Origin: Apostichopus japonicus
Lineage: Eukaryota > Echinodermata > Holothuroidea > Aspidochirotida > Stichopodidae
DNA length: 64,000 bases
Reading direction: 5' to 3'
Assembly: GCF_037975245.1 (NCBI RefSeq)
Contig: NC_092569.1
Coordinates: forward strand, 23,565,668-23,629,667
Shown here: positions 1 through 64,000 of the stretch, piece by piece
Numbering within the stretch: position 1 is the stretch's first letter
How the letters are laid out: each line of letters begins with the position of its first letter
The notes under the pieces: generated by a model
Seen by the model: the letters and a program-made list of their open reading frames with translations, nothing else
Databases searched by the model: none
Told to the model about the DNA's origin: nothing
Position numbers and translations under genes: made by a program

Positions 1-204
1 GACGAAACGAGCCATTGGTAGTATCCATGGAAAACAAATGTATCATCTTCGAGGATTGAAACCTCTCAAGAAAACTTTAATTAGGAGATTAAATGTTCAA
101 ATATGAGTGTCAGATTTAAAAAAAATAATAGTATTCTTTTATCTTCAGACACATTGCTGAATATTCCTTTATTTGAAATAATTTCCTAAACTGATCATGT
201 TTTT
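1..204. other. left flank, no gene seen
   Basis: AT-rich DNA beyond the poly-A end of the minus-strand LINE. No open frame or repeat boundary that I can support. Confidence 0.4.
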
Positions 205-297
205 CAATTGTTTTTTTTTCTTCTTTTCATTGTATTTATTTACAATACCGTAACAGATAATACAAAAGAATCAGCAAAAAGACTTACATAAAAAAGC

Positions 298-3200
298 TTA
301 CATAAAGAAATCATAAGAGTCGTTAAGGTTACACAAATTGTTGTTTTGCTTAGAAATGAAATAGTGAAGGTCAAGTCGAAAGCGAAACTTAAAATAAAAT
401 TCGTGCGTATCTGGGATTTTGTTATTCAACCTACAAGTGTAAATATATTTTTAGCATGCAAAATTAAAAAGTTCACAGCATTAGCCATATCATCAAAATC
501 ACCAAAACAAATATTGGTTAAGTTCAAAGTATAATTAATTTTAATGCAATTTGAATTCACTGCCTCCAGAAGCACTCAACGTGACTACAATTATGTAACA
601 AATGTATTAGTGTTTTCATCGGCATTCTTGCAAAATGAAGAGAGTGGAGAATTGACCATTTTCAGTTTATAAAGCAAGCTATTTATGCCTTAAATACGAT
701 GTAGGAAACGCAATTGTAAATATGATACTTTGGGGTCATTCACAGCCGTATACGGAAGCCTAAAAATCTTATTCCAATCTATTTCAATGGAAAATTTATA
801 GCTTGCCATTTCATACAAGACGACGGGGGCGTGCAGAGACCGGTAGTTAGCTTCCCTATTATAAACATTTGTGGTTATTTTATGTGTGCGAATGCACATA
901 TAAAAGTTATTTTCACTCATTGGGAGCAAATAAGAATCATGGTACCCCCTCCCATGACCAGGAATGGCGTGAACAATCCCAAAGTATGAAGTAAAAGGAA
1001 AATTTCTTATATTTATTTTCGCTTGAAACGTGTTACATGGAATTACCGAGCCATCGTTTTAATGACATCTTTCAAATGAATTTGTCTGTGATTTAAAAGA
1101 TTATAATGGAAATCACTTCCTTGTTAACCAATATATGAATGTTGTTTAAAATGATTTCATTGCCGTAATTACTATCTGGATGATAAAAATTAAACTCAGC
1201 CCAAGCCTCACACACTTCTCTGCAAAAAAAAGAAATACGTGAAACTGCCTCCTTATTGAAATAAAATTTGAAAAGAAAAGCACCACCGAACTGTTTTAGG
1301 TACAAATTAACAAATATTTTCCAGTTTCCTATTTGTTCCTATTTGTGGGTGGGGGGGGGGGCTAAATACCGTTTTACCCAGCTACATGGAGTTTAGATTT
1401 TTAATGAAAGATTCAATATCTGTTATATCAAAGCCACCATTAACTTTCTTATTAATAAGGGTGCTACGTTTCATCTAATAAGGTTTATTGTTCCAAATAA
1501 AAGTATACACAATTATATTAACCTCTTAAATGAAACTAAGAGGAGGATAAGGTAGAACACTAAAAAGAAAAACAAGTTGCGAAATGGCCAAACTCTTAAT
1601 TACAGTTATTTTACCAGTTGTCATGTTTTGACAACATTCCAAGTAAATGTTTTAGCCTGGATAATTTGGGAAGATAATTCAACGAAAAGAAATCTTCGTT
1701 GTTTGTAGTAAATGTGACATCAACATATTTCACGGGACCAGGATTAACATTAAAACCATACTCAAGAAAATAACGGGGAAACCTTGAAACCAAAGCACCC
1801 AATGCAAAAAGAATGATTTGCTCAACTTAACTTTTAAACCCGAAGCGACAGACAAATTATTAAGAATGTTAACAACCTCTACAAGAGAAGCGCGAGAACC
1901 ATCGAAAAATAAAACAGTATCATCGGCATATTGTAAAATTCTAATTTCAGAGTTATTAATATAGATATGCCTTTGATAGGACAGCTGGTTTTAACCATGA
2001 ACGTGAGAAATTCTGAACATAAAATAAAGAGGTAAGGACTGAGTAAACAACCTGTCTTACACCTCGAGAAATACTAAAATACTGAGAGAGATGACCATTG
2101 TTAATAACACAAGATGTAACGTTCCCACAATAGGTTCTAACCCACCTAATACATTTTGGACCAAAATTGAAGAATTTTAAACTTTGATAAAGAAACTCCC
2201 ATGTCCAAACAATCAAAAGCCTTTTCCAAATCTAGAAAAAGAAGAGTACCTGAAATATTGTTAGAATAACAATGATCAATGAGGTATAAAACTAGTCTAA
2301 TGTTCTCACCAATGAAACGTCCCTTTAAGAATCCAGTTTGCTCCTCACTAATAATGTAATTTAAAATACGCTTCATGCGGGTTGCCAGAAATTTTGCATC
2401 GATCTTGTAGTCAGTATTTAAAATTGCTATAGGCCTCCAATTTTCAAAAATTGTAAATCTTTTGAAGGCTTTGGAATAAAAGAGATTATTGCCCTGTCCT
2501 GTTCATCGGCTAAGTGTGTATACAACTGAAAACAAAATTAAGAGAATTAACAACAAAATCACCTAAAATATCCCAAAAATGTACATAAAATTCAACTGAT
2601 AATCCATCAGAACCAGGGGTTTTATTCTTTTGCATGGACCCAATAGCCTCTTTACATTCATTGATGGTAAAAAGACCCTCGCACAAACAACTCTAATCAT
2701 CGGTAAGACTGTTGTGATCAATACAAACATCATCAAAATACGAGACAGGAGAAATATTAGGACACTTAGTTTAAAGTTTACGATAAAAGCTAACAGCTTC
2801 ACTTTAAATATCCTGACAATTTGAAACAATACGACCATCTTCATTGTAAAGCTCTAATAGGTTATTATTTACCATGTTGTCACGTTCAAGATTAAGATAA
2901 TACTTTGAATTTTTAGCACCATATTCACACCATCTAGCACTAGAACAAATAACCATACCCTGAAATTTATAATCATATAAAATATCTTAATTGTTTCGCA
3001 GATCTGCTAGAGTCATATTTAAACGTTCAGATGGACATATAGTGATTAAATTTTCAAACCTGGCAATCTCATTTACGAGATAGTATTCATACCTGTTACG
3101 CTCTTTCGCACGAATGGAAAAATAACGCATACTAAAAGAACGGATGTTCACCTTAACAGCTTCCCAGAGAAGGGAATCATTCAAATAGGATATGAAGTAG

Positions 3201-4009
3201 TTTTGTTAATAATATCAATAATAGAATTAAAATGGCACAAATCTGCTAAAAGTGAAACATTTAACTTCCAGTAGCCACGGCCCCTTGGCTCGATTTTACA
3301 ATTAATAGTAAGAGTAACGCTAGAATGGTCGGACCTAAAAATAGAAACAATGTCAGCTGCACTCACAGATTGAACAATGTGTCGAGAACACCAAAATAAA
3401 TCGAGTCGACAGTGAATAGAATTATCAACAGAAGAATGCTAGTTGAAAAGACGGGCGTTAGGATTACGATCACGCCAAACATCAACAAGATCATGATTTT
3501 CTGCTATCTGAAGCATAGTTTGACGGGCATTAAAATGAGTTCTTTGCAACCCTCCAAATTTATCATGAGTTAAATTACCTACCAAATTAAAATCACCGCC
3601 CAAATAATCGATGTACAATCAAATGCTGTCGAATGTTGTGCAATATTACTAACTTAAAATGGGTCATCCTTGTTTGGAACATAAACATTAATTACAGAAT
3701 AAATCTGATCGTAAACATTTAAATCAATTATAATATACCTTCCATTTTCATCGACCCTAGTTCTTATAATAATAATATTGAGTTTCGGGTTGAAAAATAA
3801 ACCAACACCTCTACTGTTATTATCCCCATGGGAAAGATAAAGATTACCACCCCATTCTTTTGACCAAGAGTTAACATCACAAGGGACAGAGTGACTCTCT
3901 TGTGGTAAAATAACGTCAAAACGACGTAAATAAATAAATAACTTTTTTTTCTATCCATATAGTTACGTAACCTACGAGCATTAAACGAAACCAATTTTAC
4001 TTCAACCAT
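298..4009 (-). pseudogene. LINE ORF2 (endonuclease + reverse transcriptase), many lesions
   Basis: Endonuclease: the N-terminus reads KLVSFNARRLRNYMDRKK (from 4009). A WGGNLYLSHG-like stretch follows at about 3860, and the conserved SDHSSV motif lies at about 3310-3340. Reverse transcriptase: QTGFLKGRFIGENIR and LFLDLEKAFD (2230-2345), then FGPKCIRWVRTY (about 2130-2170). The catalytic box reads LQYADDTVLF (about 1905-1937). The C-terminal region has FCREVCEAWAEFNFY (about 1180-1225) and WNKIFRLPYTAVNDPK (about 735-785). Stops and frameshifts lie between these blocks. The last conserved frame ends at a TAA (complement of 298-300). Such proteins nick DNA and reverse-transcribe their own RNA; this copy cannot. 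Confidence 0.8.
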
Positions 4010-4301
4010 TATGTACGTCTACTTATAAGATAAAGTTAAACTAATTTTGCTGGCCACAAAAATTATAAAGTTACGACAGATACAGCGGTATAAAGCAAAG
4101 AGAAAAAGAAGAGTTCTAAACCCCAAACAGCCATCAGATCTGACCTTGAGATAAAGGCTGGCTTGGAGCAGGGGCGGGTCAACGTCGAAAAACAGCAGAG
4201 TACTGAGATTACCAGGAAGATACATCGGGCCCATAGTGCTGGAGAAAACTAGACAACTACATCCTGGCAATTAGGAGAAGTTAAATGGTTTACCATTTTG
4301 A

Positions 4302-5013
4302 TCACGCTATTGTCCTAACAAGAAATCGAAGTTTAATGCCTTCCGAGTATAATTGCGAAACACGATCACTCCATTTCCGCTTCTCCAGTATATCAGCATG
4401 GGTGAGATCGTCGGTGATAAAATAATCCATATCGATGAGCGAGGTTCTCTGCTTCCGTAGAATAGTAAGTTTATCTTGGAATGTGGTAAGTCGCACCAAA
4501 ATATATCTAGGTCGTTGCTGGTTTAGGACGGGAAGCACCATCACGATGAGCTCTAAGAACTTCAGCATCTTGAAGGCCGGCAGTACGAAATACTCCCTTA
4601 TTAGAAATAGCAACACAATCCTCAACCTCAGAATATGGATAGCCAACTATGCGAAGATTACACTTTCGAGAAAAGCGCTCTTGTTTATTCACAGCTACCA
4701 ATAAGTTTTCGTTAGCTTTCTCAAAATCGCAAACTTTAGTTTCCAAGGCAGTGATATGTCGTTGAGTTTCTGCATCTTTTGTCTCGAGCACTTCAACCCG
4801 GGTGCTAAGCAAAGCCAAAGCTCTGTTGAATTCCCGATCAATACGATTCAGGTCATCTTTAATACGATGCATGGATTCCCGAATAGACTTGCCCAAGTCG
4901 TCTATCTGCTCCTGGTTATGGTCATCGTCTGAGGAGTTGTATAGGCTATCTCGCCTAACAAAATCTAACGTACGTTGTGAAGGCGTTGTCTGCTGATTCT
5001 TATTTTTAGCCAT
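4302..5013 (-). pseudogene. LINE ORF1 (L1 ORF1p-like RNA-binding protein), frameshifted
   Basis: It starts at an ATG (complement of 5011-5013). The first 168 codons give a charged, heptad-like coiled coil (about residues 35-115), then a piece reading RKCNLRIVGYPY, which resembles the RRM start of L1 ORF1p (Transposase_22 family). That frame stops at 4507. From about 4520 the similarity continues in another frame with RPRYILVRLTTFQDKLTILR and a C-terminal domain down to about 4302, so one frameshift splits the gene. By family, the product coats LINE RNA as a trimer. The 4010-4301 stretch is the inter-ORF spacer. Confidence 0.75.
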
Positions 5014-5200
5014 TTTAGTTGCTCTTCAAGTACGGGAGGAGGGACTCATGATGACAAACAATTGAGAATAGTGATTATGATTATTTACTTACTCTCATAT
5101 GAGTAGTAAGTTAATGTCCCGATGTAGTTAATAAGGATGAATTCTGTGGAGCCCAAATAACGTGGAGAACTCTACTACACCGCCATATTGCATAATGAAT

Positions 5201-6129
5201 ATGAATAAACAAAATGAACAGGATCATATATGTGTATGTAGTTGGGTCATTGAGTTTATATTCCTAAAGAAGAGAAGCGTAACCAGCGGGAAAAGTAGGC
5301 TGGACATCCACCCCCCCTAGTCAAATGTATCCCCCCCCCAATGAAAAATGTGGGAAAGAAAAATATTGGACGCACATGACAAAATGCATTTAAAGGCTCA
5401 GTTAAACCAGTTCGCGGTTGACGTTCATCCTTAATTGACGGGAATTCTCAAATTTTATACCAGCCAATTGCGTCTAATGTAAAATATTATCCTATCATGT
5501 TGCTTTCTGTTATCGCTACGAGGTCCCCATCCCCCATTCGAAGCCCCCATCCCTGTCAAACATGCTACCAAACGAGATAACCTGCTACCATGCTTGTTAT
5601 ATTAAGTGTATGTTTATAACTTTTTGTCCATCGTTAGTTATATTGACCGTCCGTCACTCCGAACTAAGTCTTGTTACTTGGAAGCTGCAGCATGATATAT
5701 TACGTAATTCGTAGACAATGAGGTCTTTAATGTTGAAGAAATATTCCAAACCAAAGGGAAAACTTCATATAAAACAATTAAAAGTACTAAAAACTGAACC
5801 AAATTGTCAAAACCCCATCTCTGTTTGACCTTTTTTAATTGATCCAAATTCTAAATTTGTTTCGGTGAATAAAACATTTTACTGAAAAAATTAACCATCC
5901 AATAAAAAATACACATGCATTTGTAGACAAAGTCCGAGAGATTCTCCAAGTACTGTAAATAGTACAGGAACAGAGCACACAGGGTTATCAGCTAAGAGTG
6001 TAGTGAGTTTATCCAAATGCGTTGCCAGGGGGCCAATGGGGCAGTCGCTCCGCACTCCCCCCCCCCCCAAGAAAAATCTTTGAGACACTCACACACGCAT
6101 ATGGCAAGCCAAGTGGGACAAACTCCGCA
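5201..6129. other. intergenic, no gene seen
   Basis: About 0.9 kb with homopolymer C tracts (about 5311-5339 and 6056-6068). No supported coding frame; the minus-strand frame at 5891-6088 crosses a C tract and resembles nothing I know. Confidence 0.4.
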
Positions 6130-6366
6130 TAATATATCCGCGTATTAATTCGAATTTGGATATATAATCATATAAATTCGTATTTTATAACACGTATTAA
6201 ATCATGTTGTTGTCAACAACTCATTTATTGCCCTGGAGAGGCTGCTTTGTGATAACTCTCGAAACACGTTTGTGAAAGCTATAAGACATGCCAGTTATTG
6301 TCTGATTTAATACGCGTTTATATTCGAATTACTACGCGTATATATTCGTATTAATATGTTTTATGG
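6130..6366. repeat. imperfect inverted repeat (fold-back, MITE-like)
   Basis: The left arm (about 6130-6204) and right arm (about 6303-6366) are complementary. The inner ends match best: ACACGTATTAAATCA at 6190-6204 against TGATTTAATACGCGT at 6303-6317. Both arms repeat short blocks around TATTCGTATTA, TTCGAATT and ACGCGTA. The spacer is about 98 bp and not AT-rich. No transposase; target-site duplication not resolved. Confidence 0.6.
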
Positions 6367-7918
6367 ATGTTCACGTCAGATGCTAGATCATCAAATGACA
6401 GCTGCCCTTTATTTAATTTTGCTGATGATACTACATAATTAATTACAAAGTTTGATTACAAAGGATGACGATAATGCTTATGTAGTTTAAATAAATCGTT
6501 TTTTTTTATCGTGAAGAAGAAAAATTAAATGGTAATTGATTTTAAGAAAGTCATAATCTAACCCACGGATTATCAGCTTGCTTGGCACGACCACATTGAT
6601 TATTTGGTTCAAAGGATCAACCTGAGATTGCATTGCCTCCGTAAGTTAAAGCAATTTAATATCAATACTCGAGTTCTTTCTAGTTTTTGTTCTATAATCC
6701 CGTGATTTGCAGTGTGTGGCTGTATTGTATTGAGGTGGAAATGCTGACGGTACAGATAAATAAAACGTATTGATTTCATTATTAGACAAGCTATAGCCGT
6801 ACGTTAGGAGATAATCAGCTTACTCATCATTTCTCATCATTTCAACGTTATCTTGAGGCTAGGCTTAACACCGTACTTGACGATAACAACCACCCCACAT
6901 AAGTGTAGATCTTAATAGTGCAATAATCCCTCGTTGTGCGAGGTTGAGACTACCATATGCTCTTACAAATCAACACAAATCATCATTTATACCTCGTTGT
7001 ATTAAACTTTATAACAATCTATTTAATCGCTAGGTTTCTGGTATTTTACTATTTTACTATTTTACTTTCCTACTTAAACTTCGTTGTCTCTTCCTCCTAG
7101 CACAATTATATATTATTACTCTCTTGCTTTTTCCTTCTTTTTTTGCATTATTAGGGCCTATGTATTTATCATGTTTTTATTGCGAGCACGCGATTGCCCT
7201 TTGGGGATACATACAGTTGAACTTGAATCTGTTATGGAAGCAATGTTTACTTTGTGATGTTATATAACACACATACGTCGAGCTGCAGGTTCAAGCATAA
7301 ATTGGTTCGAATATATCACAGGTGCAGTAAAAATGTCCACAGCATGGGTAACATAAAGTAAAGTATATGCATCAACGGAGTTTTTCGTGAAAGTAGTACA
7401 TGCAGTTAATACAGCCGAAAAGTGTATACTAATTAGTCACAAATTATTTCTCGTCAAAGGCCATCTCTTGCTCTAGTGACAAAAATTGTTGTCCGAAGAA
7501 TCGAATTCAGATCCTTTCTTTCGGATAACTTACAATCGGAGACTCCCGTATGTCTCATTTTGCAGTTTGCATTTTTTCAGCCAACTGCCCGCTGCGGATA
7601 ACATCAAACTGTATCATGCCAACTTCAACCCGTAACAACGATAGCTTAGAGAGCAATGCATTTACTTCACAAACCTTTAACTTCGATAACCTTGATATCA
7701 TTATTTATTGCTCGATTGGCATTCCATAAATTTAGCGTGCAATTCAGGTAAGCACGTATACGTAGGCGGGATATCATCCTGACACGTAACGATGGGCGTT
7801 GCTCAATGGTATGAAGGACTCAACATTTATCAGATGCCAAATCATGGAGTTTGGTTCCCTTTGCTGTCACTTTTAAATGACTTAAATGACATGTTATATG
7901 TTACCAAAGAAAACTGAC
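6367..7918. other. intergenic, no gene seen
   Basis: About 1.5 kb of AT-rich sequence without a supported open frame, splice-framed exon or clear repeat boundary. Confidence 0.4.
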
Positions 7919-8356
7919 AGGTACGGAAGCGTATAAAAGACATGTAAATTGGCGTTTAGATGCAACGACTCGTCAACACGACAAGAAGTTGAAAATTCAC
8001 GTTTTGACGACATATTCTAAATTGTCAAAATGTCGAAAATCTGTTAATTTAAATGTTGTCGAGAAGCATCTTATCGTCATGATGACAAAGTGAGAAAATT
8101 CACGTTTTTGACGAGATCATACCAAATCGTTAAAATGTAAAAAATCTGAAAAATTATATATGTTTTGTCGGGATGAATCTGGCCAAAACGTAAATTTTCC
8201 ATTTTTTTTATCATCCAGAAGAGTTCATACCTCTCGACAAAACGTCAACGTTCGGGGTTTTTTTTGACGAATTGTTACATATTTCATCAAAACGTCACTC
8301 AGCATGTTCAGAGCCGTGTACGGCTCATGGCATGGTTCTTATACGCTTCCGTACCT
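7919..8356. mobile_element. non-autonomous DNA element (MITE) with perfect 18-bp TIRs
   Basis: The left end AGGTACGGAAGCGTATAA (7919-7936) is exactly inverted at 8339-8356. Just inside the ends, CATG recurs symmetrically. The 438-bp interior is noncoding and built from degenerate repeats of an 'AATTCACGTTTTGACGA' unit (about 8014 and 8096) and related ACGTTTTGTC/GACAAAACGT blocks in both orientations. An open frame across the right end (8264-8497) is not credible as a gene. Superfamily unknown; target-site duplication not obvious. Confidence 0.75.
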
Positions 8357-11300
8357 CATAGATATCTTTGTAACATGCACATGTGTAGTGGGGAGAAAAA
8401 GAAAGGACAATCTACGGAGAAACGTAACGGCAGGTTGTACAGTCTGACAGTATACAACAGAAAAATGATCGAAAATGTGGTGTTTTTTTTTTTTTAAATT
8501 GCAATGACAACATAACCAAACACTACATCAACTCTTTCTCTCGGTTTCCAGAGATAGCGAGGGGTAACATTCTATTCCTTTATAAAAACATATATGGCCC
8601 CGGGATCGTTAAAAGCCCATGCTGAAGGGGGGGGGGTGGGGTGGTCCAAATTAATTCTGAGGCATATTTAAACTACAAAAAAAGTTTATAATAAGATAAT
8701 AAGGTATACATGGTGTTGAAAAAACACTGTGCTTAAAATAATTCATACGTACATGGATTTGAGAAGGGTACTAGGGGAATGTGCACTCACTCACTGGATC
8801 CAAGCCCGTAGTTGCTCATTATGAAGCATAGCAAATGAACAGTTTCTCAGTAAACATATGCGTTCGTTCGTCCGTCCTTCTGTTCGAACGTCCGTTCGTT
8901 CGTTCATCTCTCGATTTTAGTATATACACTTAGAGGTTGTATGTTGTAGTAACATCGGGTAACCTACTCACTAAGTGAGGGCTCCCTTTCCCATGGACCG
9001 AAATGTGACATCATGCTGTAACATTCCTTGCTGTACAAAACGGAGCGAGTGTAACTTTTTCTCTTAAATTGATTCTGTGGTGTAACGTTACTGAGTAAAA
9101 AGAAAGGCAACTATTCTTTACAAACAAAAAACAAACAAACAAAAAACAGCCCATTATGCAAGACATACAGAACAATGAGAGTACGTTATCCGTCGTCGCT
9201 TTTGATCATGATGCACAAGATCTAAACCAAACTTTGTACCGGCCGGTGATGAACGTAAACTATGAGGAAACAGAGATTTCAAGCGCCGTACCCATTTCTC
9301 TCCGGTATCACTGTGCACAAGAAATTGGGTTTTAACATGCATGCCTGGCGAGAGGATGGTGGTACTCAATGTAAGATTTGGGGATCGGGAGACTATGAAG
9401 GGGCCCGGTAAAACATTGGGTGAAGAAAAATATATTCCCCTTTTCAAATATGCTATGAAGTTAAAAGGGGGGTCAGGTGGCATTATATGTTTCTATGGGC
9501 CCGCGATCTGACTTCCAACCCCCTGACCATCAAGTTTACACTTAAAAAACTTAGGATGTGCTAAAAATGTTTTCCATCTATATCACTGTCACTAAATTTT
9601 ATACTGCGCGATGTTTACATTCTTCCTGAATGAACTGTCTGAGTCCGTCGCTACATTTGAAAGTGGTGGCGGTATCTATAAAGAGTCGCGACAAACTGTA
9701 TTCATATCCAACAAACCCAAGATATATCCTATACGGTACCGTACAGTGCACTGACTCACAGTTACAGTCTCTGCGTAACATCTTCATCAGAGACGGCGGA
9801 AAAGGGGTAGGGATGTGGTAGGGGATGAATTTAGCCACCGCACCTTTGTCATTTGTATTTCTAAAAATCAATATTGTAGTTGAAATTTTCAAGAAAAAAC
9901 CAAAAACATCGAACGTTGAAGAATGTAGACGAAAGTTTGAAATAAAGTAGTCTCCATTCTGAGATAAGCTCTGGCAAAATAATAGTTTCTTTTTGTATGT
10001 AATCAAGCAAAAAGTCGTAAAACCTGACAAATATTGAACCATTTTGAAAAGCAAAGCCAGAAATTTCGGTTTGTTACAGGTTGAACTTTCCAGAAGAGAG
10101 TCAAGTGAGATTAAGAATAAATAGTAGAAATTTAGAGATAAAATGTAGAAGTTTCCATGTTTCCATCTGAGCTACCGTAGCATAAACAAAAGAAAAATTC
10201 GTCTGGCAAAGATATCGAAACTGACCACCGGTTACATTTTCCCTACAACCGCCCCCACATCCTTACCCCCACCACAGCACTTTTCGATAGCTTTCTACTT
10301 ACCCCCCCCCCCCCCAATTTAGTTGTTGCTCCAGTTATCTTCTGACTTGTGCGAGAATATTGGTCTCACCACTTCCACCCCTCCGCTTGCCCTTCCCGCT
10401 CCACCGTCCAGGGTTAAGGTCATATGGCTACATTGTTCATGTTAGGGGACTGAAAATGAACATTTACTAGTCACCTCGTAGAGTCCCCACTTAACACCCG
10501 TTTACATTAACTTTTCATTTTTCGTTACAAAATTGAGAACATTTCCTTAGGGAAATTCCAACATTCTTGGTGCAATTAGGCTGGAATCAAGTACAGGGGT
10601 TACCCGGTATATATTAAAGGATCAATCTGGAAGCTTTCCAGAGGCCTTTCCAGTTGTCATCATTCTGGTCATGAAATTTCCTTCACTCGTATTTCCAAGA
10701 CAATTTGATGAAAATCAATTGTATTGCAATTGTGAATAACCCTATACACTTCCCGTGTAAAGGTGCTGATTGTCAAATACAAATGTAGTACATCATGGGT
10801 AACATAAACTCCATAGGCAATGAAAACATGTTAGACAGCATCACCGGACGCGGAAGGACATTGTTGCTGTGAAAAGAATAAACCGCATTTGAGTGATATT
10901 CTGCTGTTACCAGCTTTAATATGACTCACTACAACGCTTCTAAATAGATACACATATATACAATGCAGCTCCGCAGTCCATTTCAGAAATGCAGCTCTTC
11001 GAATCAACCAACACATGTGATAAAATATGGTCTATAAAATATTGTCTCGGAAATATGGTAAACAACCAAACCAAGGGGCACAGTTTCTCGTCATGTCAGG
11101 TGAGATCGCAGGTCACATTCCGTAAGTTTCGTCACCATGCTAACACACAAGTGGTTGTGTAACTGCCAACCGTTGAACTACAGTGATTGATGATTTCATA
11201 CGTAGTTCCTCGTAGCAATTTCCCGTGTAGTAGTGGTAGGCCTACTTGGCAGGAACAGAAATGACTCTTCGAGTGACTAACATACATCAGAGAGCGAGAT

Positions 11301-12582
11301 CAAAGGTCGATACCGAGAGAGCTGTTGTTAACCGTTGTGGAGCCAAAACGCTATTGTTGAAGAAGGCCAGAATATTCTATTCGACTATCCAGTTCCATAT
11401 CTGTGCTGTGAACCTACTAACTGTGGCAGAGGTTTTCATCGGTGTGTAATAAACTCGCAATTAAGAAACAACACAGGCATATAGCCAACAGGCACAATGA
11501 TCATTTTTTCGAGAATCTTCCTAGAAATAGGTTACTGACTTGAAAAACTGAAGAAGCGGATATACCTGGCTGATGACTAGGGCAAAAGGAAGAAGCCCAG
11601 AATTATCCAAGCACGTGTATTGTTTGTGATTTGTTGTGGTACGCTATGGGCTAACGTGTCTACTGGATGTCATACAGGATGCAGCCATATACAGTAATGT
11701 ATTCAATCAACACAAATCTCGTTCTTCGCGTCTTTACAGTGGGTTGATATTTAAAGTTACTAAATGGAAGTATACTATTCATGTATGTTGTAGCAGTGAA
11801 CCGGTTATGAGTTACAATGGTGTTTAACATGTAATACCATAATCATGTAAGGAGTTGTTTGAAATTATTCTCGGAATAAACTACAGTTTGGTTTAGCTGT
11901 AATCATCAACTCAGTATTTGGAGCAAACCGTGACAGAATATTTCACTGCTATCACCACGCAGTTTAATGGAATGTATTGGCCATAAACGCACTGACTGGA
12001 CCGCTACTAGTAAATTCACGAGCGTCATAGATTCAAATTCCTCCGTCCGTGTTGCAACTATACAGAGTATTAACCTACAAGAAATCAGTTCATTGGAGGC
12101 AAACAACGGAACTTTGGAATCATTAGACTACCACTGTTTACTTATCATTGTATAACGTGTCCGGTTAGTGCCAAATGAAGCATAATTGTTTACTTAAGTT
12201 TTTGGACTTTGAGAGGCACACTGCTTTGCTTTTATATATATCTACTGATGTAACTTCCTAGAAATTGTGTGACCTATTGTTACTTATGCACAGAAGTTAT
12301 TGTTCCGTGCAGTACGTGTAGGTGTATCCAGTATCGTCTGCCGTCTTTCTGTTCGAATTGTGGATTATTACATCAACTTATTTCGTCAATTTTGGATGCT
12401 GTTGTTTAACTTGTTTGAATGATTTCACGTTTTAAAGATACACATTTCCCAAGTTGCAAGCTCAAACGAAAACTGGGAGGTTATAGTTAATTAGTGGTAA
12501 CGATAACGATATAAAGCATACTATACGCATCATCTTTCAGTGTATCAAAGTGGATGTATAGTACAGTGTTTTTCTTATAAAT
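8357..12582. other. intergenic region upstream of the TLR, no gene seen
   Basis: A 4.2-kb gap. It contains a GTTC/GTCC simple repeat (8864-8911), an AAAC-rich tract (9120-9146) and C-rich runs (about 10300-10316). Frames at 9154-9483 (-), 9599-10054 (-) and 11246-11449 (+) show no recognisable domain. The last part must hold the TLR promoter and 5' leader, but I could not pick a TATA box with confidence. Confidence 0.4.
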
Positions 12583-15500
12583 ATGAAGTCGAGTCTGCTT
12601 CATTGGCATTGCAATGTTACCATTCTGTTCCTTTTGTTGAATATAATCTCGTTCGGTGGCTGCATGGTCAACGAAACGATTTGCCTACAGCAGTGGGACT
12701 GCAAATGGCGAACTGACTTTCCATATACCCGCACGGAGGGGCAATGTTCATACCTTCTGCCCGGATATTACCCTATAGACGGCCCCTCTTCTTCAGCCCC
12801 GGAAGGAAGCAGATGTAATTTAAATGTCGATTGCAAAAGGGGAGACGTTAACTCCACTGAGATGTTCGAATGTATACAGGTCCTTACTTCACAGTCGCTT
12901 GTGGAATCTCTGCGTCTTTACCGTTGTAACAATTTGGAACTTAAAAATGGAGATCTCGAGTTTTTAACATCTATGATAGAATTTAATATATCATACACTG
13001 TCATAAAGGAGATGCAAGATGAAGTATTTTACAAAACAACCAACCTTGTTACCGTAGACGTCTATCAGGACTACGAAGCAGGAGTTAGCATATCGGAATA
13101 TCCCCGGGCATTTATAGGTCCTGTGCCTCAAAGCACGAGCGAAATTAGCAACACTTTCCTGCCAAATTTGAGACATTTGATACTTTCTAGTTTTAATTTT
13201 TCAACGGGGATTCCAGAGAATGCTTTTCAACACCTTGGTGCTTTGGAAACTTTAGAATTTGAGTTTGTTACCCTCCAAAACAGCGATTTTCAAAGTATGC
13301 GAAATTTGACAGAACTTGCACACCTTAAAATTTACGACAGTCAAAATATAGACTTGCTGCCACCACGTATCTCGACTTTCATGCCAAATCTCCAACATTT
13401 TGAAATCTCTATGACTAATATTTCTAATATAACTGTTCAACAGTTAGAATCATTCCATAAGCTGGAAACACTCATATTGGACAATAACTTGCTTGTAGAT
13501 ATTGACTTGTTGGCATTTCAACATTTGACAAATCTGAGGAGTCTATCTTTAGCTGGAAACCGACAACTACAAATAATTCCTTTCTTTGACAGACTAACCC
13601 AACTTGAAAAACTTGATCTCAGCAACTGTGCAGTATCTAATCTTTCTCTTGAAGTATTTTCAAATCTCAACAATTTAAAACATTTGAGTTTAAAGAAGAA
13701 CAAACTAAAGCAAATTCCACCCCTTTTCACGAAATTTCCAAGTATAACCGGATCTATTACATTAAAAAAAGTTGAAATCGTTGATTTATCAGACAATGAG
13801 ATCAGTAGCATTATGGCGTACACATTCAGTAACTTAGAAAACCTGAAATCTATAGATTTGTATAAAAATTACATTACGGAAGTCCATTATATGACTTTTT
13901 TTAATTTAAAATCACTCGAAAAAGTGTCTCTGGAATTCAATGCCATTCAAAATATTCACAGAGACGCATTTTACGGAATAAGTACCTTGAAAAACTTGAA
14001 TTTAGAGGGTAATATGTTAACAAATTTCCCCAAGCTTTCAAATGTTAATTGGGAGGTTGACCATCATAACCTTCCACGAGATCCCTTTTCAACGGACATA
14101 CGGGGTAATCCACTCCAATGTAACTGTGACATGTTTAAGGATGTGTTTATTCGTGTTGGTCGAGACATATGGCAATTGCAATATTACTACGATATTATCT
14201 GGCCTGGCAATTACTTTTTGACAAACCAACTTTTCGTTCAAGCGAAATTTCTCGAATGCCAGACAGAACTATACGGCAAGAATAAAATAGACCTAATGCT
14301 ACATGATCCAGAGAGGTGGTTCTCCCATGTTTCGTCAATAGATTTATGTCCCCATCCTTGCCGGTGCCTCAGCCAATGTTCAAACGGTCATTTCTATGCT
14401 GTCTGCCGGCATGCTAATCTGACTTCAATACCAAACGGATTAGGATCGTGGGTCAATACTCTCTATCTTGAAGGAAATATGATTACCCAATTAGATTCGA
14501 CATCACTTTCCAATATGCCTGACCTTACCAACGTTGACTTGGGAGACAATCGAATTTCTTCCATAGAGGACGGCACCTTTCATAACTTGCATAGTTTACG
14601 CGAAGTATCTCTACGTGGTAATAACCTTACTGTGATTCGTTCCAATACGTTCAACATCTCCTCGTCTCAGTTGAAATACCTTGATATATCGTCAAACAAT
14701 ATTGCTGACATCGATCGTGACAGTTTTCTAAGCGTTTCTTCTTTGGAAGTTTTAAAACTTGACCAAAACAAATTAGAGACAATTTCTCAAGGAGTCTTTG
14801 ATAATCTACACAATTTATCGCTGTTAACGATTAGCGACAACCCATTCAACTGCACTTGTGATTTGCTGTATTTAACAGATTGGTATGTAAAAGTAGCGTT
14901 TGTTCCCGAAAGGAGTTTCTCTAGCGATATTGCAGAAATAGGATGTGCTCCATTTTTGAACGAAACTGAACTTTACGATTGGATGCAAGAGCAAACAGTG
15001 ACATGTAACCCGGTGATTCCCCCTTCTGACAGACCGAAACCAAGCTCGGTTATAGTTGTTCTTGTTGGGGTTTGTGCTGCTGCAATTACTTCACTTGTTT
15101 TAGGTTTCATCTACAAGTTTCGGTTGGAAATATTAGTCCTCATATACACAAAGACAGGTGTGAAAATATTTGACAGAAATGCTAGTAACGAAGAAGAAGA
15201 GAAAACATTTGACGCTTTTATATCTTTCAGTAGCATGGATAGGCAGTTTGTTCTAGAAGAATTCATCCCGAGACTGGAAAGTGGAGAAAACAAACGAAAA
15301 CTTTGTATTCATCATAGAGATTTCGTCGTAGGTGAATGTATCGCAACCAATATTATTAATGCTATAGAGAATAGTAACAAGATTTTAATACTGTGTTCTA
15401 AAAATTACTTGGAAAGTGAGTGGTGTTCTTATGAGTTTAAGACATCACACCATCAGGCATTGCGTGATCGCAGTCGTAGAATTGTTCTCATCATGATGGA

Positions 15501-15687
15501 AGATGTCAAGAAATCAACATTGGATAAGGAAATCAAAGCTTACATCTCAACTAATACTTATTTAGAAAAGAAAGATCCATTATTTTGGTCAAAACTACTA
15601 TATTCTGTTCCAGCAGCTAAGCGTGGCAATATCGACACATTGAAAGAAACGAATGCAAACAATGTCTCTTCTGAAACATGTGTTTAG
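12583..15687 (+). CDS. Toll-like receptor (Toll type, two cysteine clusters), single exon
   Basis: A 1034-aa type I membrane receptor that by family senses ligands through its ectodomain and signals through a cytoplasmic TIR. An in-frame TAG at 12559-12561 supports this ATG. Order: signal peptide (1-27); a cysteine-containing N-terminal cap; leucine-rich repeats (about 130-500); a first LRRCT starting NPLQCNCDMF (about 511); a second cap CPHPCRC (about 589); more LRRs; a second LRRCT starting NPFNCTCD (about 753); a membrane span (about 822-846); a TIR domain (about 870-1012). TIR box 1 is FDAFISF, box 2 is KLCIHHRDFVVGE and box 3 is FWSKLLY. The Val at the usual Pro of the BB loop also occurs, from memory, in Drosophila Toll. 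Two LRRCTs with an internal LRRNT mark the 'multiple cysteine cluster' class, a minority class in deuterostomes. No intron, stop or frameshift. Confidence 0.95.
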   Translation: MKSSLLHWHCNVTILFLLLNIISFGGCMVNETICLQQWDCKWRTDFPYTRTEGQCSYLLPGYYPIDGPSSSAPEGSRCNLNVDCKRGDVNSTEMFECIQVLTSQSLVESLRLYRCNNLELKNGDLEFLTSMIEFNISYTVIKEMQDEVFYKTTNLVTVDVYQDYEAGVSISEYPRAFIGPVPQSTSEISNTFLPNLRHLILSSFNFSTGIPENAFQHLGALETLEFEFVTLQNSDFQSMRNLTELAHLKIYDSQNIDLLPPRISTFMPNLQHFEISMTNISNITVQQLESFHKLETLILDNNLLVDIDLLAFQHLTNLRSLSLAGNRQLQIIPFFDRLTQLEKLDLSNCAVSNLSLEVFSNLNNLKHLSLKKNKLKQIPPLFTKFPSITGSITLKKVEIVDLSDNEISSIMAYTFSNLENLKSIDLYKNYITEVHYMTFFNLKSLEKVSLEFNAIQNIHRDAFYGISTLKNLNLEGNMLTNFPKLSNVNWEVDHHNLPRDPFSTDIRGNPLQCNCDMFKDVFIRVGRDIWQLQYYYDIIWPGNYFLTNQLFVQAKFLECQTELYGKNKIDLMLHDPERWFSHVSSIDLCPHPCRCLSQCSNGHFYAVCRHANLTSIPNGLGSWVNTLYLEGNMITQLDSTSLSNMPDLTNVDLGDNRISSIEDGTFHNLHSLREVSLRGNNLTVIRSNTFNISSSQLKYLDISSNNIADIDRDSFLSVSSLEVLKLDQNKLETISQGVFDNLHNLSLLTISDNPFNCTCDLLYLTDWYVKVAFVPERSFSSDIAEIGCAPFLNETELYDWMQEQTVTCNPVIPPSDRPKPSSVIVVLVGVCAAAITSLVLGFIYKFRLEILVLIYTKTGVKIFDRNASNEEEEKTFDAFISFSSMDRQFVLEEFIPRLESGENKRKLCIHHRDFVVGECIATNIINAIENSNKILILCSKNYLESEWCSYEFKTSHHQALRDRSRRIVLIMMEDVKKSTLDKEIKAYISTNTYLEKKDPLFWSKLLYSVPAAKRGNIDTLKETNANNVSSETCV

Positions 15688-15757
15688 ACCGATTATTGAG
15701 TATTTATCCCATTCAGATATGATATGAGAAGTGGGAAGAAAATGTCACCCATTATAA

Positions 15758-15833
15758 GGGCTGGGTGGCTCAGTTGGTAAACCGTAGGGCTTGTAAACCA
15801 GCCTAGGTCACTGGTTCAAATCCGATTCTAGCT
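15758..15833 (+). repeat. tRNA-like SINE head (Thr-like)
   Basis: Pol III A box TGGCTCAGTTGG and B box GGTTCAAATCC lie at tRNA spacing, with an anticodon-loop-like CTTGTAA (TGT, Thr-like). The acceptor stem does not pair well, so I call it tRNA-derived and not a tRNA gene. It ends in TTCTAGC like the copies at 25426 and 33985. Confidence 0.55.
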
Positions 15834-15856
15834 TCAACTATATCTGCTCATTTTAG

Positions 15857-16159
15857 CCGGTTCACACAGAGATTACAGTAACTACTGTAAATCTTAAAGT
15901 TTTGAACCAACGTTAACACTGGATTATGCTGACAAATCTGATAAATCTGTAGCTTGTGCTACTAGGTTTACTATAAGAACTGAAAATATGTGTAATCCCA
16001 ACGAATCCCAACAACTGGATTTGTTGGAATTACACATATCCTCAGTTCTTACTGTTATCCTAATAGCACATGCTACCGATTCATAGCACGATCCTGTCTT
16101 TACTTTGGTACAGAACTTAAAGATTTTTAGTAGTTACTGTGTTCTCTGTGTGTACCAGG
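15857..16159. mobile_element. 303-bp fold-back MITE, copy 1
   Basis: The ends are inverted: CCGGTTCACACAGAG on the left, and CTCTGTGTGTACCAGG on the right. Complementarity runs almost the full length, for example TAAGAACTGAAAATATG on the left against its near-complement around 16029-16050, so the element folds into one long hairpin. A second copy of the same length is at 32647-32949. No coding capacity. Confidence 0.8.
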
Positions 16160-19100
16160 TCCCCATTTCCATTGTATTATCCGTTGTTAATTCACTTGAC
16201 ATGTGTATAAAAATAGAAATATTCATGGAATGTAGATTGAATTTAGTTATAGTCTAACCACCATCGTGTATGGTGTTTCAGCTTTGCGTTCTCATTTGAC
16301 AAAACATAAAGGACTTATTAATGGCAGCAGGTTTCAGATTTCTTCCTTGTCAACCAAACCTGGATATGAATCAGATACAATATTTATGATAGGAATTTTA
16401 AACAATGGGAAGTGACGTAAAATTTAGAGAAACTGATTCGTTATCACATTTGTGGTAAGGAACCATATACGGCGCAATGTACATTTTAAAGTACTTTATC
16501 TGTTTATTATCGTTTTGTCTGCAATTTTGTCTAAACTTATCGAGTAGTGCTCAGAATGTTAAAGATAAGATATTCTATCACATTCCAACAAATGAAGGTA
16601 AATCAAATATTCAATAATTGTTCATGGACATTTCGTAGCTCCGACACGTTATTCATACCTTATAACCTAATCATATAATCTATATGATATTATTATTATA
16701 ATTATATATATATATATATAGCCTGATATGTCGAAATATAATATTTTATAAATATAAACTTTAGTAAATATGAATATACATGTTTATACGTTAACAGTGT
16801 ACAAACCTTTCATAAGTGGTTTCGTGTCAAACAGTTTTATGTTCATTCTCGGCTTTGATTGGTAAATGATTTAGTAGTCCTAGCCTAAGTCTAAGTTAAA
16901 GGAGATTGGCAAACCATAACAGATTGTTTCAAAGCGGATCAACTCCGTATCGTTTATCTCGATTTAAACAGCTAACCACATGTACATAATTCATGAAATT
17001 TACCATAAGATCCTGACCATCTTCCCACTGTAAAAAAAAACGCACTCTCAGGTTGAGCTGTAAGGTAGATCCAATTCATTTTTACGAACCATTTAAGCAG
17101 TGGTGTAGCTAGAGTGCGGGTAGGGGTAGGGTGGGGATGGGGTCGTCTATAGCAATATTCAGGGACGAAACGGGAACGCCTAAAAAGTTGCACATGCACA
17201 AAAAGGATATACACTGGCAACTGTAGTTAAACTAATGGAAATGATAGTAACATTTTGCATCTATATTTTGCATTTTGGCAAAAATTATGATATGGGAGAG
17301 TTCTTTCATCTTCTTAGAACGAGCCCCAACAGGAACGTCGGCAAAGTTGCATACCCATCCACCCCCACCCCCCCCCCCCTCACCTTGCCCCTCTAAATTC
17401 CAACCTGAAACAAAGGGTAGAACCTATAATGGTGTCATAAAAATAACATATCAATGTAAGTGCTAATTAATCTTAATTTCTCTAACTCTTTAAAAGGGGA
17501 CACATATTTTGCTTTGCCCCCTCACACCATGAAGACTGTCTACGCACCTGAGTGTAAGCTATATTCACGAGGAGATTGATATACTCCAACTAGACATTTA
17601 ATCTGGTCAAATTGGCTTTTTCCCTTTATGGATTGGTTGTGGTTTAATCGAATCACAGAAATTTATGTTCACGACGCATGTATTTTAATTTCATATTAAG
17701 TTTCATTTTAATTTATCAATCATGGATCTTTCTTTCACTTGTGAACGACATATAGTGCCAAAGGAATATTATAATTCAAACATACTATGCAACTGCTTTA
17801 ACATGTCATACCATGTGTTATATACAAAAGAAGAAAACCTATATTGTTAAACATACATTTTCTTCCTTCACTATCTTGAAGTGTAGGGTATGATTTGCCA
17901 TTTTACATCATTTACCACAGTTACCTCTTTTTTATTGTGGTTCCTAATGTTTCACCAACACATGTTTTAACTTAATGTTTACTACGTTGTCTAAATTGTT
18001 ATATTATTACAACATTAACAAATGGGGAGTTTGAGTTGCGGGTGAGGGGGGGGGTGGGGTTTGAAGTTGCTTAGGCTTTGTTGTGGTTTAGATTTTCTTG
18101 AAACATTACGTTGCAGTTGAATAATTCAAAATGGTGTCTAGATAAAAGAGATGGCGTCAGACGCAGAAACTAACCTATTCCCAACCGTTCAATCCATCGG
18201 CCCCCTCTGCCACCCCCACCCCCTTGTTCATCCACAAATGGTATACCATCGATATTAGCATTCTACATATTTCAATGTTGTCAGAACTACAAACAGAAAT
18301 ACGTATCTACTTTTAACACTGTGATGACGCTTTAGGAGTGAAGTGACCGTTACCAAAGGGGGTTTTATGCCAGATACTCTGTAGTATAATAGAGCGATAC
18401 AATTCAGTCTATAAGTAGACCTAAATTTGTAAGAATTGACTCAGAGGCAAGCACCGAATTCATCTCTCGAACTAGAGATAGTTTTGTTAGTGTATTGTGA
18501 GTATTGTGAGTGTATTGTAACTTGCCAGGAATTAAGTAGTCTAATGTCACGGTGCATAACTATTGCAATGTGTTTCTGTATGGAGCACACCAATTCCTTA
18601 CTTCTGTCGGCGTGAAAAGTGTTGAGGGTTTTGAGAGGAAGTGTCACGGCATGTTAAGTATCCGCTGGTAAATATAGACCTGACATAAACACTCATCTAT
18701 CGGTGAGTAACTGAACAGGAAACTCTCGCGGAAGAAGGTCTGTATGTCTTCCTACACCGCAAAGGAAATTGAGTAAGATAATGAACATTACAGAACTGAG
18801 ACATGACATCTGTCACGTATGATATATATCCATATAGGATACCACTGTTTCTATACTCGCAAAACGACTCGCATAAATGTCTTGTAAGCGTCATGTGCCT
18901 GGCTTGAAATTTATTCCCGTTCGAAGTTGTTGACTCAATGTATGATAATGGATAATGAATTGACAGAACCTCATATCAGCAATGAGAGGGCGAAAATCCT
19001 TCATAAATGAACCACAAGGTACCGGTAACGTTTTAAACTTGCAATAGCCAACCACCCTATTTTAACGTTTTCAATGGAATACCTTCATTTCCCGTGTTAT

Positions 19101-20881
19101 ATATAAGTTATAGCTTAATGTACGATAGATCTCCCCGAGAGGGCCAACCAATTAATTTCTACAGGTTTGGAATGGGTTAAAATACTTTATTAATAGGAAT
19201 GCATTGGATACCGTGTTCGACGTGGGTAAACTTGTACGACCGATGTATAATTATACTAAACGTATACTTCAAATGTCCGGTAAAAATACTACAAGATTAC
19301 ATTTTCAATGCATACTATGGGACGTACACATTTTCGCCTGGATTATTTAAGAAACGAGAATAAAAAACAAATCGTGTGGTTCTACTCCCTTTCCAAGTGA
19401 TTCGCTAAACTCACATGACGTAACATCATCAGGATTGTACGAGCTCATTCTCAATTTAAGGGGTGGGGGTGGGTGGGGTGGTTGGCTTTGTAAATTGATT
19501 AAATTGTTTGGTTTTCGTACCGACGATCTCTCTTGGGTAACTTTTCATAGAAGATAGTATCATATACAGTTTACAACATAGGCTACCCCCAGTAACTTCG
19601 ATATTTTATTACTTGTCAATTATACATTTTAATCGTGGTAATGGAAAAGTTTGCATATTATTACCTTTTCAACTGTGTGGATAGATCCAATCGCTTCGAA
19701 TATATTTGTAGATACATATTTTGCGTGACTATCTGGACAAAACGTCTGCGTACCGTAAAAAAAAGTACTTATCCAGGTACCGCACTCAGCTCCTCCCGAT
19801 TCAGAAAATAGTGTTTTGACACTAAACAGTATAGCTATAAACAACATAGGTTTGATCAAGTATGAAAATCAGCAATGGAAATAGGAAGCGTGAGTCGCAC
19901 GTGGTCAATCCTTACGTTTTGTTTATGTTTTCTTATGCGATGCTTTATTGTTACCGTACCGTTATATGGTAATATATTACTGTAGGTATTTCCCGATGCT
20001 AGCACCCCCCCCCCCCACCCCAACACCCTCCTCCGAAAACCCATGTAACCGTTAACGAATTCTGGTTGCCTTATCGTAATAATACTCGACAGCAATGACG
20101 ACCTTATTGGCATGCTTGTTTCCATGATAAAGTGGTTGTCAAGTGTTTAATATGTAGTTTATGAACTCAAGCCGTCTACAAACATTTGATATAGTTTAAT
20201 TGTCCATTTGACAAGGTTTATGAACTTCCTTAGTTTTATAGTACTATAGAAATGTCAGCATTAATAATCATTAACAGTCTCTCATCAAACGTACAGGGCA
20301 TATAATGAATGATAAATTAAATGGAAATTATTATAATAGATGTCTGTGTATGACATACACAATTATATTTATTTAATGCCATGACGTCACTCAAGTGATC
20401 GTGAGGCACAGCCATGTTTACTTACACTATTAAAAAGAAGAATATTTTTCTTTATCAAAATTTCCAGTGGACGCAGATTTGACCCAGGGCTGTACCGCTG
20501 TGAATGCCTCACCCATGCACAATCCATTACAATCTAAAACAGAGTGAATTAAATTCATAATGACAATAACTTTTATCATAAACTATCATGTTATACACGC
20601 CCGACAGCTGCTTGTTAATTGGAAAATTCATAGCATATATTAACAAGTTTTGACATTGTAGTTTGGCACATATCTTTCTGGCTTCAGACTTGCAGTCGTT
20701 TCTCCAATTATCCTTCAAGTTTTGTTTAATTATGATGTGATTGCATATCCAAGGAATATGAAGTTTGTTATTAGCAAGTGGCTGATTTATTAAGAAAATA
20801 TCTGTGACAGTCATGAAGTGTATACGTCGCCTTCTTGACAGCATAGTTTTACAGCTTTATATCGGCCATTTGCATTACTTC
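16160..20881. other. intergenic, no gene seen
   Basis: 4.7 kb. Holds a (TA)n tract (about 16701-16720), C-rich runs (about 17358-17380 and 20007-20017) and G-rich runs (about 18045-18058 and 19459-19480). A run of short TATTGTGAG-type repeats sits at 18487-18518. No frame has a recognisable domain or convincing splice borders. Confidence 0.4.
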
Positions 20882-21844
20882 TATATACTGTGAACTCTTC
20901 AAGGGAGGAATGACCCTTTAAACATCTGAAGCACATCAATGAATTGGCTGGACTACTTATTCTAAGAAATCGTTTCATCAGGTACAACACAACATTCAAC
21001 AGAAATATATAAGAACTTACGAATCAAACGGCTACTTTGCATTACACTATTCTCAAGGACAAATGATGTAGAATGATATTCAAGGGTGCTCTGCTATTTG
21101 AATCTAAGAGAAAATGTTTTGGCTCAATTATCACAATTTACCATGTAACACAATGAAGTAGGATTAGGCTCGGATGAAGAGCCGACTTAATAATCTATTT
21201 ATTATAGTGTTAAAGGAGCATGATGGAGGTTTCACAAATTTTTAAGCTAAATATCTTGAAAAACGGAACAGCAATATATAAACATTACTAGCACTCATTT
21301 CTATTTGTGTCTTAGAATATGGCGTATGAAAATAAAATTAAAATTATGACTAAACATATATACAATATATACTGTGAACTCTTCAAGGGAGGAATGACCC
21401 TTTAAACATCTGAAGCACATCAATGAATTGGCTGGACTACTTATTCTAAGAAATCGTTTCATCAGGTACAACACAACATTCAACAGAAATATATAAGAAC
21501 TTACGAATCAAACGGCTACTTTGCATTACACTATTCTCAAGGACAAATGATGTAGCATGATATTCAAGGGTGCTCTGCTATTTGAATCTAAGAGAAAATG
21601 TTTTGGCTCAATTATCACAATTTACCATGTAACACAATGAAGTAGGATTAGGCTCGGATGAAGAGCCGACTTAATAATCTATTTATTATAGTGTTAAAGG
21701 AGCATGATGGAGGTTTCACAAATTTTCAAGCTAAATATCTTGAAAAACGGAACAGCAATATATAAACATTACTAGCACTCATTTCTATTTGTGTCTTAGA
21801 ATATGGTGTATGAAAATAAAATTAAAATTATGACTAAACATATA
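20882..21844. repeat. 484-bp recent tandem duplication
   Basis: Unit 1 (20882-21365) and unit 2 (21366-21844) are aligned end to end with a period of 484 bp. I count only three mismatches (21073/21557 A to C, one T/C near 21241/21725, one C/T near 21323/21807) plus a short linker, about 99% identity. The same minus-strand frame occurs in both but resembles nothing I recognise and is probably noncoding. Confidence 0.85.
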
Positions 21845-23808
21845 ACGTATGCATAAAACTAAGTTTGTAGCAACTGTGTTGGTACGTGTTCAGACATTAT
21901 CGTTATCTTCTTTTGATTTGAAGTTTAAATGGTGTGACATATCATAATTGGAGATATACAGAACTTTAGAAATGAATGATTAAAAATGGAGAGTGCCAGA
22001 GATTACTCGCCGGGAAGGTTGTTAGAGTGAGTGCTTGGTGGGGTTCCATGTCAATTGAACCACCAAAGCGCGATATTGAAGATGATGATATAAACGAACC
22101 CATCATAGCTAACACACGTTACGTGTTTGTTATATACCTGTAGGCTTGTAGGCTTACTCTTGCTGTAGTATCAACTGCATTTTGCGTAGTCTCGTTCAAG
22201 ACCTTACTCAACTTACGTAAAGCGAGGCATATACGCTGGTGCTGTTAAAGTTAGTCCTGCGCCCTCACATCCTCTGAAGTTAATACTGAGGGAAACTGGT
22301 AGTATCTATTCCGTTCCTCGGCACCTGATACTCATGGCTTTAGTACATTAACTACTGGTGCCACCTGTAACACGTGTTACCGTGTTACGAACAAGAAAAA
22401 GGAAAACTTACTGATACACTGTTGTGGGACATGGACAGTTGTTGCTGTTTAGTCCTTTCTTTGTTCTCGGCATGACGAACTGGAGTAATTTAAAGAGAGG
22501 TGTGAACTGGAATCAAGCGGTACGGTACCTCATTTACTTCATCCCGTAGGCCTTTTCATCTTCTTAGACTCCTTGTCCAGTCGCGCAGTTCTTTGTCTTA
22601 TATTCGAACAAGTGAACAGTTTTGCAGTTGTTACAGTGCCACTTGTAACACATGTTACCGTGTTACGAACACAAAGTAGTAATTACTGATGTACGGTTGT
22701 GGGACATGAACGGTAGTTGCTGTACCAGCTATGAGTATCGGATGTCCTAGAGGACTCGTCTTTCAACATATGACAATGATCACACAGTCACAGTCTCGAT
22801 GTAAAGGGGACTGGGGTTGAGAGTGAATCAATAAAGTAGTTTCGTTTTTCGTGCTCAGGTTCTTTCTTGGCTGACTTTTCTTTGGAATGCATAGCTCAAT
22901 GTAAATACGCCCTCGCTGAATAATTGAAGAACAATTGGATTATTTACCGTTAAGGACATAATCGAAATTCGTGTAGTAGGATATTAGCAACGTCTTGACC
23001 AATATTACGTCTTGAGTTGTGATGTTACTTGTATCACACTGACCAAGCCATGTATTTGGATCATACGCAGTCTAACAAAGTGGACATAAGGTAACTTAGT
23101 AATTATCATCTTATCAACTCTCTTATTCAGTTAATTCACTAATTAAATGCTAAGTTTCAGTTTGCCAGTTGATAATTTCAAGTGTTTGCCTAACTCAGCC
23201 GATTCTCAGGGCTCTATCGGTTAAAACTGGTAAAGGTGTGTACCAATTAATCAGTTAAATCTGATGTGTGTTATAATTCTTAACATGTGTTACATTTATG
23301 ACCAGTTACTACTGAGTAGGACTCACGAACTGAAAATACTAAACATACAATCCTATGAATAATGATTGACTAGACTAATCAGACTACTTTAAAGGTTTCG
23401 CCAATAATTTCGTCCAAACATATCATATGAAATATATCAGAATAAAATACAGGTTTAAAATCATTCGTCCTCTGATTCTGATGTTACCATCCAAATTTTA
23501 ACAAATATCTCTCTTCATAGATCGATATATCAAGTACATAGTTATAAAACAAAATATCTTTTACCCCCAAAAAGTGTAAATTTACAATGAAAATATGCTG
23601 ATGCCACCTCGTGTAACTTATTTCATAGATTCTCAAATTATCAGTCATTTTGCCCACATAAAAATCCTTTCCCAATGTACTAAACTTCCTGTATTACCTT
23701 GACATGAGATACGTTTCTTCTACAAGACACTTAAAATATCCTCTTATATATATACTTAGAACAACAGAAATCAAGGTAAAAGTTTCCTTAACAAATATAA
23801 CCTAGTTT
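21845..23808. other. intergenic, no gene seen
   Basis: About 2 kb without a supported gene. Contains the dispersed repeat pair at 22358-22723. It ends at the left border of duplicated unit A. Confidence 0.4.
22358..22723 (+). repeat. pair of diverged ~90-bp direct repeats
   Basis: Copy 1 (22358-22449) and copy 2 (22636-22723) share GTGCCAC.TGTAACAC.TG, TTACCGTGTTACGAAC, a TGTGGGACATG block and GTTGCTGT. A related fragment appears near 40316-40385. Confidence 0.5.
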
Positions 23809-25425
23809 GGGAGGAAATGAAGCCTTCACTCAACTCAGGACAGATCGTTTCCTCATTAATTCGTTCCGATTGCCTTTCAATTTCCTTTTTATGGAACACT
23901 GTCTCAATTAACCCAAGAGTTAACTTCTAAGAATATGCCGAGAGGTTTCCTGGATTTTAAAAAAAAATGTCTGAAACGCATAGATTCCTGAAAAGTTACG
24001 GTTGGTGTAATAAATGAATGGAATTAGGTGAAGGAGCAAAGTTTACTCAATAGGTACTCAAGGATCAGAGAGAGTGCAATCTGGGGTGTGAGAGGGTGTA
24101 GGGCGGCTTCGGTAGTTGTTTCTTGAGGAGACAAGTCAAGATAACCTAAACTCTCCCAACAATTTCGTGTAACAACTGTCTTAATTTCGTAATAAAAGGT
24201 AAATTTAAATAACAAAATGCCACTTTTCCATCATCAAAATGTATGGGGAAAGGTACTTTTCGTTACCAAACAAACAGCACTCCTAATGTATGGAAAGGGG
24301 TACTTTTTAGACTTTGCCGCTGTGAACTGGTGCAGGGCCAAAAGTAATCGAGTGTGTTGTCGTACACTGTGAAACGACAACGTACTGCATATTTCTTATA
24401 TGAAACTAAACCTCTAATAAAAATAAGATATTAAATAATTAAGTCTTCCCGTGTTAACAATTTATTCTAGCAATTTACGAATCAAATATATCATGACCTT
24501 AACACCAAATGTTTTTTTTTTTTTAAATTCTGAGATAAATGTTTCAACCTCGAGTCCATCTTTGTGTCAACAGAACATAAGTACGGTCTCATTTTAATTT
24601 AAGTCACTCTACATGCATTTGTTTCTATCAAATGTAATATTTAACAAACACTCATATACAATCCATAATACGTTTTCTTATATCAAAATTGTTAGCAATA
24701 GGTGTAGGTGGAACAAAATAATTGTACTAAACAAAATTGATAAAATGATATTTATGAAGTCATTGATCCTGAGGCAATATTTCCACAAAGTGAAAAAAAG
24801 ATCGTAGTCTTATTTGCTTCTACAATTTAATACGCAATCTTATATCCAAAATGGGCACGAGTTAAGGCCAGGCGAGAGGGGATAATAGGTGACCCAGGGC
24901 TCGGGGTCAATGAGGATATCCACGGGGACGAATTTGAAAATGGATCAAAGTTTATAAAAAATAATGTATGCTGATTGTCATAATATAATCTCGGGAATAT
25001 GATGGTGCAAGTAAACTAGCTGTAATTAAATCAGCGCGTTCCTCCGCTGGGGAATGAAGTTCGATTACAAAACAAACTATTAATATACTTATAAAACTAA
25101 ATGCATAACGGAAAACACTGCAATTTTAGATAACGATAAAGGGCAAATAATTTGTTATGTCTACTAGAAACGGGGTTCAAACAAGTGGCCACTGGGTTAC
25201 AAGCACATCGCTTCACAAATTCAGCTATCCAGCCATTAGATGGTGACTCCCTAATATAGCATGATATATTTAAACAGAATTTCTAATGTAATATCTCCCC
25301 TGCATCTTTTCGCATGAATCCGACAGAAACTTAGGCGTGATCCCTTGTTAAACGGTAGCAACATACTGTGGCTTCTGACTTGCACCCACATCTAAGAACT
25401 GGCTGTAGGGATCTCAAACAACTAA

Positions 25426-25499
25426 GAGTTGAATAGCCCAGTTGGTATTGCGCTGTGTCTGTTACCCAAACGCCACTGGTTCGAAGCCAGTTCTAGCAA
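25426..25499 (+). repeat. tRNA-like SINE head (Asn-like), unit A
   Basis: A box TAGCCCAGTTGG and B box GGTTCGAAGCC at tRNA spacing, with an anticodon-loop-like CTGTTAC (GTT, Asn-like). Stem pairing is imperfect and the sequence ends in TTCTAGCA followed by A-rich DNA. It belongs to the duplicated segment and matches 33985-34058. Confidence 0.55.
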
Positions 25500-26082
25500 T
25501 AAAAATTTCTTTGCTTCTTTGTAATATTTGTTTTAATGATTTCAATATTTCGGTTATTATTGCTTGTATAAGCTCTATAGACGTTTACGCTCATAAATCA
25601 GTTTAGCAGCGTACAGCATCAGCATACTACGTGTTTGTCAAGCAGGAATGATAAGAGGGGAGGCTGGGGTAAAGAAGAGATCATGGTATGTTTCGTTAAC
25701 TTAGTGAGTAAGCACCGGATTAAGGGTGGGGAAGTGAGTGTAGAAGATACCCCATGGCCTAACGATACAAACTTAAGCATGCCGAATATTAATTGGATCA
25801 TTGCAAATCGTAATATCAACAGTACAGTATTTTTAACCACAGATAGTGCTACTAGATTGATTCAGAATGAGAAATGAATACCAAATCTAAATATTGATTA
25901 CGTTGATTAAGCGCAACGTTGTGATATATATGAAGGAAAAATGCACCAGAGATTTGATAATGTACCATATGTGAGGAGAAGCCCGAGTATTGCTAGTTAA
26001 TAACATAAAGGACATCAGGTACAAATCAATATCGCAATTAAAAGGGATCGAAGAAAGAAAAGGGGCGGTGGTGGGGTGAAGT

Positions 26083-29000
26083 TTAAAGAGGTCTAACTTT
26101 CATTTCGGTGAATTTCAGATTACAGTTTCCCCCCGGAAGGCCAGTCCATTCAATACAAGCATCCCACCAGTCACCAGTGCGAAAGAAATAGCGAGAGTTG
26201 AGATCACATTCGTCGCATCGGTTGTACCACCAGGCACTACCCTGCGACAAGGCACAAGGACCACTAAGGTCATTGTCATTATCATTATCGTACGTTGTGA
26301 AGGACATATTTCTGTGAATTGCAAATGAGTCTGCGCCTGTACAAAAACCAAATATGAAAACCAAATTAATAAGAATTAATAAAGTAAATAAAACTAGGTA
26401 TAATTAAGTTAGTAAGAAACGTGATCAATCTATGTACAGAGAGACGTGCAAATGTATTCAAAGTATATTTGCCAAATTCAATCTAATAAAATGGTTAATT
26501 GTAAAACTTTCTGCAAATTGTTATTCCGATGGCAGAAACTAATATGGAAAAGAGAAATATGCCACACTGATAATTGAAAACTACATTTCAATTGTTTTGG
26601 TCCCAAACTCAAGTTATGGTTAATTGAATAAAACCTGTTTCGACTGGCAAAACCCTCGATTCTTCTCCGGAGTTTATCGAAGTTTGAAGGTTTGTGATGT
26701 CATTATTGCAAATGTGCTTCAAAATCTTTACTTTCCTGCCTTATAATATTCTTGTTGATTCATCCTTGAAACGTGATACATTTGGAACACATCTGTGTTT
26801 AGCTGTTAATATTCTCTGTATTTAGAATTTAATTAAAAAGCAACTTTCTTGTAGAAATATTATTTTCCTCTGTGAATTAGGGAGTTAATTATTGTAAAGG
26901 GGGAAAAGACATTTTCAGCTGAATTGCCGTGGTGACATCATGCACTCTGTTGATGCCAGTTTTATCCACAAAATATCACCAAATTCGAAAACAAAAATCG
27001 TATCTTCGTCACAAAAAGTACTACATGGATCTGGTTTTGACCTAAAGAAGCAGACAATGTCAATAGTTGTATTACTCAATCAACATAAGCCACTGAAATA
27101 ACCCAAGAACATCATCCGAAAAGTTCACCTGTCCGAATATTAATATAAATGAACCTGTATTGCAGATTTGCTTCTTAAAGGAAGCACGAGTCGGCAAAAT
27201 TTTCTGTTGTTTTCAGTCTAACCAATCATGTTTAGTTGTTGACCAGTAATAACTAAACAATCCAGAATGTCAAGTAGTATGGATTATTTCATAAGACTTA
27301 TACAATTGAACGAACACAATTTATTTCTCTGCAGTAATCTTACTCCCTAGGATCAAATAAGCATATAAGTATTTAAATAATTCGAAACTCGGAGTACAAA
27401 TCAAAGCAATTAATTTCTTATATTCGATAAAACTAGTTTGTTGAAACTATTAACATATTATGAAATGATATAACGTTAGGGTCATGGTGAAGGGGTTTCC
27501 TATCATTGTTTGAGTTAATAAATTCTATAAGAAGCACCAAATACTAACATGTACTTTCAGGTAAGTGTTGTCCGAGCTCAACCAGTCTGTATTTACTGCT
27601 CTCGTCACTGATTCGGAATCGATCGTACTTGGCAAAGTAAGGAACGCCGTGTTGGTTATTCATATCAATCCGAATCTCATATTTCTTTTGATTCGTCAAG
27701 AGAGAGATTTTGTCGTTACCTAACCAAAATTCCCCGTTCAGAAAACCGAATCCATGTTTGTAATCGTACCACTTACGGAAGAAATCTACGGATCCGTCTA
27801 CTCGACGCTGGATTACCTGTCAAATGGGATTCATTGAGAAGGCGGTTGAATAAACGTGAAACTTTAAGCTACATTTTAAGTACAGTTGTTATTTTGCATC
27901 ATTGCCTGTCACCCGATATAAAGTCAGACATCAGTATGGTCACCATGAGCTGACTGCTCCTCAAACTCTTTATTCCGCAGGGTATTAAATCCAGCCTGGG
28001 GGTGAACAATCTTTGAGGAGTGAATCCCACCTCTTCCCATAAGCTCCCGACTCCTCTGCAATACCCACCAAAACCTTTAAAGTTTATAGCCGTAAGATAA
28101 ACACATGTTTTACGTTAACTATCACGATATATACACTGGCAAAACTTTGCTTGAAATTACATTAATTTTATAACTACATATATTGCTGATTCCGCTAGCG
28201 TTATTGACAAACATAATAGAGAGAAATTCTCAAACTGAACTTACAGTCCAACCCCCTCCATCTATCGAGTTGTTACAATATACACGGAAAGGTTCTAGAG
28301 CATCGTCCGGCTGAATAAGATAAACTCCAGACTTCATAGTATAAAATCTTGATGAGAACTTCATGAGATAGTCACGGACTTCAGAACAATCTCTCGGGTA
28401 CTCGCTTCCTGGTTGGTGAGAATTTAATGTGATTGCGTAAGCTGATCAAAGACTGAAGTGAGTAATTCACAAATACCCTTTGTTTATTACCATTATTGAG
28501 TGAAATTCGACGTAAATATTCCACTTATTTTATATTAAGTTTTTACATTTTATTGTGTCCTCTAATTTATAGACTATTCATGAGGTTTTAATCTATCTTC
28601 GTGTCGACTGGTTTTTCTACTTCTTCGAAAATTGAAAACACAATCTTTATAAACACTATACTAGCATTGTTTGAATTATTATTATTCACCATGTTAACCT
28701 GTGGTACAATAGCTTCAAATAGGTTCTATATTGACTCAAATGCCTACCGCATATAATAAAATAAGCACAAAAGTTGAACAAAAGACAACTTTTTTCAGAG
28801 TTCCTAGTTAGTTTCTGAATACCTGTATAAGGTTCACGCTGTCCTCATAGTTTTGTTGCATTACAGTGTTCAAAGTTTCATATACTGTGTCACCGGGTGG
28901 ATTTCATTGAATTTTGGTAACAATAAATCACCCTTGTTTTGTATTCAAATTATTGTGTTGATTTTCTTTTAAAACACTGCTTCGATAGGGGTTACAATCT

Positions 29001-30212
29001 TAGCCCCCTACCCCTATAAATCCCCATGTATTTCCCACTCGTACATCAATGTGTGTTGAACCCGTTTAGAATACGATCCAAACATTGACCATGGATCTCG
29101 ATTTAAATTCATCTAAACTTTCTTCGAGTCCACAATTACTAACTTTTCAAAATCTCAGTGAAGCCCAAATAATATGTTTCTTGTAAGTCGGTGGATCGCT
29201 AATGTTGCTACAACTTTCAAATGACGTAACCATAATTAAACGAGAGTATAAAATGTAAACATTTTCATTAAATATTAGCTAATCTTGGTCTGGTGGTTGT
29301 TAGGAATGAAAAACGTGTATGACTTAATTAGAAACAAAACAAGATATCTCATTTGCACATTATACGCAGGAAGGAAGAATATGATTTTCTGATTCATTTC
29401 TCGTTTTCGGTAAAGGATGTGATTCAGAATAAAACTCATTATAACCAACGAAATACTTAATATAGATTTAATCACAATACTAACCAGTACTGACAGTTAG
29501 ATCCCCATCTTCAGTCATTTCCACATTTCTCTATATGCATGGAATTCAACAGTGAAAAAAAAACTAATATTAATCAAAAATGTTCGTCAGTAAATGTTAG
29601 TTTCCAAAAACATAAACCAAAAAATGTTCAGCGTCTAGTCAAATTTGTTTTCTTGATATCAGCCAAATGAAAGCTTCTCTCTAATGGCATGGTGACTTTA
29701 CTCTATGACTTGTAATGTTTCAGACAACTTCTGCTGTGTCCTAGGATAGTATAACTAATCGGGTCGAGAATTACTCAGAAAAAGATTGGAATTTAATCAA
29801 AATAACCATTTTCCTGCATTTTGTTCTACCAATTAAAGGTTGATAAGGAATCACAAAAGAATTTCATTCAAACCTTTAATCGCCGAGACAGATTTTCAAA
29901 TTAATATCAATCACAAGTTGTCAGAACTTAGCATCACCGTTGCGGTTATTGATCTGTCAGCCAATTGGGTTGTTGTTTACAGCTTTTAACTCTTAGCTAT
30001 AGAATACGTCCATCACCTCCTACTCCCCCTTCCGTTCCTCCCTATTTACTCCTTCCCGCCCCACATCCCCTCTTTCCCACAAAACACAATTGAGTAAATT
30101 GTTTTTCACCCTTAAGACTTATTTGACTTACTCTTTGCTGTTGGCACTCGCAACTAGCATTATGAATCAGCAAAATGCCCAAAACGTAAACGAAAACTCG
30201 ATGAAACGCCAT
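26083..30212 (-). CDS. secreted fibrinogen-related (FReD) protein, paralogue A, five exons
   Basis: Coding exons in transcript order: 30132-30212 (81 nt), 29485-29530 (46), 28245-28408 (164), 27555-27816 (262), 26083-26336 (254). These sum to 807 nt and give 268 aa. All introns have GT..AG borders with compatible phases (0,1,0,1). Exon 1 is a signal peptide (MAFHRVFVYVLGILLIH, ending near NASC). Exon 2 is a 15-residue acidic linker. Exons 3-5 make one complete FReD (about 43-268): SEYPRDC, then GGGWT, VIQRRVDGSVDFF, the GFGFLNGEFWLGND core, a Ca-loop-like DNDNDND, SAWWYNRC, and a C-terminal EMKVRPL. Proteins of this family (ficolins, sea cucumber fibrinogen-like protein A) are extracellular lectins that often bind acetyl groups. 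There is no collagen-like or Ig part. Exon 5 has cysteines beyond the usual set. Confidence 0.88.
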
Positions 30213-30270
30213 GATTGTAGTCAGCTATCTTCTAGCAATCCAAATGCTATAGGGATTCTAAGAGCATCGA

Positions 30271-30280
30271 ATTTAAATAC
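30271..30280 (-). promoter_or_regulatory. possible TATA-like box of FReD gene A
   Basis: The complement reads GTATTTAAAT about 60 nt upstream of the ATG, and the same element is kept in unit B. Conservation may simply reflect the recent duplication. Confidence 0.3.
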
Positions 30281-31534
30281 CGTAGCTTTAATTGTAGGGA
30301 TTACTTCTAATGTCTTTAACAGAGAACTGTCTTTCCATGAAAATGGTATTATATCTATTGATTGTAGTAAAAACTGCTGACCTGTTTAAACGGAACAATT
30401 AAAAAAAAAACAAGGAATGACAGGAAATTACACGCGGACGGATTTAGTTGTAATAGAGAGAGTTGGAGAAACATAAACTAGACAACTCTGTTAGTGGTCG
30501 AAAACAGACAAAGAGAGGGCGCCACCAAGAGAAGTTGGTACAGTAATTCTAAGCTGACAGCAGAGCATTTCAATAATTAGCTAAAAACAGCAGATAATAT
30601 TGAAACCTGGCAAACAAGAAGGGGAAATATTGGGCATCTTATCCATTATTCAATCTGTGTTACAATGTATTAAGATGAGTGACTATAGGAGAGATTTATA
30701 TTTAAAGTTGTAATTCTCGAAAACAATATCAATTTACCTATAGTCATGCTTGAGGGGTATATGGTACGTACGAGTGAGAGAGGGAGGGACATGAATTATT
30801 TTTGGAATTCGTCTTCTCTACCAATGGCCACAATAGTGACGTTAATGGGAATTAAATGATTTTTTGCTACATATAAAACAATTATCTTTCTTTTACGCTT
30901 AGCTAGCCATATGAACAATTCGTTAGCAAGGAAATAGACAACATACTTGGTGATATAATCGAAACTCATGTTTGGAGAAAAAGTCCTTGAAAACGTGAAA
31001 TTTTTTTTGAAGATGACATTTAGATGATACGATTTCATGACTTCCTTATTTCGTCTAGAGTAGTCGTGTTGTTTGAAAGAGTGACGCCCTAAACTAATTC
31101 GAATCGCAGCTATAATGTAGCAGTGCTTATTGGATAAGATTTGGGACCGAATTTGTCCTCTTTCATTGCTTCTGGTTTATAATCAAAATTATAATGTAAA
31201 CGCCATTGGATGTGAGTAAGAAGCTAGATCTGATAACTCAATTGCAGGAACTTTGAACAACTTCCCGAACCCCATCAATCGGAAGTTGTCTGATCATTTA
31301 CAGCTATATTCGTAATAACAAATATAACAAAGAGCCCTCCAAAAAGTACAGTTAATAATAAGAAAAACACCTGAAGGATTACAAAGAAAAAGTGATTGAG
31401 ATAAAGATCGTTTCCTCATAGAAATGATTATAGATATGGATCATAATTGACAAATAAATAGTATTGTTTTAGAAAAAAAATATTGGAATCTTCGTGTGCA
31501 ATACTTGGCAGTGGAATGAAAAGTACAAAATTCT

Positions 31535-31806
31535 GATCATGTCATTTACATATTCTACTGTGTACTTTGCAAAGAGGGTAATTATGTAGGTGAAACAGGT
31601 TCTCTGTTCGGCTTACGTTTTCAATAATCACAAAAAAAGTTCATTCGTAATTCATAATTTTGCAGGATGTCCGAAAATTTTAATCTTCATTTACATTCTT
31701 TTAGAACCTAAAATGTATTTTAATTGTCTCTAACTAGAAATCCATAACTGAACGTAAATCTTTCGGCCTCAACAAAGACTTGGTACCCCTAAATGACTAC
31801 CAGTTC
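31535..31806 (+). pseudogene. Penelope-like element relic, GIY-YIG endonuclease end
   Basis: One frame reads VIYIFYCVLC, then EGNYVGETGSLFGLRF, the hallmark GIY-YIG start of Penelope-like endonucleases (IY..C..C..YVGET). After a stop the similarity resumes as a FNLHLHS-like block and an ERKSFGLNKD-like end. By family, the enzyme nicks the target for insertion; here it is broken by stops and frameshifts. It sits in the 547-bp spacer (31428-31974) between the two duplicated units. A sister fragment is at 63699-63989. Confidence 0.7.
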
Positions 31807-32646
31807 CACTAACGTATGTAATCCGTTCTTCCTATTCTTTGCTTCTTAATCCGCTTCCTGTATAGCCATGGGTTATTTGGTTATATTTCCAGCAATGTTA
31901 CTTTCACTTATCTTGCGTCATACTTTCATTGTGTTACTTTATTAATAATTATTATTATTATTTAGCCTAGGACTGGGAGGAAATGAAGCCTTCACTCAAC
32001 TCAGGACAGTTCGTTCCCTAATCAATTCGTTCCACTTGCCTTGAAATTTCTTGTTGTGGAACGCTGTCTCAAACCATCCAAGAGTTAACTTGTAATAATG
32101 TGCAGCGGAGAGGTTTTCCTAGATTTATAAAAAAAAATCTGGAACGCATAGCTTCCTGAAAAGTTACGATAGGTGTAAATAAGTGCGCATCAGTGTGTGG
32201 AATTAAGTGAAGGAGCAAAGTTTCCATAATAGATACTCAAAGATCAGAGAGGACTAGAGATGGGTGCAATCTGGGGAGGGAGGGGGCGGAATCGGAAGTC
32301 TTAAGATTACCTTAATTCTGTCATTAAAATGGACCCTCTGTACATTCTGTACGACAAATTTCACTATTTGGATGTATTGTAATCAGGCGGCGTGACTGAC
32401 TACTATTTTATTTAGCATTTCACCGATTTTAAAAGGACAATTTCGTGTTACAACTGTCTGAATTTCGTAACGAAAGGTCAATTTAATAACACAACGGCAC
32501 TTTTTCATTAAGAAAATGTATGGGGAAAGATACTTTTCGTTAAAAAATACAGCACTCCTAATTTATGAAAAGAGGTACTTTTGAGACTTTGCCGTTGTGA
32601 ACTGGTGAATGGTCAAAAGTAATTGAGTGTGTTGCCGTACCTGAAG

Positions 32647-32949
32647 TCGATTCACACAGAGATTACAGTAACTACTGTAAATCTTAAAACTTTGTACCAC
32701 AGTAGAAACTGGATCGTGCTGATAAATATGATAAATCGGTAGTATGTGCTAGTAGATTAACAGCAAGAACTGAGGATAAGTGTAATCCCAACAAATGCTT
32801 CAAACTGGATTCGTTGGGACTACACATATCCTTAGTTCTTACTGTAATATGAATAACACATGCTATAGTGTTATAGTAGATCAAGTTTATACTTTGGTAC
32901 AAAACATTAAGATTTACAGTAGGTAGCTGTGTTCTATGTGTGTACCGGG
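32647..32949. mobile_element. 303-bp fold-back MITE, copy 2
   Basis: Same family and length as 15857-16159, with inverted ends TCGATTCACACAGAG and CTATGTGTGTACCGGG and complementary halves. The matching place in unit A (about 24365-24390) lacks it, so it probably inserted after the segmental duplication. Confidence 0.8.
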
Positions 32950-33984
32950 TGCCTGGATATGTATTATATGGAAATAAACCTCTTATAACAATAAGGAATT
33001 AAAGAATGAACTTTTCCCATGTTAACAATTTATTCTAGCAATTGGAAAATCAAATAAATCATGAGCTTAACACAAAATGTTTTTCGAAAAATTCTGAGGT
33101 AAATGATTCAACCTTCATGTTTGTGTCAATAGAACATAAATATGGTCTCATTTTGATATAAGTTATTCTACATGCTTTTTGTCTATCAAATATAATATTT
33201 AACAGACACTCATATCCAATCAACGATTTCAAAATAAGTTATTTTATATCAAAATTGTTAGCAATAGGAGTCGGTGGAACCACATAATTGTACTAAACAA
33301 AATTGATGAAATGATATTTATGAAGTCATTGATCCTAAGGTAATATTTCCACAAAGTGCAAAGAGGATGGTAGTCTCAGTTTTTTTTTACAATTTGAAAC
33401 GCAATCTTATACCCTGAATAAACACGAGATAAGACCTGACGAGAGGGGATAATTGGTTTCCCCAAGGCCCGGAGTCAATGAGGAGATCCACTGAGAAGGA
33501 TTTGGAAATTTACCGAAGAAATTTAGAGTGTGTGTATTGTGATTTTTCATAATAAAATCGAGGGGAAAATGAAATGTGCAAGCAAACTATCTGTAATTAT
33601 GTAGCCACTTTCCTCCTCTAGGGAATGATTCATTTTATAAAACATATTTATAAAAGACAAACTGACTGAAATTTTAGACAATGGATATGCAAAGAATGTT
33701 TGTATGGCTACTAGGAACGGGGTTGTGGCCGCTGGATTACAAGCACACCGCTTCACAAATTCAGTTTCCAGCCCTTAGATGGTGAGCTCCCTATATGACC
33801 ATGCAATATATACAATTACTATATATTTAAAGCCGAATTTCTCTTGAAATATCTCCCTTGCCTCTTTTTCGGTCGTGTCCGACAGAAACTTAGGCGTGAT
33901 CCTTTGTTAAACGGTAGCAACATACTGCGGCTTCTGACTGGCACCCACATCAAAGAACTAGCTGTGGGCATTTCAAACAACTAA

Positions 33985-34058
33985 GGGCTGGATAGCCCAG
34001 TTGGTACTGCGCTGTGTCTGTTATCCAAACGCCACTGGTTCGAATCCAGTTCTAGCAA
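33985..34058 (+). repeat. tRNA-like SINE head (Asn-like), unit B
   Basis: Begins GGGCTGGATAGCCCAGTTGG and has a perfect B box GGTTCGAATCC. Duplicate of 25426-25499. A tRNA-derived repeat, not a functional tRNA gene as far as I can see. Confidence 0.55.
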
Positions 34059-34654
34059 TGACAATTTCTTTGCTCCTTTTTAATATTTTGTTGTAGTGAT
34101 TCAGTACTTATAAACGATTTTCCTTGCTTGTATAAGCTCTATAGTTGATTACTGTAATAAATGAGTTTAGCAGCGTACAACAACATCAGCCTTATTGGTG
34201 TTTGCCAAGCAAAACAGAAATGACACAGGGAGGAGGGAGGAGGTAGAGAAGAGACCATGGTATGTTTCGTTACCTTAATGAGAAAGCACCGGATTAGGGG
34301 TGGGGAAGTGGGTGTAGAAGATACCCCATGGCCTCACGAAACTTAAGGATGCCGTATATTGGTTGGATCTTTGCAATCATAATATCAACTTCAGTATAGT
34401 ACTATTGATCACAGTGCTACTAAAGTAATACAGAAAGAAAACCAATATGCAATGTAAATATTAAAGTTGATCACGTGTATTTGTTTTGATATATATGGAG
34501 AAAAAGAAAGAGAAAGGCACCACAGAGTTTGGTGAAGTACCATATGTGAGAAGAAGCCCGAGTATTGCTCGGTAGTAGCATAAAGAACACTGTCAGGTAC
34601 AATCAATTTTTCGCCCAAAAAGGAATGAAAAAAGGGGCGGTGGTGGGGTGTAGT

Positions 34655-37600
34655 TTAAAGAGGTCTAACTTTCATTTCGGTAAATTTCAGATTACAGTTT
34701 CCCCCAGGAAGGCCAGTCCATTCAATACAAGCATCCACAAAGTCACCAGTGCGAAAGAAATAGCGAGAGTTGAGATCACATTCGTCGCATCGGTTGTACC
34801 ACCAGGCACTGCCCTGTGACAAGGCACAATTACCAGTACCGTGTTTGTCATTATCGTTGTCGGTAGTTGTGAAGGACATATTTCTGTGAATTGCAAATGA
34901 GTCTGTACCTGTAACCAAATATGAAAAAAAGAATTAAACCCATAAACAAAACTAGGTATAGGTACGTGATCAATCTATATATATGCAGAGAGAATTGCAT
35001 ATATTTATTGAAAATATATATTTAAATTTAATCTAATACAAAAATTAATTGTAAAATATTCTTTATATTGTTATTCCTGTGCCAGAAATTAATATGGAAA
35101 AGAGAAATATGCCACACTGGTAGTTGAAAACCACCTCTTAGTTTTTGTTGTCCCAACCTCAATTCTATAAGACATTGTTTCATTCTTATTGTTTACCGAT
35201 TTCTCAATTCCTATTCTTATCGATATATTAATTATTCCGTCGTTCTCAATTGCATATTTAAATAAAACGAAAATATTTAAGCATATATATTTTGAAAAGG
35301 TATTGAGTAGAACAAAATACTAACATGTACTTTCCGGCAAGTATTGTCCGAGCTCAACCAGTCTGTATTTACTGCTCTCGTCACTGATTCGGAATCGATC
35401 ATACTTGGCAAAGTAAGGAACGTCGTGTTGGTTATTCATATCAATCCGAATCTCATACTTCTTTTGATTCGTCAAGAGAGAGATTTTGTCGTTACCTAAC
35501 CAAAATTCCCCGTTCAGAAAACCAAATCCATGTTTGTAATCGTACCACTTACGGAAGAAATCTACGGACCCGTCAACGCGACGCTGGATTATCTGTCGAA
35601 TGCGATTTATTGAGAAGGCGGTTGAATAAAAGTGAAAACTTAAAGCTGCATTTTAAGTATACGGTTGCAACTTTGCATCACTTTTACTCGTTGTTGAAAT
35701 CAATAACTTATGTATAAATTCTTGCGTACTTTAAACGGGTTTACAGCATAGGAAAATGTTTTGCCGTCTGACCCGTGCTTTCGTTTGAGTTTAGTCTGAC
35801 CAGTGCTTTAGTTTGAGTTGTTCTTACATTTTCCTACTTATGGTTTACATTTGTAAGGAGTTTTTTCTTGATTCGCTCCTTGAGATCATTAATCGTCATG
35901 GCATACACTCTCAAGGGATAGAGGCAGTGGTTGGTCAGAGACTACAGCCATGGAGCGCGGGTCAATGAGGAAGCCTTATTTTCAGAATGGAATGGAATCA
36001 TCAGCTATTTAGGAAATGACGTCATCAGCAAGTTTCATGAAAGGAGCATTCTCTGCGGGAATTTAGCATATTTATTCAAAAAGTCAATATCTTAAATGGA
36101 AAGGCGCAGGTGAGGTGGTTTATACAGGGATTCTAACTGTAGACTTCACAGACCCACTCACAGACCCACACACAGACCCACTCTCAGACCCACACACAAA
36201 CCCACTCTCAGACCCACTCTCTCTCTCTCTCATGTCAGCATGTGGCTTGATCAAACTAATTTTGATAAAACTATATCAGTTTAACTGCATATATTGCTGG
36301 TTCCGCTAGTGTGATTTCCTTCTAATTGACGAACAAAATATAGAGAAATTCTTCAACTTAACTTACAGTCCAACCCCCTCCATCAATCGAGTTGTTACAG
36401 TATACACGGAAAGGTTCTAGAGCATCGTCCGGCTGAATAAGATAAACTCCAGACTTCATAGTAGAAAATCTTGATGAGAACTTCATGAGATAGTCACGGA
36501 CTTCAGAACAATCTCTCGGGTACTCGCTTCCTGGTAATTGAAAAATGACGTGATTGCGTAAGCTGATCAATGACTGAAGTGAGTAATTTTCTAATAATCT
36601 TTGTTTAGTAGCATTATTGAGTGAAATTTGACCTAAATAGTCCTTGGATTTTATATTCAGTTTTTATATATAATACATAGACTAATATAGACTATAAAGA
36701 CTAGTTTCTGAATACCTGTATAAGGTACATGCTGTATACATATTCATATGTTCGTTGCATTACATTGTTCAATGTCTCATATAGTGTGTCACCGGGTAGA
36801 TTTCATTGAATTTTGGTAACATTAAATAACATTAAATGTTTTTGCCTTGAAATTATTGTTGTGATTTTCTTTTATAAAACACTGCTTCGATAGGGGTAAC
36901 AATCCCTGCCCCCTACCCCTATACATCCCCATGTCTTTCCCAGTCCTACATTAATGTGTGTTGAACCCGTTTAGTATACGATCCAAGCATTGACCACTGA
37001 TCTCGTTAAATTTATATTCATCTAAACTTATATCGAATCCGCAATAACTGACTTCTCAAAATCTCAGTGTAGTCCAAAATATATGTTTATTGTAAGTCGG
37101 TGGATCGCTAATTAAGCTACAAATTTCAAATGAAGTAACTATACTTAAACGACAGTATCAAATGTAATCATTCTCATTAAATATTGGCTAATCTTGGTCT
37201 ACTGGTTTTGGGGAAAGAAAAACGTTTATGACGTAATTATAAACAAAAGCTGACATCTCATGTGCACATTCTACGCAGGAGGGAAGAACTTGATTTGCTG
37301 TTTTTGATTTTCTGTTTTTCGATAAAGGATGCGACTAAGATAAAAACGATAATTTACATGAAATAACTTAACATGGATTTAATCGCAATACTAACCAGTA
37401 CTGACAGTGAGATCCCCATCTTCAGCCATTTCCACATTTCTCTACATGTATGGAATTCAACAGGGATAAAAAAAAAATAGAAACTAATAGTAATCAAAAT
37501 GTTTGTCAGTTAATATTAATTTCCGAAAATATAAACCAACATTAGTTCAGGGTTTAGTCAATTTTGTTTTCTTGATATCAGCCAAATGAAAGCTTCTCTC

Positions 37601-38634
37601 TAATGGCATGGTGACTTTACTCCATGACTTGTAATGTTTCAGACAACTTCTGATGTTTCGTAGGAAAGTTTAACTAATCGGGCCGAGAATTACTCAGAAA
37701 AAGATTGTAATTTAATCAAAATAACAATTCTTCTGCATTTTGTTCTACCAAACAAAGGTTACTACGCGATCATAAATGAATTTGATTCGAACCTTTAATC
37801 GCCGAGACAGATTTTCAAATTAATATCAATCACAAGTTCAATATATTTCAGTAATATAGAGTAGACGAATGCGTGTTCTAATCACATTTGTTCCTTTCAT
37901 ACACACAAGTCTGAAGATTTGATAAAGACTTAATTTTCATTATGGTTATTCGTTATTAACTGTCATAAAGATGAGTTTTGCAAGTTTTGCTGAGTCTGAA
38001 ATATTGGAAGTCTAAACATGACTTCATAAAAGCACTGGTGTTGGTATATAAACTGTTATGATGACACCTTGAAAATATAAAAATAAATACTATGAGACAG
38101 TAACAGGATCCAGGTCCTAGAGGTACTATGACATCACAGATTCACAATATGATATCACTCATTTAAACTCTCCCGAACTCTTCCGAATGAATCACGATTT
38201 TTCTTAGATATGTAGGGGATATCTTCCTCACAAAAAATACCTCAATGATAAACTTAAGATGAAAGTTAGGGTTTGAGTCTCCTTAGATTGAAATTAAGTG
38301 GTACATACAACACCATTATGTCTGAAATTTCCTATAAATATCAGAATTTAGCATCACCGTTGCAGTTATCATGGATCTGTCAGCCAATTGGGTTGTATTT
38401 ACAGCTTTTAACTCTTAGCTATAGAATACGTCCATCACCTCCTACTCCCTCTTCCGTTCCTCTCTATTTACTCTTTCCCGCCCCACATCCCCTCTTTCCC
38501 ACAAAACACAATTGAGTAAATTATTTTTCGCCCTCATGACTTTTTTAACTTACCCTTCGATGTTGGCACTCGCAACTAACATTATGAATCAGCAAAATGC
38601 CCAAAACGTAAACGAAAACTCGACGAAACGCCAT
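34655..38634 (-). CDS. secreted fibrinogen-related (FReD) protein, paralogue B, five exons
   Basis: Exons in transcript order: 38554-38634 (81 nt), 37396-37441 (46), 36367-36530 (164), 35331-35592 (262), 34655-34908 (254). They give 268 aa, exactly the exon lengths of paralogue A. Signal peptide MAFRRVFVYVLGILLIH, then a short linker, then one complete FReD with SEYPRDC, GGGWT, IIQRRVDGSVDFF, SAWWYNRC and EMKVRPL. Introns are 1112, 865, 774 and 422 bp. Against A, exons 1-4 carry a few scattered changes. Exon 5 changes mainly at the calcium-loop region (DNDNDKHGTGNC here, DNDNDNDLSGPC in A) and at TGDFVDAC against TGDWWDAC. Both copies look functional, so they may differ in ligand. Same strand as A, about 4.4 kb upstream of A's start. 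Confidence 0.88.
36146..36231 (+). repeat. CAGACCCAC minisatellite in intron 3 of FReD B
   Basis: About nine imperfect copies of a 10-14 bp CAGACCCACTCT/ACAC unit, ending in a (CT)n run. Absent from unit A. Confidence 0.7.
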
Positions 38635-38688
38635 GATTGTAGTCAGCTCTCTTCTAGCAATTCAAATGCGGATTCTAAAAGCATCGAA

Positions 38689-38697
38689 TTTAAATAC
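38689..38697 (-). promoter_or_regulatory. possible TATA-like box of FReD gene B
   Basis: The complement reads TATTTAAAT, about 55-60 nt upstream of the ATG, at the same place as in unit A. Confidence 0.3.
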
Positions 38698-39588
38698 CGT
38701 AGCTTTAATTGTAGGGATTACTTCTAATGTCTTTAACAGAGAACTGTCTTTCTATGAAAATGGTAGAATATCTATTGATTGCAGTAAAAACTGCTGACCT
38801 GTTTACAAGGAACATTTAAACAGAATGTAATAACAGGAAATCACGTGCGGACGGATTAGTTGTAGTAGCGAGAGTTGGAGGACTTAAACTGCACAACTCT
38901 GTTAGTGGTCGAATGCAGACAAATAGAGGGCGCCACGCAAACAAAGTTTGTACGGTAATTTTAAGCTGACAAAAAAAAATATTGGGCATCTTATCCATTA
39001 TTTAATCTGTGTTACAATTGCATTTAGATGAGTGACTAGGAGAGATGTTTATTTCAGGTTGTAATTCTCGAAAATGATATCAATTTACCAATAGTGTTGC
39101 TTGAGTTGGGGTAAAAGTCCTTGAAATCGTGACATATCTATCAAATTTTGAAGATTACATTTAGATGATATGATTTCATGACTTTATCATTTCGTCTAGA
39201 GTAGTCGTGTTGTTTGAAGGGCAACGCTCTAAATTAATTCGAATAGAAATGCTATAATGTTGCAGTGCCTATTTGGATGCCATATTGAGAGATTGGGGAC
39301 CGAATTTTTCCCATTTCAGTGGTAATGGTTTATAATCAAAGTTAAAAGACAAGTGTAAACTTGAAGCTAGATCTGATATCTCAATTGCAGGAACTTTGAA
39401 CGACTTCCTGAACCCCATCAATTGGAAGTTGTCGGATCATTTACAGGTATTTCGTAATAACAAATATATAAAGAGCCCTCCAAGAAAGTACAGTTGATAA
39501 TAGGAAAATAAGTAGGGCGAAAGGAAACACTTGAAGGATTACCAAGAAAAAGTCATTAAGATAAAAAGTCATTCCCTCATAGAAATGA

Positions 39589-39591
<3 letters not shown>

Positions 39592-39657
<66 letters not shown>
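39592..39657. repeat. (TA)n microsatellite
   Basis: About 33 TA units, directly at the right border of duplicated unit B. Confidence 0.95.
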
Positions 39658-39661
<4 letters not shown>

Positions 39662-41104
39662 TTCTATCAGCAGTACCACTGTAGAATAGATATGGCTTAG
39701 TAAGCTGTTTGTAAGTGTACACGGACAGTGTAGTCTGTATCTCGAGTCACATTTGTCTACCTTGACTGAGGATAACGTACCTTGAGCTATGATTTAACTC
39801 TATCTAAATGAAATAATCATTGATGAATTACTAACACACACACATTTAACTATGATACTTGCTATCGCATGACTGATGGTTTCGTAGTTCAAAACCGCGT
39901 GTGTACATTCAATGCACCCATTGAGATCGAAAGACAGCCCTGTAGCATTGCGAACATTTGCTAAAAGTCATGACAACAGTAATTACACACCTTGAGAAGA
40001 TCTCTCGTCTATTGTACATTTTTGTCATTCTTCGGGAATATTATTTGCATTTCTTTCCAACGATGTTATGATTGGTTCATGCCACAGCTGCTCAATTAAG
40101 ACACTTGCGTTAAGTAGATTTGGATCGCAATCAAAACTCATTTCTTCTTGGGAGGGAGGCGAAAGGGGGAGGCTTGAGGGTGTGTAGTTGACTTGTTATC
40201 GAGATGCTTGACACAATCACTACTTCACTAATGCACATCTAATCTTATCTTCTGCTGCCCACTGGCCGAACGGAGAACGACTTCCATGGCAAGCATTCCA
40301 TCATTGTGCAGTCGGCTGGTAACACAGTATATTATGTGTTACAGGATATGAACAGTACTAACTGTACCAGCTCTGAGTAATGGTTGCATTGTGAGACTTT
40401 ATTACGAGAAATGGATCGCAATCAATTCCATTTTCTTCTTGGAGGTAGGGGGAGGTAGGGGACGGTAGGGGGTAGTTCACTATATATCAAGTGATTTACA
40501 CTACTGCTCATCTAAGATGATACGTATGGTAAGTCAGTGTAGCTTTAAGGCAGTTTCCGAGTTCGTTCAATTTAAACCATGTAATTGTTATTATTTAATA
40601 AATGTTACTGTGTTTTGTTACTCTACATTTGCTGCACCCTATGAACGTTGTTTCCATCAAACGTTATTCTGAACTTTCAGTTTACCTTTAAATCAACAAA
40701 GGCTGAAAATTATAACCATCATGATCACAGTAGTGTTGAAACTATTACACTTTCAATGATATTATTATTATTCCAGGGTCAAAGAAGATTATTTCCAGAG
40801 ATTAATTATCAGTACCTCTCATGCTACCTATCAAAACCTCGTCCCACACCAAACCCCAGCCCATACCCTCCCACACCCACACCCACCCCAACCCAACCCA
40901 ACACAACCCTACTCCGACACCTCAACTCAACCCAGCCCTTTCGTCGCTCAGATCAATTTTAAGAAATTGCTGATACGGTCGGGTCGACAGTTACTGATTT
41001 ATTTTCTCATTAAACAATTTTCACAGATTTGAAATATGGTTTAAGATTTCAAGACCATTACAGACAGATTTAATATAGAAGATTCGGAAAATGCATAGAC
41101 CAGT
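39658..41104. other. intergenic between FReD B and the tandem-FReD gene
   Basis: No gene seen. It contains two related segments (about 40119-40200 and 40412-40490) sharing GGATCGCAATCAA and TTTCTTCTTGG, and a C-rich simple repeat at 40847-40905. Confidence 0.45.
40998..41003 (-). terminator. candidate polyadenylation signal of the tandem-FReD gene
   Basis: The complement reads AATAAA about 100 nt past the stop codon at 41105-41107. Confidence 0.4.
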
Positions 41105-44100
41105 TTAACCCGCAAAGGGACGAATCTTCATTTCCGTAAACTGGATATTGTAGATGCTTCCTGGTAATGTCTCCCATTCGATGCTTCGATAACTGTCGCG
41201 GGGTCCAAAGTATTCTCCGTTGAAGTTAGAAGCTGCACATTCATTATACCACCAAGCTCCGTGTCGATTAATGGCACAGTTGCCACTCCACGGATCGTTG
41301 TCACGGTCGTAGGTGCTGAACGGGCGGGCCAGATGATAACGCAATGCGTAACCATCAGGATTGCTTCTAGAATCTGTTAATATGAATATATAATATGAAA
41401 TAAATAAATATCCGAGTTACAAATGCAATGTGCTGAACATTTTCCGCATCCTTTGGTCAAAACCACATCCTTAGGCAAGTCTCTGCCAGCTGCATTTTCT
41501 GAAAACAATACATATCATAAAGAGAATTTACTCGAAATGTTCTCTGGAATGTGTGCTAAGCTCTATCTGGGTTTACGGGGACTTCAGCTGCAGCATTTGC
41601 ACGTGTTGTTGTTCTCTTGAAGCACAGAAATATATAACATAGAGGTATTCAACCTCAACGGATTTTATTAACAATCCCCGTTGAAGTCCAAAATGGTGAA
41701 GCCCCCGGACGTTGTATCATATGAGTAACCTAATATTACCTGACATCTTGGCAATGTAGACGTCTGAGACCGGTTTTGACTTCGGTTTCTTCATTTTTAG
41801 TTTAACTCATTTGCATGGGTGTAAAACCACACTAAATTCTGATCCAACTTTGGGACCACCAATCCCATCCCACCCCCTGTGTCCTGGTTGTTTCTTTCTT
41901 AGCAATTAGCTTTGGGTTGTCCCATGTTTAATCCGAATGAGATCAGAAAACACCATAATATATATTTAAATTGATATTAAAACTTTTTTGGCCCATTCTT
42001 ATAAGCACAAGAAGATTCGAATGCAAATAGCCACGAAAGGTCAAACTTGCCAACATGTTGTAACAGAAATAACTGCTGCATGAACTTGCACACTAAAGAT
42101 CGTCACTTTGCAAGGGCGTGGATCCATATTGCTCCCTCAAATCAAAATCACATGTCTCCATGCCCATCGAGGTTTTTGCCCCCCCCCCCCTCCTACTCTG
42201 AACTCTTGAACAGCCTCTTTTTTCATGAACTATATTAATTAAATATGTAATCGTAAACTGTAAGTGTTACAAACCAGCTGTTCCGCTGTAAGTTCCGACT
42301 ACTGATAAGCGGTAGTTGTCCGTCTCGTTATTAATGCGAAAGTGGTCAAACTTGGCAAAGTATGGAGCTCCATTCCTGTTCACCAAATCAATTCGTATTT
42401 CTTGTCTTTTTGCATTCGTTAAGAAATGCAGCTTTTCATTTCCAATCCAAAATTCGGAATTTAAATTTCCAAAGCCCTGCTTATAGTTATCCCAGTCGAG
42501 GTAGAAATCGACGCTTCCGTCAACGCGACGTTGAACGACCTCATGAATTTAAAAGCAAAGAGGGGAAAAAGCGCGAATTGTTAACCTTACAGAGGGAACT
42601 ATTTGTTTAGTCTATTAGCAGATAAAACATATATAAAAGTCCGCGAAATGAAGAAGAAAAAAAAAACAATAGTTTGGGAAGGGGAACAAACTTCGGGTTT
42701 TCGATGTAGCTAGTTTACCTTCCAAAAAATAAACTAATAAATCGGTTTACATACTGTTCAACCCATCTTACTGTCAACTTTGTGTCTGACAAAAGATCAT
42801 GTGTTTTTGCTGTTTTATTTTATAACTTTCTTAGGGGGAAGTGTTCTCCCCCCCCCCTCCCAAACACACACACATACACATATATTAACACCGATCGAAT
42901 CTTTGTAACATATTGTGAGAATAAATGTTTACCTACAATTATACTAACATAAAACTCTCACTTGACTCTGTTTGAAAGTTGACCTATACGGGACGATATT
43001 TCCTTAAGAACGGAAAGTATGCCACTTTATCTTTGAAACTAGACTAGTGTTTCTAATCTTTATGACCTGTTTTGCATGGATTAACTCTTAGACTAACAAA
43101 AGCAGGTGCGTATCCAGGGGGGGCGTTGGGGGCGCGCGCCCCCCGGGTAAGGAAAAGAGGAGAGAAAAAAAGAGAAGAAAAAAGGGAAAAGGAGGGGGAA
43201 AAAAAGAAAAGGAGGAGAGGAAGGAAGGGAAAAGAAAAAGAAAAAAAGAGGGAAAAAGGAGAAAGGAGGGAGTAGAAGATAAACGCCAAGACCTCGGGAA
43301 GAGAAAGAGGAACAGTCATAGTTAAAGCGCTGATCCCTATTATATACACAGGTAGCCAGTGACAGATCAAGGATTACGGAAGGGGTGTGCGCCTCACCCT
43401 ACCCCTTACATCGACAACTCCATTTTTGACGTTTCCATTTTTCCTCTCTCACTAATGTATCTATACACTCTAAAAACTGAAGTGCTAATTTAGTAGCTCC
43501 AACACGGTGCTAGTCATCAATTAGCACTTTAAGAGCTAGTATCTCAACCTTCAAGTGTTAAATAACTTGCACCATCCAAAGTGCTATCGCCGTAGTTGTG
43601 ATGCACTGCACTTATTAAGTGCTGAAAGTTTCGTATTAACTTTTGATTGGCTGAAGGCGGTGACGTCAGTAACATGCAACAACGCTATTGGTTATAACCA
43701 AATAGTTGCATATCGCATCGCTAGACGTGACAACTGACGAACGTTCCACCGGCAGACGTAAGTTTCTGAATTGAAATCTGTGAATATTCACCAGAGTAAG
43801 GAATATTTGAAAGCTGATATGGCGACCTTTTATGAAATTTGAGTGATCATTCATGTTTTCAATAACCTAGCTTCGCTGATGACGTCGGGAATTCCCTTGA
43901 AATAATTCCTCTGTCGACGTCTTAGTGATGGTAGCCTACCACTTATTTCATAGGTCTATTCACGTATGTAAATGCCAAATGCGCTCTGATATAACATTAG
44001 GCTATGCCAAGTTTATGATTGGGCGTTTATAGGCCTAGCCTACCTCCTTATTGTAGCATTTATAAGGCCTAACTTTATGGCCGCCAATGGTGATTCGATT

Positions 44101-47100
44101 AAGGTGTGCTACTGGTACTACAGTCTACTGTGTTTGCACAAGTGGCCATCACAGTCTTAACGTATAAGAGAGGCAGGCCCAATGCAAAAAGTATTGGTAT
44201 TGGTTTATATGCCAATGCCTAAAGAATATGAGCCGATGGCCGCTAGACGACCACAAGAGAACGTTGTGGAAGGCCTGCCACTCCATATTACGCTTTGAAT
44301 TTGTGGTAGCCTAGCCTAGGCCTAACATTATTGTGGTAACAGGCCTAATGTTGGTGTTGTTAATGTTACTTTGCAGTGTAAGGTCTGTGTGTGATTGCCG
44401 ACTACAAAATGAAGTAGCCTACAAAGTACAAGTACAAACCATACTTCACAGTCATACATTATTCAGGTTTAAAGAAAAATTAAAGTAAATGTAAACATAA
44501 AATAATGATCAGAGTAATTGTATACATCCTATTCTTATTTGACCTTCATAGTGTTTCCCATTTTTCATGCATCGCTTAATGTTGTGTACCCTAATGTTTG
44601 CCTTGTTGGCACCTATCAAGGAAGGCCTACTATAAGTATGTTTTTCTTTTGAAATGATGACTCCCAACGTAAATATGCTTCATTTAAGATGTTCTCTCAT
44701 GAAAAGTGAAAGATTATAGGTAGGCTAAATTTTCCAATTAATTTGAAACAAATTTCGGTGAAACTTTAAACATGCTTTTTTTTTTATCGAAACTGTTTAT
44801 AGACTCGAGCTTTTGCAGAAAAATGAAAGAAACCTGACATGTTTTGAGATTCATTGCATGTTTTCTTGTTCTATTCTTGTACTTGTAGATTTTGCAAGAC
44901 TTTGAGCAGATGTATGGAGATCAGGTCGCCAATAACTTTTTGATGAAATGGGGGGGAACATTCCCGCTTCATTTGGAAGTACATAGCATGTACTCACCAA
45001 CTCAGCTCTGCGGGACCTTCAGTTTGAATTTGAAGAAACAGAAAAGTCTGAGGGTATGTTTCAAAAAAGTGCTAACATTTTGTAGTCATGTGACTCTCAT
45101 TATGTAAGTTCAGTCAAGTTTTCTGTAGTGAATATTTGGTATGTTAGCTCTTTAAAAGAATGCTATAGGTAAAATCATGTACAGAAAAGTGGCAATGCTG
45201 TTAACAGTTTGTCTGGTACCCAACTTTCTTTAGACATACATGGAAGAAATGAATGAAAGTGATTAAACCGAAACTGAATTACATTCCAATCTAGATTTTG
45301 AAGAAGACTTAAGTTCAGACACCATAGAAGCTGGTGGGAGCTTATGTGGTTGGTGGGCATCTACCTGTTTAACGATAGTTCATTAAGTGGTATTATCTCC
45401 TGCAGTCTTATGTGAATTTTCAAGTACTGAAGCTAACTTGGCTAAACTGATCCATGGGAGGGGACCCATCACGAATGTATCCAAAAATTGAGGTCAAAGA
45501 TCATTTAAGTGTCAATTCAGGCTGCAGCGTGTGAATCAAAAATAGCCAGATCATTATCAGATTGCTCGCAAATTGTTGAAATCAGTGGATTAAAACTTGT
45601 ATCCAGATTTCAGATCAAAGGTTATAACTAAAATTTAGCCAGTAGCCAGTTCTTAGGCCCATGCACTAAAATTGACTAAGCTGGCAATCCTGTTCACTTT
45701 TGCTTTCTTTCCAGCTGTGGAGTAAGGGTAAACTGAAGGAAATTTTCTTGAGCCACGTACTGTTAAAGCGCTGTGGGTGGAGGGGTGTGTTATTATTCTA
45801 GAAACATTCTAGAACCAATGTTGTAGGTCTGGTGGTGTAGGGTTGTACCTGTATAGCCACTTGCTTGGTTCATTCATTTATACGAGTTACTGTACCACTT
45901 GATGCCTTAGTTTCCTCCATCCAACAGTGTATTCAATAAGCAAAAGTATTAATTTCCTGGCCTAACCAATTTCAATTATAGAAGCATCCCAGAAATCCTT
46001 CAGTCTTCCACCATATTTATTTTAGTGACTTTGAAAAGACCTATGACTGTGAAATTGACATAGGCCTATGTAATTGGGTTCAGTGGACATAAAAGTATAT
46101 CAGATTAATGTTTTTTTTTTTTGGCATGCAGTGCCTATGTGTAATTTGTATATTGCAATTTCTAGAGCAAGTAGTAGGAACAAACAATTACTAACTGACA
46201 CGTCACACTATTTTGTTGACATATACATCTGTTTTGTTGAGATATGTAATCTGTTTTTATGTTTTTCATTATTAAGAAACTTTTCATTTTCTTCTTTAGA
46301 ACATGCATCCATGTACGGTCTCTTTGCATTGGTTCACCTATTGCCGTCTTTCAACACAAGGAAAAGTGGAAAATGCAGTCGAGATGACAATGTCCGTTAC
46401 TTCATCGCCTGGCAACCAGTAAGTTGTTTTGTGTGTTGAGTGGGAAAGATCTGCCAAAATTCATGCAGAGTGATCAATCTTTAACCATTTGAGCCTAGGG
46501 GATATTGGTGCTGACATTCTGTCCTCTAGACCTCAGCCCCTTGGCTCAATCTGGGCTGGGCGGTCCAGGTAGGTGCTTTTATTAAATGTGTCTTTCCTTC
46601 AGGAGATAAGAGTCAACCACATAAAACTATCTGATACAGATGTGGGTCAATGTAGACTATTCTATACCTGAGCCAGATAACCCTTAATTATATATCAAGT
46701 AATATCTGCATATCTTTTTAGCTGGTTAGATATTAACATGGATTTTATATTTGGTTAAAATATGGCACTAGCCAGGCAGCAGTTCAGGCAAGATACATAA
46801 TAGTACGGTTAGTGATGCAAGCAGAATGTGAACTAATTTTCACCCGGACTAGTTGAAGTTTTCAGAGATTACTAGAGAAATTGGCACTATTTTGGAAATT
46901 AATGCTTGCTTAATTTATTTTCTTCTTAGATCGGAACAAATGTGGAAGAATATGCAAGGAAAAGCCAACTCAGCAGTAAATAGCCACACCTCTTGGCCAT
47001 TGGAAGCAATGTGACTGACTTGCAGCAGTTTTTTTTGTAGTTCTAGATGGAGTTGCCCTACCTGTTTCCAGGCAAGCATGTGGAATTGTAGCAGCTACAG

Positions 47101-50100
47101 ATAATTTAATGAAAGTTCATTATGTTTTTAATGTAGCATATGCGGTGCAGCTCACAGATTTCTACACCTTTATCCAAACTGTGTTGTATGGCATACCCCT
47201 AACAGGTCAAAAGATAAGTAATCATGTTAAGGAGATAAGGATTGCTTGCAAAATGTGAAGTAGAGACTGTTCACAGTTTAGTTAAAAAGCATTAAGGAAA
47301 GTCTGTTGCAAGCATGTCTTAAAATTTATTCGTTTTAATTACTAGCATTAATCGCTTTCAAGATTTCTCTGAACGTTTCTTAAGTTGCATTGGCCATTTT
47401 GTAGTAGAAAAACATGCCGTACGTTTTTACTTTGGGATCAGTGTTTCAATTCTAGTAATCCTTTGGAGCTCAGTATATACCTATTATATAAAGTGTAGTT
47501 GGATTTTTGACATTAACAGAAATATAAGGCCTACAACACATGGTTAACAAATACAAAACTGAACACTACACAACTTAGACCCACATATATCTCTAAAATC
47601 ATCTCCAGATGAACCTGGTTACGATGGATAAATTCAGGTTTTGACCAGTTATTCAGGTTGTACAGTTGATGATTTAAGTTTGGGCTTATAAAATTGGGAG
47701 GGATACTGCTTGCACCAGATCTCAGCCACAGCCACTCACACAAATTACTCATTACTAATTAATGACTCACAATATGTCAGGTACTTGCTCGCCCTTCGGG
47801 AGCATAGGTTTACCTAACTTAGTCTTGATTGGGTGTTGTCACTGTTAATTTTATCATGTTTTAAAACATTCATTCAGACTGTTAGATGTTATTCAGTGTT
47901 ATGTTTCAGTTTAATTTTGCCCCATTTGGGGATCAAGTTGGTGTATTTTCATTTGACTTAATTAAAAGAGTGGAGTGAATAGGTTTGAAGGTGTTGTCCA
48001 AAATAAGGGACCATGGGAACAAAGCCTCATTGGGTGGTCAAAAATGTTTTTTTTTTAAATTTAATTCGTCCAATCTGAGATCTTTTCCAGTTGGAATCTG
48101 GATTTTACTGAATTTTAGGGGTGCATAGTCCCATCTCCTGTAAATATCACTCAGTACTAATACAGAAAATTAATATCATGTTTGAAAATTGTAACGTCCA
48201 TGGCTAAATGTAAACATAAAGTTAGGCTAGAACACTATGCATGGATATACTCTAGCACTTCTGGTCAACAGCCTTAAATTTATAGTAACCAAAGGGTTTG
48301 CTGAGATACTTAATCTAATCCGTCTACACTATTTGGTATAAGTGTAACTTATGAATTTTTATTTCTCAAGTACAGGAAGCAATAAAAGGAAGAAAGAAAA
48401 GAAAAAATGTGTTCTCTTTTATTTCAGTCAGGAGATGCTGTGTTTTGACCTACCCTTTGCATTCCATATTTTGCAAGTGATACAGATTAATTAGGACTTG
48501 CACTTACAGGTGCTATATTTGCTCTTTCCAGTGCTGGTGGTAGCACTTAAAGTGCGGGACTGTTGTAGCACTTTTCAGGTGCTTGTATGGTTAGCACCTT
48601 TGAGAGCGCTGTTTATAGCACTTAGGGTGCAATCCCTCATAGGGCTCTTGGTAAGTGCTGTAAAATAGCACTCTATGTGCTGTTTTCAGCACTTTGTTTT
48701 TTAGAGTGTATAAATACTATATATGGTCTATCATAACGCGTGTGTGTGTATGGACGCCTTAAACAATTGTAGAATTGTGCTATATGGAACCAACTGTGGC
48801 TGGTCTTGAACTCGACCGAGTCGTCGGGGAACATTTCGGAAAGGGGGCGACCGCCCCCCCCCCCCCGAGCAAATTTTCTTTATGACATCGCTAGTAATTT
48901 CGAAATAGACAATGCTTAGATGCAACTTACAAGGCCTGGGAAGTGTCATTTCCAGCGATCTGGGAGGCATTTTCGGCCAAAATTTTTATTGTACGCTTCG
49001 CGCCAACTCATGGTGGCGCTTCGCTTAGATAGTTTGCCTACAGGCAATGACTCGCTACACGCCTGTTCGAATTTGTAAAGCAAAGAGCAGATATAACATC
49101 ATATCAGTGAGCAATAAAATGCATTTTCCACGATGAACAGCCTCAAAAACTGTCTATGTGTGTAGTCAAAGGCGTAGGAGCCCAATTGGATTTGGGGGCT
49201 GTAATGACTTGCCCGAAAAAAAAGCCAAAATTTCGCGCGTTCAACGTATCGATGCCAATATCATATAAGCAAACATCGGTCATTATATTGCATGGCATCG
49301 TGTACCGCACGGTACGTGAAAGTTGCACAGTATACCGCCAAATGCTAATGTAAACAACCAAATACCTTATGTAGATGGAGAAAAACCATACAGATCCATT
49401 TATGTCAAAACTCTCTTTTACAGTAGTAATGTCGGCCAAGCTTACAACTTTATTTTAATTACCACGGAGATCATTTTTAAGCTATTCATTGCTATTTATT
49501 TTTCTTTCAGTAGGTGTCCGAAAAAAAATTGGTTGCGGGGGGGGGGCTGCAGCCCCGCCTCCTACGGGACCTACGCCTATGTGTGTAGTCTTCGGTTTCG
49601 ATATATACCTGATATCGGAAATATCTGCTATTTTTCTGTTCCTTCAACCAAGTTTTACAATAGCCATTATAAGAGGTTGCAATATTTCTACACCAATAAA
49701 TTAACTCTGTCTGAATTTTCCAAAATTTCCTCACCAACATTATTCATCATACTTTCCTCTACTCGTGCAACTTTTACCAGTCTGTTAGAGGTTGCAGGAG
49801 GTTTCTCTATATTGGTTATCCATAGATTGAATTTTGTGCAACATTATGGGTATGTTTTCAAGTGATTTTATTCACGAGAAATGTGAATTTTCAAATTCTC
49901 AACAAATAATGGGCTTAAAACCTTGAAAAGTCGGGCTTTCGGATATTGTGGGCCGTGACGTAGAATCACCTACAAAAGCAATGATCCATAGGACATGCAA
50001 TCAGGTCGAACATGATGTGTGACTGGTGACAATCTTCAAAAAGGTTATGGATGGAAAAAAAACTTTTGGGAAATACTTGGTTCTCAGGCAAAAGTCTACA

Positions 50101-53100
50101 TCTGGTTGCTCATTTTCAAGCCCGAGAAGTGCCATTTCCGGTGATCTGGGGGGTATCAAAACCAAAAATTTTCTTGTACGCTCCGCGCCAACTGATGGTG
50201 GCGCTCCGCTTAGATAGTAATTCGCGCCCCCCGGGTTAGAAAATCCTGGATACGCGCCTGAAAAGCAGACTGAATTTAAGTTGTAACAGTTATTATTGTG
50301 TTTTCTTTGAAAGAGCTAATTGAAGAAATAGTGGTTCATGTCAAATGCAATATTTATAAGATTATAATTTTAAGGCCAACACTTTTCAATAAGAGAAGCG
50401 TCTTATTTATGCATCCATTTAACCTTCAAGCGCCATTTAACGTCCCATCCAACGTAAGAAAGTGTACCATAGTTCTTCGCTACATTTCAACACAATGTGA
50501 AGTTGATGAAGAAAAACGAAGAAAAGGGAACTGAAAAAAGGACCATCGGTCATTAACAAGAAAAGGTTAATCTCCAAAACACAGCAGTAAAATACATAAT
50601 CTTTGTTGCTCGTTATTATAGTCATAACCCCCCCCCCCCCCCAAATGAGATGAATCGATAAGTCCTAAACTACCATTTGAGTACATCAACAGAGAAAACT
50701 GCTGTCGTTAAATCTTTAATGAAAGAAGTTTGTAATCATTTACTCACAATCCATCCTCCTCCGTCGGTCATATTACAATAAACATTAAAAGCTGATCCAG
50801 GCCAGTTGTTCGGCTTTATCTTGTAGATTCCATTATCAATAAAGCCAGAGGTATATGCGTCTTGACAATCAACAAAATCTGTAGAAGACAAAACATACAA
50901 CCGATTGTTTGATTAGAAGTCCAATACGGGATATATTTTATTCTAAAAAAACAAATTTTTCATATTGTTTGCTTCCTTTTGTAGTTAGTCCAGAAAACAA
51001 GAGTTAATTGTGCTATTTTAAATAAAACATGAACGTCTTAATTGTGCTGAAAGATAGGGTCAGATTTGTTTATACATTAAAAGCAGGACAGTGCTCTCAA
51101 GCTAAACGAGAGTTGTACGTTCCGTTCAGAAAAGTTCTAAATCTCTTTTGAAAGAATTTCGACAAAGGCTTCTCAAAAAAAAATAAAAAATGACTTCTTT
51201 AAGTTAAAAAGACAAATGTAGAATGTTGACTTACGAGAGAATTGGAATAATGTTCCAGAGTTTCTTTCAAGGCTCACTAACTTGTAGTTGCTAAACTCAT
51301 CCCCAATTCGAAAGTTCTCGTAAGACTGTTGAAATGTAGAACCATTTGAAGTTGTAATCTCAAATATCAGTTCGTATTTGTTTTGATTGGTCAGCAAAGA
51401 TATTTTCTCATTGCCAAGGTAAAATTCGTGAGAGAAAAAGCCGAAGCCATTTTTGTAACTCTCCCAGTTACGGTTAAACTCAACCGATCCATTCTCAAAC
51501 CGACGATGAATGACCTGTCAATGAAATTGTATGGAGAACTCGTAACTTTCAGACGATTAATAATAAGTGTAGCATTACTCTACGTTAGGACAACTTTGTC
51601 CATGTGTATACCACTACCATATTTAAGTTTTTTAGGGTTTGTCGCTAGATACACACAACACGCAACAAACAACTGGATTATTAGTCTGAAGAGACCACTT
51701 CGTATAGATTACAGTCAATTATAAACACTTTTTTATTTCTAACAATAATGTACATTATAACAAGCTAATTTCAAAAGTATTTCTCCCATCAAATGTTAGT
51801 TATTTCATCGCATAAAGTAAACCAAATGGCAAAACGGGAATGACTGTACAATATTGCTCTCAGGTACATACCGTCCAACCACCGGCATCATGAGAACTGT
51901 CGCAATATACTTCGAAAGGTTCGACACAAGTGTCTGGTTTAATTAAAAAAATTCCACTTGAATTACTTAATTCACATTGATCTCGGACTTCCTTACAGTC
52001 TCTGGGGAACCCGGGTTGTTGGTAGAAGAAAATGGATGAATCTTGATTAACAAAAAAAAAATTGTAATAATAATGTTTGTGGTTTCTTCCCAACTAGGGC
52101 TCTAATACAATTAAGAGGCTAACAAGTTTGATACATAGTTGTAGTGACTGCAGTTTTATTTGGATACATTCATCACACCCTCCCCTTCTGAAGGATGTTA
52201 GTACATTACTACGTATTTTGATCTTGACAAAGCAATAGAAATATTGAAGAAACATGATATACATTATGGATTCTCTAAAACAAACTTGAAAAATATCATC
52301 AAGAACTTTTATTTTTGAGTTTACTTCAATTTTACTTTATATGTATTGTGTATTTGTACACAGGCTGAAAATTGTTTTACCAATTATATATCCAATATCT
52401 TTATAAATATAGATGTTTGAGTTTCTTATACCACTTCTAAAACAAAATTGACTAAAACATTGACTCCTATTTATAACAGTAACAAATTATTTTTAACAAA
52501 ATGTGTTACGATCGTGATTATTTTACCTGTAGTCTGCTTGGTGGTCTCGTGGTTGTTTTCTGGCTGAGCAGACTAAGTGCAAAGAGAGAAAAATTGTAAA
52601 AGACAGTTGTAATTTATCATAAAAAAAGGTATTTCTATCTCCAATAAGAACATATGAACAACAACCCAGAAGTTAAATATACAGTGTTCTTTGTTCCCAT
52701 AGTAATTTGAGGAAGAAACAAAAGTAAGAAAAATGCTAGAACATTGCAAAGTTTTTGCAAATTATTTGTAATATTTACGCAAAAAAAAGGATTATCTTAG
52801 TATATACAAGAAACTTCCCTAAAGAAAAAAAAAGCATTTAAATATTTACAAATACAGAATGAAAAATATGCAATTATTAATTAAGTCAGCAATATGGAAC
52901 TAAGGTAAAAGAAATTGATTTTTCTTTCAAACTGAAAATTAATTTTACATCTGTCAACAAATTTTGACCAACAATGTCAATACGTAGACTACGCGATTGA
53001 TGTATGCAATATAATGTACACGTTATATATTTCCTTAATACAGTATATTAATTTCTGTGAAATTAAACAGTGTCGAAAAATACTTTTACTGGTTACTTGA

Positions 53101-56100
53101 ATTATCATCCTTAATGCAAACAACTAGGGATAAATTATAAGTGCAGGCGCAGATCATGCAGTTGAAAAATTAAAAAATTAAATATATTCATCAGCATATT
53201 ATATTATAAGCCTAATTTATACCAGTCAGCTTCAACGATCTTAGGGCCACAGGAACTCGCAAAGGCATATTCCCATGTCTATAGACATGTAATTTTCTAC
53301 AGGGATTGTAGTCATGAGATAAATAAATTTACATGTTCAATATTATTTAGTTATGTGTTAAGTCTAGCTGACATTATTAAATTTTGGTTTGAAACCTAAT
53401 CTCTAAAACTTTTGACTGTCTGTTTCATTTTCCACGTAAAATACCTAAATAGAACAACTGTATATAGATCAATTTATATTTGACTGATAAAAATGGCAAC
53501 ATAGTCATCTACGCATTGGTGTAACTGACTTGTACAGCCATTTTTGAGATAATAACAGCTAAAAGTTGTCGAAAGTTTTAGACTAAATTAACGCGATTAA
53601 GGATCAACCAAAATGTTTGATGTCGCAGTAAGACTGACAAAAAAAAACTTAGTTTTTTTTTTTTCTCTCCCCATTTCAGTGCAATCTTGTATCTTTGGAC
53701 TAAACTTTTACATTATGAGATTTCGTAGCAATTAAGAACTTAAACGCCATATAAATGTACAATGGAAAGCTTCAAGTATGGATATACAGGTTATGTCAGG
53801 ACAGATTTTATGTTAGTCAATGATATCGCAAGAAATCTGACATGCCCAAAGAAAAGTTTGTACATTAAGTACGAAACTATTAAAAGAAGGGACTTTAAAA
53901 TCAAAGGTTGCTAAACGAAATAAACTCAAGAAACTCTAGAAGTTAAAGTGACTAGACTGTCTTTTGTCTTTTAATTGTGGATTTTCATTGTCGTTGTAGT
54001 GTAAGTACATAACTGAAGTAACGCTTGCTGTTTGTTGCGTATATTAAAAAAAAAACTCGTACTTTGTAAATGATTCCAGATTATTCTGTACATTGATAAA
54101 TGTCAATAAAGAACTAAAAACTAGCAAAGGAATGAATTATTATGTTCCAATGAGTTGAAAACGAAAGCGTATTTGCAAAACGTAATGGATTTCAATGCTA
54201 ACGATCGGTATCTGTAATAACTTCAAATTGTCTGAAGTAACTCGTTTACTTGAAGACAAAACAATAGATGTTAGCTGTGGAACGTAATAAAGTAAATTGA
54301 ATATGTATTTGTTTCTATTGTAGCGTGTAAAACTATTGGTACCGATTGAAAGAAGTGGTTCTTTTAAATTACCGTACGCCAAGGCAGATCAAATTTGCTT
54401 TGAAACTTAGAGCAAATCCAGAAATATTGTTTTATTCTTCACGTTTCTATAAAGATACAGGATTGGTGTCTTAAGCCTATCACGTCCGTCCAACTTTACC
54501 AATATTGTTGGAACGGTTCTACAAATGTCTCTGGTTTTAATCAAGTAAATAACGATTGGTGATAAAAGCCTTTCAGAAACTATATCTAAGTATTATATAT
54601 TTCAAAATAAAATAAAACTGTTAGCAAACTGCTTATACACTAGAGAGCCTCTGTAATAGAATGTGTAACAGTAAGTTGGCCTGACGTTTCGATCCTAGTA
54701 TCTTCTTCAGAGGCTAAATGACAAGTACAGTAACAGAAGGGACAAAAGCACGCACAGAAAACAGACAGGTTAATGAGCACGGTGAACACAATGAGATAGA
54801 TGAAAGGGGATTATAAGTGGACAATGGATGGTGAGAAGAAAGCAACAGGGAAAGAGGAGAGGTGGGAGATAAACAGTGGAGGAACAAAGAGAGGATTAAA
54901 GGAACAGGGTAGGGAATAAACTGGAGAGGGACAAAGACAGAAAGGTGTGGAGAAAAAAAGAGGGGAAGAGAGCTATGGGAGGATGAGTGAAAGGGGGGGG
55001 GGACAAGGGGAGAAGGAGTGGGGGACAGAAGAAACGTTAGTCATGTCCTTCCTGAATGTTCAGCCCATGAGGTTGAATGGTGCGAAGGCGTTGCATCTAG
55101 AGCCTCTCTCTGCTGATTTGTACTAGGTCAGGGCGGCTACCTAAGGATTCAATCCCCTGTAGGGACATGTCGTTAATGGTATGGTTGTCGTTAATTTATG
55201 GAAATATACCATTAACATGTCGTTAATGGTATATTTCCATAAAAAATCGCTAATTTCGTTTTAATATAGAAAAAGAGAGGTATGTAATGCAATGATTAAA
55301 CTTCTTCTAGACAATTTTTTGCGCACGATACTTTTAATGTGTAAACATGCTTGTGTTGATCTTTGTAGAAAAATCCTTCTTATTGGTTATTAGTTTGGAA
55401 GGAGCTTCTCTTTACCGTTCAAACTCGTCGTTTTCATACATCCTCGGTTACCAAATATTTTTCAAGCTGTTAGTAAATATTTCATGATATTCTAAGTTGT
55501 ATAAAGGATGCTACATTTACCATTAAAGGAAAGAGAGTAAATTATTACTAATTGGTGATTTGGCAAATTTATTCCACTTTTAATAGGAGAACTGAGGGCT
55601 AGAAAACTATTTCAAACATATCGGGTTCTTTAAGACCACATTTAAATACTTTGCACGATTTGTTGCTTTCTTATTTAGCATACCCAAATATATTCAGTTG
55701 GTTAAGGAGAGCATAATGTACTATTAACAATAACTTAACTGTTATATATTTTTCTTCTAAAATATATTAGTGAAACGTTTGCTATATCTGTTTTGGTAAA
55801 TATAGATGTTTTAATAACTTATTAAAACGTTAGTGCTGCTTGCCACGTTTCAACGCGAAAGCACCGTGTGGAATGTTTTCATATCAACCAGTACTATTTT
55901 CTTCTCGTGGCATTAAGACTTGTTTTAAGTATTTCTAGTAACTTATGGTGTATCTAAAGTAGTTATAAATTTTATTTAAATGCAAGATAAAATAGGCTGG
56001 ACATTTGCATCTGATTTTTTCACTGCATTAAAAAGCAAATGTCCTAACAGTCAGCATTTGTGATTTAAGATTTAAATATGGAAAAATATTTATAAATATT

Positions 56101-56347
56101 AGTTAAAAATATTTCCATATTCATTAAAAATGATGAAGACGTCAGAAATAGCTTTTTGCAAAGCAGGGACATCTGTTAAAAGTTTCAATCAAGTTTTTAC
56201 CACCTTTTATACGACTTTAATAATTTAATAATTTCGTACAAACCATGTCAGATATTCAGGACTCACCGTTAACTGCAACAAAAGCGAACCTGTTATCCAA
56301 AACAATATTTGGAAATGAACTCTCTGCTCAAGAGTCATAATCTTCAT
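41105..56347 (-). CDS. secreted protein with a truncated FReD followed by a complete FReD, seven exons
   Basis: Exons in transcript order: 56267-56347 (81 nt), 52527-52572 (46), 51872-52041 (170), 51235-51514 (280), 50748-50878 (131), 42275-42539 (265), 41105-41373 (269). These sum to 1242 nt and give 413 aa. All borders are GT..AG with matching phases. Exon 1 is a signal peptide (MKIMTLEQRV... 27 aa); exon 2 is a 15-aa linker. Exons 3-4 (43-192) give the first two thirds of a FReD: GFPRDC, GGWT, VIHRRFENGSVEF, then LVSLERNSGT. The usual third exon is missing. Exons 5-7 (193-413) give a complete FReD: FVDCQDAY, GGGWI, VVQRRVDGSVDFY, YSGTAGDS, a DRDND calcium-type loop before NCA, GAWWYNEC and EMKIRPF. 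Exon lengths 81 and 46 equal those of genes A and B, so all three share descent. Intron 5 (8.2 kb) is full of mobile elements. It could also be two gene fragments, but the phases join cleanly. Confidence 0.78.
43149..43272 (+). repeat. polypurine tract (~124 bp, all A/G)
   Basis: An unbroken A/G run of GAAAAG/GGAGG-type units directly inside the left end of the nested island, preceded by GGGGGCGCGCGCCCCC. Confidence 0.85.
43464..48710. mobile_element. 5.25-kb DNA transposon with TIRs and AGTGCT-rich ends
   Basis: The left end TACACTCTAAAAA (43464-43476) is inverted at the right end (TTTTTTAGAGTGTA, 48697-48710). The 4-bp TATA occurs at both edges (43462-43465 and 48709-48712), so TA or TATA could be the target-site duplication. 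Both inner ends (about 43480-43630 and 48530-48695) carry many AGTGCT/AGCACT motifs in both orientations, typical of subterminal transposase-binding arrays. The interior carries plus-strand exons (44889-46983). I see no transposase I can name. It lies inside intron 5 of the tandem-FReD gene, in the opposite orientation to that gene's transcription. Confidence 0.75.
44889..46983 (+). CDS. partial spliced gene inside the TIR transposon, unknown (SAMD3-like family resemblance)
   Basis: Three exon-like pieces with good borders: 44889-45053 (TAG|ATTTTG ... AGG|GTATGT), 46300-46418 (TTTAG|AA ... CCA|GTAAGT) and 46930-46983 (TTAG|ATC ... TAG stop). They read ILQDFEQMYGDQVANNFLMKW, then MYGLFALVHLLPSFNTRKSGK and YFIAWQP, then IGTNVEEYARK. 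From memory this pattern (a load of F/K-W residues, then LLPS, then an 'F.. .QP.GT.VE.Y' end) is like invertebrate and fish proteins annotated 'SAMD3-like'; I hold that loosely. The first exon ends in phase 0 and the second starts in phase 1, so an exon is missing between them or the copy is broken. Start unknown. AATAAA at 48381-48386 may be its polyadenylation signal. Confidence 0.45.
48929..49065 (+). repeat. hairpin-containing dispersed repeat, copy 1
   Basis: Shares with 50115-50260 the blocks GAAGTG.CATTTCC, GATCTGG and TTGTACGCT.CGCGCCAACT, then ATGGTGGCGCT.CGCTTAG. GCGCCA and TGGCGC can pair around a short loop. Ends ACACGCCTG. Confidence 0.65.
49168..49576. mobile_element. 0.4-kb insertion flanked by 14-bp direct repeats
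   Basis: CTATGTGTGTAGTC occurs at 49154-49167 and exactly again at 49577-49590, as a target-site duplication would. The inner ends are roughly inverted (GGCGTAGGAGCC on the left, CTCCTACGGGACCTACGC on the right). No coding capacity; the long plus-strand frame 49323-49865 runs through and past it without a known domain. Confidence 0.6.
50115..50260 (+). repeat. hairpin-containing dispersed repeat, copy 2
   Basis: Same family as 48929-49065. It continues into a CGCGCCCCCCGGG block and CCTGGATACGCGCCTG, which forms the right end of the nested island. Confidence 0.65.
54484..54560 (-). pseudogene. decayed FReD first-type exon inside intron 1 of the tandem-FReD gene
   Basis: The complement reads IVIYLIK, then after a one-base insertion PETFVEPFQQYW, and ends in a GTTGGACGG donor-like stretch. 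This matches the functional exon at 51872-52041 (GIFLIKPDTCVEPFEVYC ... GGWT|GT). The frameshift, the Cys changed to Trp and the shortened end make it a relic. No matching second or third FReD exon could be recognised nearby. Confidence 0.7.
54670..55140 (-). mobile_element. noncoding Penelope-like element remnant (low confidence)
   Basis: GCCTGACGTTTCGATCCTAG followed by TCTTCTTCAGAGGCT (54679-54714) is the kind of sequence found near the ends of Penelope-like elements. A purine-rich stretch follows (about 54790-55030), then GCGTTGCATCTAGAGCC (about 55088-55104). No protein similarity found here. Confidence 0.35.
55195..55243. repeat. perfect 22-bp inverted repeat with 5-nt loop
   Basis: Arms 55195-55216 and 55222-55243 are exact reverse complements around the loop ATGTC. 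The core TCGTTAATGGTAT also occurs just to the left at 55170-55182. Confidence 0.9.
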
Positions 56348-58016
56348 TGTGAAAAGCGTTGTTGTTCTGTCGTTCGTCTTCAGTCGACTGATGGAATTTC
56401 TTCAAACAAGAATTGGCATTGTCAAGAAAAGAAAATATGTACGGAAGAACACATTGTCACTTTATGGAAATAAGATGTAGCATGGTGAGAATGTGTAATT
56501 CCATAGAGTTTCTTTATAGGGATGGTCATTACCAACGTCCGTCGAAATAGAAGGAAATTGTTGTCAGAACCCGGACACAAACGCAATCACGTGATCTTTG
56601 GCTAAATTCGCACTGACTATATACATGGGGCGTGCCTTGACTAAGAGAAATATCATCGAATAATAATTGTAGCATTAAGAGAAATGATAACTACGGTGTC
56701 TTTAATTGTCCGTTCAACTTAACAAGAAAGCAATTTGTTCAATAATAAGTAGTTCTAAGTGCATGTATGATTATGTTATCTTGTACTAAAATATATTCTA
56801 GATTTTCGAAATGCCGCCAGCATGAGTATAAGGGTGGACAGTTCAAGACTATGCGTGAGAGTACAAGAAATTATAATTGGATACGATCAGGAGAACAGAC
56901 TCACTACAAGTTTGACTAAAAGTCAGGTTTGCAACTATTCTTGATATCTTAAAACCATTTACAAATATACATAAATACAACAAATATTGTTAAACTTGAT
57001 ACTGCAAAGTAGAATAAAATGTGGTAAATATACGGCTGTTGTATGTATTGCATTCTATTAACATCGCGTTGTTTATAATGTGATATGGAAATTATAGCCA
57101 AACGTGTATTTTGACCATATGTTAACTGAGTGAAAACGTCGATATCCCATTACTTCAATGTAGGAAATAATAACCATCCAAACTGTTTTATTTTCAATTC
57201 ACGCCATCGATCCATCTTGCCTGCTGCTTTCTTTTTTAATTGCTTTTACCATTAAATATCTCCGAGAAGTGATTGTTTTCTTTTTTTCTAGAAGAAAATA
57301 CAGAAAATTGTTATCATAACAACCTTCTTGCAATCAATATTCACATCCGTAATATCCTGTTTGATATCGAAACCTTTAATCAGAGTCCTTTATGTCGAAT
57401 CAATTCTCTGTAAGCCTTATCATAACAATACTTATATGTGTATGATACTGTGATGGCCTACGGTGTCACTTACTAATGATTTTAACGACAGATAATGTAG
57501 CTCTTGGTTGTATTCACTAAACAATTATCTAATATATATATATTAATAGGAACGCGTATATATAGCGAAAGATGTATCCATATAAAAATATGTACTTGTG
57601 AAAATGTGAAACAAGACGTCTTGTGTTGCCTTAAAGTTTACTTATAAAACTTGAATCATGTGTTATATGCTAATAGTTTTGGTCAATAAAAATTTGAAAT
57701 GTAAATCTATTAATCTGATGTATCTCACTTTTACTTTTTATTGATTGGGAGCAGCTTGTGAGATTTTATATAAACTTCAAGGTTTAGACTTCAATATTAA
57801 CATAACATTATCATGCGGCAGGCTGTTTAAGTGGCTGATTTAAACCTGTGTTAATTGACTGACCATTGTTAAGTAACACTACAACTATTAAACTTCTCAG
57901 GATATCATTTCGACGACGCGAAGACTAGCAGATGCTCACCACAAAAGGATACTATTCATCTGATATTGTGAAAATAAATTATCGTTTATTTAAGGCAATT
58001 TTCCATACAAGAGAAA
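56348..58016. other. divergent intergenic region between the tandem-FReD gene and the EGF-FReD gene
   Basis: No gene seen. As genes point away on both sides it should hold two promoters. A TATAAA (complement of 56513-56518) lies about 166 nt upstream of the tandem-FReD ATG; its role is a guess. A short ATATATAT run is at about 57531-57542. Confidence 0.4.
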
Positions 58017-58087
58017 ATGAAGCATCTCCCGTCTACAACATTTACAATTTTGGTATTCATTTTGGCGATAGCCATCTTTACCAAATG
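58017..58087 (+). CDS. candidate signal-peptide exon of the EGF-FReD gene
   Basis: ATG at 58017 opens 23 codons reading MKHLPSTTFTILVFILAIAI then FTK, a good signal peptide, followed by a strong donor (AAATG|GTGAGT at 58088). It ends in phase 2, while the exon at 62857 starts in phase 0, and joining them directly would create a TGA. At least one linking exon must therefore lie between, or this exon belongs to another gene. I could not find the linker with confidence. Confidence 0.4.
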
Positions 58088-58154
58088 GTGAGTAGGTCTG
58101 CTTCCTATTTTTGAAGAGCTTTACCAAGAGTATCATATGTGGCTATGGGTGAAA

Positions 58155-58261
58155 TAGCCAGTGGTCAATCCGGATTGTCCGAGTGGTGATCTAGCCAGTG
58201 GTCAATCTGGATTGTCCGAGTGGTGATCTAGCCAGTGGTCAATCCGGTATTGTCCGAGGTA
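58155..58261 (+). repeat. 37-bp tandem repeat, three copies
   Basis: TAGCCAGTGGTCAATC plus GGATTGTCCGAGTGGTGATC repeats at 58155, 58192 and 58229; the last copy is slightly altered. Confidence 0.85.
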
Positions 58262-61200
58262 TCAGATCAACAGAGAGACCTCCTGTAGCATCCATATCAT
58301 CAAAACCTTTCTTTAGACAGCTTAAGCATTGCTTACAAGTTTTACTCTATGGTATGGTGAGCACCTAGGAGAACGGCGGGGTGGGGTGAGGTTGGGGGAG
58401 GTAGGTGTGGGAGGGCTGCACATAATGATACCCAGACACAAATTTACCAAACAAACGGACGAACGAACATGAGAGTTAATCTACTGAGCTAAACTTAAAA
58501 TATGTGATAAATGCTAATCATAACCCTAGGTTTAGTTAGTCCTTTAGTTCAGGTCATGACGATTCAATTTCATTACGTTTAAGATAGAAAGAAAAAATTA
58601 AATGCACTACAATGTTGAGAGCGACAAAGTTGTCAAGTGGGCTAACTTTAGATTAGGATGCGCCCCAAAGCTTGTATCATGAAATCAAACTTTAAATAGA
58701 ATAATTTAGTTATGTTAATTATAATTAAAAGCACTGTTGTTCCAGATTATGTCACAAAAATACAATATGTTCACTTAGGACCTATACTAAAAGTAATGCC
58801 GCGCAATTAGTGTTAAATTGGAAACCAGGCTGTATCGTCAGTCCGGCAAAGCGTCTTCATTTCTAACTAGTTTTGAAAGTCAAACCCCGCCGCCAGGTAC
58901 TTTTTCGAATCAATGCAGATAGTACAATTACAAAAATCCCATATAAGTACAAGTTATTTCAAACTAAGTAGCACATTTTATGTTGAAAGCGATCGTTAAT
59001 GTGAAACAATAACCTTAAAAGCTCCAATCTTAGCAGAGTACTATAGCAAGAGAAAATAACAAAGTGTGTATCAGTCCTATAAAATTTAATATGAGAAATG
59101 TCAAAACTTCTAAATTACATATGATATTGGAATAACATCGTCCCCAGAGTGATAGAATTTCACACAAGTTTGGTTCAATTTGTTTAAATTAGTAAAAGAC
59201 AAGCGTAATATAAGTTCCGAAAATGTTAGCACATTTCTATAATATTGTTGGTTGCAGGAAAAGTGTACTGCCGAGGCATATTACGATTTTTAAGTTTGTC
59301 AAGAGCCCTGGTTTGGTCCAGGACGATAAGCCGCTTGAAAGTGCCGCATTTTACATAGTAGGATACAAACATGCTATCTTCATGATTGGTATAATGTGAA
59401 TAGAGCTATATATGTCAAGAATTACTTCCCCGAAGGGCTAAGAGAATTTCGGATTTAATGTTTCTTCACATACAATATTGGAGACATATTTCAAGTCTAA
59501 ATATGACATGGTTGAGTCACACTCCTTAATTTTTTCGTTTTTTCCTTATTTATTACATTATTTATTTACTGTAATAAGCAGGGTTTTTGAAAAATGCTTT
59601 GATCTAAGATAAGGAAGTACTTAACACGACCTAATGATGGCATATGGGGGTTTCATTATCAACATTGTAAATATTCTACCTTGCATATATATGAAGGAAA
59701 ATACAATGATACAGTGAATGGATTCAGATACTAGTGGCAATATGATAATATAGATTTACAAAATGACAACTTCCAGTCACAAACTATTCTAAGATCTCTT
59801 ATACAGATAAACCGAAGCTGATTGTAGAAATTGTGGCATGTCTTGTGATAATTTTTTGTTTTAAACAGTAAGGAATGAAAACGTCAGTCATTTTTGTCTC
59901 TTTTTTGTCTCGGAAACAGCGGATAAGTCAGCAGTTCTTGGTCATTTTGAATGCATCTCTATCAGACAAAAACCTCTATACTTCCATCCTCAAAAGGGTA
60001 AATAAACCACTGTTCTTTCAATGCGAACGTTATAAAGTTTCTGCTTCAATTTAAGTTTATCTTTTTAACCAATGCTTTATTGAAATATATGTCCATATGA
60101 ACTATATTTCATGGATGAAATTATTTCCAAGCAATTATGTAAAATTGACCAATTGTTATTTCAGTCCAACATTCCGAGTCACTTTAAAACTATTCGTAAG
60201 TGAGGACTATTGCTCTAGCTAAATTGTCATTTTCGCCCTTGCCCAACAGGTCCTCTACGGTACCCCCCCCCCCTCCCCCTCCCCAAAAGTATCCTTTTTC
60301 ATATAATATTACTATGGGAATACATTCATATGCATGTGAATACTCTCCGGTAAGGGAATTGTGTTTTACTTACCAAAGGTTATAAATATTATGAACTTTT
60401 AGAGAAAGCCGATAATTTTTATCATGGTGTACAACCTATACAATTTTCTATTATAATAAATCATATCAGTCTTTCTTTGTACATATCAAACATTGGACTT
60501 AATTTGTTGATACTCCTTAATTGAATAGCTGTTCTGTTTAAATTGTTAATATTTTTACTTGGCGTAATATCCTTTTTTTCTCTTTGTTTGTATGTAAAGT
60601 ATTGGACACATATATGATAACCTGTTTATTTCCACCCTGTACTGGTCGAACATCATCGTACAACATGACATAACAGCTTATGACAAACAAAGTGTTAACA
60701 GAAAATTCTCTCTTCAATTCAATGCATTCTAATTAGCTTTTACATTTTACCTTGTTACATGACATAGCTTGAACGATTTATTTCGATGCTGAGTCAGTTC
60801 AAAAGTCATGAAAAAAATTATAGGGTTTTATTGTTAAGATCACTTTTCCTGTGTTGTTGATTCTCATGTGCATTATGTGTAATTCGCTTTCCTAATAAGG
60901 ACGTCGATATTTTGATGAGGTTTCAAGTATCGTGTAATATATTAGACACTGCGACAATCAATTTTAAAACCACCTGGCAGGTTGTAAAAGTACAATGGTA
61001 CAGGCACTAGTTTACATGAGCCTGCAAATGATTTACAAACAGTTTTTCTCGACATAATGGAAATTCTAAAACGATAACAAACGCTGCAGTCGTTTTCCGG
61101 CCTGTGAAGATTTTACAACAACCGAAACAGTCATTCTATGAAATGTTAGTCTATAACTTTCGTGATCACGATTCTGTATTTCAAGTTCAAGTTTAAATAC

Positions 61201-62856
61201 ATTTCTCATATGAATGATGTATAGAAATATTTCCCAAAAATGTAGAACAAAAAGTGTGTAATATGAATAATATTAGCGAAAACATAAATGTTTAACAATG
61301 GTAATGACCTAAACGAAAAAGGATTACGATATGAATAGGCTGATACATGACAGCATAGGGCGAAACAAACTGCAGTTAGTAATGTAAGTGATTAAGTATG
61401 ATTTATCGCATATATGACTTGGTGATCACTGCTTTAATGAAACCAGATATTAGTGAAACCTCTGAGTATAAATGCGAAATCACTTACAACTCGACCTTCC
61501 AAGGTCTTTTTGAGGGGAAAATATTCCGTTGCATTGTGAAAGCGATACAATACAACACTGCACACCATATTCTTCTTCAATCGTTACGACTAGGAGATAC
61601 TTTATAAAAAACGAATATTAATCGATAGTCTTTTACCCTGGAAAACAAATCGATTATTTAGTATTCAAATTGACGTATCTTAGATGTGTACAGTACGTTT
61701 GTCTTGATTATGAGCAAACTACGATAAGGAGATAGATTTCTGGTTAACAATTTGAAGTCGTAATAATGACAAATAAATGACATAGGTCTATACTGTTTTG
61801 TCACTCGTTTTCGTGTTTTTACTGATCGCAACTAAAACAGGCGTCTAAATCACGGGTGGGCAAAAACGCGTCTGCCTAACAAGTTTTCTGTGGCTCGCGA
61901 ATAAGACTTTTTTTCAAAACCGTATTAATGGAGTCCCATTGCAAGGAGATATGTTATCTCTTGCATGTAATGCCATATGTCCATTTTCTGTCATGAGAGT
62001 AGCTACATTCCTAAAATTTAGCGTCACATGTATTGGTTACAAAATTATAATGAGCCAACCAGATCAATTTCGTTACGAAACCACTAGTCTTTATTTGATG
62101 TGATATTTCGGACAGAAAAGCTTTAAAATATGGACAGCCTATACCATTCAAATTATATGTAAGATATTAATCAAGAACTGACTGTCAGATTAAAGTGCCG
62201 CAAAGGACGAAACATGTGGTGAAATTATATTAGACATCTGCTGGTTGACATATCTATCCTCAATTCTAGGGTGTGATATTTCACAGTTATTAAAGATTAT
62301 TGCGTTTCAAAGTCAAATTCCAATTTCCAGCAGGTTTCAGTTAAATATTTAAACAGCCGAAACATTTTTCCAAGGAATTAGTTAGCTAAAGAAACTAGAA
62401 AAGTGTGTACAATTGCAATGTCAGATATTCCATTTTTTTATGTAATGTAAGGATATATGCAATTCTGCTGTGTAAAAGTGACATAATTTCGACTATATGT
62501 TGAGGTTTGCAAATGAAAAGGAACATTTATGCAGCGGAAGTAACAACAAAGTTTCTTTGACATCTTTTTTTTTTTTTTAGCAATTAGGAAAGTGTCAGGT
62601 TTTATTATATTTCAAACGTAACTAGTAACAGAAAGAGTCAAGTAATCCGAAATGGAATTCAGTGACTCATTGCAGTCACGACTCGACCTCTGTTCCTCGA
62701 AGTGAAAGCAAACAAGGTTTGGAATGTAATACGTGGAATTCATGTAGAATGATGTTTACATATTTCTTGTATCAGTCTTCATGTTTTAATAGTTCTTAAG
62801 AGTTAAGATATGGAAGCTTAGTTATTAGTTATTATACCTTTTTGCATTGTTTTTAG
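58262..62856. other. probable intron(s) of the EGF-FReD gene, no exon supported
   Basis: 4.6 kb of AT-rich DNA. Exon-like stretches with plausible borders (59256-59359 and 59926-60003) code for nothing recognisable. The frame at 61398-61607 looks faintly Ig-like but has poor borders. C tract at 60261-60270. Confidence 0.4.
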
Positions 62857-63162
62857 AATGGTCCATATTACGTGAATCACAATTGTACAATGACGGTTAA
62901 ATGTACAGATGGGCTGATCAGCGTGAATGAAGGATACAGTTGTGATGCTAATGCAGTCTGTGAGAAACGCAGCGGCGAACGCAAGTGTTACTGTACTAGG
63001 GGTTACCAAGGTAACGGACAGACCTGTAAGCAGATAACAGACTGCCTGGATCTGTTTAATGAGGATGTCACTACCGAGGGTGTATACCCGATTAAACCGA
63101 TAAAATGGAATACATCACCCCTTGACGTATTCTGTGATATGACTCACGGAGGAGGATGGACG
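62857..63162 (+). CDS. EGF-like plus FReD-start exon of a fourth FReD gene (partial)
   Basis: A 306-nt exon, phase 0 at both ends, with borders TTTTTAG|AATGGT and TGGACG|GTAAGT. Residues about 14-53 form an EGF-like module (C...GYSCDANAVCEKRSGERKCY then CTRGYQGNGQTC; the NA.C and GYQGNG pattern is of the nidogen/thrombospondin EGF type). It is followed by the start of a FReD: DCLDLFNED, GVYPIKP, VFCDMTHGGGWT. The exon ends at the same point (GGGWT) as the matching exons of the other FReD genes. The rest should lie beyond 64000. Opposite strand to the other three FReD genes. The product is probably secreted, with EGF as a spacer or interaction module and FReD as the ligand-binding end. Confidence 0.8.
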
Positions 63163-63698
63163 GTAAGTCTTGTGTACGCATACATCAATGATCAGTCATT
63201 TTTGAGTATTAGTGGGTTTATGTGTATATATTAAATTATATAATTGTACAATTTATTTCAGTAACCGGCTGCTTAGGTTTAAACTAGGTATTGTTGTAGT
63301 AGTGAGCTTGCGTGATTTTACTGTGGGAGTAAGTATTGATGACATCATACACAATAAGTGATATATTTTAATATTACTATCTACATAACAGGTCATCAAG
63401 TCCTTTATTAGCTTTATCAAACACATTTTGTTTTATTCAAAGACGATCAGTCTATATGAGAATGCTTTAATGCACCCCCTCCTCCATGGTAGGTTTTCGT
63501 AACCCCCCCCCCCAAAAAAAACCAAGATTTGTACTCACTACCACTAGATTTCCATACCAAGTTTCCACGTCCGCAGATAATTTCCGTGGCTGAAAACCTC
63601 GGTGCCAAATATGCCCCCATATTACCCCAGGTTTATAAACGGTATATATTCCCAATGCTGAGTATGGTCTAATAGCCCTTCCCTCTCTTGTGATTCCA
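63163..63698. other. intron of the EGF-FReD gene, no exon seen
   Basis: AT-rich with a C tract (about 63504-63514). The next FReD exon (VxQRRxDGSV type) is not present before the window ends. Confidence 0.5.
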
Positions 63699-63989
63699 GC
63701 AATGTTATTTACATTTTCTACTGTGTTCTTTGTTAATAGAGCAATTACGTAGGTGAAACGGGTTCTCGGTTCCGCTAACGTTTAATAATCACACAAAAAA
63801 ATCAATTCGTGATAATTTTGCAGGATTTCCCGTTTCCGAACATATCAATCTTCATAGATATTCTGTGAAATACCTAAAATGTACTTTAATTGCCTCGAAC
63901 TTCAAATCCGTAACTGAACATTTACGGGAAAAAAAAACGATTAGAGCTTTCGTATTAAGTGTTACACCACCGGCCTCAACAAAGACTTA
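63699..63989 (+). pseudogene. Penelope-like element relic, GIY-YIG endonuclease end, copy 2
   Basis: Reads NVIYIFYCVLC, then two stops, then NYVGETGSRFR. The nucleotide sequence stays alignable with 31535-31806 to the end (CGGCCTCAACAAAGACTT). Dead copy in the intron of the EGF-FReD gene. Confidence 0.7.
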
Positions 63990-64000
63990 AGACCTTTAAA

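Follow-up and report, generated by a model that had tools for sequence, protein, structure and literature searches.

Fibrinogen-related domains (FReDs) are usually regarded as a single three-part fold, composed of the sub-domains A, B, and P. A gene in a stretch of 64,000 nucleotides of the sea cucumber Apostichopus japonicus (contig NC_092569.1; hereafter the window) raises the question of what a FReD may be without its last part, since it appears to encode two FReDs in a row, the first one having no third exon.

Exons and domains of the window gene

The gene consists of seven exons on the minus strand, which can be spliced in frame into a product of 413 amino acids. Exon 1 (56267..56347) has the start codon and, by reading, a hydrophobic stretch resembling a signal peptide, in an open frame that ends at a GT donor; the protein would then be secreted. 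Exon 2 (52527..52572) is a short hydrophilic linker leading from phase 0 to phase 1. Module 1 is made of exon 3 (51872..52041), which encodes the A sub-domain (A1), preceded by SSIFFYQQ and matched by Pfam Fibrinogen_C, and of exon 4 (51235..51514), which encodes the B sub-domain (B1) and is not followed by a P exon. Module 2 comprises A2 in exon 5 (50748..50878), without the TILa/EGF part of most paralogs examined, B2 in exon 6 (42275..42539), which follows an intron of 8.2 kb, and P in exon 7 (41105..41373), with the DRDND calcium loop, the NCA..GAWWY..C pocket, the EMKIRPF strand, and the stop codon. All six introns are GT-AG and exons 1 to 7 start in phases 0, 0, 1, 0, 1, 0, and 1. These coordinates, introns, and compatible phases bear out the earlier note on this DNA, which had proposed that seven exons join in phase. 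Exons 1 and 2 with their flanks match a near-identical copy of the gene (L001/L002) at 98% and 97%. L003, a more distant gene, can be aligned only over exon 2 (74% over 54 bases), the 3' end of exon 1 including the donor (76% over 62 bases), and one stretch upstream of exon 1 (73% over 49 bases, E 0.005).

The joined protein has two Pfam Fibrinogen_C matches (2.2e-102). Taken alone, module 1 matches positions 1-124 of the 221 of the profile (2.5e-35), i.e., the A and B sub-domains, and module 2 matches positions 4-220 (2.5e-68), i.e., A, B, and P. As both modules match the profile, the assignment of two FReDs is not due to chance. The best PDB match of module 1 is ANGPTL2 (1.4e-27), while module 2 can be aligned over nearly its whole length to chains of ficolin-1, tenascin-R, and FIBCD1. 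The end of the module 1 match at position 124 agrees with the earlier claim that two FReDs share one reading frame and that the first lacks the third exon. Hence, module 1 has neither calcium loop nor ligand pocket, as had also been proposed. Judging by known structures, a FReD without P would be unable to fold as a classical FReD; a structure prediction for exon 4 alone, from four aligned B exons of the window, had a mean pLDDT of 44.6, too poor for use.

No P sub-domain of module 1, with its calcium site, pocket cysteines, and inserted C-terminal strand, was found in the product, and neither an exon nor a relic of it was found in the introns. The introns were scanned with profiles of the A, B, P, TIL, and TILa/EGF exons of the family, with stops masked and with exon 2 included in one of the scanned stretches. 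At E<=10, the A, P, TIL, and TILa/EGF profiles gave no match, and the sole reports were B matches on the plus strand of at most 6.4 bits. In the controls, exons already known in the window and in L004 were recovered at 69-143 bits, and the divergent P exon of L034 scored 24 bits against the first P profile and 85 bits against the second, of which this exon is itself a member. In particular, the scan detected no third exon between 50879 and 51234, where a missed one would, according to the earlier note, have refuted its reading. The same holds for the relatives: the 31 B1-to-A2 intervals available from 34 B1 exons in 33 genes are all without a P exon, the remaining three genes (L025, L027, and L035) having no A2 within the piece of DNA fetched.

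A family with a headless first module

The gene, which the earlier note called the most unusual architecture in the window, is no isolated oddity: it shares its truncated module with all 33 genes examined in this genome. The next FReD lies downstream in the fetched DNA for 31 of the 34 headless (P-less) B1 exons. The commonest layout among these genes has TIL and TILa/EGF between A1-B1 and a complete FReD (A2-B2-P). B1 is followed by a TIL exon in 27 of the 33, which were not sampled at random since the loci were picked from match lists. The order A1-B1-(A2-B1)-A2-B2 on one strand is kept in all 30 genes where A2 was seen, and P follows in 29 of them, with none in the piece of L017. In L012 there are three FReDs, of which only the last has P. 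Headless A-B units thus number one in the window gene and two in L012. The FReD matches listed in this genome concentrate on contig C9. Among its matches within the best 150 of each exon type (145 A1, 142 B1, 138 TIL, and 128 A2), 54 of the 145 A1 are followed on their strand by B1 and A2, with TIL present in 40 of the 54 cases; the family size obtained from the best 150 scored candidates per exon type is a lower bound. In the type I protein of L004, TIL is above the Pfam cut-off, and TILa and EGF_3 are just under theirs. A scan for signal-peptide exons at 12 loci gave only weak candidates (L006, L007, and L008), failed to detect exon 1 of L001/L002, which is known, and hence decides nothing on type I genes.

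Trees of the exons were built after removal of near-duplicates (eight B exons for the B tree, L026 and L027 for the A1-B1 tree, and L026 for the A2-B2 tree). The B1 exons form one clade on one side of a branch (support 99/96), recovered in 100% of 200 bootstrap trees. Pooled over 69 pairs, dN/dS was 0.34 for A1, 0.18 for B1, 0.21 for A2, 0.18 for B2, and 0.30 for P. Three members with a stop inside P (L029, L030, and L032) were excluded from these values and from the counts of P and of type I diversity, all of which hence favour intact genes. The truncated A1-B1 module is under purifying selection. The earlier suggestion of a new module or a spacer can therefore be narrowed: given the recurrence of the module and the selection on it, a new module fits, and a mere spacer does not.

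The window gene represents a short subtype, without TIL and TILa/EGF. In another short subtype, L013 has, relative to L022, an in-frame deletion that starts within the TIL exon and ends within the TILa/EGF-A2 exon, with flanks 87% and 94% identical. In the window clade, the tree suggests that TIL/EGF was lost, apparently with a junction different from that of L013. A relic of TIL/EGF in the window gene was considered and rejected, as the intron scan, with its working control, found none. That the short (type II) genes all go back to one origin was rejected as well, with a worse-fitting tree whose AU p of 0.036 is marginal, for a group named only after the tree had been viewed.

In P, the loops surrounding the expected ligand pocket are variable and tyrosine-rich. 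Their dN/dS was 1.11 vs 0.26 in the frame in a first set and 0.56 vs 0.18 in a second one, with loop columns chosen after the alignments had been viewed. The observed ratio was reached by none of the circular shifts of these columns in the first set and by 2 of 85 in the second; these numbers are rough because the unshifted placement should itself count once in the first set. In FIBCD1, the calcium ligands are at 393-399 and the disulphide 401-414 links them to the acetyl site, according to the available part of PMC3908420. In our mapping, both would correspond to the P part. By reading, module 2 has the DRDND loop and the cysteine pair, features that make it a putative calcium-dependent binder of acetyl groups, as in ficolin and FIBCD1.

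Alternative readings of the locus

One might argue that the two modules never meet in one protein. If A1-B1 and A2-B2 were mutually exclusive cassettes sharing exon 7, the gene would produce two ordinary single-FReD lectins. Both cassettes are in phase 1 at start and end, the paths 1-2-3-4-7 and 1-2-5-6-7 are both open in the window gene, and the three A-B pairs of L012 with their one P fit this reading. However, A1 starts in phase 1 and A2 in phase 0 in type I genes (12 of 13 genes, and also L004), which prevents direct splicing of A2 to the exon ahead of A1 there. Moreover, B1 has lost residues kept by P-bearing B exons. After reduction at 90% identity (from 34 to 19 B1, 31 to 21 B2, and 4 to 3 single exons), Y at column 62 is present in 2 of 19 B1, as opposed to 20 of 24 P-bearing B exons; for A at column 64 the counts are 2 of 19 and 21 of 24, and for R at column 79 they are 1 of 19 and 23 of 24, although 13 of the 19 B1 have the similar K there. 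As B1 is one clade, these differences may result from one ancestral event and not be independent evidence. The end of B1 is also less conserved than its core (0.30 vs 0.59, compared with 0.50 vs 0.59 in B2). Yet the tail is a weak argument against splicing of B1 to P. Variation is also found in several B2 tails, and the B2-type ending, which only 3 of the 19 B1 have, is absent from the three single P-bearing genes and is thus not needed to meet P. Altogether, we find alternative splicing unlikely, if the most credible of the competing readings.

The same region could also be split in two genes, with exons 1-4 giving a truncated transcript and exons 5-7 belonging to another gene with its own start. 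The long A2-B2 intron of the window gene is in line with this, and so is L020, where A2-B2-P stands alone, though only 0.8 kb upstream of its A2 are covered. But exons 4 and 5 are just 356 bases apart (50879 being the last intron base and 50878 the first base of exon 5), exon 4 has a good donor, exon 5 begins with a phase 1 acceptor, and every gene with A2 seen has its parts in the same order on one strand. We regard two genes as very improbable, the least credible reading of all; phase and order suggest instead that exons 4 and 5 are joined in one continuous transcript. That the window gene is a decaying copy seems hardly more probable. Exon 6 has a GAG acceptor, a weak form, vs CAG in the near-identical copy, and three other family members (L029, L030, and L032) have a stop in P. 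Silent changes do not prevail among the differences from that copy (about 4.5, vs about 8.5 replacements), which are too few to judge. Against decay, all seven exons are open and dN is well under dS relative to L003 in all five FReD exons (for B1, dN 0.098 and dS 0.683).

Proposed origin and comparison with known systems

We consider it probable that the window gene belongs, as a short form, to a large family of secreted FReD lectins that is clustered on a chromosome and combines a headless arm with a P head. The family is best read as germline-diversified secreted lectins with the headless module as a conserved arm, and may, by analogy, recognise microbes or other surface sugars. An A1-type single FReD gene would have lost P, and the P-less A1-B1 would have been joined upstream of a TIL/EGF-FReD gene once, prior to the family expansion. 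Later on, TIL and TILa/EGF would have disappeared from the window gene and two near relatives, leaving the FReDs directly joined. The terminal P would bind its ligand with calcium through loops that diversify among gene copies, and the conserved A1-B1 arm, which presumably folds, would space, orient, or multimerise the heads.

A bolder version, which we find doubtful and rank slightly below alternative splicing, makes the headless FReD a new autonomous and repeatable block, forming beads ahead of a single complete FReD whose P head is hypervariable. The slot of the B sheet that usually takes up the P strand would be empty here, and might serve to bind partners or to polymerise the lectin. If this were true, an invertebrate deuterostome would have a germline-diversified, antibody-like family with a variable tyrosine-rich tip and a constant arm. 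The conserved stretch FFYQQ of A1 was considered as a substitute for the missing P strand and rejected, as it is also found in the P-bearing single genes L016 and L019. Under the preferred arm-and-head reading, a large family keeps a FReD devoid of its binding part under purifying selection beside a complete FReD with fast-changing loops, and scaffold and recognition would be separated within one gene. Genes with two or three modules, with or without TIL/EGF, provide natural experiments.

Among known systems, module 2 resembles the ficolin, tachylectin 5A, and FIBCD1 type. The window gene differs from it by the extra headless FReD in front and, by reading, by having no collagen-like part, and some paralogs have longer tyrosine-rich P loops. 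FNIII, the tenascin hallmark between EGF and FBG, matches neither the window protein (E<=0.001) nor L004 (E<=1); in L004, EGF_Tenascin reaches 11.7 bits for a cut-off of 25. In gastropods, FREPs and FReMs are large secreted FReD families, FReMs having EGF-like and FBG parts, and one FReM gene model, called partial, is without the C-terminal EMKIRE-like motif (PMC7588048, available part). The gastropod FREPs carry IgSF domains before FBG, whereas in our genes there is no Ig family among the Pfam matches of the window protein (E<=0.001) and, in L004 (E<=1), just a 10-bit match to an Ig-like NUP210 model with a cut-off of 25.2. In Anopheles gambiae, some fibrinogen-related proteins (FREPs) have two or three FBG domains, mostly not full; a constant exon order, a TIL/EGF exon, and a single terminal P are not given in the accessible part of that paper (PMC1242226). 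Titles and abstract openings retrieved by a literature search mentioned no headless tandem FReD or TIL-EGF-FReD family in echinoderms. COX1 of the present genome scores best with genetic code 9 (504.9 bits, vs 483.3 for code 4 and 474.1 for code 5), which echinoderms have in common with flatworms. In A. japonicus itself, expanded FREPs have been reported, with no description of a headless first FReD, TIL, or the double-FReD layout in the part of the report available (PMC5638244). The internal layout found here thus adds testable detail to this expansion.

The window gene and its first module

The seven exons that the earlier note had joined in phase on the minus strand (56347-41105) were confirmed at their positions, the first base of exon 5 being 50878. 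Each of the six introns is GT-AG, the phases are compatible, and the product has 413 residues. The gene has the layout A1-B1-A2-B2-P, where A, B, and P are the exon-encoded sub-domains of the fibrinogen-related domain (FReD), module 1 being A1-B1 and module 2 being A2-B2-P. Pfam Fibrinogen_C matched the protein twice. The match to module 2 is near complete (positions 4-220 of 221) and that to module 1 ends at position 124 of 221, which bears out the claim that the first FReD is without its third exon. Against solved structures, module 2 gave near whole-chain alignments, and module 1 aligned with the A and B part only of ANGPTL2, angiopoietins, ficolins, and fibrinogen. Scanning the introns with profiles of the family exons, stops masked, gave nothing at E≤10 for A, P, TIL, or TILa/EGF, and thus no missed third exon in 50879-51234, the presence of which would have counted against the earlier reading. 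The sole reports were plus-strand B matches of at most 6.4 bits; the same scan recovered the known exons at 69-143 bits. The observation of a gene with a headless first FReD is real. The gene is not unique, being a typical representative of a family that is both large and unusual.

The window holds other elements. An exon at 62857-63162 (plus strand) has a TILa/EGF part and an A2-type sub-domain, and belongs to a further EGF-FReD gene extending past the window. The single-exon open frame at 12562-15687 (plus strand; 1041 residues) reads as a putative Toll-like receptor gene, since its product shows leucine-rich repeats, a hydrophobic segment, and an end resembling TIR. Around 1600-5000 (minus strand), reverse transcriptase- and endonuclease-like readings split over several frames are suggestive of a broken LINE-type element.

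A family of genes with a headless first module

We searched the genome (671.6 Mb in 35 contigs, the window being G000:C9:23565668-23629667) with exon 5, exon 4, a TIL exon, and an A1 exon. Each search gave at least 150 matches, and the FReD matches listed were concentrated on one contig. COX1 on contig C35 scored highest with genetic code 9, used by echinoderms and flatworms alike (504.9 bits, vs 483.3 with code 4 and 474.1 with code 5). Taken together, these two results would be compatible with an echinoderm, possibly a sea cucumber like the one with the published FREP (fibrinogen-related protein) cluster, Apostichopus japonicus (PMC5638244). Among the matches listed on C9 (NC_092569.1), at least 88 of 145 A1 have a B1 within 3 kb downstream on the same strand, at least 55 have an A2 within 6 kb, and at least 54 have both; TIL lies between B1 and A2 in at least 40 of these 54 sets.

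From the match lists we then picked 36 DNA pieces for a scan with the exon profiles. Together with the window, they carry 33 genes with B1, and 34 B1 exons in total. The profile scan found no P exon in any of the 31 B1-to-A2 intervals, a count to which L025, L027, and L035, where the scan of the piece found no A2, do not contribute. The exon order is kept in all 30 genes with A2, and P comes next in 29 of them. TIL is present in 27 of the 33 genes, 26 of which also have TILa/EGF (type I, A1-B1-TIL-TILa/EGF-A2-B2-P). As far as our searches of open-access literature show, this family layout is new among FREPs. The middle part of the paralog L004 scored above the Pfam cut-off for TIL (29.5 bits, cut-off 24.5) and below those for TILa (25.7, cut-off 27) and EGF_3 (24.7, cut-off 28.5); L017 has four TILa/EGF matches. 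The short form, type II (A1-B1-A2-B2-P), comprises the window gene, its near-identical copy L001/L002, L003, L013, and L014. In L012 (2704-4873), one B1 and one A2 exon lie in a tandem duplication of 1,091 bases (98% identity), which added one further FReD module without P (A1-B1-A2-B1-A2-B2-P). Single genes (A-B-P) are L016, L019, and two near-identical tandem genes in the window (28397-26086 and 36519-34658, minus strand), the latter a P-bearing comparison set.

Splicing, origin, and losses

We regard the window gene as probably a short member of a large FReD lectin family, with a headless A1-B1 arm and a complete module 2. It is unlikely, in our judgement, that A1-B1 and A2-B2 are instead alternative cassettes, even if either could be joined alone to exon 7 because both are phase-1 cassettes. 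As the mode of the whole family, such splicing is opposed by the type I genes read: their A2 lies in an exon that begins in phase 0 and their A1 begins in phase 1, and hence the exon before A1 cannot splice directly to A2. The B1 exons have also lost residues that are retained in P-bearing B exons, at alignment columns 64 (alanine in 2 of 19 vs 21 of 24), 62 (tyrosine in 2 of 19 vs 20 of 24), and 79 (arginine in 1 of 19, mostly replaced by lysine, vs 23 of 24). Moreover, the B1 end, which would meet P, has a conservation of 0.30 vs 0.59 in the core, compared with 0.50 vs 0.59 in B2. Yet B1 forms one clade, so that one event may account for all the residue changes, and a B2-type ending occurs in none of the three single P-bearing genes. 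Since the latter weakens the argument from the B1 end, we rate alternative splicing slightly higher, and membership with a headless arm slightly lower, than we would otherwise have done.

The unrooted tree of B exons has three separate groups: B1 (99/96), B2 (96/69), and four single-gene exons (98/81). Because the A exons of the single genes L016 and L019 start like A1 (FFYQ..PRDC) and score as A1, we infer that the ancestor of A1-B1 was a single FReD gene and that its P was lost ahead of the family's expansion. In the A1-B1 tree, type II genes are scattered, with the 22-Mb genes placed apart from the window clade; constraining them to one group was rejected only marginally (AU p 0.036). The loss of TIL to TILa/EGF in the 22-Mb genes is visible in the alignment of L013 (short type) with L022 (long type), which extends up to the first TIL-exon bases (87% in the block) and resumes where the TILa/EGF part ends (94%). 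At the joint the two blocks overlap by 7 bases, and the resulting fused exon of L013 remains in frame (DAITFTSLTPAKDC). The window-clade junction differs (DFVDC in the exon frame), which suggests a separate loss. L013 and L022 encode identical P sequences, which suggests that they were duplicated recently or underwent gene conversion. In the 6-Mb cluster, the copies L029, L030, and L032 have a stop codon within P and are probably decaying.

Selection, P loops, and proposed working of the protein

Pooled over 69 moderately diverged, non-independent pairs out of 325 (26 genes), dN/dS was 0.34 for A1, 0.18 for B1, 0.21 for A2, 0.18 for B2, and 0.30 for P; over 34 pairs, TIL gave 0.37 and TILa/EGF 0.34. 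The constraint on B1 thus equals that on B2, with 0.18 for both. Between the window gene and L003, dN and dS were 0.098 and 0.683 in B1, and 0.306 and 1.508 in P. When 20 type I genes that have each of the seven exon types were compared, P showed the largest gap fraction (0.23 vs 0.004-0.08 in other exons) and the highest tyrosine content (14%), and its mean identity (0.52) was the same as that of TIL. In the 26 of 31 P exons parsed by pattern (all except L008, L016, L019, L031, and L034), the segments that separate the calcium loop, CA, WW, NLNGxY, and EMK span 5-12, 6-17, 4-32, and 19-31 residues, with 17-22% tyrosine. With loop columns chosen after the alignments were viewed, dN/dS was 1.11 in the P loops vs 0.26 in the frame for six genes at C9:22.4-23.2 Mb, and 0.56 vs 0.18 for a second set of six. 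According to our own mapping via conserved cysteines, these loops would flank the equivalent of the FIBCD1 site described as binding calcium and acetyl groups (PMC3908420, in part).

The WW-to-NLNG segment has 28-32 residues in L015, L018, L036, and L037, vs 4-5 in the other parsed exons, and is long by eye in L034. In these five it contains much cysteine and tyrosine, as though the pocket had gained a small additional disulphide loop.

The gamma module of fibrinogen takes the central strand of its B sheet from the C-terminal part, and this strand can be removed without ruining the structure (excerpts of PMC7659954, citing Yakovlev 2000). By our alignment, the P exon would encode this inserted strand; if so, the sheet of A1-B1 would be expected to stay open or to be completed in another way. 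We thus propose that module 1 may fold into an arm made of A and B, and that the predicted ligand-binding head would sit on module 2. A role in defence would fit, given the excerpted reports of a holothurian FREP induced by LPS in the gut (PMC2702171) and of FREP-type proteins among Holothuria coelomic fluid components (PMC12119288). The A. japonicus FREP paper instead emphasizes regeneration (PMC5638244).
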